NCBI GenBank assembly: GCA_913757435.1
Contig: CAJYDM010000006.1
Location: 124,001-188,000 of the forward strand
DNA length: 64,000 bases
Direction: 5' to 3'
Origin: Syntrophomonas sp. DTU019
GTDB lineage: Bacteria > Bacillota > Syntrophomonadia > Syntrophomonadales > Syntrophomonadaceae
Shown: one piece after another, positions 1 through 64,000 of the stretch
Position numbering within the stretch: position 1 is the first letter of the stretch
Layout of the letters: each line of letters opens with the position of its first letter
Translations under genes and position numbers: made by a program
The notes under the pieces: model-generated
Database searches by the model: none
Told to the model about the DNA's origin: nothing
Seen by the model: only the letters and a program-made list of their open reading frames with translations

Positions 1-95
1 TGGTCTCCAATATCCACCTGCACTTCAGTCATGTCATGGCCCTTTTTTACCTTCATAATTTTGCCCACCAGTTTATTGGCATCACTTATGCGCAT
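1..95 (-). CDS. Mop/TOBE-type molybdopterin-binding protein (partial)
   Basis: Only the first 31 codons are in the window; the gene runs off the left edge. The visible start is MRISDANKLVGKIMKVKKG followed by an acidic-hydrophobic stretch ending near VDIGD. This matches the opening of small Mop/TOBE domains (about 70 residues), which bind molybdate or a molybdenum cofactor. The ATG is preceded on the minus strand by TAGGAGGATT at 101-110, a strong ribosome binding site, so the start is secure. The rest of the gene, and any molybdate transporter beside it, lie outside the window. The family call rests on a short fragment. Confidence 0.6.
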   Translation of the reverse strand, partial: MRISDANKLVGKIMKVKKGHDMTEVQVDIGD

Positions 96-208
96 CTATT
101 AATCCTCCTAAATGGTCTTTGTTTTTGCTTAGTATGTGCAAATTCAGTCCAATTAACGATGCAGATATAGTGAAGCGATTTCAGCTTTGCGTAAGATACA
201 ATAAGCTG

Positions 209-237
209 TTGTTTACTGTAGATTTACCATATATAAT
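209..237 (+). promoter_or_regulatory. Possible sigma-A-type promoter
   Basis: TTGTTT at 209-214 and TATAAT at 232-237 are separated by 17 bases. This lies in the 338-base divergent gap between the Mop-like gene and the UbiB-family gene and could drive the latter with a leader of about 190 bases. The -35 box is weak. Nothing else was recognised in the gap. Confidence 0.3.
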
Positions 238-433
238 GATGATTCGTATCCATAAACAGTTTATCTAAATACATGTTTAGTGCATTTTCTACCGGTTTTG
301 ACCACATTTAGGCAGCTTGTTAACAAGCATAAACAGTCTGTGTTGATAACTTTACCTCTGTTTGCGGACAATATGTTAAACTGCAGATAGTGTGTAATAA
401 CAGAATATTCCTCAATTTTCATTAATGTATTAG

Positions 434-2125
434 GTGATAGCTTTGAAAAAGAAAACTGCTTATTGGGCCGGAATACAGCGCTCATATATCGTCGTAAAAT
501 TATTCCTTGATATCTTCTGGGCCTTTTATGCCTTACGTTTCCGCAAGATAGGTCACCGCCCTGAGTGGATCGAACAACAGAAGCAAAAATTGTATATCTC
601 CCAGGCCCACTATTTTAGAGTGACCGCTGTTAAGCTGGGCGGGTTATTGATAAAACTGGGGCAATTTCTCAGCACCCGGGTGGACATCCTGCCACAGTCG
701 TCGATTAAGGAACTTGCCGGGCTTCAGGATGAAGTGGCTGAGGTGCCTTTCGAGGAAATCAAACTCTTGGCGGAGGACGAATTGGGACAGCCGTTGAACG
801 AGGTTTTTGCTCACTTCGAACCTCAGCCTCTGGCAGCGGCATCGTTGGGACAGGTCCATACCGCCTATCTACTAGACGGGAGAAAAGCAGCGGTCAAAAT
901 ACAGCGCCCCGGCATTGATGAACTGGTGGAAATCGACCTTAAATCAATTCGTAAAGTTGTCGCCTTTATAAAGAGGTTTACCGATTGGCAAAGATTTATC
1001 GACCTGGATGCCATCTATGAGGAATTTGCCGAAACCTTAAGAGAAGAGTTGGACTATATTCAGGAAGGGCACAATGCTGAAACCATTGCTGCCAACAGTC
1101 GTGAGGACGAGTTGTTTGCTTCGCCCTCTATCTATTGGGAATACACCACCAGGCGAGTATTGACCATGGAATTCATGGAAGGCATCAAGATTACCGATCA
1201 TGAACAAATAGCTGCCGCGGGCTTAGACAGAAAGAAAATCGCCTCTCATTTGCTGGGTATATATGTGCGCCAAATACTGATTGACGGTTTCTATCATGCC
1301 GATCCACATCCTGGCAACCTTTTTGTCACCACTGAGGGTGTGGTGATAATGGTCGATTTTGGTATGATAGGCTCAGTTGCAAACGAGATGCGTCCCTTGT
1401 TGATCGACCTGGTGCTGGCTTTAACACAGCGGGACTACTTCGCTGTGGTAGAGCAGCTGAAGCGGCTGGGATTTTTGCGAAGAGATGCCGACAACCTCCT
1501 CCTGGTGAGAGCGGTCTCCATATTTCTGGAGCACACTCTTGGCAGCGGGACGGATATTAACAGCACCGACCTGCAGGTTTTCCTCAAAGACCTGGAGCGA
1601 CTTCTTTACGAGCAACCCTTTCAGATTCCGGCCCGTTTCACCTTCCTGGGCCGTGCCCTGGGCACCCTGTATGGCATCTGTGTTGATCTGGATGCGGAAA
1701 TAAATTTTATCGAGGTTTCTCGTCCTTATGTGGACAAATTCCTGGGCAGCAAAAACAGCGCTTATACCATTGCCCTGGAAAAAGCCCGCGGATTGGGCAA
1801 GGCCTTGATAGATATCCCCGGCCTTCTGGAACGGGTGCTGGTCAAAGCTGAGCGGGGCGATCTGCATCTCAAGATGGATGCACCCGATTTTAAGGAGGCC
1901 ATGGCAGATAATACCCGAGCTTTGCTGTCCCTGGGGTGGGCGCTAGTATTCGGTTTCGTTCTGCTGGCCTCAGTATTTTTATTAACTGAAGGTCATTTGC
2001 TGGAGGCTCGCATCGGGGCCGGGCTTTGTATACTGACCTTGCTCATGATGGCGCGCAGCCGCCGCAGACCTATGCGAAGAAAGGCTCCACACCCGCCCAT
2101 AATGGTGCGCCGCGGTCCGGATTGA
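434..2125 (+). CDS. ABC1/UbiB (AarF) family atypical kinase
   Basis: A 563-residue protein of the ABC1/ADCK/UbiB family, atypical protein kinase-like ATPases tied to isoprenoid quinone or lipid homeostasis. Visible hallmarks are the KLGQF segment in the N-terminal extension, the KIQRPGI lysine motif near residue 150, the FYHADPHPGN catalytic loop, and the VDFGM metal-binding motif just after it. Two hydrophobic segments near residues 495-540 should anchor the C-terminus in the membrane, as usual for the family. GTG 434 has no clear ribosome binding site. TTG 443, three codons later, has AGGTGA at 432-437 five bases upstream and may be the true start. The substrate in an anaerobe without ubiquinone is unknown. 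No cotranscribed partner is evident. Confidence 0.85.
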   Translation: MIALKKKTAYWAGIQRSYIVVKLFLDIFWAFYALRFRKIGHRPEWIEQQKQKLYISQAHYFRVTAVKLGGLLIKLGQFLSTRVDILPQSSIKELAGLQDEVAEVPFEEIKLLAEDELGQPLNEVFAHFEPQPLAAASLGQVHTAYLLDGRKAAVKIQRPGIDELVEIDLKSIRKVVAFIKRFTDWQRFIDLDAIYEEFAETLREELDYIQEGHNAETIAANSREDELFASPSIYWEYTTRRVLTMEFMEGIKITDHEQIAAAGLDRKKIASHLLGIYVRQILIDGFYHADPHPGNLFVTTEGVVIMVDFGMIGSVANEMRPLLIDLVLALTQRDYFAVVEQLKRLGFLRRDADNLLLVRAVSIFLEHTLGSGTDINSTDLQVFLKDLERLLYEQPFQIPARFTFLGRALGTLYGICVDLDAEINFIEVSRPYVDKFLGSKNSAYTIALEKARGLGKALIDIPGLLERVLVKAERGDLHLKMDAPDFKEAMADNTRALLSLGWALVFGFVLLASVFLLTEGHLLEARIGAGLCILTLLMMARSRRRPMRRKAPHPPIMVRRGPD

Positions 2126-2365
2126 ATGAGGTGGAAAAAGGAACGATGCAGTCATTGGATGCGGAAGCTCTGCCGCCTTTGCTTGGGGCAAGCTATACTA
2201 AACAATGGCCTGTGCAGAGCTTATGAAAGTGGTGCCAGTGAGGGTAGTGGCATCACCACGCGGGCAGAGGTGGCCATATGGAACCCTTATTAGGAGGTTC
2301 GGCAGGTATTTTTTTTATTATAGTTGGAGATTCTTCGCATCCGGATCCTAGAAAGGCGTTATTAA

Positions 2366-2396
2366 TTGTCTCTTAATGCACTACAATTAGTATAAT
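2366..2396 (+). promoter_or_regulatory. Possible promoter upstream of the enoate reductase-like gene
   Basis: TTGTCT at 2366-2371 and a perfect TATAAT at 2391-2396 sit 76 bases before the next start codon. The 19-base spacer is longer than ideal. The 346-base gap from 2126 to 2471 otherwise contains no gene I can support. Confidence 0.35.
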
Positions 2397-2471
2397 TTCA
2401 TTTAAAAGGTTGTTCGAGCTTTATCTGAGTGGCAGCATTGATCAAATGCCCACGAGCGAGGAGGAAGTAAT

Positions 2472-4445
2472 ATGCTGTTTGACCCTATACAAATTCATAA
2501 TCTTGAGGTACGCAACCGCATAGTGATGCCTGGATTCCATCTCAATTACGCTCACCAAGGGGCCATCACCGATAAGTTGGTCAATTTCTACGAGGCTCGT
2601 GCTAAGGGTGGAACCGGACTGCTTGTGGTTGGTGGAGCGGCTATCGAACCTAATGGGGTTTTCTCAGGCTGGATCTCCATGCACGATGACAGTCTTATTA
2701 ACAGTCATCAGCGCCTGACCACAGCGGTTAAATCAAAGGGAGCCAGGATAGGATTGCAGTTGATGCAGCAAGGGCGATATTCGGCTGCTTTCCGTGAAGG
2801 CTTTGAGGTATTGGCACCTTCACCGGTGCGCTCCCGTCTGACCGGGTTTATGCCTCGTGAGTTATCCATTGACGAAATACATAAAATGGTTGCATATTTT
2901 GGCGCTGCTGCCCGTCGGGCTCGCGAGGCCGGCTACGACCTGGTTGAGATCAGCAGTTCAGCAGGGTACCTGGTCAATCAATTCCTTTCACCGTTCACTA
3001 ATCTGCGCCAGGATGAATACGGCGGTTCCCTGGAGAACCGAATGCGCTTCGGACTTGAGGTCATAGCCGAGGTGCGCCGCCAGGTAGGCCCTGACTATCC
3101 CATCAGCGTAAGATTGGGAGGAAAGGACTTTATGCCTGGTGGCACTAATTGGAAAGATGTGCTGGATTTTGCGGTGGAGCTGGAAAAAGCCGGGGTAAAC
3201 ATGTTTAACGTCACCGGGGGATGGCACGAAACCCCGATCCCCCAGCTTAATGGTGAGGTGCCGGCAGGGGCCTTCAGCTATCTGGCCAGCAGGATTAAGA
3301 ACCGAGTTTCAGTTCCGGTGGTCGCCAGCAATCGCATCTCTTCTCCGCAGGTTGCTGAACAGATACTATTATCCGGCCAGGCCGATATGGTCTCCGTCGC
3401 TCGCGGTAATCTGGCTGATCCTAGTTGGGCGCTAAAGGCTCAACAAGGCGGGACCATTAGAAAATGCATCGCCTGCATGGTGTGTCTGGATCAAATCTTT
3501 AAAGGCAATTCGGTCATCTGTTCAGTTAACCCACTGTGCGGCAATGAAAACCTGGATATAGCCGCGGCACAGCCTAAAAAGAAGATACTTGTGGTGGGGG
3601 CAGGACCTGCCGGTCTGGAAGCAGCGACAACCCTGGCGGAAAGGGGGCATCAGGTAACTGTATGGGAGAAGCAGGCTGCTATTGGGGGACAATGGCGGAT
3701 AGCTGCAGTCCCACCCGGTAAAGGTGACTTTTTGCCGCTATTGAGTTATTATGAAGAACGCATAGCCCATACTGGAGTAGATTTGATACTGGGCAAGAAC
3801 GCAACCGCGGAGGAAATCCGTGCCTGGGGAGCAGATGCTGTAATCATAGCTAGCGGGGCTGTACCCGAGAGTCGGGTGCCATTCTCATGTGAAAATGTTG
3901 AGGTGGTGCAAGCATGGGATGTTCTGGCCGGAAAACCTGTAAAAGGTCGCCATATAGTCATTGTCGGCGGGGGCTCGGTAGGATGTGAGACCGCCCTGTA
4001 CCTGGCTGAAAAGGGCACCCTGGATGCTGATACTGCCAGGTTTATGCTCATTCATGAAGTAGAGACGCCTGAAGAGATCCGCAGACTGCTGTTGAACGGG
4101 TGTTACCATATCTCTATAGTTGAACAGCAGAAAACCCTGGCCCGCGATATGAACAACGCCACGCGCTGGCTATTGATTAAAAACCTGAATATGGCCGGTA
4201 TCAATGTCTTTAATCGAACTATGGTTGAAGGCATCACTGCTGCGGGGGCGGTATTGAAAAACGATGATGGTCTGCAAAATATTGAAGTGGACACGGTGGT
4301 CTTAGCCCTTGGTTCAAGAGCCGACAATTCCTTATATGAGGCTTTGTCTGACCAGCCTGAGGTCTACCTGCTGGGCGACGCGCGCCAGCCGGGCAAGATC
4401 CATGAAGCTATACATGAAGCCTTTAAACTGGCTTGCAGTCTCTGA
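2472..4445 (+). CDS. FMN/FeS/FAD oxidoreductase, 2,4-dienoyl-CoA reductase / enoate reductase type
   Basis: A 657-residue two-part flavoenzyme. The first half (about 1-340) is an old-yellow-enzyme TIM barrel that binds FMN. It carries the family signature QFLSPFTNLRQDEYGGS and a loop with CIACMVC plus a later Cys (about residues 334-350) for one 4Fe-4S cluster. The second half has a Rossmann dinucleotide-binding motif, VVGAGPAGLEAA near residue 377, and a second one, VIVGGGSVGCETA. This is the layout of 2,4-dienoyl-CoA reductase, NADH oxidase Nox-like and BaiC/BaiH enzymes, which reduce activated C=C bonds with NAD(P)H. ATG 2472 has GAGGAGGAAG upstream. It stands alone, so the physiological substrate cannot be deduced. 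An acyl-CoA or enoate substrate would suit a fatty-acid-oxidising anaerobe (inference). Confidence 0.85.
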   Translation: MLFDPIQIHNLEVRNRIVMPGFHLNYAHQGAITDKLVNFYEARAKGGTGLLVVGGAAIEPNGVFSGWISMHDDSLINSHQRLTTAVKSKGARIGLQLMQQGRYSAAFREGFEVLAPSPVRSRLTGFMPRELSIDEIHKMVAYFGAAARRAREAGYDLVEISSSAGYLVNQFLSPFTNLRQDEYGGSLENRMRFGLEVIAEVRRQVGPDYPISVRLGGKDFMPGGTNWKDVLDFAVELEKAGVNMFNVTGGWHETPIPQLNGEVPAGAFSYLASRIKNRVSVPVVASNRISSPQVAEQILLSGQADMVSVARGNLADPSWALKAQQGGTIRKCIACMVCLDQIFKGNSVICSVNPLCGNENLDIAAAQPKKKILVVGAGPAGLEAATTLAERGHQVTVWEKQAAIGGQWRIAAVPPGKGDFLPLLSYYEERIAHTGVDLILGKNATAEEIRAWGADAVIIASGAVPESRVPFSCENVEVVQAWDVLAGKPVKGRHIVIVGGGSVGCETALYLAEKGTLDADTARFMLIHEVETPEEIRRLLLNGCYHISIVEQQKTLARDMNNATRWLLIKNLNMAGINVFNRTMVEGITAAGAVLKNDDGLQNIEVDTVVLALGSRADNSLYEALSDQPEVYLLGDARQPGKIHEAIHEAFKLACSL

Positions 4446-4484
4446 TGGCAGCAAAATTCTGATAAGTGGACAGGGGAATGCAGC

Positions 4485-5138
4485 ATGAAAAATATGCAAT
4501 TTGCAGTATTAGGGCTGGGGCGCTTCGGCATCAGTCTGGTCAGGGAATTGAGCCGCATGGGTCTGGATGTCCTGGGAGTCGATTCCGATCCTAATAAAGT
4601 CAATTTGGTGAAAGATATTGCCACCTATGCGGTAGAGGCGGACAGCACTGACGAGCAGGTCTTAAAAACCCTGGGTATAAGGAATTTCGATGTGGTAGTG
4701 GTAGCCATCGGCGAGAATGTGCAGTCCAACATCTTAACCACTATTCTGCTTAAGGACATGGGTGTTCCGATGGTGGTTGCGAAAGCGCAGAATAATCTGC
4801 ACGGACGGGTGCTGGAAAAAATAGGCACTGATCTGGTCATATACCCGGAGCGGGACATGGCCATCCGGGTGGCCCAGTCATTGGTAACCAAAAGTGTGCT
4901 CGATCACATCAACCTATCCAGTGAATACAGCATTGTTGAGATGATCACCCCGGATCTATTTGTCGGCAAGACCTTAAGAGAGAGCAATATCCGTGAAAGA
5001 CACCAGGTCAGCATCATTGCCCTTAAACGCGGGGATGAAATCATCGTCAATCCCACCCCTGACCAGTCCATCCTGGCCAAAGACATACTGGTGGTGTTGG
5101 GCAAAATCAAACACCTCGATAAACTCAGCGATTTGTAA
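4485..5138 (+). CDS. ktrA: KtrA/TrkA-type potassium channel regulatory (RCK) subunit
   Basis: A 217-residue cytosolic ring-forming subunit that gates a potassium transporter in response to bound ATP/ADP or NAD(H). Residues 1-120 form an RCK_N Rossmann domain with the GLGRFGISL nucleotide-binding loop and an acidic residue (GVDSDP) at the end of the second strand. Residues about 135-217 form an RCK_C (TrkA_C) ligand-binding domain. This single RCK_N-RCK_C size is typical of KtrA rather than the double-length TrkA of enterobacteria. The KtrB-like pore gene follows within about 25 bases, so the two are almost certainly one operon. Confidence 0.92.
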   Translation: MKNMQFAVLGLGRFGISLVRELSRMGLDVLGVDSDPNKVNLVKDIATYAVEADSTDEQVLKTLGIRNFDVVVVAIGENVQSNILTTILLKDMGVPMVVAKAQNNLHGRVLEKIGTDLVIYPERDMAIRVAQSLVTKSVLDHINLSSEYSIVEMITPDLFVGKTLRESNIRERHQVSIIALKRGDEIIVNPTPDQSILAKDILVVLGKIKHLDKLSDL

Positions 5139-5161
5139 TCGAGGCAATGCGGAGGCTAGGG

Positions 5162-6481
5162 ATGGATCGTTTTCGTTTAAATCCTCCCCAGGTGGTTGCG
5201 GGCGGTTTTCTACTCCTGATAATTTTGGGCAGCCTGCTGTTGGCTGCACCCTGGGCGACCGCCAGCGGACAGGGCGACTGGCTGACGGCGGTCTTTACCT
5301 CCACTTCAGCGGTATGTGTGACCGGTCTGGTAGTTGAGGATACCGCTGCCTATTGGAGCCCGTTCGGGCAGGTCGTTATCATGCTGCTGATGCAGCTGGG
5401 TGGTCTAAGCATCATGGCTATGGCCACGTTTTATGCACTGCTGTTTCACAAGCGCATTGCCTTAAAGCAGAGGATGTTCATGCAGGCTACGGTTAACAAA
5501 TCCTCACCGGGGGGTATTGTCAGTCTGTTCCGTTATCTGCTGATATTCAGCCTGGGTCTGGAGTTGCTTGGGGCGCTGATCCTTACCGTGCACTGGAGTT
5601 CACAGTTAGGCTTTCCCAGGGCTCTGTACTTCGGCATGTTTCACTCCGTTTCCGCCTTCAACAATGGCGGGTTCGACCTGTTCGGCAATTTTACCAGCCT
5701 CAGTCACTTCAGAATCGATGCTCTGACCAATCTGGTCATCTCGGTGCTTATAATTTCCGGGGGATTGGGTTTTGTTGTAATAGCCGAAATAATCAATTTT
5801 AAAAACCAGCGTCGGTTCTCCTTACACACCAAGATCGTCTTGTCTACTACTGCCATATTACTGGTGTTGGGAACTATCTTCATACTTACAGCCGAATTCC
5901 ATCACTCCCTGGCGGGTTTGACCTTGCCCGGGAAAATGCTGACCGCCTTCTTTCATTCTGTTACCCGAACCGCTGGATTCGTAACCGTTGATATTACCAA
6001 CTTCTTTCAAGGTACACAGTTTTTTATAATTCTTTTAATGTTTATCGGGGGATCGCCAGGTTCAACCGCCGGGGGGATCAAGACGGTTACTTTCGCAGTC
6101 GTATGGGCCGCCATTATCAGTCAGATGCAGGGTAAGAAAGACGTAGAGATTTTCAGGAGGCGTATTCCACAGCGGGATGTTATCCGGGCATTGGCCATAA
6201 TAGCCTTGTCGGGATTCTATGTTTGCGCCACCATCCTGCTCTTAACCTTTATACAGGGAGCGGACAGTCTTGACAAAATCGTATTTGAGGTGGTTTCAGC
6301 CTTTGCTACCGTAGGGCTTTCTCTTAATTTTACCCCTGAACTCAATACCCTGGGCCGCTGGCTGATCATTCTGACCATGTTCATAGGCCGAGTAGGACCT
6401 TTGACCCTGGCGGTGGCCTTTGCACAACAGGAGCGGCAGGTTGACATCCGCTATGCCGAGGAGGAGGTCATGATAGGCTAA
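5162..6481 (+). CDS. ktrB: KtrB/TrkH-type potassium transporter membrane subunit
   Basis: A 439-residue multi-pass membrane protein of the TrkH/KtrB/HKT superfamily, translocating K+ (often with Na+) as partner of the preceding RCK subunit. Four pore-loop repeats are visible, including TSTSAVCVTGL, HSVSAFNNGGFDL, GGSPGSTAGGIKT and EVVSAFATVGLS, each with the conserved filter glycine. I place the start at ATG 5162 because GGAGG at 5153-5157 lies five bases before it and the protein then begins MDRFRLNPPQVV, like other KtrB proteins. An in-frame ATG at 5147 is upstream. The gene ends at a strong hairpin shared with the convergent nitroreductase gene. Confidence 0.92.
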   Translation: MDRFRLNPPQVVAGGFLLLIILGSLLLAAPWATASGQGDWLTAVFTSTSAVCVTGLVVEDTAAYWSPFGQVVIMLLMQLGGLSIMAMATFYALLFHKRIALKQRMFMQATVNKSSPGGIVSLFRYLLIFSLGLELLGALILTVHWSSQLGFPRALYFGMFHSVSAFNNGGFDLFGNFTSLSHFRIDALTNLVISVLIISGGLGFVVIAEIINFKNQRRFSLHTKIVLSTTAILLVLGTIFILTAEFHHSLAGLTLPGKMLTAFFHSVTRTAGFVTVDITNFFQGTQFFIILLMFIGGSPGSTAGGIKTVTFAVVWAAIISQMQGKKDVEIFRRRIPQRDVIRALAIIALSGFYVCATILLLTFIQGADSLDKIVFEVVSAFATVGLSLNFTPELNTLGRWLIILTMFIGRVGPLTLAVAFAQQERQVDIRYAEEEVMIG

Positions 6482-6485
6482 GCAA

Positions 6486-6506
6486 GGGGAAGGCAATGCC
6501 TTCCCC
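6486..6506. terminator. Bidirectional terminator hairpin between convergent genes
   Basis: GGGGAAGGC-aat-GCCTTCCCC is a perfect 9-bp stem with a 3-base loop between the stop codons of ktrB and the nitroreductase gene. Confidence 0.7.
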
Positions 6507-6519
6507 GCTAGGTTTCCTT

Positions 6520-7089
6520 CTATTTAAACCAGGTGACTTTTTGTTTAAGATCCGGATCCAGGCGAGGCGGGGCTTTGGGTATGAATTCGGGATAACCGAT
6601 GGGGGTCACGGCTACAATCTCTTTGTCCTCCCCAATAGAAAGCAGTTCCCGCAAAAAGGCTTCTTCCTGCAGCGGTCCTGTCATCCAGCAACTCCCCAGG
6701 CCTTCGGCACAGGCTGCCAGGAGCAGATTCTCAAAAGCTGCACATACTCCCTCCAGATGCATTTTGCGCATCACCTCGTTTTTCTGTGCTGGAGCCAGAG
6801 CCAATATAACCACCGGTGCACCAAAGAAATTGCGGATATTATCCATGTAAGGTCCGCGTTTGTCGGGATCCATATTTTCTGCCAGAGGAGCATAGATCCT
6901 GGCCAGGCTTTCTCCCATGTCCTCTAATTTGTCGCCTGTGACCACCACGAATTCCCAGGACTGAGTGTTCATGCCTGAAGGAGCCCAATTGGCAGCATCA
7001 AGGATTTTGTAGATGATCTCCTCAGGAACCATGTCCGGCTTGTACTTGCGCACCGCCCGGCGTGCGCGGATCACATCGTAGAACTCCAT
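6520..7089 (-). CDS. Nitroreductase family FMN oxidoreductase
   Basis: A 189-residue protein of the nitroreductase fold, a dimeric FMN enzyme that uses NAD(P)H. The opening EFYDVIRARRAVRKYKPD contains the phosphate-binding Arg-Arg-Arg pattern. WAPSGMNTQSWEFVVV supplies the flavin-contacting loop, and GLGSCWMTG is the usual C-terminal motif. The ATG follows AGGAGGTTTTAGAAG on the minus strand. Substrates in this family are broad, so the role (detoxification, thiol or flavin redox) cannot be fixed. A second, shorter family member lies at 60,239-60,772. Confidence 0.85.
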   Translation of the reverse strand: MEFYDVIRARRAVRKYKPDMVPEEIIYKILDAANWAPSGMNTQSWEFVVVTGDKLEDMGESLARIYAPLAENMDPDKRGPYMDNIRNFFGAPVVILALAPAQKNEVMRKMHLEGVCAAFENLLLAACAEGLGSCWMTGPLQEEAFLRELLSIGEDKEIVAVTPIGYPEFIPKAPPRLDPDLKQKVTWFK

Positions 7090-7167
7090 CTTCTAAAACC
7101 TCCTTACAGCATAATGATTTAAAAAGATGATGCCATCAGCATCAACTATTGTGAAACCCCCGTCCGC

Positions 7168-8070
7168 CTATAGTATCTGTTTTATGTCCGGGAACAAAGG
7201 GCCATAAATCTGTTTCCAGATCTGGTTGGCTTCATAATGGTTCTCGTTTTGCTCATGCTCCACCGCCTGGGAGGCCAATTTGAAGTCTTCGTTAGCATAG
7301 GCACCAAAATCCTCAGTGGAAGGCAATTCGCGGTTGCTGCCCTGCGCATAATACATGGCCTGGTTCTTTCTGCGGCCTGCTAGGTATTCCAAGAAATCCC
7401 GTCCCATGATGCCGTAATACCCAAAAGCGGTATCATTATTCTCCCATTCATCCATAAAGGTCACCACCAGGGTATCCAGGAGCATCCCGGAGATAGGTAC
7501 CTGGTGCTCAGCCCTCCAGGCTCGCATCATTCTGGCCAGATGTTTGGTTTTACCGCTGTAGCGGTAGTTGGAATTTTCCATTACCTCGATTTCCCGGAGC
7601 GGGTGAAAAGTAGACCATCCAGTTATATTTTTGAGGTCAGGGTAGATGTGACTCTTCTTCAGCGGGAATGCTGGTATGATTTCGAATTGCAGCTTATGCA
7701 GCGATGGTATGATAATGTGGCAATGGTCAGACAATTGCACCATGGGAAAGATATCCTCGATCAATTCCCGGACTTCCTCTATCAAGACCCGGGGAGCCTT
7801 TTGATGCCATACCTCAAGCCGTTTCTGCACCCGCGGCGGTAATTCAAAAAGGATGTTGATATTGGATACCCCTTTGATAGCTGTGCCCCGGCCATAAGAA
7901 CCGATAAAACTAGCATTTTTGCTATCCGAACGGTACCCCCAATAATTGTTGTTCATATGTCTGGTGATGGCCCGAAAGGTGTCAACAATGAAATCGTTGT
8001 GTTCAACAGTCAAATTCTCAAGAAATGCCTGGAATTTCTCTGCAACCTTGAATGCACCTTTTTTATCCAT
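7168..8070 (-). CDS. CD-NTase-like (SMODS-type) nucleotidyltransferase with altered active site
   Basis: A 300-residue protein resembling the SMODS/CD-NTase group of pol-beta-fold enzymes that make cyclic oligonucleotide signals. The helix-turn signature GSYGRGTAI is at about residues 57-65. The metal-binding D-x-D that should follow is replaced by N-I-N (about 70-72, in SNINILFELP). The third carboxylate position reads FEIIPAF, with Glu at about 130. A helical C-terminal half follows, as in the OAS-like fold. Loss of both Asp residues makes normal catalysis doubtful. It has its own likely promoter region and no CBASS ancillary genes (E1/E2, JAB, HORMA, TRIP13) beside it. Upstream, on the same strand, is a membrane Clp-fold protease. 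The family call is moderate; the function is unknown. Confidence 0.6.
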   Translation of the reverse strand: MDKKGAFKVAEKFQAFLENLTVEHNDFIVDTFRAITRHMNNNYWGYRSDSKNASFIGSYGRGTAIKGVSNINILFELPPRVQKRLEVWHQKAPRVLIEEVRELIEDIFPMVQLSDHCHIIIPSLHKLQFEIIPAFPLKKSHIYPDLKNITGWSTFHPLREIEVMENSNYRYSGKTKHLARMMRAWRAEHQVPISGMLLDTLVVTFMDEWENNDTAFGYYGIMGRDFLEYLAGRRKNQAMYYAQGSNRELPSTEDFGAYANEDFKLASQAVEHEQNENHYEANQIWKQIYGPLFPDIKQIL

Positions 8071-8135
8071 CTTAGATTCCAGCCCCTTCGGTTTTTGTTA
8101 CCATTTTATCATATCAAAGCACCTAAATGTACATT

Positions 8136-8159
8136 CAGCCCCGCCGCAAGGCGAGGCTG
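8136..8159 (-). terminator. Hairpin between protease and nucleotidyltransferase genes
   Basis: CAGCCCCGCC-gcaa-GGCGAGGCTG forms a GC-rich stem with one mismatch just downstream of the minus-strand protease gene. It lacks a T-tract, so it may end or attenuate that transcript only weakly. It suggests the protease and nucleotidyltransferase are at least partly separate transcription units. Confidence 0.4.
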
Positions 8160-8193
8160 TTGATAACCAGTATATTTAGTATTTAAGGCAACA

Positions 8194-9024
8194 TCATTCC
8201 TTTGGAGTACGACGGTAAGGTATGGGCACATACTCCACTGATGGGATCTGGCGGGCAGGTTGGGGAAAGAGGTCCATCAATTCATAAATATACTCGGGCA
8301 GATTGCAGTTGACCGGCAATCCCATGTCTGACAGCGTGGAGCACACCAGGGCAAAATCATGGGTCCAGCGGCCTTCACTCAATATCTGGGCTACATGGCG
8401 GGCAGCTTCTTCTTCCAGACGCGGCATCATGACATCTACGGCAGTCTCGAAAATCTGCTGTGTAGCCTTTTCTGCCACATCAGCCAGGATTATGGTCTGG
8501 TCATCGATTTCCGCCACCGGCTTTTCGCGCAGAACACGAATAATGGAACTGGCCGGGTACTGAGCAATCTGAGGGTCTATGGGACCCAACACCGCATTTT
8601 CATCCAGAAGGATCTCATCAGCCGCCAGGGCAATCAGGGTCCCGCCTGACATGGCATAATGGGGGATAATAGCGGTAACCCGCGCAGGGTGCCTTTTTAA
8701 GGCCCGGGCGATCTGTTCGGCTGCCAGGGCGATTCCGCCCGGGGTATGCAGAATAATGTCTATGGGCATGTCGTCAGGAGTCAGGCGAATGGCCCGCAAG
8801 ACTTTCTCGGAATCCTCCATGTCGATAAAGCGCCTTAAGGGGATTCCTAAAAAACTGAGTGATTCCTGGCGGTGGATCAGCGTTATGACGCGACTCTTGC
8901 GCTCCATCTCAATGCGGCGCAAAAAGGCCAGCCGCGAGGACATGATGCGTCTCTGTTTAAGCACCGGCATAAAGGCCATAAAAATAAATATCAGCCAGAA
9001 CAGAGAACCTATGTCGAATTGCAT
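8194..9024 (-). CDS. Membrane-anchored SDH-type Clp-fold serine protease
   Basis: A 276-residue protein of the SDH (serine dehydrogenase-like proteinase, PF01972) group, distantly related to ClpP and SppA. A single N-terminal hydrophobic segment (about 7-22) anchors it to the membrane. The Clp fold shows ILHTPGGIALAAEQIA and the nucleophile motif HYAMSGGTLIALAADEI, where the Ser of MSGGT is the predicted catalytic residue, followed by LGPIDPQI. These membrane proteases are usually assigned to membrane protein quality control. It lies upstream of the CD-NTase-like gene with a 123-base gap containing a hairpin. Any functional link between the two is conjecture. Confidence 0.8.
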   Translation of the reverse strand: MQFDIGSLFWLIFIFMAFMPVLKQRRIMSSRLAFLRRIEMERKSRVITLIHRQESLSFLGIPLRRFIDMEDSEKVLRAIRLTPDDMPIDIILHTPGGIALAAEQIARALKRHPARVTAIIPHYAMSGGTLIALAADEILLDENAVLGPIDPQIAQYPASSIIRVLREKPVAEIDDQTIILADVAEKATQQIFETAVDVMMPRLEEEAARHVAQILSEGRWTHDFALVCSTLSDMGLPVNCNLPEYIYELMDLFPQPARQIPSVEYVPIPYRRTPKE

Positions 9025-9462
9025 GATATCATCCTCCTATTTATGAAAAAAGCCGGCAAGACATCCTCCGGCAATATAATTGTACACTGTGGTTATGACA
9101 AGTCAAGCCTAAGCCCCAGATTCGGCGAGATTCTACAAGATAATCAGGCATTTTTCGGTGAATGCTCATCATCATTGCAAAGTCCTCAGTATCGTTCTAT
9201 ACTGATGTTTGCAGTTTCTGGTTAAAATAATAATATAAGAATACTGTGATACCTTTGCTTTATAACATTTCCACTAACCCTTACCTATTTGTACTAATCG
9301 CAGCCAAATGGGACAAGGGTATTACTATTATTGGGGCAGCCTCATTGCGTGGTTAGGCCGGAGGAGGGAGACAACGGGATTTAAGATAATCAAAGATTTG
9401 ATTAGCATTTACATCTGATTTACAATGTTGTTCAGTATTACTTCGAAGGAAGGGGTGTCGTC

Positions 9463-11901
9463 TTGAAAAACCTGATCCAAAGGGGCCTGTGGGGTTCCCT
9501 GCTTAGTTTGCCGGTGATACTCTCACAACCGGTCATGGCCCTGGCCAGTGAAGCCGACCTGATTTTGCCAGATTTCGCAGCCAACCATCACAACCTGCTG
9601 GTTTATGGCATACTTATCTGTGTTTTAGGCATGGCCTTCGGCTATTATCAATTCGTTAAAGTTAAAGGCCTTAAGGCCCATCAATCCATGCTGGATGTGG
9701 CCAACATCATCTATGAGACCTGTAAAACCTACTTGATTCAGCAAGGCAAACTGCTGTTCATTTTGTTCCTGTTCATCGCCTTTTGTATAGCTTTCTATTT
9801 CGGTTATCTGGGCGAGATGCACATCGGTTCAGTGCTCTTGATCCTGGGATGGACGGTCATAGGCATCCTGGGTTCCTATAGTGTAGCCTGGTACGGCATC
9901 CGCATGAACACTCTGGCTAACAGCCGGACTGCTTTCTCCTCACTGGAGACCAAGCCGCTTAAACTTTTGAACATAGCTCTGGATGCCGGTATGAGCATCG
10001 GGGTCTTATTAGTGTGCGTTGAATTGATCATGATGCTGATCATTCTTCTGTGGGTTCCCAAAGAACTGGCCGGCGCCAGCCTGATAGGTTTCGCCATCGG
10101 TGAATCACTGGGAGCCAGCGCCTTGCGTATCGCCGGGGGAATATTCACTAAGATCGCTGACATCGGTTCAGACCTTATGAAAATCGTCTTCGGCATCAAA
10201 GAAGACGACCCCAGAAATCCTGGTGTCATCGCCGACTGCACCGGAGACAATGCCGGTGACAGCGTAGGCCCGACCGCAGACGGCTTTGAGACCTACGGGG
10301 TAACCGGGGTGGCCCTGGTGACCTTCATCGTCCTGGCGGTACTGCCGGCCCTTTCGGCCACCTTGATCGCCTGGATCTTCATATTGCGCATACTGATGAT
10401 TATCACCTCCATAGCTGCTTTCTACATCAACCGGGCTTACAGCCAGAGCCGCTTTGGAGCCAAAGACGATTTCGACTTCGAACAGCCCTTGACCAGCCTG
10501 GTATGGATCACCTCTATACTGTCCATCGCAGCTACCTTTGTGGCCAGCTACTTCCTGTTAGGGCCGAATTCAGGAGTTCCTGAAGAATTGTCCCAGCTGT
10601 GGGTAGTGCTCTCCGTGATCATCAGCATAGGCACTTTAGGAGCAGCCTTGATCCCTGAATTCACCAAGATATTCACCAGCCCCAACTCCAGTCATGTGGC
10701 TGAAGTGGTAAAAGCCTCCCGGGAAGGCGGGCCTTCATTAAACATCCTCTCCGGTATGGTTGCCGGCAACTTCAGCGCCTTCTGGATCGGCATGGTGTTC
10801 TTCGCCTTGATGTTTGGGGCCTATTATGCCAGCGGCTATGGCCTTAGTGACATCATGATCTATCCCTCCATCTTCGCCTTCGGTCTGGTGGCCTTCGGTA
10901 TGCTAGGGATGGGGCCGGTCACCATCGCTGTAGACAGCTATGGTCCAGTTACCGACAATGCGCAGTCCATCTATGAACTGTCCCTGATCGAGGAGATCAA
11001 AGATGTAGATAAAGAAATCGAAGGCAAATACGGTTTCAAACCCGATTTCGAAAAGGCTAAGCATTACCTGGAAGCCAATGACGGAGCCGGCAACACCTTT
11101 AAGGCCACTGCCAAACCGGTGTTGATCGGTACTGCCGTAGTCGGCGCCACCACCATGATCTTCTCATTGATCCTGGTTATCGAGAAGGTTTTGGGAGTGA
11201 AGCCTGAAACCATTCTTACTATCTTGAACCCCTTCACCATCTTCGGCTTTATCGCCGGCGGATGTATTATCTACTGGTTTACCGGGGCTTCCACCCAGGC
11301 GGTCACCACCGGGGCTTATCGGGCGGTGGAATACATCAAAAAGAACATCCGTTTAGATGAGGATGCTGATCAGAAGGCATCAATCGAAAAATCCAAAGAA
11401 GTGGTAAAGATCTGTACTCAGTATGCTCAGCAGGGCATGTTCAATATCTTCATCGCCATCTTCTCCTTCACCATCGCCTTTGCCTGCCTGGCAGCGCCAA
11501 GATCTGGGGAAGAGGGCAACTTCGCGGTTTCACTGTTCGTGTCCTACTTGATCTCCATAGCCGTATTCGGCCTGTTCCAGGCGGTATTCATGGCCAATGC
11601 GGGCGGATGCTGGGACAACGCCAAAAAGGTGGTAGAAGTTGACCTGCAGGAAAAAGGCACCCCGTTGCATGAAGCAACCGTGGTAGGTGACACTGTGGGC
11701 GACCCCTTCAAAGACACCTCCTCGGTGGCGATGAACCCGATCATCAAATTCACTACCTTATTCGGACTCTTGGCCATGGAAATAGCCATCACCGAAGCCT
11801 TCAGAAATATCGCTCCTTCAGTGGGGCTGGTCTTCCTGTTAGTGGCGTTATTCTTTGTTTGGCGTTCTTTCTATGGAATGAGAATTCCGACGAAAGAGTA
11901 A
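9463..11901 (+). CDS. hppA: Membrane-bound ion-pumping pyrophosphatase
   Basis: An 812-residue polytopic membrane enzyme coupling pyrophosphate hydrolysis to H+ or Na+ export. The substrate site motif EDDPRNPGVIAD is present, followed by CTGDNAGDSVGPTADGFE, a variant of the canonical DNVGDNVGD. A second cluster of Asp/Lys residues appears at the C-terminus (NAGGCWDNAKK, VGDTVGDPFKD). In the region that sets potassium dependence the sequence reads GNTFKATAKP, with Lys where K+-dependent enzymes have Ala, so it should be K+-independent. It is longer than most bacterial members (about 650-730) because of an extended N-terminus and internal loops. Start TTG 9463 follows GAAGGAAGGGG. It conserves energy from pyrophosphate made during acyl-CoA activation (inference). 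Confidence 0.92.
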   Translation: MKNLIQRGLWGSLLSLPVILSQPVMALASEADLILPDFAANHHNLLVYGILICVLGMAFGYYQFVKVKGLKAHQSMLDVANIIYETCKTYLIQQGKLLFILFLFIAFCIAFYFGYLGEMHIGSVLLILGWTVIGILGSYSVAWYGIRMNTLANSRTAFSSLETKPLKLLNIALDAGMSIGVLLVCVELIMMLIILLWVPKELAGASLIGFAIGESLGASALRIAGGIFTKIADIGSDLMKIVFGIKEDDPRNPGVIADCTGDNAGDSVGPTADGFETYGVTGVALVTFIVLAVLPALSATLIAWIFILRILMIITSIAAFYINRAYSQSRFGAKDDFDFEQPLTSLVWITSILSIAATFVASYFLLGPNSGVPEELSQLWVVLSVIISIGTLGAALIPEFTKIFTSPNSSHVAEVVKASREGGPSLNILSGMVAGNFSAFWIGMVFFALMFGAYYASGYGLSDIMIYPSIFAFGLVAFGMLGMGPVTIAVDSYGPVTDNAQSIYELSLIEEIKDVDKEIEGKYGFKPDFEKAKHYLEANDGAGNTFKATAKPVLIGTAVVGATTMIFSLILVIEKVLGVKPETILTILNPFTIFGFIAGGCIIYWFTGASTQAVTTGAYRAVEYIKKNIRLDEDADQKASIEKSKEVVKICTQYAQQGMFNIFIAIFSFTIAFACLAAPRSGEEGNFAVSLFVSYLISIAVFGLFQAVFMANAGGCWDNAKKVVEVDLQEKGTPLHEATVVGDTVGDPFKDTSSVAMNPIIKFTTLFGLLAMEIAITEAFRNIAPSVGLVFLLVALFFVWRSFYGMRIPTKE

Positions 11902-11921
11902 CTCACAAGCAAATAACCAAC

Positions 11922-11952
11922 AAGGGGACTGTCAGCCTGGCAGTCCCTTTTT
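11922..11952 (+). terminator. Rho-independent terminator of the pyrophosphatase gene
   Basis: GGGACTG-tcagcctgg-CAGTCCC followed by TTTTT, about 20 bases after the stop codon. Confidence 0.85.
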
Positions 11953-12096
11953 AATCCCCAAAAGCGCGGCCTGCGGCCAGGGCTTTGGATTTCATTGTGC
12001 TGCCCAGGGAAGGAAACCACCGGTCCATCTAGAATGGTACTATTAGTCCACGCGAGAGTTGGTTCGAAATTGGAAAAACTATAGTGAAGGGAACTG

Positions 12097-14286
12097 ATGA
12101 TGAAACAGATTGCTATTTACGGCAAGGGCGGTATCGGTAAATCAACCGTAGCCGCCCATATTTCCGCAGCACTGGCCAATAGGGGTCTGAAAGTGATGCA
12201 GGTGGGGTGTGATCCCAAACATGACTCCACCCGTCTTTTAACCTGCGGTCGTGCTGTTGTTACCGTTCTGGATTACCTTCAGAAAACATCCCCAGATCAG
12301 CGCCAACGGGAGGACATTATAGATGTGGGCTATGGCGGAGTATGGTGTGTAGAAGCGGGCGGTCCCAAACCGGGTGTGGGCTGTGCGGGGAGAGGAATAC
12401 TGACCACCTTCGACCTGATCAAGAAACTGGGAGTCATGGACAGTGGGCTGGATGTGGTGATATACGATGTGCTGGGTGATGTGGTGTGCGGTGGTTTCGC
12501 CGTGCCCTTGCGCTATGAGTATGCTGACGAGGTGTATATCGTCACCTCCGGCGAGTTTATGTCACTATACGCAGCCAACAACATACTTAAAGGTGTACAC
12601 AATTATGATATTCAGCCTCGCCTGGGAGGGTTGATCTTCAACCATAAAGGTCTAGCCGAAGAAGAACTACGGGTGCAGCGTTTCGCGGCAGCGGTCGGCC
12701 TCCCCATATGTGCAGTAATTCCGCGTAGTGAGGATTTCGCCATAGCGGAGCAAATGGCCTGTACCTTGTTCCAGAGCAGTCACAGTAAGCTGCACTCCCT
12801 GTTTGAAGACCTGGCTGCACAGATGGCAGCAGAGCATCAGTTATATCCGGCCCACCCCCTGGATCCGGAGCAGCTCGAGGAGTTGATCCTGAATCGTTAT
12901 GTCATGCCCAGCAGTAAGGATATTGCTTATGAAGACAAGGCTTCTAAATTAACCCCAGATGCTCCAGCTGAAAAGGCCACGACATTGCTGTCCCTTAATG
13001 TGCGGAGGCGCGAGCCGCTGCACGGCTGCGCCTTTAATGGCGCTGTTAACGTAGCCATACAGGTACAGGATGCAGTGACCATAGCCCACGGCCCCAGGAG
13101 TTGTGCCCACGCCTCCTATCAGACCATCACCTCGGCGGGGCGCAAATCACAGTTTGAAAGAGGGGTATCCATGCCTGCCCATATATTGCCGCCTTTGATC
13201 AGTTCCGACCTTAATGAAGGACGTTTAATATTCGGAGGCATCTCAGAACTGCGCAAGAGGATCATAGAAGTGCAGGCTTGTCAGCCTCGGGCTATTTTTG
13301 TGGTCACAACCTGCCCGACGGGTATCATTGGCGATAATTTGGAGGAGATCATGGATCTGGATGACCATCATAAAACCCGGTTGATTGCCCTGGAGGCCGA
13401 TGGCAATATAAGTGGTGATTATTTGCAGGGGATGATCACCGCCTATGTAGAGACCGCCCGGGCCTTGATCGACCCGCACATCACCCCTGCAGGAGAATTG
13501 GTCAACATCATCGGAGAAAAGACTATCGCCAGCGTGACTGAACCTAATCTAAAGATTATAAAAGAACTTTTAAGGCAAATCGGGGTGGGGATTAACTGCC
13601 GCTTCATCTGCCAGACCACGGTAGGGGAGATAGCAGGCTTTAAGAAAGCCCCCCTCAACCTGCTGGCTTATGATGATTACATGGGCCGCTTAATGCGCGA
13701 TCACCTCGGTCTGAACTATGGGGCTGAATTTTATTCAAGACCGTTTCCGCGTGGATTTGAAGAAACCTCGCGATGGCTCGCGGAAATCGCTGCTTTCTTC
13801 GGCAAATCAGATCTGGTAAATGGAATTATAAATGCCTATGAGGAGCTTTATCGCCTGCAGATAGCGGGCCTGCGCCCGGCTTTGGAAGGCAAGCGTCTCA
13901 TGGTGGTGACCTATAACCACGACATCGATTGGATTCTGGAACCGGCCCTGGATCTGGGGATGGAGGTTTGTCTGGTAGGAATCCTCAATTACTCACAGGA
14001 CAACCATTTCCGCTCCCGTTTCAAGGGACAGTTCCCCTTAATCGAACCATATCCTCAGGACAGACGCCTGGAGGATGTAGCCCGACTTAAGCCCGACATA
14101 TTCCTGTCTAACCATGCCCTGTCAGCATATGATAGTGGGGTGTTTACAGATGTGATTCCACTGTGCCCGCAGGTCGGTTTCCTCAGCGGGGTGGACCTGG
14201 CGCAGCGTTGGACTCAAATATTTCGCCATAATATCAACGAAGGGTGGAAAAGGGATGCGGCCTTGTACAGAAAATATCTGGCCTGA
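12097..14286 (+). CDS. Nitrogenase-superfamily fusion protein: NifH-like reductase joined to NifD-like subunit
   Basis: A 729-residue single chain. Residues 1-260 are a complete NifH/BchL/CfbC-type Fe protein. It has the P-loop GKGGIGKST (9-17), the switch region GCDPKHDST, both 4Fe-4S ligands in GVGCAGRGI (Cys96) and DVLGDVVCGGF (Cys131), and Arg99 at the site ADP-ribosylated in NifH. After a linker of about 40 residues, a NifD/NifE-type component-1 subunit follows. Cysteines near 311, 336 and 406 (HGCAFNG, HGPRSCAH, TTCPTGIIGDN) match the three P-cluster ligands. The sites that hold FeMo-cofactor in NifD (Cys275, His442) have no obvious equivalents, so dinitrogen reduction is unlikely. The family includes BchLNB, CfbCD and MarHDK reductases. 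A NifK-like gene overlaps the 3' end. The substrate is unknown. ATG 12097 follows GAAGGG. Confidence 0.88.
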   Translation: MMKQIAIYGKGGIGKSTVAAHISAALANRGLKVMQVGCDPKHDSTRLLTCGRAVVTVLDYLQKTSPDQRQREDIIDVGYGGVWCVEAGGPKPGVGCAGRGILTTFDLIKKLGVMDSGLDVVIYDVLGDVVCGGFAVPLRYEYADEVYIVTSGEFMSLYAANNILKGVHNYDIQPRLGGLIFNHKGLAEEELRVQRFAAAVGLPICAVIPRSEDFAIAEQMACTLFQSSHSKLHSLFEDLAAQMAAEHQLYPAHPLDPEQLEELILNRYVMPSSKDIAYEDKASKLTPDAPAEKATTLLSLNVRRREPLHGCAFNGAVNVAIQVQDAVTIAHGPRSCAHASYQTITSAGRKSQFERGVSMPAHILPPLISSDLNEGRLIFGGISELRKRIIEVQACQPRAIFVVTTCPTGIIGDNLEEIMDLDDHHKTRLIALEADGNISGDYLQGMITAYVETARALIDPHITPAGELVNIIGEKTIASVTEPNLKIIKELLRQIGVGINCRFICQTTVGEIAGFKKAPLNLLAYDDYMGRLMRDHLGLNYGAEFYSRPFPRGFEETSRWLAEIAAFFGKSDLVNGIINAYEELYRLQIAGLRPALEGKRLMVVTYNHDIDWILEPALDLGMEVCLVGILNYSQDNHFRSRFKGQFPLIEPYPQDRRLEDVARLKPDIFLSNHALSAYDSGVFTDVIPLCPQVGFLSGVDLAQRWTQIFRHNINEGWKRDAALYRKYLA

Positions 14287-15559
14287 TGCATTCAGCGGGG
14301 CTATATTCGCATTGGAGGGCATTAGGGATGTGGTGGTAATTTTGAACGGTCCTACCGGGTGCAAATTCTATCACAGCGCGATATCCGATTATCAGTACCC
14401 CCGCGACTTGTCTTTCGATCCGCTCAATTATCCCGAGATCTATTACTTCGGCCAGCCCAGAGTGCCTGCCACCTTTCTGGACGGTAATGATTATATCTAT
14501 GGAGCGGCGTCAAAACTGGAGAAAATCTTGCAGCGGGTGGGAGGCAAACCCCAATACAAGTTGGTCACAGTGGTAAACTCCCCAGGAGCTGCCTTGATCG
14601 GTGATGACCTGCAGCGCCTGGCTAGAACCCACATCCCCCAGGTACCTTGTATCTGCATCGAAAACACAGGATTTTCGGGCGTATTCGCTGAGGGCTTTCA
14701 AAATGCACTTTTGCAATTGCTGTCCCACCTAAACCCACCCGGCCATCAAGGCGTAGAACCATACGTCAACCTGGTGGGACTGTCCATATACCACAAGCAT
14801 TACCGTGGTTCCATTAAAGAGTTGCAACGGCTCTTATCTTTATGCGGTGTCAAAGTGCAAACCACCATGTGCTGTGGCAACAGCCTGGAGGAACTACGAA
14901 ACTTTACCCGAGCCCGCTTAAACGTAGTGCTCGATCCCGATTATGGTTTAGAGGTATGCCAATGGATGAAGAGCCATCACCACATGCCTTATTTGCTCCC
15001 AGCCTCAGGTCTGCCGCTGGGCTTTGAAGCCACAGAAAGGTGGATAACCCAGGTGTGTTCCGCCTTAGGGGTCAACCCGCTTCCCGCCTTGGAAGACATC
15101 GAATCCTGCCGGGCCAGGGCTTTTCTGCATCTGTCCCGCTACAACTCAGTTACCGGATTGCCCCGAGGGGCAAGTTTTGCTGTAAAGACCGAACCGGCTC
15201 TGGCTGCAGCGGTGACGATATGGCTGCACAGTTACCTGGGCATGTTGCCTGCCGCAATTGAGTTGCTACCCTCCATACACCATTGCACGGCGCAGAAGCT
15301 GGAGGATTACCTGCGCTGTTACGGGCTCCACCAGGCATTTCACAGTAAGTTCATGGACTGCGGCGCAGATGTGTTGTTGTCGGACGGAAATACTCTGGGG
15401 CAGGCGCAACTGCTTCAAAAGCAGCCTTTCTGCGGCATAGAAATATCCCTCCCGTCTCTGGGGTACCTGGATGTGGTTGACAAATCCCTTCTGGGAGCTT
15501 CAGGAGCTATGTTGTTAATTGAGCAAATACTTAACGGTTTGCGCTTTGTATATAGTTGA
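14255..15559 (+). CDS. NifK-like nitrogenase component-1 subunit
   Basis: A 434-residue partner for the fusion protein, overlapping its 3' end by 32 bases, so translation is probably coupled. Cys4 and Cys36 (LNGPTGCKFYHS) sit where NifK has its first two P-cluster ligands. The third is replaced: NSPGAALIGDDL has Ser109 where NifD and NifK have Cys. The heterodimer would thus offer five cysteines to a bridging FeS cluster, plus a serine. Later segments (LYLSLCGV-type switch, LPASGLPLGFEATERW) follow the component-1 fold. Starting at ATG 14255 keeps Cys4, which a later start would lose; AAAAGGG lies directly upstream. Close relatives by layout are NifK, NifN, BchB and MarK, and I cannot assign it to any of these. 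Confidence 0.8.
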   Translation: MRPCTENIWPDAFSGAIFALEGIRDVVVILNGPTGCKFYHSAISDYQYPRDLSFDPLNYPEIYYFGQPRVPATFLDGNDYIYGAASKLEKILQRVGGKPQYKLVTVVNSPGAALIGDDLQRLARTHIPQVPCICIENTGFSGVFAEGFQNALLQLLSHLNPPGHQGVEPYVNLVGLSIYHKHYRGSIKELQRLLSLCGVKVQTTMCCGNSLEELRNFTRARLNVVLDPDYGLEVCQWMKSHHHMPYLLPASGLPLGFEATERWITQVCSALGVNPLPALEDIESCRARAFLHLSRYNSVTGLPRGASFAVKTEPALAAAVTIWLHSYLGMLPAAIELLPSIHHCTAQKLEDYLRCYGLHQAFHSKFMDCGADVLLSDGNTLGQAQLLQKQPFCGIEISLPSLGYLDVVDKSLLGASGAMLLIEQILNGLRFVYS

Positions 15560-15608
15560 CGTTTTTTAAAAAAGATAATTCCTCGGTATAGCCTGTCTCT
15601 AAATGGTG

Positions 15609-15629
15609 TATAATAAATGCGAATCATTC
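15609..15629 (+). promoter_or_regulatory. Promoter -10 and Fur/Zur-box-like palindrome before the regulator gene
   Basis: TATAAT at 15609-15614 is followed by the short palindrome GAAT-c-ATTC at 15621-15629, the expected transcription start. A further ATTC follows at 15632-15635. Fur-family boxes often contain GAATCATT-like half sites, so autoregulation by the downstream gene is plausible. No good -35 box is seen. Confidence 0.35.
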
Positions 15630-15652
15630 CTATTCTTATTGGAGGGTTAAAT

Positions 15653-16090
15653 TTGGACGCTATTGATTGGGATCAGACTATAAGAAAACTGGGGAAGAAA
15701 TCGACCCCGCAACGCAGAGCCATTCTCACCGCGCTCTCCAGGATGAATCGACCAGCTACCGTTGAGGAGATTTTTGTAGCCGTTAGGGAGCATCACGAAA
15801 CCAGTATTTCCACGGTTTACCGTAACCTGGAGTTGTTATTTTCAGAGGGACTGACAACTAAGCAGGGATTTCCCGGTGAAAAAACCCGCTACTGTCTGAA
15901 GCGAGAGCACCACGAACATACCCTGGTGTGCATCGATTGCCAGAAGATCGTGACTATCACCGGGTGCCCCCTGGAAAGTTATGCTATTGAAGTGGGCCGG
16001 CGCGAGAATTTTGTTGTAGTGGATCATCGCATGGAAATGTACGGTTATTGCCAGCAATGCAACCATCTCAGAGGGAGGTTGTCAAAGTGA
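15653..16090 (+). CDS. Fur-family metalloregulator, probably Zur-like
   Basis: A 145-residue Fur-family repressor. The N-terminal winged helix spans about residues 1-85 (STPQRRAILTAL, then SISTVYRNLELL as recognition helix). The dimerisation domain has the regulatory HHEH segment and two structural zinc pairs, CIDC and CQQC. The start is TTG 15653, with GGAGGG twelve bases upstream; an in-frame ATG at 15617 would place the start inside the promoter. Its stop overlaps the start of the zinc-binding lipoprotein gene by four bases, so regulator and transporter are cotranscribed. That context favours zinc (Zur) over iron (Fur) or peroxide (PerR) sensing, but the residues alone do not decide. Confidence 0.85.
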   Translation: MDAIDWDQTIRKLGKKSTPQRRAILTALSRMNRPATVEEIFVAVREHHETSISTVYRNLELLFSEGLTTKQGFPGEKTRYCLKREHHEHTLVCIDCQKIVTITGCPLESYAIEVGRRENFVVVDHRMEMYGYCQQCNHLRGRLSK

Positions 16091-17046
16091 GAAAAATCAC
16101 CGTCAGCCTGTTGCTGCTGGGATTCATGTTGCTAACCGGTTGCGGGCTTGTCCCGCTGTCGGCTCATAAAACCAGCAGCCAGGGGCCAGCATCAGATGAT
16201 TTTCACATCGTCACCTCTTTTTATCCCTTATATATTATGCTGTTAAATATCAGCGCTGACATTGACGGGGTCACAGTCACCAACCTGACTCGCAACGAGA
16301 CCGGCTGCCTGCATGATTATCAACTGACTCCCGGCGATTTGCAGAAACTGCAAGAGGCTGATGTTTTGGTAATCAATGGAGCCGGCATGGAGTCTTTTAT
16401 GGACAAGATCATGGCTCAGTTTCCTGATATCGCTGTGGTGGATGCCACCCGAGGCTTGGAGTTGATCGAACACCATGAAGAATTCGATCACCACGATGAA
16501 GTTAAACACCATGAAGAAGATAATCACCACGAAGAAGCCAATCCACATCTATGGGTGAGTGTTGCAGGGGCAGCTCAGCAAGTTGATAATATCAGCCGAC
16601 AATTAGCAGTTCTGGACCCTGAACACGGTGAGGCTTACCTGGGGAATAGCCAGGTCTATATAGATAAACTGCGACAATTAGGGGCGGAGATGCATGAGGC
16701 TCTGGATACCGCACCCAGGCGCCATATCGTTACTTTTCATGAGGCCTTCGACTATTTTGCCAATGAATTCAACCTGGATGTAGTGGCGGTAGTTGAGCGG
16801 GAACCAGGATCTGAGCCCAGTGCCGGCGAACTGGCGCAAATAATTGAAGATATTAAGCAGCAGCAAGCCGTGGCGGTATTCACCGAACCACAGTATCCTC
16901 CCCAGGCTGCCGAAACCATCGCCCGTGAGAGCGGAGTGGCGGTATATGCCCTCGACCCGGGAGTGAGCGGCCCTGAAGATGCGGACGCCTATCTGCGCTT
17001 GATGAGGCAGAACATGGAAGTGTTGAAGAGGGCGTTATACCGATGA
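16087..17046 (+). CDS. znuA: Zinc ABC transporter substrate-binding lipoprotein
   Basis: A 319-residue cluster A-I metal-binding protein. Start GTG 16087 has GGGAGG upstream and gives a classic lipoprotein signal, RKITVSLLLLGFMLLTGC, with the lipobox Cys at about 19. A histidine- and acid-rich loop (about residues 125-155, repeats such as HHEE and HHDE) lies just before NPHLWVS, the place where zinc-specific ZnuA/AdcA proteins carry their His-rich loop. Metal ligands should include the His of NPHLW, the His of VTFHEAF and a C-terminal acidic residue. It overlaps the regulator gene by 4 bases and the ATPase gene by 4 bases. The loop argues for zinc rather than manganese. Confidence 0.9.
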   Translation: MRKITVSLLLLGFMLLTGCGLVPLSAHKTSSQGPASDDFHIVTSFYPLYIMLLNISADIDGVTVTNLTRNETGCLHDYQLTPGDLQKLQEADVLVINGAGMESFMDKIMAQFPDIAVVDATRGLELIEHHEEFDHHDEVKHHEEDNHHEEANPHLWVSVAGAAQQVDNISRQLAVLDPEHGEAYLGNSQVYIDKLRQLGAEMHEALDTAPRRHIVTFHEAFDYFANEFNLDVVAVVEREPGSEPSAGELAQIIEDIKQQQAVAVFTEPQYPPQAAETIARESGVAVYALDPGVSGPEDADAYLRLMRQNMEVLKRALYR

Positions 17047-17810
17047 AAACAGATACTGCTTGCCAATCCTGCGGTTCAGCCTGCGGGTTGTGCGTCACTC
17101 AAATCAGCCATTTCAGTGTCAATATGCGTGGCAAATGTATTCTGGAGGATATAAATCTGCAGATCCACTGCGGACAGCTGACCGCTCTGGTGGGGCCTAA
17201 TGGCGCCGGCAAATCGACCCTTTTTAAAGCCATACTGGGTGAAGTGCCACATGAAGGACAGCTGCAGTTTCTGAACAGTGAGGGCAAACGAAGTGCCAGG
17301 CCGAGAATAGGTTATGTGCCTCAGCGGCTCAACTTCGACCCCAATTCACCAATAACCGTCAGCGATCTGTTTGTCAGCGCCCTGGGGCGATTGCCGGCTT
17401 TATTAGGGGGATCCCGCCGCACCATCAGTATTGCCAGGCAGGCTTTAGACCGGGTCGAGGCCCAACACCTAATCAACCGCCGCCTGGGAGCCTTATCTGG
17501 AGGAGAACTGCAGCGCGTCCTCCTGGCCCTGGCATTAGAACCGGTTCCCGACCTTCTGCTCCTGGATGAACCTATTTCCGGTGTAGATTTTAAAGGTATG
17601 CAGTGTTTTTATCAAATCGTGGCTGAACTGCGAAAACAGTACGACCTATCGGTGCTACTGGTCTCCCATGACTTGAACGCAGTGGCTGACTATGCTGATA
17701 GGGTAATACTCTTGAACCGGGTAATACTCTGCGACGGGACACCGCTGCAAGTGATGAAACACCCTTTGTTTGAGTCTACCATGGGTATAGTGGAACACCG
17801 GGCGGTTTAA
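17043..17810 (+). CDS. znuC: Zinc ABC transporter ATP-binding protein with Cys-rich N-terminus
   Basis: A 255-residue ABC ATPase with Walker A GPNGAGKST, signature LSGGELQR and Walker B LLLLDEP followed by the switch His (SHD). The N-terminus has an added segment with four cysteines (about 7, 10, 14 and 17, in CQSCGSACGLC) before the ABC domain proper. Such an extension could bind zinc or an FeS cluster and sense metal status. The start overlaps the upstream lipoprotein gene stop by four bases. It energises the ZnuB-like permease 36 bases downstream. Confidence 0.9.
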   Translation: MKTDTACQSCGSACGLCVTQISHFSVNMRGKCILEDINLQIHCGQLTALVGPNGAGKSTLFKAILGEVPHEGQLQFLNSEGKRSARPRIGYVPQRLNFDPNSPITVSDLFVSALGRLPALLGGSRRTISIARQALDRVEAQHLINRRLGALSGGELQRVLLALALEPVPDLLLLDEPISGVDFKGMQCFYQIVAELRKQYDLSVLLVSHDLNAVADYADRVILLNRVILCDGTPLQVMKHPLFESTMGIVEHRAV

Positions 17811-17846
17811 GGGTTGGGATCGATAGCGGTATGGAAGGAATAAGAG

Positions 17847-18686
17847 ATGTACGAAGCCGTTACTGCCTTAGTGAGTTTATTGCCTTTTTCCTGGGCCAAA
17901 TATGCCTTTATGCAGAATGCCTTGTTGGCCATACTTGTGGTGGTGCCCCTGTTTGCTCTGCTAGGGGCCATGGTGGTCAATAATCAGATGGCCTTTTTTT
18001 CCGACACCCTGGGACATTCAGCCTTGACTGGCATCGCCATTGGGGTCATCGTCGGGGTAAATGATCCCACCTGGTCGATGTTGATTTTCGCAGTTTTCAT
18101 CGCCATAGCAGTCACGATAATAAAAGAACGGACGGGGACCTCGGCCGACACCATTATAGGCGCGGTTTCAGCTACCGCTGTCGCACTGGGGATCGTGATC
18201 CTGTCCAAAGGGGGCGGTTTCGCTCGCTACAGCCGCTATCTGGTGGGCGATCTGTTGAGCATCAGTCCTCAGGAAGTAACGGCTCTGGGACTGGTGCTGA
18301 TCGCAGTCTTGGTGCTATGGTACATAATATTTAATCAACTGCTGCTTTTAAGCATCAATCCCTCTCTGGCAGGAAGCCGCGGCTTTCGGGTCAGACTGGT
18401 GGAAACCTGCTTTGCCGTCTCCCTGGCCATGGTGGTCACCTTCAGCATACAGTGGATAGGAATACTGATTATCAACGCGCTGCTGGTCCTGCCGGCTGCC
18501 GCAGCACGCAATGTGGCAGCGGGGATGAAGTCGTACCATCTATGGACCTTTTTAATAACCGCAGTATGCGGGGTCAGCGGTTTGATACTGTCTTATTACT
18601 GGGATACCGCCACTGGTGCCACTATCGTTCTTTTGGCAGCTTTATGCTATGTATTCACATTAATTCTCCGCCAGCCCGGGCGTTGA
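17847..18686 (+). CDS. znuB: Zinc ABC transporter permease
   Basis: A 279-residue membrane protein of the ABC-3 (ZnuB/MntB) family with about eight hydrophobic segments. It has the family-typical DTLGHSALTGIAIG near the N-terminus, and a C-terminal ALLVLPAAAARN coupling segment. It closes the regulator-znuA-znuC-znuB operon. The start ATG 17847 has GGAAGGAA upstream. Confidence 0.9.
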   Translation: MYEAVTALVSLLPFSWAKYAFMQNALLAILVVVPLFALLGAMVVNNQMAFFSDTLGHSALTGIAIGVIVGVNDPTWSMLIFAVFIAIAVTIIKERTGTSADTIIGAVSATAVALGIVILSKGGGFARYSRYLVGDLLSISPQEVTALGLVLIAVLVLWYIIFNQLLLLSINPSLAGSRGFRVRLVETCFAVSLAMVVTFSIQWIGILIINALLVLPAAAARNVAAGMKSYHLWTFLITAVCGVSGLILSYYWDTATGATIVLLAALCYVFTLILRQPGR

Positions 18687-18697
18687 CATTGAAAAAG

Positions 18698-19357
18698 TTA
18701 CCGACCTTTTTTGAGGATTTCGAAGCATTCACAATATAAGCCTTTGCTGGTCATAACCCCACGGTACCGATTTAAGCCCTCAATAGCCTCATGATAATCG
18801 CGGTTTTCGATCTGTGATTGATGCACGGCCAGAGCTTGAAGTTTTATATGCATCTGCTGGCCTATGTCTTCCACATAGGTGATGTTTTGCAGCGGGGTCC
18901 AAACCTCATAGCACAGCACGTCCTTGACCAGCCAGGGTTTACCAGTGATATCCTGAAGGTAGCCGCTGTTAGCCCTTTCGATGGCTTCCAGGACGATCTC
19001 GTGGGTGGCCATATGGTCCTTGTGGCCGTCGTTTTTGTGGGGAATATAGACTATGTCAGGCTGTTGGGAACGGATCAAATTGATCACCGGAATGAGGGTG
19101 TCTTTGTTATAAGCCAGATAACCATCTTCGTTGCGCAAGAAGACCACCTCTTTTGTCCCCAGCAAAGCAGACGCCTGCCTGGCCTCATTCTCCCGTATCC
19201 GCGCCAGTTCGGCTTTTGAATAGCGGATATTGCCGGCTTCTCCCGAGGTGAGATAAACCACCGTCACCCGGTGGTCCATCTGAGCGTGTTTTATGATGCT
19301 GCCGCCGCATCCCAGCACATCATCATCGGGATGCGGAGAGAAGACCAGTATATTCAT
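18698..19357 (-). CDS. LmbE/PIG-L family metal-dependent deacetylase
   Basis: A 219-residue zinc-dependent N-acetyl-sugar deacetylase family protein. The zinc motif HPDDDVLGCGG is near residue 9, and the second part of the metal site is in HKNDGHKDHMATHE. Family members deacetylate GlcNAc-malate (BshB, bacillithiol), GlcNAc-inositol (MshB) or GlcNAc-PI. No BshA- or BshC-like genes are nearby, so the substrate is open. The start follows CAGGAGGCAGGAC. It converges on the zinc transporter operon, with only 11 bases between stops. Confidence 0.85.
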   Translation of the reverse strand: MNILVFSPHPDDDVLGCGGSIIKHAQMDHRVTVVYLTSGEAGNIRYSKAELARIRENEARQASALLGTKEVVFLRNEDGYLAYNKDTLIPVINLIRSQQPDIVYIPHKNDGHKDHMATHEIVLEAIERANSGYLQDITGKPWLVKDVLCYEVWTPLQNITYVEDIGQQMHIKLQALAVHQSQIENRDYHEAIEGLNRYRGVMTSKGLYCECFEILKKGR

Positions 19358-19688
19358 GTCCTGCCTCCTGACAATATGCTGATACCTTTAAGCCAGCTCA
19401 TAGTTGTTTTGGCCGGGCTGAGAATAGACTAAGCAACGGTCAATTCCAGAGATGTATTGATTATTCTGCAGAAACGGGGCACAGAGATAGGTTCGGCCCC
19501 TGGCCTTTTATAGTGTATGGATACAACTTATCCGAAAGACCTGCTAATTTGTGGTTTTATCCCCAAAAAGCTTCATGTTTTTAGCGTCTGAATGTCATTT
19601 CTCGCACAACCTCTGGTTTTAGCCGGGCAGGTTATGGGATAATATGAAGGATAAATCCAAGCCTTGGCAGAGGCGGAGGATCAAGTAT

Positions 19689-20489
19689 ATGTACTGCGGA
19701 GCTGCTATCCAAGAAAAACTGCACACACTTAGGTCCATAATACAACCATACCGCAGCGCCTTGGTGGCCTTTTCGGGCGGGGTCGACAGCACTCTTCTCT
19801 TGACGGTGACCAAACAGGTGCTAGGTTCGGCAGTGACCGCGGTAACCGTAAGACATATGGCCCACTCTGAAGAGGAGATGCTTGCAGCCGTGGAAATTGC
19901 CCATGGTCTGGGGGTAAGGCATCATATTCTAGACGTTACCACTGTCAGTCGGCGGATTTTCGAAACAAATCCAATTGACCGTTGTTATCACTGCAAGCGT
20001 CTCATTTTTGAAATGTTGCTGGCAGAGGCCAGAGAGCATGATATGCAAACCGTTTTGGACGGATCCCATGCCGGGGACTTGGAGCAAGACCGCCCCGGAC
20101 TGAGAGCACTGAAGGAACTAGGCATATCCATGCCACTGCAAGAGGCCGGCCTTAACAAAGCGGATATCCGCTTAATTTCCAGGCACCTGGGTCTGTCCAC
20201 TCATGACAAGCCGGCCCGGCCATGTCTAGCCACCCGTTTTCTGCCCGGGGAGACTATAGACCAGCAAAAGCTGGGCATGATACAAAAGGCCGAATCCTAC
20301 CTGGCAGGACTGGGATTATACGATTGCCGGGTCAGATTCCGCAACGGTGAAGCCCGCATTGAGACTACCCGGGAGGGAATGGACCTGCTCCTCAACCTGG
20401 AGGTGGTTGACGCAGTGAATGATGTGTTTTCTAAGCTGGGTTTTTCAGGAATACTTCTTGATTTCCACTGCTACCCGTCCCGGGAATGA
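19689..20489 (+). CDS. larE: Pyridinium-biscarboxylate mononucleotide sulfur transferase
   Basis: A 266-residue PP-loop enzyme of nickel-pincer nucleotide (NPN) cofactor synthesis. The ATP-binding loop SGGVDSTLLL is near residue 40. The RCYHCK motif is typical of LarE. PARPCLATRF carries the cysteine that in the characterised Lactiplantibacillus enzyme donates its own sulfur. I choose ATG 19689 because GGCGGAGGA lies eight bases upstream; an in-frame ATG at 19644 has no such site. It is followed at 70 bases by larB and then larC, giving the complete NPN pathway. Confidence 0.92.
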   Translation: MYCGAAIQEKLHTLRSIIQPYRSALVAFSGGVDSTLLLTVTKQVLGSAVTAVTVRHMAHSEEEMLAAVEIAHGLGVRHHILDVTTVSRRIFETNPIDRCYHCKRLIFEMLLAEAREHDMQTVLDGSHAGDLEQDRPGLRALKELGISMPLQEAGLNKADIRLISRHLGLSTHDKPARPCLATRFLPGETIDQQKLGMIQKAESYLAGLGLYDCRVRFRNGEARIETTREGMDLLLNLEVVDAVNDVFSKLGFSGILLDFHCYPSRE

Positions 20490-20559
20490 GACCGTGTCAG
20501 CTCAGTAAGTAATGGGGCCAAATGTTCGGATCGCCCAGGCAGATAGAGGAGGAAAAAGA

Positions 20560-21330
20560 TTGGATCAGGACCGCATCACGCAGCTCCTACAGGATTTCAA
20601 ACAGGACCGGGTATCGCTTGAACAAGCCTTGGAAAAACTGCGCCAGCTTCCTTTTGAAGATCTGCATTATGCCAAGGTAGACCACCACCGCAGCATACGC
20701 CAGGGCTTTCCAGAGGTTGTATTTGCCGAGGGAAAATCAGAGGCACAGATCGAGGGTATCATTGAAGCCCTGCTTAAACAAGGCCATAATATTCTCACCA
20801 CCCGCCTCAGTGCGGATAAATACAAATCTTTAGAAGGGCGCTGGGCAGGTATGGAATATCACCCCTTGGCCAGAGTTATGCTGATCCGCCACAAGGAAAT
20901 CAAGCCTCTTCATGGCTTGGTTCTGGTGGCTACCGCCGGCACCTCTGACATCGGGGTAGCAGAGGAGGCCGCTCTGACCGCTGAGATGATGGGCAGCAAG
21001 GTACAGCGCCTTTACGATGTAGGGGTGGCAGGCATCCATCGCCTGCTGGCGTATCGGAGCTGTTTGGAGCAGGCTGATGTAATAATTGCGGTGGCCGGTA
21101 TGGAAGGCGCCTTGCCCAGCATAGCAGCCGGCCTGACGGATAAACCGGTCCTGGCGGTCCCCACCAGCATCGGTTATGGGGCCAGCTTTGAAGGATTGAG
21201 CGCGCTTCTGGCCATGCTCAACAGCTGTGCCAACGGGGTGGCGGTATTTAATATAGACAATGGCTTCGGGGCAGGGTATTTTGCCAGCCGATTGATTAAA
21301 CAGATGAACAGGTTTTCTGACAATAGATAA
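20560..21330 (+). CDS. larB: Pyridinium-3,5-biscarboxylate mononucleotide synthase
   Basis: A 256-residue LarB, which carboxylates and hydrolyses nicotinic acid adenine dinucleotide in the first NPN step. The C-terminal two-thirds resemble the PurE/AIR carboxylase fold: VATAGTSDIGVAEEAALTAE is the signature, and AVAGMEGALPSIAAGL and AVPTSIGYGAS follow. The start is TTG 20560, with AGAGGAGG about seven bases upstream. An in-frame ATG at 20512 would overlap unlikely leader sequence. It is flanked by larE and larC in one orientation. Confidence 0.92.
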   Translation: MDQDRITQLLQDFKQDRVSLEQALEKLRQLPFEDLHYAKVDHHRSIRQGFPEVVFAEGKSEAQIEGIIEALLKQGHNILTTRLSADKYKSLEGRWAGMEYHPLARVMLIRHKEIKPLHGLVLVATAGTSDIGVAEEAALTAEMMGSKVQRLYDVGVAGIHRLLAYRSCLEQADVIIAVAGMEGALPSIAAGLTDKPVLAVPTSIGYGASFEGLSALLAMLNSCANGVAVFNIDNGFGAGYFASRLIKQMNRFSDNR

Positions 21331-21343
21331 AGGCAGGTTGGAC

Positions 21344-22678
21344 ATGACAAAAGTATTGTATTTCGATTGTTTTGCCGGAATCTCAGGTGATATGACCCTG
21401 GGGGCGTTGCTGGATGTGGGAGCTGACCTGGACTATTTGCGTAGTGAACTGGTCAAACTGGATTTGGGCAATTTTAATATCACGGCGGGTAAAACCACCA
21501 AAAATGGCATCTCGTGTACTGATGTTGAGGTTGATTGGCCAGGCAAGGCCAAATCTTCCCACCATCTTAGTACATCCACAAGCGATTCTCAGCATTCTCA
21601 TGAGGAAGACATCATCCCTTGCCATCATTGCCGCCAAACCCCCAAGCCAGAACCCCCTGAAGAAGTGCCGGTTCACTTAAATACTCAACATGGTCACTCT
21701 GCCCATCGAAATTTACAGGAGATTGAGGGGTTGATCAGCAGAAGCAGCTTGAACGACCGGGTCAAAACCCTTAGCCAGCAGATTTTTCAACGCCTGGCGC
21801 AGGCTGAGGCTCGTGTTCATGGCAAGAGCATTACCGAGGTTCATTTTCATGAAGTGGGTGCTGTCGATTCCATTGTTGATATTGTTGGCACCATGGTATG
21901 TCTGGATTATCTGGGGATTGAGCGCATCTATGCCTCGCCTCTGCATCTGGGCAGCGGTTTTCTGCAGTGCGCCCATGGCACCCTGCCGGTGGAAGCACCT
22001 GCCACTATGGCTTTGTTGGAAGGGGTGCCAGTGTATTCGACCGGAATAAAACATGAATTGGTTACCCCCACCGGAGCAGCCATCATCACCACACTGGCTC
22101 AGGGCTATGTGCCTTTACCGGAGATGGTGGTAAACCGTGTAGGTTATGGGGCCGGAGATAGCGAGTTGGAGATTCCCAACCTGTTGCGGGTGATTTTAGC
22201 AGAGGAAATTCCTTCTACACTGCTGATGCTGGAAACCAATATAGATGATATGAACCCTCAGATCTATTCCCACCTCTTTCCACTGTTATTGGAGGCGGGA
22301 GCCCTGGATGTGTATCTCACCCCGATCATAATGAAGAAGAACCGCCCTGGGGCGATTCTCAGCGTTTTATGTCCGCAGCCCCTGACAAGCCGCTTGGAGG
22401 AGATTATCTTTGCAGAGACCACCACCCTGGGTATACGCCGGGTGCCGGTCAGCCGCAGCAGCCTGCAGCGGGAGATCAGGCAGGTAGAGACCCCTTGGGG
22501 ACAGGTCAGGGTCAAGACGGCTCTCCGTGAGGGGCGGGTGATAAGAGCTGCAGCGGAGTATGAGGATTGCAGCCGCATAGCCCGCGAGCAGCAGATTCCA
22601 CTCCAGGTGGTTCTCGGAGTAGCAGGACGGGCCGCAGAAGATGCCTTTCTTGAGCCGGTGGCTTCGCGCCTGGACTAA
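21344..22678 (+). CDS. larC: Nickel insertion protein of the nickel-pincer cofactor pathway
   Basis: A 444-residue CTP-dependent nickel cyclometallase that inserts Ni into the pincer nucleotide. The N-terminus YFDCFAGISGDMTLGAL is the family signature. Residues about 65-125 form a histidine-rich, low-complexity linker that probably binds nickel. The C-terminal domain has the ETNIDDMNPQ motif. In Lactiplantibacillus the gene is split into larC1/larC2 and joined by programmed frameshift; here it is one continuous frame. ATG 21344 has AAGGCAGG upstream, and TTG 21338 is possible. No LarA-type lactate racemase is in the window, so the enzyme that uses the cofactor is elsewhere. Confidence 0.92.
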   Translation: MTKVLYFDCFAGISGDMTLGALLDVGADLDYLRSELVKLDLGNFNITAGKTTKNGISCTDVEVDWPGKAKSSHHLSTSTSDSQHSHEEDIIPCHHCRQTPKPEPPEEVPVHLNTQHGHSAHRNLQEIEGLISRSSLNDRVKTLSQQIFQRLAQAEARVHGKSITEVHFHEVGAVDSIVDIVGTMVCLDYLGIERIYASPLHLGSGFLQCAHGTLPVEAPATMALLEGVPVYSTGIKHELVTPTGAAIITTLAQGYVPLPEMVVNRVGYGAGDSELEIPNLLRVILAEEIPSTLLMLETNIDDMNPQIYSHLFPLLLEAGALDVYLTPIIMKKNRPGAILSVLCPQPLTSRLEEIIFAETTTLGIRRVPVSRSSLQREIRQVETPWGQVRVKTALREGRVIRAAAEYEDCSRIAREQQIPLQVVLGVAGRAAEDAFLEPVASRLD

Positions 22679-22680
22679 GC

Positions 22681-22908
22681 TCAGCGCAAATAGAGGTAAA
22701 TGGCCGCAGCAGTGAGGTAGATGGCGACCACCACAATGTAGGTCCATTTGCGGATCTTCTCCATCCTGGCCGTCTTTTTAATGGCCTTATCGATACGGGC
22801 TTCATCACGACGCCGTTTCAGTTCCTGCTCCTCCGGAGTCAAACCCTGCATGGCTATGGCCTGTTTTTCTCTTTCCCAGGCTTCCTTCTGCTCGGGTGAA
22901 AGTGTCAT
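22681..22908 (-). CDS. Small single-pass membrane protein of unknown function
   Basis: A 75-residue protein beginning MTLSPEQKEAWEREKQ. It has a highly charged, probably helical N-terminal two-thirds and one C-terminal membrane segment (about 52-70, ending YLYLR). ATG 22908 is chosen because GGGGGATGG lies just upstream, and the longer open frame has no ribosome binding site. It converges on larC with two bases between stops. I do not recognise the family. Confidence 0.6.
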   Translation of the reverse strand: MTLSPEQKEAWEREKQAIAMQGLTPEEQELKRRRDEARIDKAIKKTARMEKIRKWTYIVVVAIYLTAAAIYLYLR

Positions 22909-23103
22909 GTTCCATCCCCCCATCTGAGTGCATATCAATATGAAATATGCTTCTTATTATTTTAACCGTTTCCTCCAGCCGTGCTCAAGTCAGCTAATGT
23001 AAATCCACCCTGCTGCTCCAGGCAAGCATGAGTGAAGCACGAAATCCCGCCATATCGGTCTTGCACGCTTTTTAATAAGTCACCTGGTTTCATTGAAAAA
23101 ATA

Positions 23104-23132
23104 TTGACAACTGCTCAACGACCCCATATACT
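23104..23132 (+). promoter_or_regulatory. Sigma-A promoter of the EF-G paralogue
   Basis: TTGACA at 23104-23109, a 17-base spacer and TATACT at 23127-23132. It predicts a leader of about 100 bases before the start codon, which contains a terminator-like hairpin. Confidence 0.75.
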
Positions 23133-23187
23133 TAGTATTTGGGTGCATAAATTGGTATCAACCTAAGTAAACTAAGCAGTACAATTT

Positions 23188-23221
23188 CGGCATCACCTGG
23201 TGTAGTGCCGTTAATTTTTTT
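23188..23221 (+). promoter_or_regulatory. Terminator-like hairpin in the leader of the EF-G paralogue (possible attenuator)
   Basis: CGGCAtCAC-ctg-GTGtagTGCCG is followed directly by TTAATTTTTTT, 22 bases before ATG 23244. A hairpin plus T-tract inside the leader, downstream of a good promoter, is the form of a transcription attenuator. Internal bulges make the stem moderate rather than strong. Confidence 0.5.
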
Positions 23222-23243
23222 ATTATGAAGGAGCATAAGTTCA

Positions 23244-25265
23244 ATGCTGGAGAAACTCAGAAATATCGGCATCATAGCTCATATAGACGCCGGCAAAACC
23301 ACCACCACGGAGAGAATATTATACTATACCGGGCTAACTCATAAATTGGGCGAGACTCACAACGGTGATAGCGTAATGGATTACCTTCCCGCCGAGAAAG
23401 AGCGGGGCATAACTGTTACTTCGGCTGCGGTGCGCTGTTTGTGGAAAGGCTGCCATATAAACATAATAGACACACCCGGGCACGTGGACTTCACGGCCGA
23501 GGTGGAGCGGAGCCTGCGAATCCTGGATGGCGCTGTAGTATTGTTTTGTGCCAAAGGCGGGGTAGAACCGCAATCAGAAACCGTTTGGAGGCAGGCTGAC
23601 AAGTATCAGGTGCCTAGAATCGCTTACATCAATAAGATGGATGCCGTCGGAGCCGATTTCTGTTCAGTGGTCGATCAGATCAAACAGCGCCTGGGGGCCA
23701 ACCCTCTGGTAATCAACCTGCCAGTTATTCAAAACGACACCTTCACCGGGGTCATAGATCTAATTGAAATGAGATATTATACATTCTGCGGTCCCAGCGG
23801 GGATCAAATAGAGTGCCAGGAAATACCCAAAGACAGCATAGAATTTGCTCTGCACTGGCAGAACCTGATGCTGGAGAGTCTGGCCGAGACCGATGAAACC
23901 CTTTTTGATCTTTATGTGGCCAACGAGGTCCTTCCGGTTAACCTGTTGCTCCAGGTTATTCGCCGCAATACCATCAGTGGAGATATGGTGCCAGTATTGT
24001 GCGGCAGTTCTTACCGCAATATCGGGGTTCAGAAACTCTTAGACGCAGTGGTTGATTTTCTGCCTTCACCGGTGGATGTGCCCCCGGTTAGAACGGTAGG
24101 CCAGGATAACGAAAATGTAATGGATATAGTTCCCAATTGTCAGGGTGAGCTGGCAGCATTGGTGTTCAAAATCGTGAGCGACCGGCACGTTGGCAAATTG
24201 GCCTTTGCCAGGATTTATTCAGGCTGCATACAGTCCGGCAGCTATATTTATAACAGCAGCCGTGGCAGCAAAGAGCGGGTAGGGCGCCTGGTGCGTATGC
24301 ATGCCAACCACCGCGAAGAGATTGAACGGGTCGAAGCCGGGGACATAGTGGCATTGATTGGCTTAAAAGATGTAAACACCGGTGATACGCTGTGCCGTGA
24401 AGGGCAGAGTTTTCTGCTGGAATCCATCGAATTCCCGGAACCGGTCATCCAGATTGCCATTGAGCCTAAGAAGCAGACCGATCAGAGCCGTATCATGGAA
24501 GCACTGATGAGAATAGCGGCGGAAGATCCGACATTTAAGCTTTCCTATAATAAGGAAACCGGACAGACATTGATCGCCGGCATGGGAGAATTGCATCTGG
24601 AGATCATTGCTGACCGCCTGTCCAATGAGTTCAAGGTCAACTTCAATATTGGCAAACCTGAAGTGGCCTACAAAGAGACCATCACCCAAGCGGCCGAACA
24701 GACCACCCGTTATGTGAAACAGACCGGGGGCAAAGGGCAGTTCGCCCACCTGGTGTTGCGCCTCGAGCCTGCTGAGGGATTTGAATTTGTCAATAAGATC
24801 GTGGGCGGAGCTATACCGCGTGAGTATATCCCGGCGGTAGAAGCCGGCATCAAGCAGGCCCTGGAAGAAGGCGTGTTAAAGGGTTATCCAGTAGTCAATG
24901 TCAAGGCCACCTTACTTGACGGGTCGTTCCACGAAGTTGACTCTTCGGAGATGGCATTTAGAACTGCGGCCATGATCGCCACAAAAGACTGCATGCGCAA
25001 AGCGGGGCCGCAGCTGCTGGAACCGATGATGCGTTTAGAAATCACCGCGCCGGAGGAGTTTACCGGAAATATAATCAGCAATATTAGCAATCACCGTGGT
25101 CGTCTGCAATCAATGGACAGCGTCAACAATACTCAGATCATTCGCGGCTGTGTACCATTAGCGGAAATGTTCGGATATTCCACAACCTTGCGCTCTTTGA
25201 CCCAGGGCCGGGCCGGTTTCTCTATGGAGTTCTCCCATTACGAGGACTTTCACATCGCATCTTAA
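23244..25265 (+). CDS. Elongation factor G paralogue (ribosomal translocase GTPase)
   Basis: A 673-residue translational GTPase with the five-domain EF-G plan. Visible motifs are G1 AHIDAGKTT, the switch I region [12 protein letters not shown]3 DTPGHVDF and G4 NKMD. The C-terminal part has the domain IV segment [11 protein letters not shown] and the domain V region. It is about 20 residues shorter than housekeeping EF-G and stands alone, not beside rpsL, rpsG or tuf, so it is likely a second EF-G. Such paralogues may act in ribosome recycling, stress translation or antibiotic protection. The leader hairpin upstream suggests conditional expression. ATG 23244 has GAAGGAG nearby. Confidence 0.88.
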
Positions 25266-25295
25266 GTAAAGATATGCAAACTTATATAAAAAACC

Positions 25296-25320
25296 AAGGA
25301 GCGGGATCAACCCGCTCCTT
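25296..25320. terminator. Bidirectional terminator between EF-G paralogue and htpX
   Basis: AAGGAGCGGG-atcaa-CCCGCTCCTT is a perfect 10-bp stem between the convergent stop codons. Confidence 0.85.
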
Positions 25321-25353
25321 ATCATTGATGCCATCATACTCATTGATGCAATC

Positions 25354-26238
25354 TTAAAATCCTTGTTCCAGGCGCTGAATACGCTCTTCCAACCCGGGAT
25401 GACTGGCAAGAAGTTGTGCCAATCCAGATTTCTTTTCCCCGCTGATTTTAAAGGTAGCAAAGGCCTCCTGGCGATTATCTACCAGGTTGACCGACGCCTG
25501 GAGAGACCGTAAGGCCCGGACCATCTTGTGCTTGCCGGCGAGCATGGCGCCCCCTTGATCGGCGGCGAACTCCCGATGACGGGAAAAGGCCATCACCGCG
25601 ATACTGCCCAGGATGGAGAATAGGATCTGAAAGACGATAATGCTGAGAAAGTGGACAATACCCCGGGCTTCTTCTTTAACAAACATAGAAACCGTATAAG
25701 CGATAATGCGGGACAAGAAAACTACAAAGGTATTGATAACTCCCTGTACTAAAGTCATCGTAACCATGTCCCCGTTGGTGATATGAGCAATTTCATGGGC
25801 CAATACGCCTTCTACCGCATCCGTGTCCATGCGATTCAATAAGCCCTGTGACACTGCAATCAGGGAATTATTCTTAGAAGGCCCGGTCGCAAAAGCATTC
25901 ACTTCGTTAGACGGATAAATACCGACCTCAGGCATTTTTTGCAGTCCGGCTTTGCGGGCCAGACTATAAACCGTGCTGAGCAACTGCCGTTCCTGAGCAC
26001 TATGATATTTGTCCGGGTCTATTACTTGCACATTCATCATCTGTTTGGCTATCCACTTGGATAAAAAGAGGGAGATGAATGCTCCGGAAAAACCGATCAC
26101 AGCCGCAAAGACCAACAGACTGTAATAATCGATACCACTAGCGTTGACGTAATGATTAACCCCTAAAACTGATGTGACAATGACTATGGTGGTCAATACC
26201 AAGAGGTTAACCAGAAGGAAAATTCCGATTCTCTTCAT
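25354..26238 (-). CDS. htpX: HtpX-type membrane zinc metalloprotease
   Basis: A 294-residue M48-family protease of the inner membrane that degrades damaged membrane proteins. Two N-terminal membrane segments (about 5-25 and 38-58) precede the catalytic site [11 protein letters not shown], with HExxH zinc ligands. Two further hydrophobic segments follow, then the glutamate region FAADQGGA. Length and layout match E. coli HtpX. The ATG follows AAGGGGGGCC on the minus strand. The SDH-type protease at 8,194 is a second membrane proteolysis gene in the window. Confidence 0.92.
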
Positions 26239-26399
26239 ATTTGGCCCCCCTTTTATTTATATAGGTAACAGTTTATCACGATTCTCCTTAGTGAAGAAGT
26301 GTATTTGCTATTTTTCAGTAAGTATCAATCAATAATAGCTAGCCAATGCCCTCCTGCAGTGTGTTCAAGGTGGGGACAGTAGTCTTCAGCAGCACTGCC

Positions 26400-27572
26400 T
26401 CAGGGAAGTGGGTCGGGGTTGGCGGGTGCAGGAGCGGGCCGCCCGCTGTTATAGATACTTAAGGCGATGGTGCCCATGGCGATACAGGCAGCCGCCAAAG
26501 ATACCACCACCCCCACAATGGGGATCTCGGATAACAGCAGTACCAGTGCAAAGCCCAGCATGAAACCGAGCCACATCGACACCCGACCGTCCCATCCAAA
26601 ACTGCGTAAGAGGTATCTGCCCAGGATGTCACCGAGTATGATTTTGGCCAGGAGGAGCACCAGTATATAGGCACAAAGCAATATCAAGGCCAGCGGGATG
26701 CCTATAACCGTGACGATGAAGATAAGCATGATAATAGGTATGGTCACCAGCAGCAACAAGCCCCATCCGATAGAGGCGCCGGGTGCCTCCTGCATGGTTA
26801 GAGCCAGACGCTGCCACAAGGCTGGGAAGAGCAGGAAGAAGAAACCCCATAGGACCAGGCCGGTAGCAAACCATATCAGCATACTTGCCCAAGAAAAAGC
26901 AACCGGTTTGGAAGCTGGGGCCTTATCGATGGCCCTCTGTTCCCAGCGGGTATCGCCGCTCACCTTGGCCCCACTGGCGATCTGGGCTTGCTGCGGCGAT
27001 TTATAAATCAGGTTGCCGCCAACTATTGCTGAAGATGCCAGGGTAAGCTGGCCTACTTCCCATAGTTGCAGGTCGCTGCCGATGCTGCCGCTTAGGCGAA
27101 CGCCCTTAGCTGCGCCCATCACCTGGCCTTCGGCCTTGCCCAGCAGGTCCAGGTTATTGCCGAACAAAAGGGCATCCCGGCCAATAGTTGAGGCGGACTC
27201 CAGACGTATGCTATTGCCAGCTGCAGTGATACTGCCGGATATGGGAGACTGAATGCTGATATCGTTGCCCGCCCCGCGCACGTCTCCGTTAACCGCATTG
27301 TTGATACGCAGCGACTGCCCGGCCACAAGCACATCCCCATCCACTTTGCCATTGATAACTATGCTCTGTCCGGCGGCAAACAGGTCTCCTTCCACGTCAG
27401 CATCGACTACGATGTTGTTGCCGGATACCAACAAAGGTCCTTTTACTAGTCCCGATGGGATATAGACCGAATCGCCCTGACGGGTCTCAAACGCCATTGC
27501 TGCCGGGGGCATAACTACTGCCATGATCAGCAGTGCCAATAGCAGCCATCCTGTTTGCCTTCTTGAAACCAT
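26400..27572 (-). CDS. Polymer-forming (bactofilin-like) membrane protein
   Basis: A 390-residue protein. A Sec signal or anchor lies at about 7-28, then roughly 190 residues of short repeats with phrases such as GDVLVAGQSLRINN and GSITAAGNSIRLES. That is the right-handed beta-helix of DUF583/polymer-forming cytoskeletal domains. A block of four or five membrane segments fills the C-terminal half, ending in a Pro-Ala tail. ATG 27572 is chosen for the GGAGG nine bases upstream; a frame-open ATG is five codons earlier. Externalised polymer-forming domains on a membrane base are known in Bacillota, but their job is unclear. Confidence 0.7.
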   Translation of the reverse strand: MVSRRQTGWLLLALLIMAVVMPPAAMAFETRQGDSVYIPSGLVKGPLLVSGNNIVVDADVEGDLFAAGQSIVINGKVDGDVLVAGQSLRINNAVNGDVRGAGNDISIQSPISGSITAAGNSIRLESASTIGRDALLFGNNLDLLGKAEGQVMGAAKGVRLSGSIGSDLQLWEVGQLTLASSAIVGGNLIYKSPQQAQIASGAKVSGDTRWEQRAIDKAPASKPVAFSWASMLIWFATGLVLWGFFFLLFPALWQRLALTMQEAPGASIGWGLLLLVTIPIIMLIFIVTVIGIPLALILLCAYILVLLLAKIILGDILGRYLLRSFGWDGRVSMWLGFMLGFALVLLLSEIPIVGVVVSLAAACIAMGTIALSIYNSGRPAPAPANPDPLP

Positions 27573-27820
27573 ATTCCTTACCTCCAATACATAATATTTG
27601 CGTCAACTCCTATCCAGCCCTTTAGAAGCATTATAACCTATCGCTGCAGGGGGCACAGAAAAAAACCGGAATTGGTGGTATTGTCCCGGGAACTGGCTTC
27701 AGATATACGAAAGCCAAATAAAATGTAAACAGGTAGGTTATGGTACTCAATACCACGAGCTTGATTTATAATGAGAACATATTACTCAGGCATAATAGAT
27801 AAGTAAAGGATGTGCTTGTA

Positions 27821-28564
27821 TTGCCCTTCAAAGACAAGGAAATCAGCCCTGACAATGAATTCCGCTTGTTGCAGTTGGAGAGTCAATTGGGAAAGGTGCA
27901 GTACCAGACCGGCGCGGAGTTCCCATCAGGGTTTCCCGGGTTTACGCTGCTTGATGATAAATGCATTGTCCACCTGTCAGAACATCTGAAGGGTGAACCT
28001 CTGGCTTGCCAAACCGCCCATCAGCTTATATACGCAATTCTGACCAAAGACGGCTATCCGGTCAGCCGCCCGGCAGATCCGGAATTGGAATGGCAGAAGG
28101 TATTGTCAACTTCCGTAAATACCCTCATCCTGGAATTGAAGGCCACCGACCTGGCTCAGGTTCTCGGCTTCGACCACAACTACTTCTTCAACCAACGCTA
28201 TAAGGAAATAAAGAATTTCGCCTCTATACATAAGGGCAAATCCCTGGATAGCTTTCAGTCGCGTTGGTTCGCGCTTGACCTGGCCCTGGCCTTGATTTTT
28301 CTGCCTGCGGACAGAATCAACTTTCTGCTCTCATCTCTGAGGAATAAAGAGGATGAGGCGATAGGTCTGGCCTTATCTATTATCAAGCTCATTGAGAGTA
28401 TCGGCTATAATACCTCCGGAAAGGCCTTTCTTTCGATGGCCGAGATAATCACCTTGATTGATAGCTGGAATTATTGTCCGATCTATTATGCTAATCAAAC
28501 GGTAGCTTCAGTCCAACAGTACCACAGTGGATTTGCCAACCTGCGTTCCTTACTGCTTTCTTGA
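27821..28564 (+). CDS. Hypothetical protein, unrecognised family
   Basis: A 247-residue soluble protein (GTG 27812 is an alternative start; TTG 27821 is better placed from AAAGGA at 27805). It begins with a DUF3786-like flavour (EFRLLQLESQLGKVQYQ, GFTLLDDKCIVHL), but I cannot confirm any family. The middle has EWQKVLSTSVNTLILELK, and the C-terminal 100 residues are helical with no metal-binding or catalytic motif I recognise. The 3' end overlaps the convergent YgiQ gene by 15 bases. Confidence 0.6.
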   Translation: MPFKDKEISPDNEFRLLQLESQLGKVQYQTGAEFPSGFPGFTLLDDKCIVHLSEHLKGEPLACQTAHQLIYAILTKDGYPVSRPADPELEWQKVLSTSVNTLILELKATDLAQVLGFDHNYFFNQRYKEIKNFASIHKGKSLDSFQSRWFALDLALALIFLPADRINFLLSSLRNKEDEAIGLALSIIKLIESIGYNTSGKAFLSMAEIITLIDSWNYCPIYYANQTVASVQQYHSGFANLRSLLLS

Positions 28565-30394
28565 CCGCTGCTTGCTGCCCCGACGAGCTGGTTTGTTTTT
28601 GTGAGCACGACCCGATTGGTCGGCAGCTTTTTGCAGAGGCTGGGTAAACTTCGCCTGGCTATCGGGGCTAAAATTGGGTTTCCCGCTATCCCGCACCTTG
28701 GTATCCTGCTTTTGCAGCATGGCTCGTTGTTGGAGACGCTCTTTTTCACTTCTGGGGACATATACCTTTTCCAGGGTAAACGGGTTGAACCCGGTGTAGT
28801 ACATGCTGGCGGAGACCGTCATTGGCAAGGGGGTATAATTCTGCACCTGTTCGGGCTGATGCTGCATCTGCTGGTCTACATAGCGGGCCAATTCCTGACT
28901 CTCTGACAAGCCGCTGCCGGGATGAGCGCTTATCAGATAGGGGATGAGGTATTGCTGCTTGCCCAGCTGGCGGTTCACCCGGGCAAAGCATTCCACAAAC
29001 TTCAGATAAGTGGCATGATTCGGTTTTCCCATCAAGGTAGTGACCAGGTTAGAAACATGCTCCGGGGCAACTTTCAATTGGCCGCCCACATGATGCTTGC
29101 ACAGACCATACAAATATGAGCCGGAACTGTCCTGGAGGATCAGGTCGTAGCGCACCCCGGAAGCCACCCGGATGTTTTTCAAGCCCTGAATCCGGCGCAA
29201 CTCGCGCCACAGCTTCACCGAAGGCGAGTGGTCAGTGTCCAGTTTAGGGCAGGGAGAAGGGACCAGGCAACTGTTCCTCTTGCAACGCTGGCACCGCTCT
29301 TCATCTTTGCCTGCCAGACCGTACATATTGGCCGAAGGCCCGCCCACATCAGGTACGCTGCCCTTGAAATCAGGGTGTTTAATAAATGAACGAGCTTCAT
29401 TGAGCAATGACTCCTGGCTTCGGCTCTGTATATATTTGCCCTGATGCAGTCCGATGGAGCAGAAGTGGCACCCGCCGAAGCATCCGCGATGAGTCAGCAT
29501 TGAGAATTGCACCGATCGCAGGGCCGGGATTCCGCCCTGGGCAGCATAAATTGGGTGGCTGCGGCGTTGATAAGGAAGATCATAGATCTCATCCATCTCT
29601 GCGCTCTTCAGGGGATATGCGGGTGGATTGACGATCACCCAGCGGTCACCATGCTTTTGGGCTAGAGCGGGTGATAGGAAAGGATTGCTGTTTTGCATGA
29701 TCATTTTGGTGAGCTGTGAGAATTTGACCGCATCAGCAGAGGCTTCTTCAAAGCTGGGCAATATCAAAGCATCCTCTGGGATCTCGGAGGCAACATGACA
29801 GCTTCCCCTGACCCCGTGCAGTGCCTGCTTGCCACGTCCTTCTGCTAAGATTTGGGCCGACTCTAATAAGGCCTTTTCTCCCATTCCATAAATGAGCAGG
29901 TCAGCTTTGCTGTCCAGCAATATCGAGCGCCGCACTCGATCGCTCCAATAATCATAATGAGCCAGGCGGCGCATGCTAGCCTCAACCCCACCTATAATTA
30001 CCGGCACTCCGGGAAAAGCTTCGCGCAGGCGATTGGTGTACACGATGGTAGCCCGGTCAGGACGTAATCCGGCCCTTCCTCCGGGTGAGTACACATCTTG
30101 GCGACGCCGTTTTTTTTCTGCGGTATAGTGATTTACCATCGAGTCCAGATTGCCGGCCGAAACTCCGAAAAATAGGCGCGGGGCACCGAGGCGCAGGAAG
30201 TCATCCTGGCTTTTCCAATCGGGTTGGGCGATTATACCCACCCGGTAGCCATGGTGTTCCAGTAACCTGCCTAATAGTGACGCCGCCCAAGCGGGATGGT
30301 CTACGTAGGCATCCCCGCTAACCAGTATTATATCTAGTTCGTCCCAGCCCCGGGCTGCCATGTCGTCCCGGTTGATAGGTAAAAAATCCATCAT
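28550..30394 (-). CDS. YgiQ family radical SAM protein
   Basis: A 614-residue UPF0313/YgiQ protein. The N-terminal part (about 1-280) resembles a cobalamin-binding-like Rossmann region (DIILVSGDAYVDHPA). The radical SAM cluster motif THRGCFGGCHFC gives CxxxCxxC at about 310. A further cysteine group CQRCKRNSCLVPSPC, typical of YgiQ, may bind a second cluster. The C-terminal tail (about 560-614) is basic and low-complexity, ending in KQRSRKQ. The reaction is not established for this family. It is a monocistronic gene overlapping its convergent neighbour by 15 bases. Confidence 0.9.
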   Translation of the reverse strand: MMDFLPINRDDMAARGWDELDIILVSGDAYVDHPAWAASLLGRLLEHHGYRVGIIAQPDWKSQDDFLRLGAPRLFFGVSAGNLDSMVNHYTAEKKRRRQDVYSPGGRAGLRPDRATIVYTNRLREAFPGVPVIIGGVEASMRRLAHYDYWSDRVRRSILLDSKADLLIYGMGEKALLESAQILAEGRGKQALHGVRGSCHVASEIPEDALILPSFEEASADAVKFSQLTKMIMQNSNPFLSPALAQKHGDRWVIVNPPAYPLKSAEMDEIYDLPYQRRSHPIYAAQGGIPALRSVQFSMLTHRGCFGGCHFCSIGLHQGKYIQSRSQESLLNEARSFIKHPDFKGSVPDVGGPSANMYGLAGKDEERCQRCKRNSCLVPSPCPKLDTDHSPSVKLWRELRRIQGLKNIRVASGVRYDLILQDSSGSYLYGLCKHHVGGQLKVAPEHVSNLVTTLMGKPNHATYLKFVECFARVNRQLGKQQYLIPYLISAHPGSGLSESQELARYVDQQMQHQPEQVQNYTPLPMTVSASMYYTGFNPFTLEKVYVPRSEKERLQQRAMLQKQDTKVRDSGKPNFSPDSQAKFTQPLQKAADQSGRAHKNKPARRGSKQRSRKQ

Positions 30395-30498
30395 TATTCC
30401 ACCCTGATCTTACCGTGGTATTATACCTCCACACTGAAAGGAGCAGGCAGCAATCATAGATCGCTGCCTTACTGTGTTCTTATGTAATTCTGATCCGG

Positions 30499-31932
30499 CT
30501 ATTTCTTTACTACCGCCTTTTCCAGGTCAAGACTATCTTTCACAGGAACATATTTCTTGCCTGATTTACTGCGCCGTTTGGAACTGCGCCGGGGCCGGGG
30601 CTCGCGCGCTGATAGATTTACCACATCATCGCTCTCTTCAGTGACTGCCACTTCCATGGGGGCTTGATTGACCGAAGATTCGATACTGCTGATGGATATG
30701 CCGCGCATATGCTTGGTATGAGCCCATTCGGTTTGATTGCTGTGCTTAAGAAGACCCCAGATGGTCACCGGGAACCAGGTGAATCCGTAAATGGGATAAG
30801 TAAGATAATAGAAGTACGCCTTACGCGGCGCTTTCTCCAGAACCAAACCGAGCATGGGATAACAATAGCCCAGTATACCAAAGGTCCACCAGAACCAATT
30901 CGGAGCCATGGCGGTGATGGGGGAGGCATAGATAGGCTGCGGGGCTATCCAATAAACTCCACCCATGATCAGATTAAACAACATTACAGTGATAGCTACC
31001 GGTTGGAAGAGATATATGGCGGCATCTATAGGATACCATTTTCTTTCTTTAATGCCTTTTTTCAGCAGGGGAATGGCATAGCGGAAACAGACATCCCAGT
31101 GTCCCTGCAGCCAGCGGGTGCGCTGCCGCCAGGTCTGTGAGAAGTAAACCGGTTTTTCGTCGTATACATGAGCATCATGTGCCCAGGAGGTTTTAATGCC
31201 ATTGAGCAGGAGTTTCATGGTAAACTCCAGGTCTTCAGTCAGGCAGGTGGCACCCCAGCCATATTCCTTCAATAGGTTGTACTCCAAACATACCCCGGTA
31301 CCTCCCATAGCATTGGAGAGACCGCGGTTGTAGCGAGCCAACTGCCACATGCGATTCATGGACCAGTAGGCGGTGGCATAACAGGCGGTAACCCAGGAGT
31401 CATTGGGGTTCTTAGTATCCAGATAACCCTGTATGGAACGGTAACCCTTCTTGAGTTTGGAGTTCATTTCCAGTAAAAAATTGGAAGATACTACATTGTC
31501 GGCGTCAAAGAGGCAGATCGCATCATAGCTGTTCTCTTTCTCCATATCGAAGAGCTGCTTGAACATCCACTCCAGAGCATAACCTTTGCCACGCTGATTG
31601 GAGAACCGTTCGTAAACCCGAGCACCTTCCTGGCGGGCGATTGCTGCGGTTGTATCCGTGCAATTATCGGCTATAACGTAAATATCGAAGAGATCCTTGG
31701 GGTAGTTGATCTGTTTAAGGCTTTCCAAGTGAAATTTGATAACTGCTTCCTCATTATGGGCTGCGGTGATCAAGGCAAACCTTTTAACGGGTACATAATC
31801 CTTTTCCTCCGGATGCTTGCGCCATCCGGCTACGGATACATAGTAATAATACAATAATACCAACAAAACCACTGCTTCAGTTACGGCAACCAGAGCCGTT
31901 AATAAATAAAACAGCCAGCCTTCAAAAAACAA
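30499..31932 (-). CDS. Processive family 2 glycosyltransferase, membrane-bound
   Basis: A 477-residue GT2 enzyme resembling PgaC, BcsA and hyaluronan synthases that polymerise beta-linked sugars across the membrane. An N-terminal membrane helix (about 5-30) is followed by the catalytic domain: FALITAAHNEE, the CLFDADN metal site, TEDLEFTM and the acceptor motif QRTRW. Three or four membrane segments lie at 320-430, and a basic Ser/Arg/Lys-rich tail at about 425-477. I favour TTG 31932 because AGGGAGGAG on the minus strand ends eight bases before it; an in-frame ATG at 31959 would make the protein nine residues longer. No partner export genes are adjacent. A perfect inverted repeat lies just upstream. 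Confidence 0.85.
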   Translation of the reverse strand: MFFEGWLFYLLTALVAVTEAVVLLVLLYYYYVSVAGWRKHPEEKDYVPVKRFALITAAHNEEAVIKFHLESLKQINYPKDLFDIYVIADNCTDTTAAIARQEGARVYERFSNQRGKGYALEWMFKQLFDMEKENSYDAICLFDADNVVSSNFLLEMNSKLKKGYRSIQGYLDTKNPNDSWVTACYATAYWSMNRMWQLARYNRGLSNAMGGTGVCLEYNLLKEYGWGATCLTEDLEFTMKLLLNGIKTSWAHDAHVYDEKPVYFSQTWRQRTRWLQGHWDVCFRYAIPLLKKGIKERKWYPIDAAIYLFQPVAITVMLFNLIMGGVYWIAPQPIYASPITAMAPNWFWWTFGILGYCYPMLGLVLEKAPRKAYFYYLTYPIYGFTWFPVTIWGLLKHSNQTEWAHTKHMRGISISSIESSVNQAPMEVAVTEESDDVVNLSAREPRPRRSSKRRSKSGKKYVPVKDSLDLEKAVVKK

Positions 31933-31980
31933 AGCGTAAGACTCCTCCCTATATGTCATTAACAGTTTGTCTCGCAGGGA

Positions 31981-32012
31981 AGCATTTTATTGATGACAGT
32001 CAATAAAATGCT
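31981..32012 (-). promoter_or_regulatory. Perfect inverted repeat upstream of the glycosyltransferase gene
   Basis: AGCATTTTATTGA-tgacag-TCAATAAAATGCT: 13-bp perfect arms with a 6-base loop, 49-80 bases before the preferred start codon on the minus strand. It could be an operator for a dimeric repressor or a 5' leader stem. Confidence 0.6.
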
Positions 32013-32850
32013 GAAAAACACCAATGTAACAGCCTTGAAACAGACCTACTCCCATCAACCTACCAGAAATCTTTTCCGTTTACAACAATAATTAGTTACC
32101 ACAAACTAAATTGTTCTCCAAAAAGATGGAAAAACCCTGCCTGGCTATACGAACAAAAATTAATCTTTAAGCATCGCGCCTTTAAAATCATCGATCGTTA
32201 TGCGAGGCTGGTCCCTACCGTATGGTTATTACATAAACAGATTTATTATACCAGAGGAACCAACCAAGTCAATGTACTTGTACCAACTTGAACCTGTATT
32301 GATAATATTTACTGTTAGTATGCCAGTTTTCTTTCAGGCATACTCAAATCCTCATATCCACCTCAAGGCAGGCATTATTTATAGGTATGCCCTATTTTAA
32401 GGATATACATAAATATCTGCCAGCTAATAACCTGCAAGACATTGAGCCCTGGTACGTATTTATGCATATACAGCGGAAATGGAGGCAGAGGGAATAAAGG
32501 CTTTCTTCTCCCTCATGTGGCAATGAGCAGGAGGAAACTGGCTCAGGTGTTGCTCAATACCCACCTGAAAAATCCTACCTCAGAGGGGAGACGACAGCTT
32601 CGGAACGGTCAGTATAAACAGCACAGCCGCATTTCCGCAGCTTTGAATTCCCTTGAGTAATCTGAATGAGGGGTTAAATGCGCCCTTCATATAACCGCAT
32701 AGCCAGCCGGGCCACGCATCCCAATCCCCCGGCTGGCACCATTTTAATGAGAGGGGACCGATGTTAAGTCGGTCCCTGACAATGAATATATTAAGTTGTT
32801 CATGTCAATCGTTCGAGTTGATTGCTGGTTCAAACTGCTGAGACCGATTC
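32013..32850. other. Long intergenic stretch without a supported gene
   Basis: About 840 bases between the glycosyltransferase promoter side and a small minus-strand gene. Two short open frames here (around 32,200-32,400 and 32,442-32,660) have no ribosome binding site and no recognisable protein. There is one perfect stem, GGGACCGA-tgttaag-TCGGTCCC at 32754-32776. I checked it by eye for RNase P, tmRNA, 6S and common riboswitch signatures and found none. Confidence 0.5.
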
Positions 32851-33177
32851 TCAGCCTTTCAGTTGGTAATCATACCCGCCAGTGTGTTCCAGATAACCAT
32901 CTTGACACAGACGGTCACAGATTCTTAGGATAGTCAGGTAATTCTGAAATCCCAGTTCTTCCTGCACCTCGCACAGGCTGCAGTTATTTTTGCGCATTGA
33001 TTCTAATACCGCCTGTTTGTGGTATTCAATATATTTATTGATGAAATCCTCTCCTTTAGGCGTCACACAACAGAAACTGATCATATAGCCTTCGTCGGTT
33101 AGTTCATCGGTTTCGCGCCCGTAGACCTCGAAGGCTAATGATAGGGTTATGAACCGGTCCTCATCCGCTCTAGTCAT
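32851..33177 (-). CDS. Small winged-helix-like hypothetical protein
   Basis: A 108-residue protein. The C-terminal half (CEVQEELGFQNYLTILRICDRLCQDGYLEHTGG) has the helix-turn-helix-wing pattern of DNA-binding domains with a terminal tyrosine-rich wing. The N-terminal half contains MISFCCVTPKGEDFINKYIEYH, a possible linker or dimer helix. ATG 33177 has AAGGGGG upstream; TTG 33186 abuts that site and is less likely. It is divergent from typA, sharing a 220-base upstream region. I infer a small transcriptional regulator, but no family was recognised. Confidence 0.55.
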   Translation of the reverse strand: MTRADEDRFITLSLAFEVYGRETDELTDEGYMISFCCVTPKGEDFINKYIEYHKQAVLESMRKNNCSLCEVQEELGFQNYLTILRICDRLCQDGYLEHTGGYDYQLKG

Positions 33178-33396
33178 CCATACCAACCCCCTTACCGTGT
33201 GCTGTATCTTTTATCTATTTAAGTATTAAGGATAAATATTCCTGCTTCTGGATTGATTCCCACCAACAGGTCGCTCTTTTTTTCTAACCATGGTTACAAC
33301 CAAAGGGCTACTTGGGGGACGGTTTAAAGTGTCTTTTAGGGATGACTGTGCTATAATTGGACTGTTGTGCAAAGAGATTAGGCAGAAAGGTCGTTT

Positions 33397-35223
33397 TTGA
33401 TTGTGAAGCCCATTAATTTGAGAAATATCGCTATTATAGCTCATGTTGACCATGGCAAAACCACCCTGGTGGATAAACTGCTGAGATTTGCGGGCTGTTT
33501 CCGCCACAATCAAGCTGTTGACAGAGTCATGGACAACAATGATCTGGAGCGGGAGCGCGGAATTACTATATTATCCAAGAATACCAGTATAGTGTACGAT
33601 GATACACGGATAAACATTATCGACACCCCCGGACATGCCGATTTTGGTGGTGAAGTGGAACGGATTGTGAAGATGGTCGACGGGGTTCTGCTGTTGGTCG
33701 ATGCCTTTGAAGGTTCCATGCCACAGACCCGCTTCGTACTCAGAAAGGCTCTGGAAGAAGGTCTGAAACCGATAGTGGTGATAAACAAAATCGATCGTCC
33801 CGGCACTCGTCCTTTGGAAGTAGTTGATTCCATTCTGGACCTGTTCATAGATTTAGGCGCTGATGAAGAACAACTTGATTTCCCGGTAATATATGCCTCA
33901 GCCAAAGAAGGTTATGCAAAGTTCGGCCTCGATGACGAGGCTGTGGATATGAAACCCCTTTTGGACATGATCATTGCCCAAATCCCGGCACCACAAGGAG
34001 AACGGGAGGGAAGTCTGCAAATGATGATATCCTCCATAGACTATGACAATTATGTGGGCCGCATCGGGGTGGGTAAAATCAGCCGCGGGATTATAAACAA
34101 AGGCCAGGAGGCGGTGTTGTGCAACCCGAGCGGCAAAGAGCAACGGGTCAAGATTAACACCTTGTATACCTTTGAAGGACTGAAGAAAGTGGAGACTACC
34201 CTGGCCGGGGCGGGCGAAATCGTTGCTGTATCAGGCATCGAGGATATAACCATCGGGGATACCATCTGCAGCCCGGGTTGTATTGATGCGGTCCCATTCG
34301 TGGATATTGATGAACCCACGATTGCTATGAACTTTGTTATCAACAACAGCCCTATGGCTGGCATAGAAGGCAATTATATCACCAGCCGCCATGTTCGTGA
34401 CCGTCTGCAGCGCGAATTATTATCCAATGTTTCTTTGAGAGTGGAGGAACTCAGCCCGGACTGTTTCAAGGTGTCGGGCCGCGGTGAACTGCACCTTTCC
34501 ATCCTTATCGAATCTATGCGCCGTGAAGGCTACGAATTTGCAGTTACCCGCCCTGAGGTCATACTCAAGACCTTACAGGGGGTGATTTATGAACCGGTGG
34601 AAAGAGTATTTATCGAGGTTCCCGATGAACAGGTGGGTACGGTGATCGAAGGCCTGGGCCGCCGCAAAGGGGAACTCTTGACCATGAACAACGGTACCGG
34701 CAGCATCGTGAAGCTGGAATTTCTGATTCCCGCACGGGGGTTGATCGGTTATCGCTCAGAGTTTCTTACCGATACTAAGGGAAACGGCATACTCAACCAT
34801 TGTTTTGAGTCTTATGAACCTTTTAAAGGGAATATTGCCACCCGTAGCCGCGGTTCGCTGGTGGCCTCTGAAAGCGGTACCACGGTGGCTTACGGTTTGT
34901 ATAACGCGCAAGAACGGGGCACGCTGTTTGTAGACGTCGGGGTAAACGTCTACGCCGGGATGATAGTGGGAGAGAATTCCCGCAGCCAGGACATCACTGT
35001 GAATGTATGCAAGAAAAAGCAGCTCACCAATACACGGGCCTCGGGGAGTGATGAGGCTTTGCGTCTGGTTCCGCCCCTGCTAATGACCCTGGAGAGGTGC
35101 CTGGAATTCATCAATGATGATGAACTACTGGAGGTAACTCCAAAATCCCTGCGGCTCAGAAAGATGATTCTGGATAAAACCGAACGGGAGCGTTCTGCCA
35201 AACGGAAAGATCAAGCCAGTTAG
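33397..35223 (+). CDS. typA: TypA/BipA ribosome-associated GTPase
   Basis: A 608-residue translational GTPase that acts in ribosome assembly and stress or cold growth. G1 is AHVDHGKTT, switch I is [13 protein letters not shown]3 is DTPGHADF, and G4 is [10 protein letters not shown], all as in BipA. The C-terminal part contains the BipA-specific domain with [11 protein letters not shown] near the end, which binds the A-site tRNA region. TTG 33397 is chosen because AGAAAGG ends six bases upstream; GTG 33403 is two codons later. A stem at 35271-35294 closes the unit. Confidence 0.95.
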
Positions 35224-35270
35224 GTACTTTCACTATTAAATATAACATTTGAAAATACCAATGTTTTGGT

Positions 35271-35294
35271 GGGGAGCAGTGAATACTGTTCCCC
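35271..35294 (+). terminator. Hairpin after typA
   Basis: GGGGAgCAGT-gaat-ACTGtTCCCC followed by ATTATTATTTAG, about 50 bases after the stop codon. Confidence 0.6.
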
Positions 35295-35382
35295 ATTATT
35301 ATTTAGTCAGGGCACTTTCAGCAATTCTAAGGAAAACATGCTAAAATAACGACAAAAGCTTATACTACCACGGAGGAAAGTA

Positions 35383-37284
35383 ATGTCATATCCCCCAGAT
35401 CATGAGGATGCCATTGACAGGTATATACATAGAATAGAAGAGCTCGAACGATTATTGGAAAAAGAACGCCGCCTGCGCTATCAGGCTGAAAAACAGTTGG
35501 AGGAGTTGTTCAATCTTTCCTCCGACTGGTTTGTAATCGCCGATACCAGAGGCAGGATCAAACGGGTAAACTCCAACTTCATTCTCGCCACCGGCTATTC
35601 CGGGCGGGAGTCTATTGGTACACTGATTAAAAGGAATATCCATCCTGATGACATAGCCATCACCCTGGAGGGATTGCGCAGGCTGGTTAAAGGCAGCGAT
35701 CAAAACCTGGTGTTTCGCTGCCGAGATATTAGTGGTTCATACTCCTGGTGGTCGTGCAATGTGGCAGTTTCGGACCATGATGACACTGTGGTGGGAGTGG
35801 TCCGCAATATAAGCGATCTTAAAGAATCGGAACGGCGTCAGGCAGATATCATAGATTTCCTGCCTGACGCCACTTTTGTTATTGACCAGAACGGCCGGGT
35901 CATAGCCTGGAATAGAGCCATTGAAATGATGACCGGAGTCAAGGCAGAAGACATGCTGGGCCGCGGTGATTACGAATATAGCCTGCCTTTTTACGGGGAG
36001 AAGAGGCCCATTCTGATCGACCTGGTAAACCTTATCGACACCGGGATAGAGGATTCTTACCTGAGTATGGACCGCGATGGGCCCCGTATATCCGCGGAGA
36101 GTTTTTGCCCTCTGGTGGGCGAACAAGGGGCTTTTCTCTATGGCACCGCATCTCCTCTGTTAGACTCCAGGGGAAACCCGGTAGGGGCTATCGAGTCCAT
36201 CCGTGATGTCAGTTTTCGCCGTGTAACTGAAGCCGCCCTGCGCCAATCGGAAGAGAAGTTTTCCAAGGCCTTTCACGGAAGTCCTATTATGATGTGCCTG
36301 GCCACCCTGGACGGGGGTACTTTCATCGATGTGAACGAGGCCTTTTGCCGCAGTATTGGATATACCCGCCAGGAGATGATAGGCCGAACCAGTTCGGAAC
36401 TCCAATTCTATACCGAAGATGATGGTCGATCATTCTCTGCGCTGATTATGAAAAAGGGTAGAATCGAGCATTTTCCCCTCAGCTTTCACAATAAAGCCGG
36501 GGAAATACGGCAAGGCATATTATGGAGCCAGCTCTTGGATATAGATGGGCTTGCCTGCCACATTGCCTGTATTATAGATATTACCGAGCAGAACCGCCTG
36601 GAGAAGCAGATGGCCCGGCTGGATCGCCTCAAACTGGTGGGGGAGATGGCGGCCAGTATAGGCCATGAAATCCGTAATCCCATGACCACCATTCGCGGCT
36701 TTCTGCAGCTCTTGATCGATAAACATACTTATCAGGACGACCTGGATTATTTTGAGCTGATGATAGAGGAACTGGATCGGGCCAATGAAATCATAAGCGA
36801 ATACCTGGGCATGGCACAGGACAAGTTGGTCGATTTACAGCCGCGTTACCTTGATCAAGCGGTAAAATCGATCTATCCTATGATCCAGGCTGATGCCAAT
36901 ATCCGCGAAATGAAGCTGTGTTTGGAGCTTACCAAACCCCCGATTCCCTTGATCGATGAGAAGGAGATCCGACAGCTGGTTCTTAATTTGGCTCGAAACG
37001 GACTTGAGGCCATGTCGCCGGGGGGAACGTTGACTATCGGCACCCGCACCGAACCTGAAGAGATCGTTCTTTACGTTCAAGATGAAGGGCCGGGATTGGA
37101 TCCCTCAATTATCGATAGGATAGGCACCCCTTTTTTAACCACCAAGGAAAAGGGCACTGGACTTGGACTGGCGGTATGCTATAGCATTGCCGCCCGACAT
37201 AATGCCAGCATAGATTTTGAAACCGGCCCCTCAGGAACGACTTTCTATGTGCGCTTCCCGTATCCACAGCAAGACCAGGATTGA
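35383..37284 (+). CDS. Soluble PAS-domain sensor histidine kinase
   Basis: A 633-residue kinase with no membrane segment. A short coiled coil (about 8-45, HRIEELERLLEKE) is followed by three PAS domains (roughly 40-150, 150-280 and 290-405). HisKA has the phosphoacceptor in ASIGHEIRNPMTT. The HATPase domain has N-box NLARNGLEAM, G1 DEGPGLDP and G2 KGTGLGLAV. It ends with little beyond the ATPase. Domain order resembles the KinA/KinE sporulation kinases, which phosphorylate Spo0F or Spo0A, but no response regulator is adjacent. Its core is closely similar to that of the kinase at 48,883-50,931. Start ATG has ACGGAGGAAAG upstream. Confidence 0.9.
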   Translation: MSYPPDHEDAIDRYIHRIEELERLLEKERRLRYQAEKQLEELFNLSSDWFVIADTRGRIKRVNSNFILATGYSGRESIGTLIKRNIHPDDIAITLEGLRRLVKGSDQNLVFRCRDISGSYSWWSCNVAVSDHDDTVVGVVRNISDLKESERRQADIIDFLPDATFVIDQNGRVIAWNRAIEMMTGVKAEDMLGRGDYEYSLPFYGEKRPILIDLVNLIDTGIEDSYLSMDRDGPRISAESFCPLVGEQGAFLYGTASPLLDSRGNPVGAIESIRDVSFRRVTEAALRQSEEKFSKAFHGSPIMMCLATLDGGTFIDVNEAFCRSIGYTRQEMIGRTSSELQFYTEDDGRSFSALIMKKGRIEHFPLSFHNKAGEIRQGILWSQLLDIDGLACHIACIIDITEQNRLEKQMARLDRLKLVGEMAASIGHEIRNPMTTIRGFLQLLIDKHTYQDDLDYFELMIEELDRANEIISEYLGMAQDKLVDLQPRYLDQAVKSIYPMIQADANIREMKLCLELTKPPIPLIDEKEIRQLVLNLARNGLEAMSPGGTLTIGTRTEPEEIVLYVQDEGPGLDPSIIDRIGTPFLTTKEKGTGLGLAVCYSIAARHNASIDFETGPSGTTFYVRFPYPQQDQD

Positions 37285-37370
37285 AACTGCTAGCTGCAAG
37301 TATTATCACGGTTTTTATGTAATAAGGTATATTATGCCCCATGTTAATTGATCAACAAGGAGGAAATGAT

Positions 37371-39164
37371 GTGAACCGAGTTGTGGCCGTCCTGCGAAAC
37401 ACCATGCTCAGACTTTTCGAAGCAGTATCACGTTTTCCGCTCACGGTAGTATGTCTTGTCGGTGCCACCGCATTATTATGTTACATGGTTTCATTACATA
37501 GGCAGCCGGAGTTGTTTTTAAATAAACTGGCTTTTACTTTTCTGCTAGGTTCGTTCCTGGGTGTAGCAGCGCAGTTTGCCTGTGAACGTTTCCAAGGCCT
37601 GAAGCATAAGCGGCTTGTGGTGTACCTGTTTTCCTCCTTGCTCATCGTCGGTTATTATCTTATCCTCATGCCCGCGCAAAGCATTAGTCAGGAAATAACC
37701 GTGCGCACCTTTGTGGCCGTAGCGGCCTTATTCTGTGCTTTTATCTGGGTGCCATCTCACCGCCAAGCGGCTGATTTCAATGAGATCTCCCTGGTGCATT
37801 TCAAATCGGCATTCATATCGGTGCTTTATTCGGGGGTGCTGACTGCGGGATGTGCCAGTATAATCGCGGCGGTAGATGTCCTGCTATTCAAGGTCAATCA
37901 GGATTCCTATTCCTACATGATGATTATTATCTGGGTGCTTTTTGCCACCCTCTACTATTTGTCTCTCCTGCCCAACTTCAATTCTGATGATCCTGCAGAT
38001 CGTGAATTTGCTCGATACTCGGCCCAATACCCGCGCTTTCTGGAAATCCTGGTTTCATATATTGCCATTCCTCTGGTGGCAGTGTTTACTCTGGTACTGG
38101 CCGCCTACTTCATCAAGATTCTCTTCACCTTGAGATGGCCGTCAGGACAACTGGGGGCTATGGTCTTATCCTATTCTGCCGCCGGTCTGATAATCTATAT
38201 CCTGGCCAGTCTGGCAGAAAACCGTTTAGCCCAATGGTATCTCAAGATTTTCCCCATAGTGCTGGCTCCGGTAGTTATCATGCAGCTCATCTCAGTGGGG
38301 ATACGTCTGGATGCCTATGGGATTACTGAATCACGTTACTATATTGCGCTGTTCGGCTTGTTTTCGCTATTGTGCGCAGGCTGGCTGAGTGTTCGACCGG
38401 TTTCCAAGAATGGGCTGATTGCCGTTCTCGCAGCGGCTTTGGCCATTCTCTCGGTTGTACCCCCGGTAGATGCCTTTACTGTATCCCGCTACAGTCAGAT
38501 AAACCGATTGGAAAACATGCTGGAGGCTGAGGGAATTCTCCAAAACGGACAAATTACCCCCAAAGCTGAAGTGAGCATGGACCTACGCCTTGAAGCCACC
38601 AGTATTCTGAATTACCTCCAGAACCGCGGCTATACTGTTTACGTGTCCTGGCTGCCGGAAGATTTTAACTCCTATAATAATATGAAGAAGGTGCTCGGGT
38701 TTGAGCCAGCCTATTCCTACATGATGCAAGAAAGCAATTACTTCTTCGCCATGCTGGATCCCCAGCATACCATCGACATAAGCGGTTACCACATTATGAT
38801 CAAGGCCAACTCGCATCGGGGCGAAGTGAAAAACCAAATGTTCCCGGTCGATTTCCAGGTCGACGGGGCACAATATCAACTGGCTCTGGAACGCTTGTCT
38901 GCACAGGAGGTAAATCTTGTGGTGTTGAACGCGGCAGGCCAAGAGGTGATTGCTACTGGCCTGTACGATCACGCTCAGACCATTTCCCGGGTGGGAAATG
39001 CGCCTAAGGAAGCCCGGCCCCCTGAACAGATGACATTTGATGTGGAAAACAATGGGTACAAAATGCGGGTAATATTTGAAAACCTGAGTATCACTTCTGG
39101 CGATACCGCGGAGGCGGGGGTTGACTACGGATTGATTGTATTGTTCGGGGGTCCTGCGCAATAA
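37371..39164 (+). CDS. DUF4153-like polytopic membrane protein
   Basis: A 597-residue protein with about ten hydrophobic segments in the first 370 residues and a soluble, probably extracytoplasmic, C-terminal 220 residues. The membrane part resembles DUF4153 proteins (for example YILASLAENRLAQWYLKIFP and AVVPPVDAFTVSRYSQINRLE in the junction). GTG 37371 is preferred because AAGGAGG lies seven bases upstream; the open frame extends back to ATG 37341 without such a site. It is monocistronic as far as can be seen. No function is known for this family. Confidence 0.7.
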   Translation: MNRVVAVLRNTMLRLFEAVSRFPLTVVCLVGATALLCYMVSLHRQPELFLNKLAFTFLLGSFLGVAAQFACERFQGLKHKRLVVYLFSSLLIVGYYLILMPAQSISQEITVRTFVAVAALFCAFIWVPSHRQAADFNEISLVHFKSAFISVLYSGVLTAGCASIIAAVDVLLFKVNQDSYSYMMIIIWVLFATLYYLSLLPNFNSDDPADREFARYSAQYPRFLEILVSYIAIPLVAVFTLVLAAYFIKILFTLRWPSGQLGAMVLSYSAAGLIIYILASLAENRLAQWYLKIFPIVLAPVVIMQLISVGIRLDAYGITESRYYIALFGLFSLLCAGWLSVRPVSKNGLIAVLAAALAILSVVPPVDAFTVSRYSQINRLENMLEAEGILQNGQITPKAEVSMDLRLEATSILNYLQNRGYTVYVSWLPEDFNSYNNMKKVLGFEPAYSYMMQESNYFFAMLDPQHTIDISGYHIMIKANSHRGEVKNQMFPVDFQVDGAQYQLALERLSAQEVNLVVLNAAGQEVIATGLYDHAQTISRVGNAPKEARPPEQMTFDVENNGYKMRVIFENLSITSGDTAEAGVDYGLIVLFGGPAQ

Positions 39165-39279
39165 CCATGTCTGCAATGATGTTATATTCGGTGCCGGGGA
39201 TCGGCCTGTATATGAAATGCAGTCTGCGTCATACTATGTGCAGAAATTTCATCTATAGGGCAACATAGGAGTGATCTAA

Positions 39280-39981
39280 ATGGAAAAATCAAACGGTCGT
39301 TACCTGGCAGGAATACTTATCATCGCTTTTGGGGTCATCGCTCTCTTAAACAATTTCGGGTTTACATCCATCAGTCTCGGTTATGTCTTCAGCCTGGTGT
39401 GGCCGCTGCTTTTTGTTATCGCGGGAATCAACCTCATCACTCGTAAAGACCTGGTAGCATTGGTGACCGGGGCGGTCTTAATAAGCCTGGGGGTTTTATG
39501 GTTCGGGCGCAATGCAGGCTTTTTCGATGTAAATATGTCGCTGTTCTGGAAAGGTTTCTGGCCGGTGGTGCTTATTGTCATTGGTCTGAACATACTTTTT
39601 AAGAGCGGTCGCGATAGTACAGGTAATACGGCGATCATGGGTTCTGTGGAAAAAACCCGAGAACACTGGGAACTCAAAGATGCTGAATATACTGCCCTAA
39701 TGGGGGGCATCGACCTCGATATTCGCCAGGCGATATTTACAAAAAAGGAGATAACCCTAACCCTGACAGCTATCATGGGAGGCATAACCGTGATAGTTCC
39801 GGAGGATGCAGCCGTAACCTGCGCCGGTACCGCCATTTTGGGAGGAGTAGACTTATTCGGCCGGGGCACCGGAGGTATAGTGGGCAGCACTAGCATGCAG
39901 AGCGGTGACCTGCACAACAGCGAGAAAATTTTGCACTTGAAATGCACTACCATCATGGGCGGGATTGAAATCAAACGATAA
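39280..39981 (+). CDS. LiaF/LiaI-like membrane protein
   Basis: A 233-residue protein with four membrane segments in the first 110 residues (LAGILIIAFGVIALLNNFGF and following LiaI/DUF5668-like hairpins). A C-terminal beta-rich domain (about 125-233) has repeats such as YTALMGGIDLDI, LTAIMGGITVIVP and AILGGVDLFG. That domain is typical of the LiaF C-terminal region, which responds to cell-envelope stress. No LiaRS two-component genes are adjacent. Start ATG has AGGAGTG upstream. Confidence 0.75.
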   Translation: MEKSNGRYLAGILIIAFGVIALLNNFGFTSISLGYVFSLVWPLLFVIAGINLITRKDLVALVTGAVLISLGVLWFGRNAGFFDVNMSLFWKGFWPVVLIVIGLNILFKSGRDSTGNTAIMGSVEKTREHWELKDAEYTALMGGIDLDIRQAIFTKKEITLTLTAIMGGITVIVPEDAAVTCAGTAILGGVDLFGRGTGGIVGSTSMQSGDLHNSEKILHLKCTTIMGGIEIKR

Positions 39982-40018
39982 TGCAATTCCGTCCGAGCTG
40001 ATTTTCAACATCGAGTAA

Positions 40019-40088
40019 GTGTCAGGGGGACGGGGGTTGTTGACAACAATTTTAAAATTGTTGTCAGCAACCCCCGTCCCCCTGACAC
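40019..40088. repeat. 70-bp near-perfect palindrome (MITE-like), left copy
   Basis: Arms of 35 bases beginning GTGTCAGGGGGACGGGGG meet with no loop; a single T/C difference is the only mismatch. It ends eight bases before the stop codon of the small minus-strand gene at 40096. The outer arm sequence is shared with the palindrome at 40694-40757. It may also act as a terminator for that gene. Confidence 0.9.
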
Positions 40089-40095
40089 CTCTGCG

Positions 40096-40500
40096 TTATA
40101 TCTGCCGCACTGACATGTTGACTTGAAAAACCGTATCTGAATTGTAGGTGTCGGTAATGGATTCCAGTATGGTTGTGACCACTTTAGTAGAACCCTGTAT
40201 GGAGATATCAAAGGCAACCTTTTCGTCACCGGACGATACCATCTTGCGGATTGTTTTCTTTACCTTCGGCTCGGCATCTGTCTCCGCCTTTACCGGAGCA
40301 GCCTTCTTGGATGTCTTGCTCTTCTTCTTGTTATCTTCGTTGAGATTCCTTTTCTTCACCATATAATAGTATTTGTTTCTGCTCAAATCCCATGCTTCCA
40401 ATATGCCGTTGATACCCAGGGAGTTTTTCATCTCCCGGTGAACCGCGACCTGTTCCTTATGGGGCAGTTGATTAAATTCCTCCAGCGAAATCATATCCAT
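40096..40500 (-). CDS. Hypothetical protein bracketed by two palindromes
   Basis: A 134-residue protein starting MDMISLEEFNQLPHKEQV at ATG 40500, with AGGAGG eight bases upstream. The N-terminal 55 residues look like a small helix-turn-helix (NGILEAWDLSRNKYYYMVKKR). A Lys/Glu/Ala-rich linker (about 57-85) follows, and the C-terminal 45 residues (DEKVAFDISIQGSTKVV and after) appear beta-rich. No family was recognised. Palindromes with common arms lie 8 bases past its stop and 194 bases upstream of its start, so it may travel with them, or they may simply have inserted here. Confidence 0.6.
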   Translation of the reverse strand: MDMISLEEFNQLPHKEQVAVHREMKNSLGINGILEAWDLSRNKYYYMVKKRNLNEDNKKKSKTSKKAAPVKAETDAEPKVKKTIRKMVSSGDEKVAFDISIQGSTKVVTTILESITDTYNSDTVFQVNMSVRQI

Positions 40501-40693
40501 ATTGTCATCCTCCTGAAGTTGAATTAATCCCATTATTGCCTAAATCAACACTTAATATAACTTCCCAACCAGGCGTTTTTTTAGCTATATCAAAGATGTG
40601 CTGGTTGTGGCTTTGATGAGTAAATATGCATGCAACTGCAACCAGATGTTGAAAGGCCGTTTACAGTATGGGTGTTGAAAAGCAATTGGTTTC

Positions 40694-40757
40694 TGTCAGG
40701 GGGACGGGGTTGTTGACACCTTTTTCGAAAGGTGTCAACAACCCCGTCCCCCTGACA
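40694..40757. repeat. 64-bp palindrome (MITE-like), right copy
   Basis: Perfect 30-base arms beginning TGTCAGGGGGACGGGG with loop TTCG. The first 16-17 bases of each arm match the palindrome at 40019-40088 except for one G in the G-run; the central parts differ. Confidence 0.9.
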
Positions 40758-40907
40758 CCCGGCTGCATGGCAGTTGGTGGTTATCCGCTGCCTTGCAGAG
40801 CCTGAATATTTCCCTTTAGATTTGGCAAGCTAATGGCATAAAAATTACAATCACTAACCCCGTCTGACCAGGGGTGGCGATACATTATTTGTGGAGGTTG
40901 AGCGATA

Positions 40908-41423
40908 ATGAGTAATCAATGGATATTATGGTCGATGTTGGTCCTCCCCTGGGTTACCCTGCTCTTCTTTGATAAAAAAGATCTGCGACGTTTCATGCCG
41001 GTGGCTTTATTGGCCGTAATCACTACCTCGATCGTGATGGAAACGGGCATCACCCTGGGGTGGTGGAAAATAAAACAGACCGTCTACCCGCTTAACCAGA
41101 CCATACCTTATATATATGGCCTGGCCCCGGTTGTAACACTGTGGGTTTTCAAGTATACTTTTCGGCGCTTCTGGTTTTATTTGGCCTTAGATAGCGCTTT
41201 CAACCTGGGATTTGCATTTCTCTTTACACCCTGGCTGGTAAGGCTGGGCATAAAGGAATTCACTACCACTGGTCTGACCTTGTTCCTGCTTATTACCGCT
41301 ATTTCACTATTGTTATATCTTTATCAAATGTGGCAGGAGGAAAGCCTGCTAGAGAGAGGCCTGGCTTATCCCCGGCTGCAGGCGGTTAACAAACCCGACC
41401 ACCAACGTGACGACCGGAATTAA
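40908..41423 (+). CDS. CBO0543-like small polytopic membrane protein
   Basis: A 171-residue protein with about five hydrophobic segments. It begins with WILWSMLVLPWVTLLFFDKKDLRRFMP and contains GITLGWWKIKQTVYPLNQTIPY, both characteristic of the CBO0543 group of Bacillota membrane proteins of unknown function. The C-terminal 25 residues are charged and probably cytoplasmic. Start ATG has GGAGG upstream. A second, longer, loosely similar membrane protein is at 55,329-56,060. Confidence 0.65.
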   Translation: MSNQWILWSMLVLPWVTLLFFDKKDLRRFMPVALLAVITTSIVMETGITLGWWKIKQTVYPLNQTIPYIYGLAPVVTLWVFKYTFRRFWFYLALDSAFNLGFAFLFTPWLVRLGIKEFTTTGLTLFLLITAISLLLYLYQMWQEESLLERGLAYPRLQAVNKPDHQRDDRN

Positions 41424-41453
41424 AAGTCCCAACCAATTTAATCCAGAGACAGA

Positions 41454-42626
41454 TCACATAGCCTTTTCATAAATTGCTATAACATCTTCCAGGGTGCCTT
41501 TGCGGGGATTGGTTAAACATACTATATCCTTAAGGGCATTCTGTGCCATAGTCTCTATGTCACCGGGTTGTACCCCCATTTCACCCAGGCATCCGGGAAG
41601 GCCGACACTTAAAGCCAGTTCTGTAAACGAATCGATCAGCACTGCCAGTGCCTCTGACCTGCTATGAGCCTCTTTTTTCAAGGGCTCACATATTTTTATC
41701 AGGCGCGGTTCGGAGATCGATGCGGCATTGAATTCCAGCACATAGGGCATTAAGACAGCATTGTTGCTGCCATGGGCATTGCTGTAGTGTCCTCCCAGCT
41801 GGTGCGCCAGGGCATGCACATATCCCAACCCCGCACTGTTAAAAGCCGACCCGGCCATAAAGTTGGCATACATCATCTTCTCCCGGGCTTCCAGGTCATA
41901 GCCATTCTCAAAGGCCCGGGGCAGGTATTCAAACACTATTTCCAGAGCCCCCAGACACAGAGCGTCAGTAGTTGGAGAGGCTTCAGTCGCAAAGAAAGCC
42001 TCGATGGCATGTGAAGCCACATCTATTCCGGAAGTGGCCGTCACTTCCTTGGGCATGGAGCCCATAAAAAGGGGATCATTGACTGAAATCCAAGGGGTCA
42101 TAAACGGCGAGGTGATGGTCATCTTGACCTTGCGGGTAGTGTCAGCGATGATGGCCGTCATGGTCAATTCGGCACCAGAACCGGCCGTAGTATTGATGCA
42201 AATCAAGGGAATAGGAGGCTTGGTAACTTTGTTCCAGCCTTCATAATCGATTATAGAACCCCCGTTGGTAGCAACAGTGGCGATCGCCTTGGCGCAGTCA
42301 TGGTTGCTGCCGCCTCCCATAGAGATTATCATGCTGTAGTCCCGGGTGAAATCCAGGACCCCTTGATCGCAATAACTCAGACCATCTTCCACAAAAGCAA
42401 CTGTGGGATTGGGGTGCAGTATGCCGTCGAAAATATCATGTGATATAAAAAGGTTATCAAGGATTTTTTCCACCTGTTCCACATAGCCCAAACTTATAAT
42501 ATTTTTGTCGGTCACTATCAAGGCTTTCCCCAATTTCATGGGCAGAAGCTCATTGGGCAGGTCCTTGATTACGCCCACACCGACCAGATTGGTTCTAGGC
42601 AGGTAGAAATTGTGATTGTTTTGCAT
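41454..42626 (-). CDS. Iron-containing (group III) alcohol dehydrogenase
   Basis: A 390-residue NAD(P)-dependent dehydrogenase. The dinucleotide loop is MGGGSNHDCAKAI. The metal site is built from the Asp of TSGIDVASHAIEAF and the His residues of HALAHQLGGHY and NAHGSNNAVLMPYVL, all in the family order. This group oxidises or reduces short-chain alcohols such as butanol, methanol or propanediol. ATG 42626 follows GGAGTGAGG; GTG 42635 is an in-frame alternative. It lies 109 bases downstream of the propeller-type gene in the same direction, with no sign of functional linkage. Confidence 0.92.
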   Translation of the reverse strand: MQNNHNFYLPRTNLVGVGVIKDLPNELLPMKLGKALIVTDKNIISLGYVEQVEKILDNLFISHDIFDGILHPNPTVAFVEDGLSYCDQGVLDFTRDYSMIISMGGGSNHDCAKAIATVATNGGSIIDYEGWNKVTKPPIPLICINTTAGSGAELTMTAIIADTTRKVKMTITSPFMTPWISVNDPLFMGSMPKEVTATSGIDVASHAIEAFFATEASPTTDALCLGALEIVFEYLPRAFENGYDLEAREKMMYANFMAGSAFNSAGLGYVHALAHQLGGHYSNAHGSNNAVLMPYVLEFNAASISEPRLIKICEPLKKEAHSRSEALAVLIDSFTELALSVGLPGCLGEMGVQPGDIETMAQNALKDIVCLTNPRKGTLEDVIAIYEKAM

Positions 42627-42735
42627 AATCCTCACTCCAGTTCTATTCTGGAGTTAGTTTGCCATATTAAGCAAGTCGGATATTCCTGCCAGAGCGTTAA
42701 GTAATGTTTTTGACAACAGCCAGCGGGTGGATTAT

Positions 42736-44973
42736 TCAAGACCTGGCAGATATGGACAGCTTCTGCAGCTGGAACCTTCCCCGATGTCCTTCAACATTAA
42801 GGCGATACTTTGTATTATGTGGGCTACAATCAAACGAGGCCTGGCAATTATAAGCCACGCTTTTATTGGTCAGTATGTCGGGGGCCATACGCTGCCGCGA
42901 CAGGCGGGTGAATTGAAAAAGCTCAGCATACAACTGGCGGCATTCTGGCACCTGGCTTTCACACAGACTTTTGATGAGGTTGTAACTCTGAAAATAGGCG
43001 GTAAAGGCTCCGGCCCAACCTTGAATAGCTGCCATGTGCAGGTAGTCCCGCAGTTTCTGGTGCCCCTCAGGTTCCAGTACTGCGTAGGGCAGTTCCACCT
43101 CTATGCCCATCCCGTATTCGCGGGCAATTCGCCCCGCAGATTTCAAAAGGTGGTACCAGGGACGCATGGGCGGCTGTGAGAAGGAATGAGATGGCTGCAG
43201 GGTGACAGCGTCAAAACCTGCGCGATTGAATTCGGTGATCCAGCTGGAGGTTATGCCGGGAATAGCAAATGAACGCAGACCGAATCCTGTGCACATGTCG
43301 GGGAAGTTATGCAAGACCCTGTCATCATAAAGACCCTGTTCAGTCATATAGAAAAAACCGGCCAGGCGCAGATGACGAAAACCGGCCTGATGCCAGCGTT
43401 TCATCACTTCCTGCATGGCCCACCGGGTAACCTCCAAGCGGTGATGTTCCTCGGCCAGTGAATAACCGGCATTGTCCCAGTTCAAGCAGCGCGGATCGGC
43501 TGTAGGGATGGCACATACCACCTTGGCCATTCCGGAGCTGCCCGGACCCAATCGAAGACGGATCTCCTCCAGGCATTGATCCATGGCCGCTAGGTTAGCC
43601 TGAGGGTGGAAATACTCATCAACCAAGGCCAGCCAATCTTCCCGGCGCGACGGCGGGCCGGGAAGGTCCAGCGCAAAGCTGCGCCCATTGAGCAGGGGAG
43701 AATACTGGGCCAGCATTAAGAAGCCGTCCATGAAGTAGTCCTTGATCTCACCTTGCGGACTCAGGTAGCCGAGCAGGGGCAGCAGTTTATCACGGTCATA
43801 GCGGTGAATGCTTTGCGAACCTTCTGCACCCACGTAGAGCAAGCACATTTCATGCATCCCGGCAGTTCGCGGGCTGCCTGCGGGGAGATAGCCGGGGTGG
43901 CAGAGAGTTGCAGGCTGAAAAGCAGCGGTGGGCTGCATGGTGTCAGCCAGGTGATACAGGTGCAAGCGCCGATGGTCTCGGTCCAGTATGAGCAGGTTGT
44001 TGTGACAGTAACTCAGGGAGCAGATCGAAACTGCCGCATGGCAACGGAAAGTACGTATCAAGGTCCCATTCGGTTCATGCAACCTCAGCAGCTGCTTACT
44101 ATCGCGGGAAAAAGACCAGAAATGACGGCCATCATAAGCAAAACCTGAACATTTCCCGGTTTTGAAGCGAAGTTGAGACCAGGAAAAGCTTCTCACCCGG
44201 GCGGCCTGACACAGTTCTTTGACCACGTTCGATATGCTGGCAACCCAGCTTCTTGTAGCCAGCCTGCCATGTTTTTGGGCAAATTCCATGCGCTCCTGCC
44301 AGGCTTTATCTGCCAATGACAGACGGTATAGTTCCCCGCCAGCACTTATCCCCCAGGCCGAGCTATGGTCATCTTCGGCCAGCGCGATAAGGTCAAAGGG
44401 TACTTCCAGGGTCTGAATCAGCTGCAAATGGCCGGATGGAGACGGACTGCCGTCGATAGCTATTAAATGCAGCATGCAGACAGAAGGGGACACGGGTTGT
44501 AGGCCCAAGAGGTTTGTACCGCAGCATATCAGTGCAACAAGCGGTCTGGGCAAGGGTTGCCGACAGATAATTTTGAGATTGGCCAAGATATGGGAATCAA
44601 GCCATAACAGCTCGCCAGCGGCGCTCACAGCCAAAATATAAGCTGCACTGCTGGGATGACGGCAAATGCAAATTATGTCCTCACCGGGCAGGGGACGGGT
44701 ACCTACCAGGTAGAGGTCTTCTACAGTTGGCTCCTCATCACCGGGAAAGGTCTCCAGCTCTATCCAGCCCGGTCGGGGCATGGCCTCGTCCTGAGCCAGC
44801 AGTTTGCCTTGAACCTTCATCAAACACGGCTTTTCAGACCTGACGGAGTGGATGTCTCCAAACAGGGAAAAATCGGTGCCCATCCAGACCACATCACCGC
44901 TATCCATCACTTTGTCCAGGCAATGGCGCCCTTGTCGTGGGGCAATATCACTGTTGACAATATTGATTCTCAT
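42736..44973 (-). CDS. Beta-propeller-like protein with C-terminal DUF4855-like domain
   Basis: A 745-residue protein, apparently cytosolic (no signal peptide). The first 430 residues are a series of beta-rich repeats with patterns such as GFAYDGRHFWSFSRDSKQLLRL and LLILDRDHRRLHLYHL, suggesting a six- or seven-bladed propeller. Residues about 440-745 resemble DUF4855: a domain with YFHPQANLAAMDQCL, GFRHLRLAGFFYMTEQG, and NRAGFDAVTLQPSHSF. DUF4855 has a TIM-barrel-like glycosidase flavour. The assignment is tentative, and I know no function. It is preceded by a group II intron-like RNA remnant and followed by an alcohol dehydrogenase gene. Confidence 0.5.
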   Translation of the reverse strand: MRINIVNSDIAPRQGRHCLDKVMDSGDVVWMGTDFSLFGDIHSVRSEKPCLMKVQGKLLAQDEAMPRPGWIELETFPGDEEPTVEDLYLVGTRPLPGEDIICICRHPSSAAYILAVSAAGELLWLDSHILANLKIICRQPLPRPLVALICCGTNLLGLQPVSPSVCMLHLIAIDGSPSPSGHLQLIQTLEVPFDLIALAEDDHSSAWGISAGGELYRLSLADKAWQERMEFAQKHGRLATRSWVASISNVVKELCQAARVRSFSWSQLRFKTGKCSGFAYDGRHFWSFSRDSKQLLRLHEPNGTLIRTFRCHAAVSICSLSYCHNNLLILDRDHRRLHLYHLADTMQPTAAFQPATLCHPGYLPAGSPRTAGMHEMCLLYVGAEGSQSIHRYDRDKLLPLLGYLSPQGEIKDYFMDGFLMLAQYSPLLNGRSFALDLPGPPSRREDWLALVDEYFHPQANLAAMDQCLEEIRLRLGPGSSGMAKVVCAIPTADPRCLNWDNAGYSLAEEHHRLEVTRWAMQEVMKRWHQAGFRHLRLAGFFYMTEQGLYDDRVLHNFPDMCTGFGLRSFAIPGITSSWITEFNRAGFDAVTLQPSHSFSQPPMRPWYHLLKSAGRIAREYGMGIEVELPYAVLEPEGHQKLRDYLHMAAIQGWAGAFTAYFQSYNLIKSLCESQVPECRQLYAELFQFTRLSRQRMAPDILTNKSVAYNCQASFDCSPHNTKYRLNVEGHRGRFQLQKLSISARS

Positions 44974-45029
44974 ATATCGTCCTGGTTAGGTTTTCTTCTA
45001 TCTTACTATATACCGCCTCAGTCCTGGAC

Positions 45030-45235
45030 ATACCACATGTATCAGATAACCCTGCGAAGCCGTGTCAGTCTTCCAAGCAGCAAGGCACTGCCCTCAAAGC
45101 GAATCGGCAGGAGGTTATTTCTTAGTGGGCGGCCGACTTCCCACACCACATTACGCCACTTGCCCTGGTTAGGTGTCTGGTGCTGTCAACCCGCAATAGG
45201 GACTTTCACCCATTAGACTGCGCCCACGCCGGGGG
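45030..45235 (-). ncRNA. Probable group II intron RNA fragment (domain I remnant)
   Basis: Read on the minus strand, the stretch contains CAGTCTAATGGGTGAAAGTC and, further on, AACCAGGGCAAGTGGCGTAA and GTGGTGTGGGAAGTCGGC. These resemble the domain I core of bacterial group II introns. The piece is about 200 bases and has no reverse transcriptase frame and no domain V signature, so it is a dead fragment. The ends are approximate. Confidence 0.4.
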
Positions 45236-45246
45236 CACCAAATAAA

Positions 45247-45272
45247 AGCGCCGCAGTAATACTGCAGCGCTC
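45247..45272 (-). terminator. Rho-independent terminator of the tlp gene
   Basis: On the minus strand AGCGCTGCAGT-att-ACTGCGGCGCT (one mismatch) is followed by TTTATTT, starting 13 bases past the stop codon. Confidence 0.85.
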
Positions 45273-45284
45273 TGATTAGAACGG

Positions 45285-45512
45285 TTATTGGTAGTCGTGT
45301 TCTTTGGCTTCGGCTTCGTCCTTGATCTCGTTCCTGAACCCTTGCAGAGCATCTTTGCGGCGGCGATTCTTTTCTTTAATAGCCTGCTTCTGGATAGGGT
45401 CGTCGGTTAATTCCATAGTTTCCTTGGCCTTTTCCATATTCTCTATAGTTTGGTTGATATTGAATTGAAGTTTGTCAACATTGTCACGGCGGTCGTCGGG
45501 GTTGGGTTTCAT
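45285..45512 (-). CDS. tlp: Small acid-soluble spore protein Tlp
   Basis: A 75-residue, highly charged helical protein beginning MKPNPDDRRDNVDKLQ, the signature of Tlp (thioredoxin-like protein, though not a thioredoxin), a small protein packed into the forespore core. The motif IKEKNRRRKDALQGFRNEIKDEA in the second half also matches. ATG 45512 has AAAGGAG eleven bases upstream. It is the clearest sign in the window that the organism makes endospores, and it is presumably expressed under sigma-G. It has its own terminator. Confidence 0.88.
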   Translation of the reverse strand: MKPNPDDRRDNVDKLQFNINQTIENMEKAKETMELTDDPIQKQAIKEKNRRRKDALQGFRNEIKDEAEAKEHDYQ

Positions 45513-45643
45513 GTTGGGCAACACTCCTTTACTATCAAAATAAATACTCGATGACACCCATATTTTTCGAAAATAGACCGGGTTTTATGCGGGCCTATCC
45601 ACATATGCAAGCATAATGTTCATGTAAATTGACCTGGCCGATA

Positions 45644-45692
45644 TTGACATTTAATGCACTGCTAATTATACTATAGGTGAACGAACGTACAC
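45644..45692 (+). promoter_or_regulatory. tetR-type gene promoter with overlapping operator
   Basis: TTGACA (45644-45649), a 17-base spacer and TATACT (45667-45672) form a near-consensus promoter. The imperfect palindrome GTGAACGAACGTACAC (45677-45692) lies over the expected start point. A related site precedes the thioesterase gene. Confidence 0.75.
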
Positions 45693-45707
45693 TCAGAGGT
45701 TAGAATT

Positions 45708-46316
45708 ATGCCTATACCTAAAGAAAAACAGAGTCAGGAACGGCGGCAGAGACTACTGCATTGCGCCCAGGAGCTTTTTGTGGAAAAAGGCTATGCGGAC
45801 ACCCCGGTGCGCGAGATAATCATGAGATCCGGCTACGGCACCGGTACATTCTACAATTACTTTACTGATAAGGAGGAAATTCTCAAGGTTTTATTGGAGG
45901 AGTTTGCCGAAGAGATCATCTCCACTATCAGCAATTATTATTCCACCGAAGCCGATCTGTACCGCAGGTTTATCGAGACCAAACGTATAACCATGGAGGT
46001 CTTTACCCGCAATGAAGCCCTGTCCGAGATTTACAGTCGAGCCACAGGGGTGAGCGATGCTATTGACCGCTGTCTGCAACAGTTTGAAGATAAACTGCTC
46101 GGTTTCTACAGCCGCAACATAGAATATGGCATCTCCCGGGGTTCATTCCGCAACGTTCCCGTAGCGCCGGTGGCTCATTCCATTTTGGCGGTGGAGAAAT
46201 ACCTGTTGTATAAATGGATCATACTTAAGGCCATCACTAAAGAAGAAATGATTGAAATGGTCATATCATTCCATGAGACATTGGCCCACGGCCTGTTGAA
46301 AACACAACCCTCCTGA
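45708..46316 (+). CDS. TetR/AcrR family transcriptional regulator
   Basis: A 202-residue regulator. The N-terminal HTH (about 12-55: RQRLLHCAQELFVEKGYADTPV then GTGTFYNYFTDKEEIL) is typical TetR. The C-terminal ligand domain is divergent (EYLLYKWIILKAI). Its operator-like site at 45677-45692 overlaps its own promoter, and a matching site sits before the thioesterase gene 97 bases downstream. It probably represses both in the absence of a ligand such as an acyl-CoA (inference). Confidence 0.88.
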   Translation: MPIPKEKQSQERRQRLLHCAQELFVEKGYADTPVREIIMRSGYGTGTFYNYFTDKEEILKVLLEEFAEEIISTISNYYSTEADLYRRFIETKRITMEVFTRNEALSEIYSRATGVSDAIDRCLQQFEDKLLGFYSRNIEYGISRGSFRNVPVAPVAHSILAVEKYLLYKWIILKAITKEEMIEMVISFHETLAHGLLKTQPS

Positions 46317-46373
46317 CTGTATAAAACCCGCTTTCACCGCAACCATGATTACATTATTTCATCGCTACTATTG

Positions 46374-46388
46374 GTGTACGTTCATCAT
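46374..46388 (+). promoter_or_regulatory. Second operator-like site before the thioesterase gene
   Basis: GTGTACGTTCATCAT shares GTGTACGTTC with the reverse complement of the site before the tetR gene (GTGTACGTTCGTTCAC), and lies 25 bases before ATG 46413. Confidence 0.55.
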
Positions 46389-46412
46389 TATCTGAGAAAG
46401 CGGTGATCAATA

Positions 46413-46898
46413 ATGAAAAACCTTAATCCGGACCACCTAAAAGAAGTTATGGGACTGATCAACCAGAGTCCCTATTTCATGCTTTTGGCAATGTCTGTGG
46501 TAGACCTGGGAGTGGGATATTCCCGAGTAGAGGTAGACCTGAGCAAGCGGCATCTCAATCCATTTGGAGGCGTGCACGGTGGGGTCTACACCTCCCTGAT
46601 CGACACCGCCGCCTACTGGGCGGTGTATTGCGAAATCGCTGAAGATGCCGGTTTCATATCTCTGGACGTAAATGTCACCATGTTATCAGCAATTAAAGAA
46701 GGGCACCTACTAGTCCAAGGTAAACGCATCAAGACTGGAAGGACTGTATGCATCGCCGAAGCGGCAGTATTCGATGAAAGAGAGCGGTGCCTGGCCCATG
46801 GAGTGTCTAAACAACTGGTCACTCCGGGTCTGCAGACTATATCCCAGGCTTTACGGTCGCTGGGACATAAAGAGCTGCCTCCCAAGTTCATACCTTGA
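46413..46898 (+). CDS. PaaI-type hotdog thioesterase
   Basis: A 161-residue single hotdog-fold protein that hydrolyses acyl-CoA (often phenylacetyl- or other aryl-CoA) thioesters. The catalytic loop LNPFGGVHGGVYTSLIDTAAYWAV has the HGG motif; NVTMLSAIKEGHLLVQGKRIKTGRTVCIAEA is the second half of the fold. Start ATG 46413 has a weak GCGGTGA upstream. It is the likely regulatory target of the upstream TetR protein. Confidence 0.85.
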   Translation: MKNLNPDHLKEVMGLINQSPYFMLLAMSVVDLGVGYSRVEVDLSKRHLNPFGGVHGGVYTSLIDTAAYWAVYCEIAEDAGFISLDVNVTMLSAIKEGHLLVQGKRIKTGRTVCIAEAAVFDERERCLAHGVSKQLVTPGLQTISQALRSLGHKELPPKFIP

Positions 46899-46917
46899 CT
46901 TATGTGGCAATTGGCGA

Positions 46918-47064
46918 AAGTGGGGACAAGAACCGTCCGAGACCACTGAAAAGGTATCATGTCATTCTGAGGCCTGGCCGAAGAGTCTTCTTCTTACGGT
47001 AGTGTCCAGATCCTTTACTGAAGTTCAAGGTGACAAAACTAACGTTCAGGATGACAAAACAGGA
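46918..47064. repeat. Degraded intergenic repeat cluster
   Basis: The stretch opens with GTGGGGACAAGAACCGTCC (46920-46938), then TGTCATTCTGAGGCCTGGCC at 46960, a form seen repeatedly in Clostridia genomes. It also contains the direct repeat GTTCA(a)GG-TGACAAAAC twice within 40 bases. No gene spans it. I treat it as remnants of dispersed repeats. Confidence 0.45.
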
Positions 47065-47110
47065 CTTTTTCTGTGACCTCGAACCATCCCTTTGACCCTT
47101 GCCCTAAAGA

Positions 47111-47145
47111 AAACAGCCCTTCCGCCTGGGAGGGCTGCGGTTTTT
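47111..47145 (-). terminator. Rho-independent terminator of the lactonase-like gene
   Basis: On the minus strand CAGCCCT-cccaggcgga-AGGGCTG is followed by TTTTCTTT, starting 32 bases after the stop. Confidence 0.8.
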
Positions 47146-47168
47146 ATGGCATCATATGCTTTAGTCGG

Positions 47169-48272
47169 TTACAGTACCGCCAGGCCCTGGGAACCGAGCC
47201 TGGGCAGGCCGGTATCTTTTTTTACATTGATACGCCTCAGGCGTCCGTCGTTGCCAATTCTGAAAACAGTGATTGAACCACGATTGCCATTAAGGGCATA
47301 CAGATGGCGTTTGCTCACCCCGATATCGATAGGGTTTACAGCGGCTCCAAAGCTGGTGGTGGCCACGCTTTCACCCAAGACTAAGGCACCATTGGTATTT
47401 ATGCGGTAACGAGTTATGGTGCCACTGGCTGAGTTAGAGGTGTAGGCATAAAGCTGGTTTTTACTCACCGCCACCCAACAAGTTGCCAACTGCCCATTAC
47501 GCACCGAGCCGCTGATGACGATAAGGGAACCGCCGGGAGCGATTCGGTAGGACGACAGGGCATTAGTTCCGGCTTCAGCAACCAATAAGACACCGCTGTC
47601 AAGGAATACGGCGCCAAAAGGACCAGCACCATGGGACGGAGTGACTACTGGACCACAAACGCATCCGCTGCACCAATCTACGAAGAATACACTGATGTTG
47701 TTAGTGGTCAGCTCGGTAACCACTAGAAATCTGCCGCCAGGGCTGAAGACGATGCAGGCCGGTTGAGCATGGGGAGTGCTAAGTTGATGGGTTGAACCCC
47801 CAATGGGCTGCATTCTTCCGTCAGCACTGACCCGGAAGCCGCTGATATTGGAATGAAAATCATTAGCGCGACTACCCACATTGGCAACATAGAGTATGTC
47901 ATGAAATACCGCCAGGGTGTTGGGCTGCAGTCCGCCGGAAGGCTCAACATCGACAAGATCCAGTCTGCCATCCTTTTTAACCCTAAAACTGCTAATACTG
48001 TGACTGCCGGCATTTACAGCGAATAAAAGTGTACCATCATAATTTAAAACCAGGGACCCCTGCGATGCCAGGGGATCAATGCCATCCTGCGGGGTGGCCA
48101 TCGACACCTCGCCGGTACCGGTGCCCCTACCGCCGGTGGGAAAGGTGCCGATAGGTATAAGACTGCCGTTTTCACGCCGGAAAGCGACTACTGCATTGCC
48201 TGCCGCTGAATTGGTCATGGCGTATACCACGCCAACCGACCGACTCCAGGTTTGATTATCAGAATTTGTCAT
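47169..48272 (-). CDS. Lactonase-family seven-bladed beta-propeller protein
   Basis: A 367-residue protein made of repeated blades with phrases like NYDGTLLFAVNAGSHSISSFRV, FSPGGRFLVVTELTTNNISVF and KRHLYALNGNRGSITVFRI. These match the 6-phosphogluconolactonase (YbhE/Pgl)-like or YncE-like propeller. A poly-threonine/glycine region in the N-terminal third is low-complexity. There is no signal peptide. The start follows GAGGAGGAAAACCG on the minus strand. Such propellers often act as secreted or surface proteins of unknown role, so catalysis should not be assumed. Confidence 0.75.
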   Translation of the reverse strand: MTNSDNQTWSRSVGVVYAMTNSAAGNAVVAFRRENGSLIPIGTFPTGGRGTGTGEVSMATPQDGIDPLASQGSLVLNYDGTLLFAVNAGSHSISSFRVKKDGRLDLVDVEPSGGLQPNTLAVFHDILYVANVGSRANDFHSNISGFRVSADGRMQPIGGSTHQLSTPHAQPACIVFSPGGRFLVVTELTTNNISVFFVDWCSGCVCGPVVTPSHGAGPFGAVFLDSGVLLVAEAGTNALSSYRIAPGGSLIVISGSVRNGQLATCWVAVSKNQLYAYTSNSASGTITRYRINTNGALVLGESVATTSFGAAVNPIDIGVSKRHLYALNGNRGSITVFRIGNDGRLRRINVKKDTGLPRLGSQGLAVL

Positions 48273-48429
48273 CGGTTTTCCTCCTCTTATCAGGATGCTG
48301 CGGGATTATGCAATATCATATTCAAACCCCGCACATTTTGGCACTATATGTATATTGAGGGTTGTATAGGAGTTTTTGATATAATAAAGGAAGATACTGA
48401 TTAATTTGTTGAGAAAGGATATAGATTCC

Positions 48430-48798
48430 ATGAATCTCATAGGAAATGTTATCTGGCTGTTGCTGGGAGGCCTGATAGCAGCAGTAGCATGGACCTTGTC
48501 CGGCCTTATCCTATGTGTGACCATCATTGGCATCCCATTTGGGGTGCAGTGTTTTAAGATCGCCTCTTTTGTACTGTGGCCTTTCGGTAAATCTATCGAA
48601 CTGGGTCATTTCGGAGCCGGGGGCCTGATTTTCAACATCATTTGGGTGCTTGTCTTCGGCTGGGAATTCGCCATTACCCATCTCGTCATAGGTTTGATAT
48701 TCTGCGCTACCATAATTGGCATACCTTTTGGAGTACAGCATTTCAAGTTCGCCCAACTGGGTTTAATACCTTTTGGTGCAATAATAAAACCTGCTTAA
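48430..48798 (+). CDS. YccF-domain membrane protein
   Basis: A 122-residue protein of two tandem YccF (DUF307) units of about 55 residues, each with a helix pair and the motif TIIGIPFGVQ-F. The two halves align closely (GLILCVTIIGIPFGVQCFK and GLIFCATIIGIPFGVQHFK), so the gene arose by internal duplication. Four membrane segments are expected. ATG 48430 is preferred over TTG 48406 because the protein then begins at the family-typical MNLIGNVIWLLLGG, and AAAGGAT lies ten bases upstream. Confidence 0.85.
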   Translation: MNLIGNVIWLLLGGLIAAVAWTLSGLILCVTIIGIPFGVQCFKIASFVLWPFGKSIELGHFGAGGLIFNIIWVLVFGWEFAITHLVIGLIFCATIIGIPFGVQHFKFAQLGLIPFGAIIKPA

Positions 48799-48882
48799 GT
48801 CATGGTGTTTGTTGACTGATATAGGCTCAAGAGAGTCCATGAGGTGCCTTTCGGGTATAAAAGGGAAGGATAGTGGACAAAT

Positions 48883-50931
48883 TTGATTTTTGGTTCCCCC
48901 GACATAGAAGATATTGAGAACCGATTGCTTCTTCTCCAGAAGCGCGTTAAAGAACTGGAATTAGAAAACCAGATTCTAAGGTCTGCCTATAAAACCAAGG
49001 CCAGTCAGCGGACGGAACCCACATCAGTCGATCTGCCTTATACCGGACAAACCACTGAACACGGTTACCCGATCGGTTTATGCTGCGCTGAGAACAATCT
49101 GCAAAAACCCGATTACTGTTGGGCTGCTCTGCTGTCATTAGAAGAAGACTATTTCCGGCAGGCATTCTATTCCAGTCCGGTAGCTATGAGCATAACCACC
49201 TATGATTCCACCCATATAGATGTTAACCAGTCCTGGATCAAGATGTTCGGTCACAGCCGCGAGGCAGCCATTGGAAAGACTACCGCCGCATTGGGGATTT
49301 GGGCCAACAAAGACCTGGCCCTGGCTTTCAATCAAAAGCTGTTGTCCAAGGGTATCATCGACAACTTCGAGATGCCCTACCTGACTAAGGATGGAAAAAC
49401 CGGCACCGGACTGGCTTCGGCCAGATTATTGGCGATGAAGGGTGAACCGTGTCGGCTTATTACCGTAACCGACATAAATGCATTAAAAGAGATTGAAGAA
49501 AAACTGCGCAAATCTCAAATAGACCTGCGTCTATCAGAGGAAAAGTTTTTCCAGGCATTTCAATTCAATCCAGACCTGATGGCTCTCTCTTCTTTAGATG
49601 AAGGCCGCTATATCGAGGTCAATGATGCCTTCGTCAAGCTGACCGGTTTCCAACGAGATGAGGTCATAGGCCGCACGGTTGACGAACTTGGTATCTGGGC
49701 GGAGTCGGGGCATCGCGAAGCCCTTATAGCATTGTTGAAACAGCACCAAAGAGTGCAGGGGTTTGAACTTGATTTAAGGACCAAGTCGGGCGATATCAGA
49801 AAGTTGTCATTGTCCGGGCAGATCCTTGATATAGACGGTGAAGGCTACTTGCTCAATGTCTCCCGGGATATTACCGAAAGTCAGAAGATGATGGAACAGT
49901 TGCGCTTCTCCGAGGAAATCTTGTCGTTAGCCTTTGAAGTCTGTCCTTTTATCATGTCTATAACCACACTGGAAGAAGGCCGCTATATTAAGGTCAACAA
50001 TGCCTTCTGCACCATCACCGGCTACAGTTTGGAGGAGGTTATCGGGCGCACTTCCACAGAAATTGGTTTTTGGAGGGACCCTAATGACCGGGCTGAACTT
50101 CAACAAGAAACTGCCAGCAGGGGTTCGCTGCGTGACATGGAGTACTGGTTTCAGCGGAGCAACGGGGAGGCCAGACTGGGACGCTATTTTTCAGAACTGA
50201 TTGATATTCAAGGTGAAACCTGTCTGCTGAGTGTTATTATCGACATTACCGATATGAGACAGATGGAAAATGAAATGAACCGCCTCGACCGGCTCAACCT
50301 GGTAGGAGAGATGGCAGCCAGCATCGGCCACGAGATACGCAATCCCATGACAACTGTAAGGGGCTTCCTGCAATTGCTGCGAGAGAATGATGTCTACCAG
50401 GAGGCTTATGAGCATTTCGATGTGATGATCGAGGAATTAGATCGAGCCAATTCTATAATTACCGAATTTCTTTCCCTGGCAAAAGACAAAGCGGTGGAAA
50501 TGGAAAACGACAATATAAATTCTATCATTGCCAAACTTCTTCCGTTGCTGCATGCCAAGGCAGTAATCAGGGATCAGTCTGTGGCATTTGATATGAAACC
50601 CACTCCTGACTTTAATCTGGATAAAAAAGAAATCAGTCAGCTTATTCTGAATCTGGTCAACAATGGACTGGAGTCTATGTCAGCCGGCGGAATGCTGAAA
50701 ATCAGCACCTCGGTTGAAGATGGTTGTGTCATCCTGGCAGTAAGTGACCAGGGCTCAGGCATAGACGACTCCATACTGGATAAATTGGGCACACCATTTC
50801 TAACCACCAAGGAGCAAGGCAGCGGTTTGGGCCTGGCAGTATGCTACCGCATCGCCACCAGGCACAATGCACGCATAAACATTGATACTACCTCACAGGG
50901 CACCACTTTTTATGTGAGGTTTGTGGTGTAA
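48883..50931 (+). CDS. Soluble PAS-domain sensor histidine kinase (paralogue)
   Basis: A 682-residue kinase. An N-terminal coiled coil (about 1-35) leads to three PAS domains (roughly 85-200, 215-325 and 335-450). HisKA has ASIGHEIRNPMTTVRGFLQLL, and the HATPase domain has NLVNNGLESM, DQGSGIDD and QGSGLGLAV. From the third PAS domain onward it closely resembles the kinase at 35,383-37,284. TTG 48883 has AAGGGAAGGA 12 bases upstream; an out-of-frame GTG at 48873 closes quickly. No response regulator is adjacent. The C-terminus stops right after the ATPase, with no receiver. Confidence 0.9.
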   Translation: MIFGSPDIEDIENRLLLLQKRVKELELENQILRSAYKTKASQRTEPTSVDLPYTGQTTEHGYPIGLCCAENNLQKPDYCWAALLSLEEDYFRQAFYSSPVAMSITTYDSTHIDVNQSWIKMFGHSREAAIGKTTAALGIWANKDLALAFNQKLLSKGIIDNFEMPYLTKDGKTGTGLASARLLAMKGEPCRLITVTDINALKEIEEKLRKSQIDLRLSEEKFFQAFQFNPDLMALSSLDEGRYIEVNDAFVKLTGFQRDEVIGRTVDELGIWAESGHREALIALLKQHQRVQGFELDLRTKSGDIRKLSLSGQILDIDGEGYLLNVSRDITESQKMMEQLRFSEEILSLAFEVCPFIMSITTLEEGRYIKVNNAFCTITGYSLEEVIGRTSTEIGFWRDPNDRAELQQETASRGSLRDMEYWFQRSNGEARLGRYFSELIDIQGETCLLSVIIDITDMRQMENEMNRLDRLNLVGEMAASIGHEIRNPMTTVRGFLQLLRENDVYQEAYEHFDVMIEELDRANSIITEFLSLAKDKAVEMENDNINSIIAKLLPLLHAKAVIRDQSVAFDMKPTPDFNLDKKEISQLILNLVNNGLESMSAGGMLKISTSVEDGCVILAVSDQGSGIDDSILDKLGTPFLTTKEQGSGLGLAVCYRIATRHNARINIDTTSQGTTFYVRFVV

Positions 50932-50991
50932 TGGCTTGTATTATCGATACTTCCAGGAGGACCTTGAATTATATCAAATAACGAGGATTAT

Positions 50992-52497
50992 GTGGTGCAC
51001 AATAATTTAAAGACCGCTATAATCAGCCTGCTTTTAGCTTTCCAACTGCTGCTACTGATTATTGCTATTCTCAAGTTCACCGAATATTTCCCGGAGTTCT
51101 ATATGGCCTGCCTGCTGTTGAGTGTGGCGGTGGTTTTAATGGTTATCAACAGCCGCGACAATCCCAGTTATAAGCTGGCCCTGGTAATCCCCATTATGCT
51201 GTTCCCGGTATTCGGCGGGCTGTTCTACCTGCTTTTTGGCCGCGGCAGGGCCAACCGGGTTTTCCATGCTGACCGGGAGCGGCTGGTGACCGAGGAACAG
51301 AAAGCCCTGTCTCACGTTTGCTGCCAGACTTTTCCCGCCAACCAATCTCTAGCTTTACATTTTAATTACATTCGCAATAACAGCGGCTATCCGGCGTATG
51401 AAAACACTGAATGCCGGTATTTTGACTCAGGTGAAGCGTTTTGGCGGCAAGTGAAAGCGGAACTGGAGAGTGCCCAGCGGTATATTTTTCTGGAGTACTT
51501 TATTATCGCCCAGGGCAGGCTGTGGGATGAAATACTGGATATTCTCTTGCGAAAAGTGAGCTGTGGGGTGGAAGTGCGCATAATCTACGACGGGCTGGGA
51601 TGTGTGCATACATTGCCGCGTAAATACAATCAGAAGCTGAATAAAATGGGTATTCGCTGCCAGGTATACAATCCCTTTATTCCCGTGGCTTCTATCTGGC
51701 ATAATATTCGCGACCACCGCAAAATTGTTGTAATCGACGGGCACACTGCATTTACCGGTGGTATCAATCTGGCCGACGAATATGTGAACAGCATCTCCCT
51801 GCACGGCCACTGGAAGGACAGCGGATTAATGCTGAAAGGAGCGGCAGCCTGGAGCTTTGCCGCCATGTTTCTGAGTCTGTGGTGCACTTTAAAGGAATCA
51901 ACTGAGAATTATGCTGATTATCTGCCCATACTGGGAGAATTTACAAATCACTGCATTGTACAGCCTTTCAGCGATATCCCCTCCGATCAGATACAGTTGG
52001 GCAGAGATGCTTATCTCAATATGATTAGCCGAGCTGAAAAATACATTTACATAATGACCCCTTATCTTATCATTGATAACGAAACGCAGGCTGTTTTAAG
52101 CCTGGCCGCCAAAAGCGGAGTAAAGGTGTGTATTATCACTCCGCATATCGGGGATTCCTGGTTGGTGCATCTGATGACGCGCAGCTATTACCAGGGTTTA
52201 ATCGAGAATGGAGTATCTATTTACGAATATACACCAGGATTTGTGCATGCCAAAAGCGTGGTCTGTGATGATAAGCTGGCAGTGTGTGGTTCCATCAATT
52301 TCGACTATCGGAGCTTCTACTGGCAGCTGGAATGTGCCGTATTGCTGCATGATGCCAGGTGTATTGCTGATATGAAGGCGGATTTTGAAGGTACTCTGGC
52401 AAGATGCCGACTGGTATCCTTGCATGACTGCTATCATGATAAGTGGTACAACAAGTTTTTACGCATGCTGCTGAGCATTTTCGCTCCGCTGATGTAA
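50992..52497 (+). CDS. cls: Cardiolipin synthase (phospholipase D superfamily)
   Basis: A 501-residue membrane enzyme that joins two phosphatidylglycerols into cardiolipin. Two N-terminal membrane helices (about 8-28 and 36-55) precede the catalytic domains. Two HKD motifs are present: HRKIVVID and HAKSVVCD, each followed by the GxxN motif (GGIN, GSIN). Start GTG 50992 is one of two adjacent GTG codons; AACGAGGATT is upstream. It shows the standard bacterial ClsA layout. Confidence 0.93.
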   Translation: MVHNNLKTAIISLLLAFQLLLLIIAILKFTEYFPEFYMACLLLSVAVVLMVINSRDNPSYKLALVIPIMLFPVFGGLFYLLFGRGRANRVFHADRERLVTEEQKALSHVCCQTFPANQSLALHFNYIRNNSGYPAYENTECRYFDSGEAFWRQVKAELESAQRYIFLEYFIIAQGRLWDEILDILLRKVSCGVEVRIIYDGLGCVHTLPRKYNQKLNKMGIRCQVYNPFIPVASIWHNIRDHRKIVVIDGHTAFTGGINLADEYVNSISLHGHWKDSGLMLKGAAAWSFAAMFLSLWCTLKESTENYADYLPILGEFTNHCIVQPFSDIPSDQIQLGRDAYLNMISRAEKYIYIMTPYLIIDNETQAVLSLAAKSGVKVCIITPHIGDSWLVHLMTRSYYQGLIENGVSIYEYTPGFVHAKSVVCDDKLAVCGSINFDYRSFYWQLECAVLLHDARCIADMKADFEGTLARCRLVSLHDCYHDKWYNKFLRMLLSIFAPLM

Positions 52498-52678
52498 ACC
52501 GCACCGGAATATTCAATTATCATCATTTGTTCCGGGTTCATAGGCAGGTTGGAATGCCAAAAGCATCCTCCTGTTCAGCCTCATTATGAAAACCGAAAGG
52601 GTTCTGTTAACTGCTGTCGAATAAACAGGATATGAATATGGCCTTCAAGTACATAGATGACAGAGCGGGGGAAAAGTA

Positions 52679-53533
52679 ATGGGAATTCAGGTTATTACTG
52701 ATAGCACGGCTTATATCGACAAAGAGACTTGTCAGCGATTGAAGATTCAGGTTCTTCCCTTGAGCGTCCATTTTCCTGACGAGTCTTTTAAAGAAAACGA
52801 GGTGGACCAGGACTATTTCTATGGCAAAATGGAAAGTGAGAGAGTGATTCCCAGTTCTTCTCAGCCGTCTCAAGGCGAGATGGAGAAGGCTTTCCGGGAT
52901 AGCCTGGCAAAAGGTCATGATATTGCCGCGATATTCATTTCCTCCGCCATGAGCGGCACCTACGCCACCGCACTGGCGGCCCGGCAGCAGCTTAGTGGCG
53001 AATTTCCGGCTGCCCGAATAGAGATCATGGACTCACATACCAACTGTATGGCCTTGGGATTGCAAGTGATCGCAGCTGCCGAGGCGGTGCAAGTCGGAGG
53101 TGGTATGGCAGAAGCCTTACAGGCCGCCGCTGATACCAGGAAAAACATTCACTTCTATTTTGTCCCCGAGACTTTGGAGTACCTGAAAAAAGGCGGACGC
53201 ATCGGTACAGCGTCTGCCATATTGGGTACTATCCTTAAAATTCGCCCTATTCTCACCGTAGATATGGAAAAGGGGATGACCCATCTGCTGGAAAAGGCGC
53301 GTGGCAGCGCGGCCGCTATCAAGCGCATCCTGGAGCTGATGGATGAGGATCATCAACGAAAGGGTTTGAAGTCAATTATCGTACATCATATCAACGCTGC
53401 TGAAAGAGGATTACAACTAAAAGCAACCCTTGCGGAAAAATATCAAATATCGGTGGATTTATGCTCAATAGGCCCGGTTATCGGCCTGCATACCGGACCA
53501 GGCACCATCGGGGTAGTATATTGCACCTATTAA
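52679..53533 (+). CDS. DegV family fatty-acid-binding protein
   Basis: A 284-residue two-domain protein that binds a long-chain fatty acid (FakB-like) and presents it to fatty acid kinase FakA. It has the N-terminal motif ITDSTAYIDKE, the middle SSAMSGTYATA and C-terminal HTGPGTIGVVYCTY. No fakA is adjacent. In an organism that may grow on fatty acids this has an obvious possible link (inference). Start ATG has GGGGGAAAAG upstream. Confidence 0.9.
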   Translation: MGIQVITDSTAYIDKETCQRLKIQVLPLSVHFPDESFKENEVDQDYFYGKMESERVIPSSSQPSQGEMEKAFRDSLAKGHDIAAIFISSAMSGTYATALAARQQLSGEFPAARIEIMDSHTNCMALGLQVIAAAEAVQVGGGMAEALQAAADTRKNIHFYFVPETLEYLKKGGRIGTASAILGTILKIRPILTVDMEKGMTHLLEKARGSAAAIKRILELMDEDHQRKGLKSIIVHHINAAERGLQLKATLAEKYQISVDLCSIGPVIGLHTGPGTIGVVYCTY

Positions 53534-53777
53534 TCTAAACAGTACAGATTGAGACTATCATTAAAAATGATGTCACCAGGGCTTGATTCAAAAGAAAGCA
53601 GAGAATAAATAGATTGATCCTGCCGGCCAAATACGCGATACATTCATATCAGCAAATACCTCCCTATGGCTAGATAATGGTCTATACTCATTGTCCCTCC
53701 TTAAATGGCTCTTGCCGAATATATAAACACATTCAGTCCACAATAAGCCTATATCGAATTAGGAGGGACAACATAAG

Positions 53778-54869
53778 ATGATTAAAGTTTTAAGTTCCCC
53801 AAGCAAATATGTCCAGGGGCCAGGTGCATTGAATGAGGCCGGTAACTACATGAGAAACCTTGGTGACAATGCCTTAATCATTGCTGACGCTTTCCTGGTG
53901 GGTGAAGCCGAAAAGTATTTTAAGTCCGGCAATCAAGGCATCAGTTGCACGATAGAAAAATTTGGCGGGGAATGCAGCAAACCGGAAATAGAGCGCTTAA
54001 AACAAGTTGCATCTAAAGCCAATGCGAATATAATCGTAGGTTTCGGGGGAGGAAAAACACTTGATACCGCAAAGGCTGTGGCATACTACCGCAGCCAGCC
54101 AGTGGTCATCTTGCCCAGTATAGCTTCAACTGATGCACCCTGCAGCGCCCTTTCGGTAATTTACACAGAAAGCGGTGAATTTGAAGAGTACCTGCTGCTT
54201 CCCAAGAATCCTGACCTGGTTTTAGTGGACAGTCAAATAATTGCACAAGCACCGGTTCGTTTCTTGGTATCTGGAATGGGAGATGCCCTGGCCACAAAAT
54301 TCGAGGCAGAAGCCAGCAGTAAACGCAGTTTGACCACCATGGCAGGAGGTGCTCCCTCTATAAGCGCTCTGGCCCTGGCTGAGCTTTGTTTGCAGACCCT
54401 GTTGGAATACGGTTATTATGCCAGCCTGGCCGTGGAGAAAAAAGTCACTTCTCCGGCGGTGGAAAAAATCATAGAAGCCAACACCTACCTGAGTGGAATA
54501 GGTTTTGAAAGCGGCGGCCTGGCAGCGGCTCATGCGATCCACAATGGCTTTACCGCTTTAGAGGAAACCCATCAATACTTCCATGGTGAAAAGGTAGCCT
54601 TTTCAACCCTGGTGCAGCTGGTCATGGAGGATCGTGATAGCGATGAAATCATGGAAATCATGGGATTCTGCAAGTTAGTAGGCCTGCCCGTTACGCTGGC
54701 GGAACTGGGCCTGGCTGAAGCAGAGCCAGAAAAACTTATGAAGGTTGCTGCTGCCGCGACAGTTGAAGGGGAAACCATACACAACATGCCGTTTCAAGTA
54801 AATGCTCAAATGGTGTATGACGCTATAGTTGCCGCAGACGCCATAGGTCGGAGTATTATTTGTTGTTAA
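53778..54869 (+). CDS. gldA: Glycerol dehydrogenase (iron-containing family)
   Basis: A 363-residue NAD-dependent dehydrogenase of the GldA group. The dinucleotide loop VGFGGGKTLDTAKAV and the zinc site from Asp (SGMGDALAT region), His in AAHAIHNGF and His in YFHGEKVAF all appear in family order. It oxidises glycerol to dihydroxyacetone or acts on related diols. AGGAGGG is nine bases before ATG 53778. It is followed by a strong terminator. A separate iron alcohol dehydrogenase is at 41,454. Confidence 0.93.
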   Translation: MIKVLSSPSKYVQGPGALNEAGNYMRNLGDNALIIADAFLVGEAEKYFKSGNQGISCTIEKFGGECSKPEIERLKQVASKANANIIVGFGGGKTLDTAKAVAYYRSQPVVILPSIASTDAPCSALSVIYTESGEFEEYLLLPKNPDLVLVDSQIIAQAPVRFLVSGMGDALATKFEAEASSKRSLTTMAGGAPSISALALAELCLQTLLEYGYYASLAVEKKVTSPAVEKIIEANTYLSGIGFESGGLAAAHAIHNGFTALEETHQYFHGEKVAFSTLVQLVMEDRDSDEIMEIMGFCKLVGLPVTLAELGLAEAEPEKLMKVAAAATVEGETIHNMPFQVNAQMVYDAIVAADAIGRSIICC

Positions 54870-54910
54870 TAGGTAGTCGCCTGCGATTGTTGGGTTGTTG
54901 ATAGAAGACC

Positions 54911-54953
54911 AAGACACCCCCTGGTTACCGATGTGGTAAAAAGGGGGTGTCTT
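54911..54953 (+). terminator. Terminator hairpin after gldA
   Basis: AAGACACCCCCT and AAGGGGGTGTCTT form a 12-bp stem around an 18-base loop, about 40 bases past the stop. The T-tract is poor. Confidence 0.65.
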
Positions 54954-55328
54954 GGATATCTGCAGCCATAATGATTCACAAGAATAAAGACAATACAGTA
55001 CTCAGGAATACATTAATTGCTCTATAACGCAAAGTTCCTTGTTCACCGGTGCCAAACATGAGCCCATCATGAATACCGAACAAAAAAAGAAATCCTCTCC
55101 TGTAACCGGATCGTGATGCCAGTGTCCTTCGTTAATGGAGCGGTCTGCGCCTTTTAATGGAGGACGAATTGCGGGTATTTACATAATAGGGGACTGAATT
55201 ATCCCACATCCCGGCTGCCATAATTAATGCAAGTATTTAGTTGCTCTAGGGCAAGCTACAATAAACCACTGTGCTCTAATATTTGAAATGCTGGAAGTAT
55301 AGCTGTTAGACACAAAATAAATAAGGTT
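54954..55328. other. Intergenic stretch with no recognised element
   Basis: About 375 bases between the gldA terminator and a membrane protein gene. Searching by eye for open frames, tRNA, hairpins or repeats gave nothing I could support. Confidence 0.5.
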
Positions 55329-56060
55329 ATGATTTGCCAAATGAGCTACTTTTATACTAACACTATTTGGTATTTGCTTTTAGGCCTTGCAACTATAATA
55401 GAATTAGTCATCACATTTTATAAAGCTGACCACAGGCTGAAATTGGCTGCTTTTTACGTTACCATATTTGGTGCGGTATTGAATGTGGAAGCGTTTATAC
55501 TGATATTCTTCAAATCATATGCTTATTATCCAATGATACTGCACAATCACCCTTTTCCGTTTAATGACATGCTTGCTGGCAATCTTTTTTCCCAGACGTC
55601 ACTTTCCGCAACCGCTTTGCTGGTGGTGGTATTTAAACTACCTTATTATTGGTTTGGTATAATGGCGGTACTTTATGGTATTATCGAAGAGTTTTTTTTG
55701 CATTTGGGTATTTACCGCCACTATTGGTATAAAACGTGGATGACAGTTTTACTCTTGCCAATATACTTCTGGGCAGTCAAGCATATGTATGCCAGTATAA
55801 GAAATCGCATCAAACCCATTTTACATTATGTGTACATATACTTAGGGTTATTTGTTTATAACAATGTTTTAATTACATGGCTTTTTCAGCTGTTGGGTAT
55901 TCAGGAATTCCAAACCACAGTTTTATCAGATCCAGATATGAGCCGTCATCTGTTAGTCTGGATACATTTTCATTTACTGGTCATTCCTTTAATGATTGTC
56001 TATTTTGCGAGGATGAATCGAAGTTGGAAAGTGTTACTGCCACCCCATAATGTCCGGTGA
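55329..56060 (+). CDS. Hypothetical polytopic membrane protein
   Basis: A 243-residue, AT-rich gene coding for a protein with seven or eight hydrophobic segments, loosely similar in layout to the CBO0543-like protein at 40,908 but longer. Phrases include YPMILHNHPFPFNDMLAGNLFSQ and GIIEEFFLHLGIYRHYWYKTW. Start ATG has AAGG about 5 bases upstream. Its stop codon is only 18 bases before the left inverted repeat of the transposon, and codon use is more AT-rich than its neighbours, suggesting it belongs to the accessory region. No family assigned. Confidence 0.6.
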   Translation: MICQMSYFYTNTIWYLLLGLATIIELVITFYKADHRLKLAAFYVTIFGAVLNVEAFILIFFKSYAYYPMILHNHPFPFNDMLAGNLFSQTSLSATALLVVVFKLPYYWFGIMAVLYGIIEEFFLHLGIYRHYWYKTWMTVLLLPIYFWAVKHMYASIRNRIKPILHYVYIYLGLFVYNNVLITWLFQLLGIQEFQTTVLSDPDMSRHLLVWIHFHLLVIPLMIVYFARMNRSWKVLLPPHNVR

Positions 56061-56133
56061 TAGACGGTGTAATTTGGCCAAAAGTTGACGGATGTGCTGA
56101 CCGTTTGGGCAGCCCCTTAAGGGGCAGGGAGAA

Positions 56134-56934
56134 CTAACTCAATTCTCCCTGAACAACTAGCTTAACCATATGATCATCAATAATGTTACGTTTGTTCTGA
56201 GCTCCATAAAGCAGACAATGAGTGCAGACCTTGTTAACCATTCGCGCTGCTCCACTTGAAAACTTGAATATCTCATCAACAGCGTTATCAGAGAAAATAT
56301 CATGTTCGGCACCGGCATAAGCCAGGTGTCTTTTTACATATTCGCCAACCTGAGAGCGATCCAGGTGAGGCAGCTTGCATTGTATGTCGATGCGTTGCCT
56401 GATGGCCGAATAGGACTGAAGCTTAAGCCTATCCCAGAGTTCATTCTGGCCTACCAGAATCAAAGCCATCGGGCTTTTGGCGTCCATTTTGAAATTCAAC
56501 AGGAACCTGACTTCTTCCAACATCTCTTTGTCCAATAGATGGGCTTCATCCACGATAACCACGGGCTGCAGGTGGTGGATACCCTGCATCAGTTCGATCT
56601 CTTTATGTAGTTGCCGTTTAGCGTCTCCCCGGTAGAATTTAGCCTCACAGCCCAATTGCTCTAATAGGCCTTTGTAGAAATGCCGAGGTGTTAACTTGGA
56701 ATCAGCCAAGTACATCACCATATACCGAGATGTGTCCAGGATTTCTTTAAAGCACCTTATGGTAGTGGTCTTACCGGTTCCACAGTCTCCGGTTAATACT
56801 GCAAACATCTGCCGCTGGGCGGTGTACTCAAGCCTCCCCAGGGTTTCTTCCAGCAGGTGTGACTGATACAACTGATCAGTGGGTATATCCCTGGAAAAAG
56901 GTGTCTTTTGGAGACCATAGAAACTTTCAAACAT
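56134..56934 (-). CDS. ExeA-type AAA ATPase of the transposon
   Basis: A 266-residue AAA ATPase of the TniB/ExeA type that assists DDE transposition by target selection or complex assembly. Walker A is TGDCGTGKTTT, Walker B is VVIVDEAHLL, followed by sensor residues and a C-terminal lid (SGAARMVNKVCTHCLL). The start overlaps the end of the integrase gene by eight bases, so the two are translationally coupled. Confidence 0.88.
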   Translation of the reverse strand: MFESFYGLQKTPFSRDIPTDQLYQSHLLEETLGRLEYTAQRQMFAVLTGDCGTGKTTTIRCFKEILDTSRYMVMYLADSKLTPRHFYKGLLEQLGCEAKFYRGDAKRQLHKEIELMQGIHHLQPVVIVDEAHLLDKEMLEEVRFLLNFKMDAKSPMALILVGQNELWDRLKLQSYSAIRQRIDIQCKLPHLDRSQVGEYVKRHLAYAGAEHDIFSDNAVDEIFKFSSGAARMVNKVCTHCLLYGAQNKRNIIDDHMVKLVVQGELS

Positions 56935-58282
56935 GCCCTTCGCCCTCCTTGCTTACTGAACGATAGGAAACGGCGGGGGTATAGTTGTCTTTGCGCTCCT
57001 GGTGCTTAATAGCTGCTGCTTGGAGCAGCCTTGATGAATCAGTGGGTTCTTTCTGCATGAATTCGGGTAAGGGCGGTCTCTTACCCGCCCGTTCTCCAAT
57101 CACCAGTTGCCGGGCTTTAAAGGGCTGGTGTCCTTCATATTCGATGGTAAGTTCACTAATATCTGCCGGATCGAAGATGACATCGACTTTGCAGCCGATA
57201 AAAGTCAGACCTACTTCGTATTTTCTGCTTTCAAAGCTGATACAGCCTGATTTATCTACCTTTCTTTCCTCACAGTGCATAAATGCACTGGCTAGTATTT
57301 CCGGATCAAGGTATTTCAAGGTCTTACGGTCACTCTGGTATGCCACTGCCGGACTAAGCTCACCCTCTATTCCGGAATGAGGCTTGTGCTGGTAGCATTC
57401 CTCCAGCCAGACTGTGAACAACTGATTTAATCTGTCTAAGGTTTGTGGTTCCTCTAATCTGGCCTCTGCTAAAAATGAGTCAACCACCCGGTTAAAACGT
57501 TCAACTTTGCCAGTGGCTTCGGGGGAATAGGGTTTTGCAAACAGTAGCCTGATTCCCATCTTGGCACAGGCTCGATTCATCCATTTGTTGCGGTACTGAC
57601 CGCCGTTATCAAAGTATACTTTTTCCGGAACGCCGTATTTTAGGATGGCTTTCTTGAAACAGTCTTCAACAATTATTTGGTCTAATACCGGGTAGAACTC
57701 ACCATGCAGAATGAAGCGAGTAGCGTCATCCACAAATGTAACCAGGTAGACTTGCTTCTTTTTACCTTCCTTGCCGATGGGCAGGTAGGGCCCGTATTTT
57801 ATGTCAGAATGCCAGAGCTGGTTACGGTATTTCTGCTGATAACGTCTGGCAGCTACACCGGTACCGGTATACATGCGCATTTGCCGACTACTGTAACCTC
57901 TCTGGGCTAACTTTTCCTGCAGGGTGCTACGCTTGATCTGTCCTGGCTGAACTAAGCCCTCCCACTCCATGATCTGAATGATTTGGGATATGCTGCGACT
58001 GGGTACTTGGCGGCGCAGCAATATGGCCTGCTCCAGGACGTTAATGGGAACTGCTTCTTCGCTACACCGTTTGCCTCTGCCTTTGGGCTTTAGTCCGTTA
58101 AATCCTTCTTTCCTGTACAGGTCTAGATACCTGCGTAAGGTGCGCTCGGATATCCCGGTCTGTTCACATATCCGGGTTTTGATTACCTTAGCCTGTCCGG
58201 CATCCAGGCCTTCAGCAAGGAGTGGGGCCAGCATATGCACCCGCTGGGCCGCTATCTCTTCTGCCTTCTTGTCATTTCTCAA
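56927..58282 (-). CDS. Mu/IS481-like DDE integrase
   Basis: A 451-residue transposase. An N-terminal helix-turn-helix region (about 25-100, including ISERTLRRYLDLY) binds the ends. The rve catalytic core has Asp in WHSDIKYG, Asp in KVYFDNGGQYRNK and Glu in GKVERFNR, with normal DDE spacing. A C-terminal beta-barrel domain follows. It overlaps the ATPase gene by eight bases. The frame is intact, so the element may be active. Confidence 0.9.
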   Translation of the reverse strand: MRNDKKAEEIAAQRVHMLAPLLAEGLDAGQAKVIKTRICEQTGISERTLRRYLDLYRKEGFNGLKPKGRGKRCSEEAVPINVLEQAILLRRQVPSRSISQIIQIMEWEGLVQPGQIKRSTLQEKLAQRGYSSRQMRMYTGTGVAARRYQQKYRNQLWHSDIKYGPYLPIGKEGKKKQVYLVTFVDDATRFILHGEFYPVLDQIIVEDCFKKAILKYGVPEKVYFDNGGQYRNKWMNRACAKMGIRLLFAKPYSPEATGKVERFNRVVDSFLAEARLEEPQTLDRLNQLFTVWLEECYQHKPHSGIEGELSPAVAYQSDRKTLKYLDPEILASAFMHCEERKVDKSGCISFESRKYEVGLTFIGCKVDVIFDPADISELTIEYEGHQPFKARQLVIGERAGKRPPLPEFMQKEPTDSSRLLQAAAIKHQERKDNYTPAVSYRSVSKEGEGHV

Positions 58283-58331
58283 TGCTCAAGCCTCCTTTTT
58301 AAGCTTTAACATTGAGTTTACCTTTACACTT

Positions 58332-58838
58332 TTATGGACAAAACGCTGAACGGGTATGTGACCATAAATTTAAATTGGCTATGGGTTTGACAACTCTGGC
58401 CAGCCAACCGGGTGCATCTCCTACATGCTGCCAGATCCTGTGGAGCTTGGACGGGGGAAGGCTGGATAAACCTCCCACAGATTCCTTTAGATCATACCTT
58501 AGGATTATTGATGTCAGGCAACTCTGGAAGTAGTCAGCTCTTTCAAAAAACCAGTTCTGCCACCGCTTAAGGGTAGACTCATCTGCAATTACACTCATCT
58601 GTCTTTCCTCGGTAATTGTAGTTTCTATACTCTCCCGCACATGGTGTTTGTAAGGAACTAATATATCCGGAAGTTCATGATGAATCCTTTTGCAGTCAAC
58701 ACATCTCAGTCTACGAATACTCAAAACTATCTTGTTTCCATGGGTATTGATACAGCTTCTTTTGCGGCTGCCTATCACCTTTAATCCCCCGCTGCAGCAG
58801 GGACAAGGAATCTGCTCCAAGCTCCTAACAGAAAACAC
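58332..58838 (-). CDS. DUF6431-like zinc-finger protein of the transposon
   Basis: A 168-residue protein with an N-terminal zinc ribbon (CPCCSGGLKV then CVDCKRIHHELPDILVPYKHH) and a helical, basic C-terminal half. It matches the DUF6431 proteins that accompany this type of DDE-plus-AAA element in Clostridia. It is the first gene after the right inverted repeat and lies 49 bases upstream of the integrase. It probably helps bind the ends or sets target choice (inference). The start is GTG 58838. Confidence 0.7.
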   Translation of the reverse strand: MFSVRSLEQIPCPCCSGGLKVIGSRKRSCINTHGNKIVLSIRRLRCVDCKRIHHELPDILVPYKHHVRESIETTITEERQMSVIADESTLKRWQNWFFERADYFQSCLTSIILRYDLKESVGGLSSLPPSKLHRIWQHVGDAPGWLARVVKPIANLNLWSHTRSAFCP

Positions 58839-59014
58839 CCTTGGAAGGGTTCTCTATCAGCTCATATTTTGATACAATAACCATACTTGGTGTGGACGTC
58901 TCTGGTGCTTCTGTTGGTCGCATTAGCACATTTATACAGAGGCGTCTTTCCTTTCTGTATAATATGGTCATTATATCCAGCTATTTTTGGTCAGGCAACT
59001 CCGTCAGCTTTTGG

Positions 59015-59429
59015 ACGGGTTAGGTTGGCTTTAACAGGAAAGCCGTGATTGTTGCTGCCGTTTTTCTTATTTATTATATCTGGTATAGACTTGGTTTAGT
59101 CCTGATTACAGACGGTTGGTTCTTGCCTGTAGCAGCAATTGTCATGTTATGGACATACTTGTGCATACTTCTGATGGACCGATTATATCGACTTCCGGTG
59201 GGCCAAAAAAGTATGTAGCAGTAGAGGTGTTATTGACTCATCCGTTTTAAATTACATTTCCTTATTAATCAGAATACTCCAATTGAATTTCTATTTGCAT
59301 TTCAATATCCTGCGTCTCTTTCTCCTTCCAGTCATTGTATCAATAGGTTCGAAACCGATTACCATTGATTTCCAACAAATGGACGATTTTGTATACTGCC
59401 TATAGAACTTTATTTCCATATATTCTGCC
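59015..59429. other. Degraded stretch between transposon and helicase remnant
   Basis: About 415 bases with stop codons in all frames and no recognisable product. It probably contains decayed upstream parts of the helicase gene whose end survives at 59430-59738, but I could not reconstruct a frame. Confidence 0.4.
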
Positions 59430-59738
59430 GTGACCCTGTTGGCAAATGGTTTAGTCCTTAACCGGAGCGCCAATTGCGCCCTAAAAACAAGAACACCTGA
59501 ACCAGAGTGCGATTGCCCCGGTCAGCGTTACATCCACCACAAAGAGATGGACAGTACAGTGCTGCTGTTCGTGCGTGAGTATAAAAAGGACATAGCCGGA
59601 GCGGCGCCATACACCTTTCTAGGGTTGGCAGATTACGTAAAACATGAGGGCTCACGTCCCATGAATATTACTTATAGGCTGCACAAGCCCATTCCAGCCA
59701 AGTATTTAAAGAGAACTAATAAAATGGTGGTGGGATAA
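59430..59738 (+). pseudogene. C-terminal remnant of a DUF3427-type helicase
   Basis: Only the last 85-100 residues of a much larger protein are left. The tail has GQRYIHHKEMDSTVLLFVRE, then FLGLADYVKHEGSRPMNITY and PIPAKYLKRTNKMVVG, matching the extreme C-terminus of DUF3427 helicase-like proteins. The helicase motor domains are absent. The next gene, a NUDIX hydrolase, starts one base after its stop, the arrangement in which these two genes are often found together. The loss of the 5' part probably accompanied insertion of the neighbouring transposon. Confidence 0.65.
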
Positions 59739-60128
59739 TTGACCGAAGTCGTAGCTGCTTTAATCTGGGATGGCAATAAGTTTATGATTTGCCAGAGACC
59801 AGCGCACAAAGCCCGGGGTCTTTTGTGGGAGTTTGTAGGCGGCAAAGTAGAACCCGGCGAGTCAAAGGAAGAAGCCATAGTCAGGGAGTGCCGCGAGGAA
59901 TTGGCCATTACCATCGCTGTGGGTGATGTTTTTATGGACGTTGTGCACGAATATCCGGATCTGATGGTCCACATGACTTTGTTCAATGCCGCAATAACTG
60001 AAGGAATACCACAGAAACTGGAACACAACGATATTCGCTGGATTGCAGTGGATGATATTTCACAGTATCACTTTTGCCCGTCAGATAGAGAAATTCTGAA
60101 TAAGCTGGAGCAACAGCCATGTTGCTAA
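59739..60128 (+). CDS. NUDIX (MutT-like) (deoxy)nucleoside triphosphate pyrophosphohydrolase
   Basis: A 129-residue MutT-type hydrolase. The NUDIX box begins GGKVEPGESKEEAIVREC and continues REEL, giving the full Gx5Ex7REUxEExGU pattern. It would sanitise oxidised or damaged nucleotides. TTG 59739 lies directly after the stop of the helicase remnant and shares GTGGTGGGA as ribosome binding site. Translation was probably coupled to the lost helicase, so expression may now be poor. Confidence 0.85.
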   Translation: MTEVVAALIWDGNKFMICQRPAHKARGLLWEFVGGKVEPGESKEEAIVRECREELAITIAVGDVFMDVVHEYPDLMVHMTLFNAAITEGIPQKLEHNDIRWIAVDDISQYHFCPSDREILNKLEQQPCC

Positions 60129-60238
60129 AAGCCAAGCTAGAAGAAGGTGAAGTGTTACCAGTCAAGTACGGGTCTGATTCTTCAATCACCAGGCCCGCCT
60201 TTTCCCTTATTAAGTTATTTTAATTGAATTAATAAATA

Positions 60239-60772
60239 TCACAGAATATCACCCCATGTATCATAAACAACCATTTCTTTCAGGGGACGGCGAGGCCGCA
60301 AGACCGGTTCTTCAGCTGCTTTCCCCAGCGGGATCAGTGATACAGGACGAAAGCTATCAGGCAGTTGGAGTATTTTTTTGACCTTGCTGCCGCTGAAGCC
60401 TCCCATCCAGCACGAACCATAACCGAGTGCATGGGCAGCCAGCAATATATTCTGGGTAGCATTGGCGGCATCCAGCAGACAAAGTAAATTACGCCCGTTA
60501 TCCCCATATTTAACAGCCGACCTCTCGGGATCCACACAAACTGCAACCACTACCGGGGCCTGCCCAATTTGCTCCTGACCAAAAGCGGCCTGCTGTAGTT
60601 CAGCTTTTACCTCGGTATTCTTGACCACCACAAAATAGCAGGGCTGAAGATTCCCGGCTGAAGGAGCCATGCGGCCTGCCTCCAGAATAACTCTCAAATC
60701 CTGTTCATCAATGGGATCAGGCTTGTACTGTCGGACACTCCTCCGGGTCATAATAGTCTCTATGCAATCCAT
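60239..60772 (-). CDS. Nitroreductase family FMN oxidoreductase
   Basis: A 177-residue nitroreductase-fold protein. The N-terminus IETIMTRRSVRQYKPDPI gives the phosphate-binding arginines, AGRMAPSAGNLQPCYFVVV the flavin loop, and ALGYGSCWMGG the C-terminal motif. The ATG has GGAGG upstream. It is more similar in layout to the nitroreductase at 6,520-7,089 than to other families but not a recent duplicate. Confidence 0.88.
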   Translation of the reverse strand: MDCIETIMTRRSVRQYKPDPIDEQDLRVILEAGRMAPSAGNLQPCYFVVVKNTEVKAELQQAAFGQEQIGQAPVVVAVCVDPERSAVKYGDNGRNLLCLLDAANATQNILLAAHALGYGSCWMGGFSGSKVKKILQLPDSFRPVSLIPLGKAAEEPVLRPRRPLKEMVVYDTWGDIL

Positions 60773-61185
60773 AATTAAACCTCCATGATTTAATTCATAT
60801 ATTTATTATAAAATAATGAGATCGTTGCGGCAGTAGATTCGTCTTATGTACTCATCCAGATAGCTTTGGAAGTGTTTACGTTTCTCGTAGTGTGGAGTAC
60901 ATTTGAAGATTAGCTTTTAAGTAATATGACACCACAAGCATTATGCTCAGAAGGCTCAGTCGCTCATAAATATGCTATTGACCACGATATTAAAGTTGTG
61001 TTGTCAGGAGAAAAAGTTAATAATCATTAACAGCAAATCAGATAAGATATACCCTCAAGCCTCTTATAGGCACTTACGAGGTAGTAATCCTATTATTGGA
61101 TATAAATTACCGATCTAAACATTAGATAATTGGCCTGGTACCAAGACCCCCCCTAAGTGTTAGTACACTGAGCATAAGGTCATGA
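60773..61185. other. AT-rich intergenic stretch, no gene
   Basis: About 410 bases following the nitroreductase gene, with multiple stops in every frame and no repeat, hairpin or RNA signature that I could support. Confidence 0.4.
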
Positions 61186-61431
61186 CAAGCTGTACCTGCA
61201 CAACCACTATCAATAATCTCATTAACCTTAAACAACTTTAAGACGGCTGCAAGGAATCTTTCAGTCATTATGGGGCAGGGTTGCTATAAGTACATCCATA
61301 TCGTCAACGTAGTGGGAATACAGATTACTAAGACTCTAGAGCCATTAGTGACATTTTCAACCATCGATGATGATATCCTGGTGGATGGGGAGCAGTATGT
61401 AAATAATGAAATGCACTTTGATCTCACCTGA
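61186..61431 (+). pseudogene. Possible gene fragment
   Basis: An open stretch with no start or ribosome binding site at its 5' end; the first ATG is at 61270. The last 53 codons read like coding sequence (HIVNVVGIQITKTLEPLV, then DDDILVDGEQYVNN) and end at TGA 61429. It vaguely recalls the end of SPOCS/DUF3794 spore-protein domains, but this is only an impression. Likely a truncated remnant. Confidence 0.25.
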
Positions 61432-61645
61432 TAGGGGAGGAGTCCCTGAGTTAGGGGTGACGGAATCGTAATGTTCTAGGTGAAACTGTCCTATCACTAG
61501 TTATTGGGTGCGCCTCAAATATTCCCCGTAAATATCTTGAGCTAATCATCAGCCGAATGTTCAAGCACGCGTACATCAGAAAGTGAGAAAGGTCTCCGCT
61601 TCCGGATATTAGGGGATTGGCGGCCTTTCCATGTGCGACGAGTTA

Positions 61646-61831
61646 GGTTACATAATATTCAGTTGATTAGGAAGTCCGGGTGAGGGGACTTCTTTTTTAT
61701 TTTAGCAGCATAACAGACCGCATTCAGCGCCTGAGTAGTACCAGCCGGGAGCGGACGAACAATTAGGAGCAGGCTTGACAGCGGACGATAAAGTGAGGAG
61801 CAACGCAAGGCCAGGTGAACGAAGCAAAAGC
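61646..61831. repeat. Diverged and truncated copy of the 302-bp repeat
   Basis: About 185 bases that align with the first 180 bases of the repeats at 62215 and 62730, with scattered changes and one inserted T. It lacks the last third. The stem AAGTCC-gggtgag-GGACTT and three GGACGA/GAACGA motifs are kept. Confidence 0.8.
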
Positions 61832-61934
61832 CTATATTAAGGCTTCATTTGCCCAACTCGTTCATAATACGCCCCAGTGGGGCTCACAGCGTTTTTTTCT
61901 ATAATTAGGATGCTGGGACCTTTGAATGCTTTTT

Positions 61935-61956
61935 AAGAGGCCTTATTAGGCCTCTT
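61935..61956. terminator. Palindromic hairpin with T-tract
   Basis: AAGAGGCCT-tatt-AGGCCTCTT, followed 8 bases later by CTCCTTTTT. It could end a transcript crossing the diverged repeat copy. Confidence 0.5.
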
Positions 61957-62031
61957 AGAAGCTCCTTTTTCTGGTAATGGCATTTTTAAACTCAGGCGGC
62001 TAATCAGAAAATCATCCTGAGACAATTTTAG

Positions 62032-62061
62032 AAAGCCCCTCAGTATAATGAGGGGCTTTTT
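62032..62061 (+). terminator. Rho-independent terminator
   Basis: AAAGCCCCTCA-gtataa-TGAGGGGCTTTTT: 11-bp stem with a T-tract and no gene in front of it, so it may end an RNA made from 61,640 onward. Confidence 0.7.
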
Positions 62062-62144
62062 AGATTCAAAATCTGAACAGTGAAACTAGATCCTTAGAAT
62101 CGAGTTCGTATACCGGATTTGTGAGTCTTTTACTCAATGGGAAG

Positions 62145-62192
62145 AGATGAGCGTGGGGGGAGATGAGCGTGGGGGGAGATGAGCGTGGCAGG
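62145..62192. repeat. Short tandem repeat, three 16-bp units
   Basis: AGATGAGCGTGGGGGG occurs twice in tandem, followed by a third unit AGATGAGCGTGGCAGG, just before the first full 302-bp repeat. Confidence 0.85.
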
Positions 62193-62214
62193 AGCACCTT
62201 TCTCGTATTTTTGG

Positions 62215-62516
62215 CTAGTTTACATAATGTTCAGTTGATAGGAAGTCCGGGTGAGGGGACTTATTTTTTATTGAGCAGAAGAACAGACCGTATTCAGCGT
62301 CTGAGGAGTACTGGCCGGGAGCGGACGAACGATGAGGAGCAGGCTAGACAGCGGACGACAGAGTGAGGAGCACCGCAAGGCCAGACGGACGAAGCAAAAG
62401 CGGCACCAGACTTTCTGAGAAGCAGATCAGGAACCCGGACTTACTATAACTGGTGTTATGTTGATCTAGCCACACCGAGCCATTGGTACGGTTATTGCAA
62501 AGTTAACTTGATTATA
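62215..62516. repeat. 302-bp direct repeat, copy A
   Basis: Begins CTAGTTTACATAATG and ends TTAACTTGATTATA. Apparently identical to 62730-63031 by line-by-line reading. An inner stem AAGTCC-gggtgag-GGACTT lies near the 5' end, and the 10-base sequence AAGTCCGGGT (62243-62252) is complemented by ACCCGGACTT at 62433-62442, so alternative pairings are possible. Confidence 0.95.
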
Positions 62517-62729
62517 GGTACACTTAAGTCGATAAATTGACCAGCAAAACAGTCTACAACCAGCAGTAATAGCTGATTTCAAAACACTACAAAAAATTAT
62601 AAACAGACAGAGACAGTTAACTAGTAGTTGATGATTAGGCAGATGGATATTAATGGGCGTTTTTTATGGCCTTGCTCATCCATAGGGCATTATACTGCGA
62701 TTTGCTCGTATTTTCTTCAAAATTTCGTT

Positions 62730-63031
62730 CTAGTTTACATAATGTTCAGTTGATAGGAAGTCCGGGTGAGGGGACTTATTTTTTATTGAGCAGAAGAACA
62801 GACCGTATTCAGCGTCTGAGGAGTACTGGCCGGGAGCGGACGAACGATGAGGAGCAGGCTAGACAGCGGACGACAGAGTGAGGAGCACCGCAAGGCCAGA
62901 CGGACGAAGCAAAAGCGGCACCAGACTTTCTGAGAAGCAGATCAGGAACCCGGACTTACTATAACTGGTGTTATGTTGATCTAGCCACACCGAGCCATTG
63001 GTACGGTTATTGCAAAGTTAACTTGATTATA
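62730..63031. repeat. 302-bp direct repeat, copy B
   Basis: Same sequence as 62215-62516, offset by 515 bases. It ends 179 bases before the HUH replication gene start at 63211. The sequence just beyond each copy also contains a similar block, ACACTTAA-TCGATA, at slightly different distances. Confidence 0.95.
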
Positions 63032-63210
63032 TATTAATATGCCTAATGCGCAAATTGTCATCATAGGGACACTTAATTCGATATACGAATTTTCCTGAAA
63101 CATATTGATAAATTTTGTTATATGGATTACATTCGAAGTAGTGCTAATTGGTAAAGGTTGGCATTCTCCCAGTTAAGTTACAAATAAATATCTGAAAGTG
63201 AGGTGGCACA

Positions 63211-64000
63211 GTGCCTGCAACCTACAATGTTAGGTTGATACAGGCAGGTAACATAGTTGAGAGAATAGAGTATGAAAAACTGGTTATCGTTAATGAACAA
63301 TCAAAAAATAATAGCGCTGCAAAGTGTGAATATAGCGGTTCAAGAAAGAATAGTGAGAGAGATGGTGAGAAGAAGAAAAACCGCCTAAAAGTGATATATA
63401 GAGCGCGAAATGAAGTAAGAAGGTTAATAAATTCGAATGTAGGCCAGTACCAAGATGAGAATCATCAACCATTTAAACCTGTCTTTTTAACCTTGACATT
63501 TCAAAGAAACATTACTGATTTGTCAGTAGCAAACCGGGAATATAGAAAGTTCATTAAGCGCTTTGGATACCATGTAGGCGATAATGAAAGCTATATTAAG
63601 TATGTGGTTGTTCCCGAGTTCCAAAAGAGGGGAGCAGTACACTACCACCTGGTGATATTTAACCTGCCCTACATTAAGGCAAAGATAATTGCCCGTATAT
63701 GGTCTCATGGTTATGTTAAGATCAATGCCATTGATGAGGTCGACAATGTAGGAGCGTATGTCTGCAAGTACATGACCAAAGATGTATTAGACGGCAAAGA
63801 AGATAAGCTGGCAGGGCAAAAGTGTTATTTTCGTTCACGGGATCTTATTGAACCAAAGGAGATAAGACTACTTTCCGACAGCCCGGAATGCAAAAAGTTA
63901 GATGAGTTAGTAAGCGGAATGGCAAGTTCCGTGGCGTATGACCAGGAACATGACAGCGAATATTACGGCACAATCACATATACCCAGTATAGAGGTGAGA
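63211..64000 (+). CDS. HUH-type rolling-circle replication initiator (partial)
   Basis: A 263-residue open frame that runs off the right edge. After a charged N-terminal 70 residues, motif 1 is FLTLTF, motif 2 (metal-binding HUH) is VHYHLVIFNLP, and motif 3 with catalytic tyrosines is YVCKYMTKDV, the signature order of rolling-circle Rep proteins of small plasmids and filamentous-phage-like elements. GTG 63211 is chosen because GTGAGGTG lies seven bases upstream. Two apparently identical 302-bp repeats lie just upstream. The gene may belong to an integrated plasmid or phage whose other genes lie beyond the window. Confidence 0.82.
   Translation, partial: MPATYNVRLIQAGNIVERIEYEKLVIVNEQSKNNSAAKCEYSGSRKNSERDGEKKKNRLKVIYRARNEVRRLINSNVGQYQDENHQPFKPVFLTLTFQRNITDLSVANREYRKFIKRFGYHVGDNESYIKYVVVPEFQKRGAVHYHLVIFNLPYIKAKIIARIWSHGYVKINAIDEVDNVGAYVCKYMTKDVLDGKEDKLAGQKCYFRSRDLIEPKEIRLLSDSPECKKLDELVSGMASSVAYDQEHDSEYYGTITYTQYRGE

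Follow-up and report, generated by a model that had tools for sequence, protein, structure and literature searches.

A fused NifH-NifD-like protein and its NifK-like partner in Syntrophomonas: a candidate ATP-driven corrinoid or tetrapyrrole reductase

What reaction could be catalyzed by a protein in which a nitrogenase-type Fe protein and a component-1 subunit share one polypeptide? This question is raised by a locus in the window analyzed here, a 64,000-nucleotide stretch of a Syntrophomonas sp. DTU019 contig. On its plus strand, positions 12097-14286 form a single open frame with zero internal stops that encodes a 729-residue protein (HD). The NifH-like Fe-protein domain (residues 2-268; 12100-12900) matches PF00142 over residues 3-268 with 295 bits, and the NifD/E-like component-1 domain (residues 301-729; 12997-14283) matches PF00148 over residues 311-707 of the same chain with 223 bits. 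Both domains score above the curated Pfam cut-offs and, with the P-loop and two cluster cysteines, HD belongs to the nitrogenase superfamily. The P-loop GKGGIGKS (residues 9-16), the Fe-protein cluster ligands Cys96 and Cys131, and Arg99 are invariant across the fused family. In the D half, all three P-cluster cysteines are present, namely Cys311 (codon at 13027), Cys336 (13102) and Cys406 (13312); Cys501 is also invariant and specific to the fused family. Pfam matches and alignment thus bear out the original prediction of one 729-residue chain with an intact Fe-protein half and a component-1 half carrying three P-cluster cysteines.

The two halves are joined by a flexible linker (residues ~267-300; 12895-12996) that is predicted to be disordered (pLDDT about 25-30) and whose length varies from roughly 30 to 90 residues among HD relatives. 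Compared with locus L009, from a second assembly, the linker is 20% identical and evolves neutrally (dN 0.95). Met270, located in the linker, was considered as an internal start giving a separate D protein and was rejected, as it is not conserved and lacks a well-placed ribosome site.

The search for other fused H-D proteins, in which neighboring genes were tabulated, showed HD-K to be a conserved two-gene system of anaerobic bacteria: at least 11 further Bacillota genomes or contigs share its layout. The fusion also lies in one frame in L009-L013, L088-L090 and L092, while the copy in genome G315 is split by contig ends. In L009, the genes are syntenic and 73/71% identical to those of the window, and the H, D and K regions show strong purifying selection (dN about 0.15-0.23 vs. 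dS about 2). Because of this synteny, the low dN/dS on both sides of the linker and the identical frame in independent assemblies, the fusion is a real gene; that a frameshift or misassembly joined two genes has next to no probability. The fused members also form one clade each for H, D and K. In these trees, built without an Isr reference sequence, both HD halves fall in an uncharacterized clade that is separate from Mar, and not in any characterized clade whose members are commonly fused. HD-K relatives were found neither on plasmids, where the listed matches were ordinary separate nif genes, nor in viral contigs.

The layout had been thought undescribed, which proved incorrect. Dos Santos et al. 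(2012; PMC3464626) mention, in one sentence and as 'data not shown', fused NifHD/E proteins with a NifN-like partner in Archaea, Firmicutes and Deltaproteobacteria, which were filtered out of their trees. Neither sequences nor a clade, ligands, gene context or function are given for the fusions in that paper, and the likeness to HD-K is one of layout alone. The layout was noted in 2012 but never analyzed.

The gene that follows (14255-15559, plus strand; PF00148, 155 bits) encodes a 434-residue K-like component-1 subunit. Its start overlaps the HD stop region by 32 bases (14255-14286), which we read as translational coupling; a similar short overlap is present in relatives. Both this overlap and the serine at the third P-cluster position agree with the original prediction, which erred in the number of cysteines: one of the three positions keeps cysteine (Cys36), not two, while the first is Asp11 and the third Ser109, both invariant. 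Cys4 of K was discarded as the first cluster ligand, being off the alignment position and missing in L012-L014. In structure models derived from shallow alignments (6 and 7 sequences; pLDDT 71 and 77, low in the cluster loops), the Fe-protein half aligns with Fe proteins (Z 33.9, rmsd 3.8, 270 residues), and the K fold is closest to BchB/ChlB (Z 34.9, rmsd 3.2-3.3, 388-393 residues), compared with Z 31.8 for MarK and about 28-31 for NifK/NifN.

The ligands of the FeMo-cofactor are not visible, as first noted. The equivalent of Cys275 in the D half is Ala524, with Ala in all aligned fused members, and the His442 region varies between members (Cys, Thr, Ala or Gly). The cysteine of the IPLCP motif in the window copy was dismissed as a His442-equivalent ligand since relatives carry Ala, Thr or Gly. 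Additionally, NifB was not found in the 100%-complete host genome (best score 22 bits vs. a cut-off of 344). Based on these missing ligands and on the lack of NifB in a complete genome, we conclude from sequence that HD-K is not a nitrogenase and does not fix nitrogen, which the original prediction had considered unlikely. The NCBIfam scores are far below the nitrogenase cut-offs (nifD 83 bits vs. 654; nifH 302 vs. 394).

DPOR and CfbCD do not accommodate HD-K either. DPOR (BchLNB/ChlLNB) has the nearest K fold and resembles HD-K in having three cysteines on the D/N side, an aspartate on the K/B side and no cofactor cluster. Nevertheless, its chains are separate, the BchB aspartate occupies the second ligand position whereas that of HD-K occupies the first, and the scores are low (BchB 78 bits vs. 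490, BchN 31 vs. 420, BchL 209 vs. 345). The H half obtains its top NCBIfam score with CfbC (316 bits vs. a cut-off of 402), while CfbD reaches 32 bits vs. 268 and is a homodimer without K, a subunit that HD-K has. For the D half, the top component-1 model is NifE (109 bits vs. 505), which would fit a NifEN-like cofactor-assembly scaffold or a metallocluster insertase. We regard such a role as very unlikely: HD-K is the sole set of its kind in the host, with a single component-1 pair and a single full Fe protein; the genome has neither NifB, nor a NifDK to mature, nor any other component 1, and a complete, fused, ATP-dependent Fe protein suggests repeated electron transfer instead.

MarHDK and IsrHDK are nitrogenase-like H-D-K reductases of group IV, like HD-K, but their H, D and K are encoded by separate genes. 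A reductase of organosulfur C-S bonds akin to the methylthio-alkane or isethionate enzymes is an unlikely, if slightly better, candidate than a scaffold; the best solved-structure sequence match of K is MarK (E 4e-13), and Mar relatives are common in the same phylum. Mar has six P-cluster cysteines, the cofactor ligand Cys270, an [Fe8S9C] cluster and the NifB-like maturase MarB (PMC12552129). In contrast, K carries the Asp/Cys/Ser set, the cofactor cysteine is alanine, there is no NifB, the trees separate HD-K from Mar, and no sulfur genes adjoin it. The Isr operon includes a radical SAM partner, IsrB (PMC11423573); in the window, no radical SAM gene lies beside HD-K.

At the window locus, a hairpin resembling a terminator (GGGACTG-9 nt-CAGTCCC-TTTTT; 11925-11952, plus strand) was read by eye and assigned to the H+-pyrophosphatase gene upstream; the terminator scan accepted loops of 3-8 nt only and did not report it. 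From this hairpin, HD-K seems to be transcribed as a unit separate from that gene. Downstream, fur, znuA, znuC and znuB begin 58 bases past K on the same strand, an arrangement also found in L009. This adjacency could indicate that HD-K belongs to the fur/znuABC regulon as a metal-homeostasis enzyme for Zn or Fe starvation, a role with a low probability, between those of the organosulfur reductase and the scaffold. Against it, zinc genes are not near the other relatives, and, by eye, fur has its own promoter-like and operator-like sequence between 15560 and 15650, which the scan did not flag.

No riboswitch or other Rfam RNA was detected between 9200 and 19500 of the window at E-values up to 1, and no riboswitch, importer or B12 gene lies near HD-K in the window or in L009. 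The host genome itself carries a full anaerobic cobalamin operon, identified by reading sequences; thus, salvage is not obviously needed. That HD-K stands in for the cobalamin ring reductase CbiJ was rejected for this host, as the operon already includes a CbiJ-like gene.

A different context is found among the relatives. In one bacterial family, two of the three fused loci are HD-K operons with a cobalamin riboswitch at the head (L088:3537 and L090:991), an ECF importer and DUF4430 proteins. The ECF S component is located immediately 3′ of HD-K in L088, L089 and L090, and the ECF ATPase and a DUF4430 protein are upstream in L088 and L090; the putative T component was assigned by reading and has no Pfam match. 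The L088 and L090 genomes each contain three riboswitches within ~19-27 kb upstream. L010 has a riboswitch 2 kb downstream, a weak indication in a genome that carries 26, and no tetrapyrrole context was seen near L011-L014. A riboswitch was nearby at 5 of the 14 focal loci and at 1 of the 26 controls (p 0.014, or 0.043 without the extended locus), with statistics that ignore relatedness and compare loci of different lengths.

Unfused loci have a similar setting. The order in L101 (genome G318) is riboswitch-CbiK-H-D-K, and that in L131/L114 (G199) is riboswitch-CobN-two BtuF-like genes-TonB-ChlI-ChlD-ABC ATPase-H-D-K-FecCD. These loci are sister to the fused clade for D (93/93, not starred) and K (99/95), while their H falls outside the fused H group; they differ from HD-K in having three separate genes and six P-cluster cysteines, so their cluster type may differ. 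In the distant clade of L109, the order is riboswitch-H-D-K-BtuF-FecCD-ABC ATPase.

Together with the DPOR-like K fold, the riboswitches, chelatases and B12-type importers near relatives favor tetrapyrrole reduction, as originally guessed. We propose, with a probability of roughly 0.52, that HD-K is an ATP-driven reductase of the simple [4Fe-4S] (DPOR/Cfb-like) type acting on an imported corrinoid or a closely related metallotetrapyrrole, a substrate class suggested by the riboswitches and importers of relatives and not by the context of the window locus itself. A less probable substrate, which still ranks above the other alternatives, is another tetrapyrrole (heme, a siroheme-type ring or a chlorin breakdown product) from imported pigments that would be reduced to free metal or ring, the chelatases of the sister clade acting as dechelatases. 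The DPOR-like fold of K, the metal-uptake genes adjoining the window copy, and the sister-clade neighbors (CbiK with a signal peptide, CobN, ChlID, TonB receptors and a radical SAM gene) are all compatible with this. However, it is cobalamin riboswitches, and no heme or iron signal, that control two sister loci, two fused loci and L109.

As a corrinoid reductase, HD-K could work as follows. The H domains of two HD chains would form a dimer that shares one [4Fe-4S] cluster (ligands Cys96/Cys131) and binds MgATP, and the linker would keep the dimer near the D/K interface, where it docks. Electrons would pass one by one from ferredoxin or flavodoxin through H to a D/K [4Fe-4S] cluster, with Cys311, Cys336 and Cys406 as the probable D ligands and either Cys36 or Asp11 as the one from K. 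They would then reach a tetrapyrrole in the D/K cavity, occupying the place of a FeMoco-like cluster, and may reduce Co(II) to Co(I), remove the upper ligand or reduce a ring double bond; ATP hydrolysis would free the H dimer. The fixed 1:1 ratio originally suggested for the fusion stands for H:D, but the known complexes have an H dimer (two H) per DK half. An (HD)2K2 assembly therefore supplies only half of the H domains that its two docking sites require, and the fusion changes the stoichiometry instead of just fixing it. With one H per D, a tetramer could have just one site occupied at any moment, unless H domains pair between tetramers.

More tentatively, and with the odds against it, HD-K may be a cobalamin-regulated corrinoid reductase with a tethered Fe protein, half-of-sites alternation or inter-tetramer H pairing, and a K ligand set, Asp/Cys/Ser, that is new, forming a third class of tetrapyrrole-reducing nitrogenase-like enzymes beside DPOR/COR and CfbCD. 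Many nitrogenase-like genes of anaerobes have no known function. One such clade now gains a defined anatomy (a single fusion origin, a tether and a ligand set), and a candidate substrate class emerges from the importers and cobalamin riboswitches that occur in three distinct nitrogenase-like clades. If correct, nitrogenase-type ATP-driven electron transfer would join the B12 metabolism of anaerobic and human-associated bacteria. The transient docking of gated electron transfer is difficult to study by other means; for this, the natural tether of H to D would offer a simple two-polypeptide model.

The DUF4430 domain occurs in transcobalamin (PMC4350170), which, with its adjacency to riboswitches, suggests a putative corrinoid-binding domain. 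It is present in all seven fused genomes tested and, within family f28, in 3/3 fused vs. 2/20 unfused genomes; it also occurs in 9 of the 11 members of the host's family that lack the fusion. In the host genome, a gene with three DUF4430 domains lies immediately 3′ of a cobalamin riboswitch.

Among the nitrogenase-like reductases, HD-K is a real and conserved variant that is as yet uncharacterised. The HD ORF (12097-14286 of the window) encodes 729 residues without an internal stop; in Pfam, residues 3-268 match the Fe-protein family PF00142 (295 bits) and residues 311-707 of the same chain match the component-1 family PF00148 (223 bits), which bears out the original prediction of an Fe-protein half (H) and a component-1 half (D) in one polypeptide. 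The P-loop, Cys96, Arg99 and Cys131 of the H half, which had been described as intact, were invariant among six aligned family members, as were, in the family alignment, all three predicted P-cluster cysteines of the D half (Cys311, Cys336 and Cys406). The alignment position of FeMo-cofactor Cys275 is Ala, so the proposed lack of FeMo-cofactor ligands holds for this position. Cys501 is invariant and specific to the fused family.

The K ORF (14255-15559) matches PF00148 over its length (155 bits) and shares 32 bases with HD, as expected of the overlapping NifK-like gene. At the three P-cluster alignment positions, K carries Asp11, Cys36 and Ser109, invariant in every row covering them; thus, the Ser anticipated at the third position was correct, but the count of two cysteines was one too high, Cys36 being the only one. 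The nearest structural match to the predicted K fold is the DPOR subunit BchB/ChlB (Z 34.9, with an rmsd of 3.2-3.3 across 388-393 residues), and MarK scores lower (Z 31.8).

Six fused genes or fragments turned up when one genome per species was scanned, and further ones came from searches of sampled genomes. The suggested search for further fused proteins, with their neighbours tabulated, was therefore productive, and all of the genes keep a single frame; two are cut by contig ends (L014 and G315). Among 398 genomes drawn from the phylum, carriers (5) are scattered among distant families, and the host is the only one in its own family. Between the window and its close syntenic relative L009, identity is 73% for HD and 71% for K, and dN is 0.15 for H, 0.18 for D and 0.23 for K, against a dS that is close to 2 or saturated. 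Identity falls to 20% in the 35-residue linker (dN 0.95), which has a pLDDT of about 25-30 in the predicted model and ranges in length between about 30 and 90 residues among relatives; it is a flexible tether joining two constrained domains. The fused H halves (support 96/94), D halves (100/100) and K chains (100/99) each form one clade, which argues for a single fusion followed by joint descent.

HD and K missed every NCBIfam equivalog by a wide margin. In two trees (99 and 57 rows, CfbCD and Isr sequences left out), the superfamily placement that had been called for assigned neither D nor K to NifDK/EN, Vnf/Anf, Mar or Bch, the Bch distances being unsure because these rows sit on long branches. 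L101 and L114, two unfused systems from Bacillota, are the neighbours of D (93/93) as well as of K (99/95). The H of these sister systems does not lie beside the fused H in the H tree; thus, the H half may have its own separate history. No other component 1, full Fe protein or NifB was found in the host genome, which is complete by estimate; therefore, the fused H must be working with its own D/K, and the enzyme is very unlikely to carry a FeMoco- or L-cluster-type cofactor.

Upstream of HD in the window lies an H+-pyrophosphatase gene ending in a hairpin and T-run. Directly after K follow a fur-type regulator, znuA, znuC and znuB (15560-18686), and the same downstream genes occur in L009; by eye, an AT-rich promoter- and operator-like stretch separates K and fur. 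Three consecutive genes resembling larE, larB and larC (nickel-pincer cofactor synthesis) are located at 19644-22678, with larB and larC in the same order around L009. Apart from these two loci and family f28, the fused loci have unrelated neighbours. In G207, a DUF3786 gene (L092:5824-6426) overlaps the start of the fused gene.

Gene context is informative in family f28: an ECF transporter S component directly follows HD-K in all three f28 loci, and in two of them a cobalamin riboswitch, ECF ATPase, S-layer protein and DUF4430 protein precede HD-K on the same strand. Transcobalamins have DUF4430 as their C-terminal domain (PMC4350170). In the genomes of these two loci, the ~19-27 kb upstream of HD-K hold three cobalamin riboswitches, out of genome totals of 7 and 9; the chance under random placement is about 5e-5 and 2e-4, values that ignore clustering and shared descent. 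DUF4430 proteins occur in 7/7 fused genomes tested. In the host, a strong cobalamin riboswitch immediately precedes the gene for a 1229-aa protein with three DUF4430 domains (L132:256-3942, contig C2), and reading by eye also identified a full anaerobic cobalamin operon. The host's unfused relatives often have DUF4430 too, so this argument is weak for the window itself.

The unfused sister L101 has the order riboswitch-CbiK-H-D-K; downstream are a ZMP/ZTP riboswitch ahead of an MFS gene (7259-7339) and, beside a TonB receptor, a second CbiK with an apparent signal peptide (8837-9838). The other sister, in G199, is one long operon (L131:754-9775 and L114:198-8506) that runs from a cobalamin riboswitch through CobN, two BtuF-like genes, TonB receptor, ChlI, ChlD and ABC ATPase to H-D-K, FecCD permease, radical SAM and TonB receptor. 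Of 26 control loci with other nitrogenase-like or nif genes, one had a riboswitch, namely L109 (2589-8608, G086), where a cobalamin riboswitch precedes H-D-K and importer-type BtuF, FecCD and ABC ATPase genes; its D gene encodes a short product of 273 aa, and it represents a separate nitrogenase-like clade, apparently under direct B12 control. D and K halves fused into a single chain of 790-870 aa, with an adjoining separate Fe protein, were seen at other nitrogenase-like loci, L102:5536-7908, L104:11190-13799 and L127:4484-6988.

In a single sentence with data not shown, Dos Santos et al. mentioned a fused layout of this kind in 2012; they also suggested cobalamin reduction for NflHD genes adjoining cobyrinate diamide synthase and noted ABC transporters next to other nitrogenase-like genes (PMC3464626). 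Among the open-licence papers searched, we found none that ties nitrogenase-like enzymes to cobalamin riboswitches. The HD-K layout itself is already known to science; as far as could be checked, this is the first description of the clade, ligand set, tether and B12-type uptake link.

In the mechanism we propose, two H domains would come together around one [4Fe-4S] cluster and bind MgATP. Docked on D/K, this pair would transfer electrons to a second [4Fe-4S] cluster, with the three Cys of D and either Cys36 or Asp11 of K as its ligands; the final acceptor would be a tetrapyrrole in the D/K cavity. From gene context, our best guess for the substrate is a corrinoid, reduced at its cobalt or its ring. 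ATP-gated nitrogenase-type systems reach very low potentials, which would suit a reduction of cobalt to Co(I), and one might speculate that Cys501 is an axial ligand. Nitrogenase and DPOR complexes have two H per DK half, whereas the fused protein has one H per D; this stoichiometry sets HD-K apart from all characterised members. Consequently, an (HD)2K2 tetramer would have enough H domains for just one of its two docking sites, except where H domains of different tetramers pair with each other.

Elsewhere in the window, an IS21-like pair of AAA ATPase and integrase-like transposase genes is located at 56134-58282, and similar genes also interrupt the host cobT region (L133:7910-9988).
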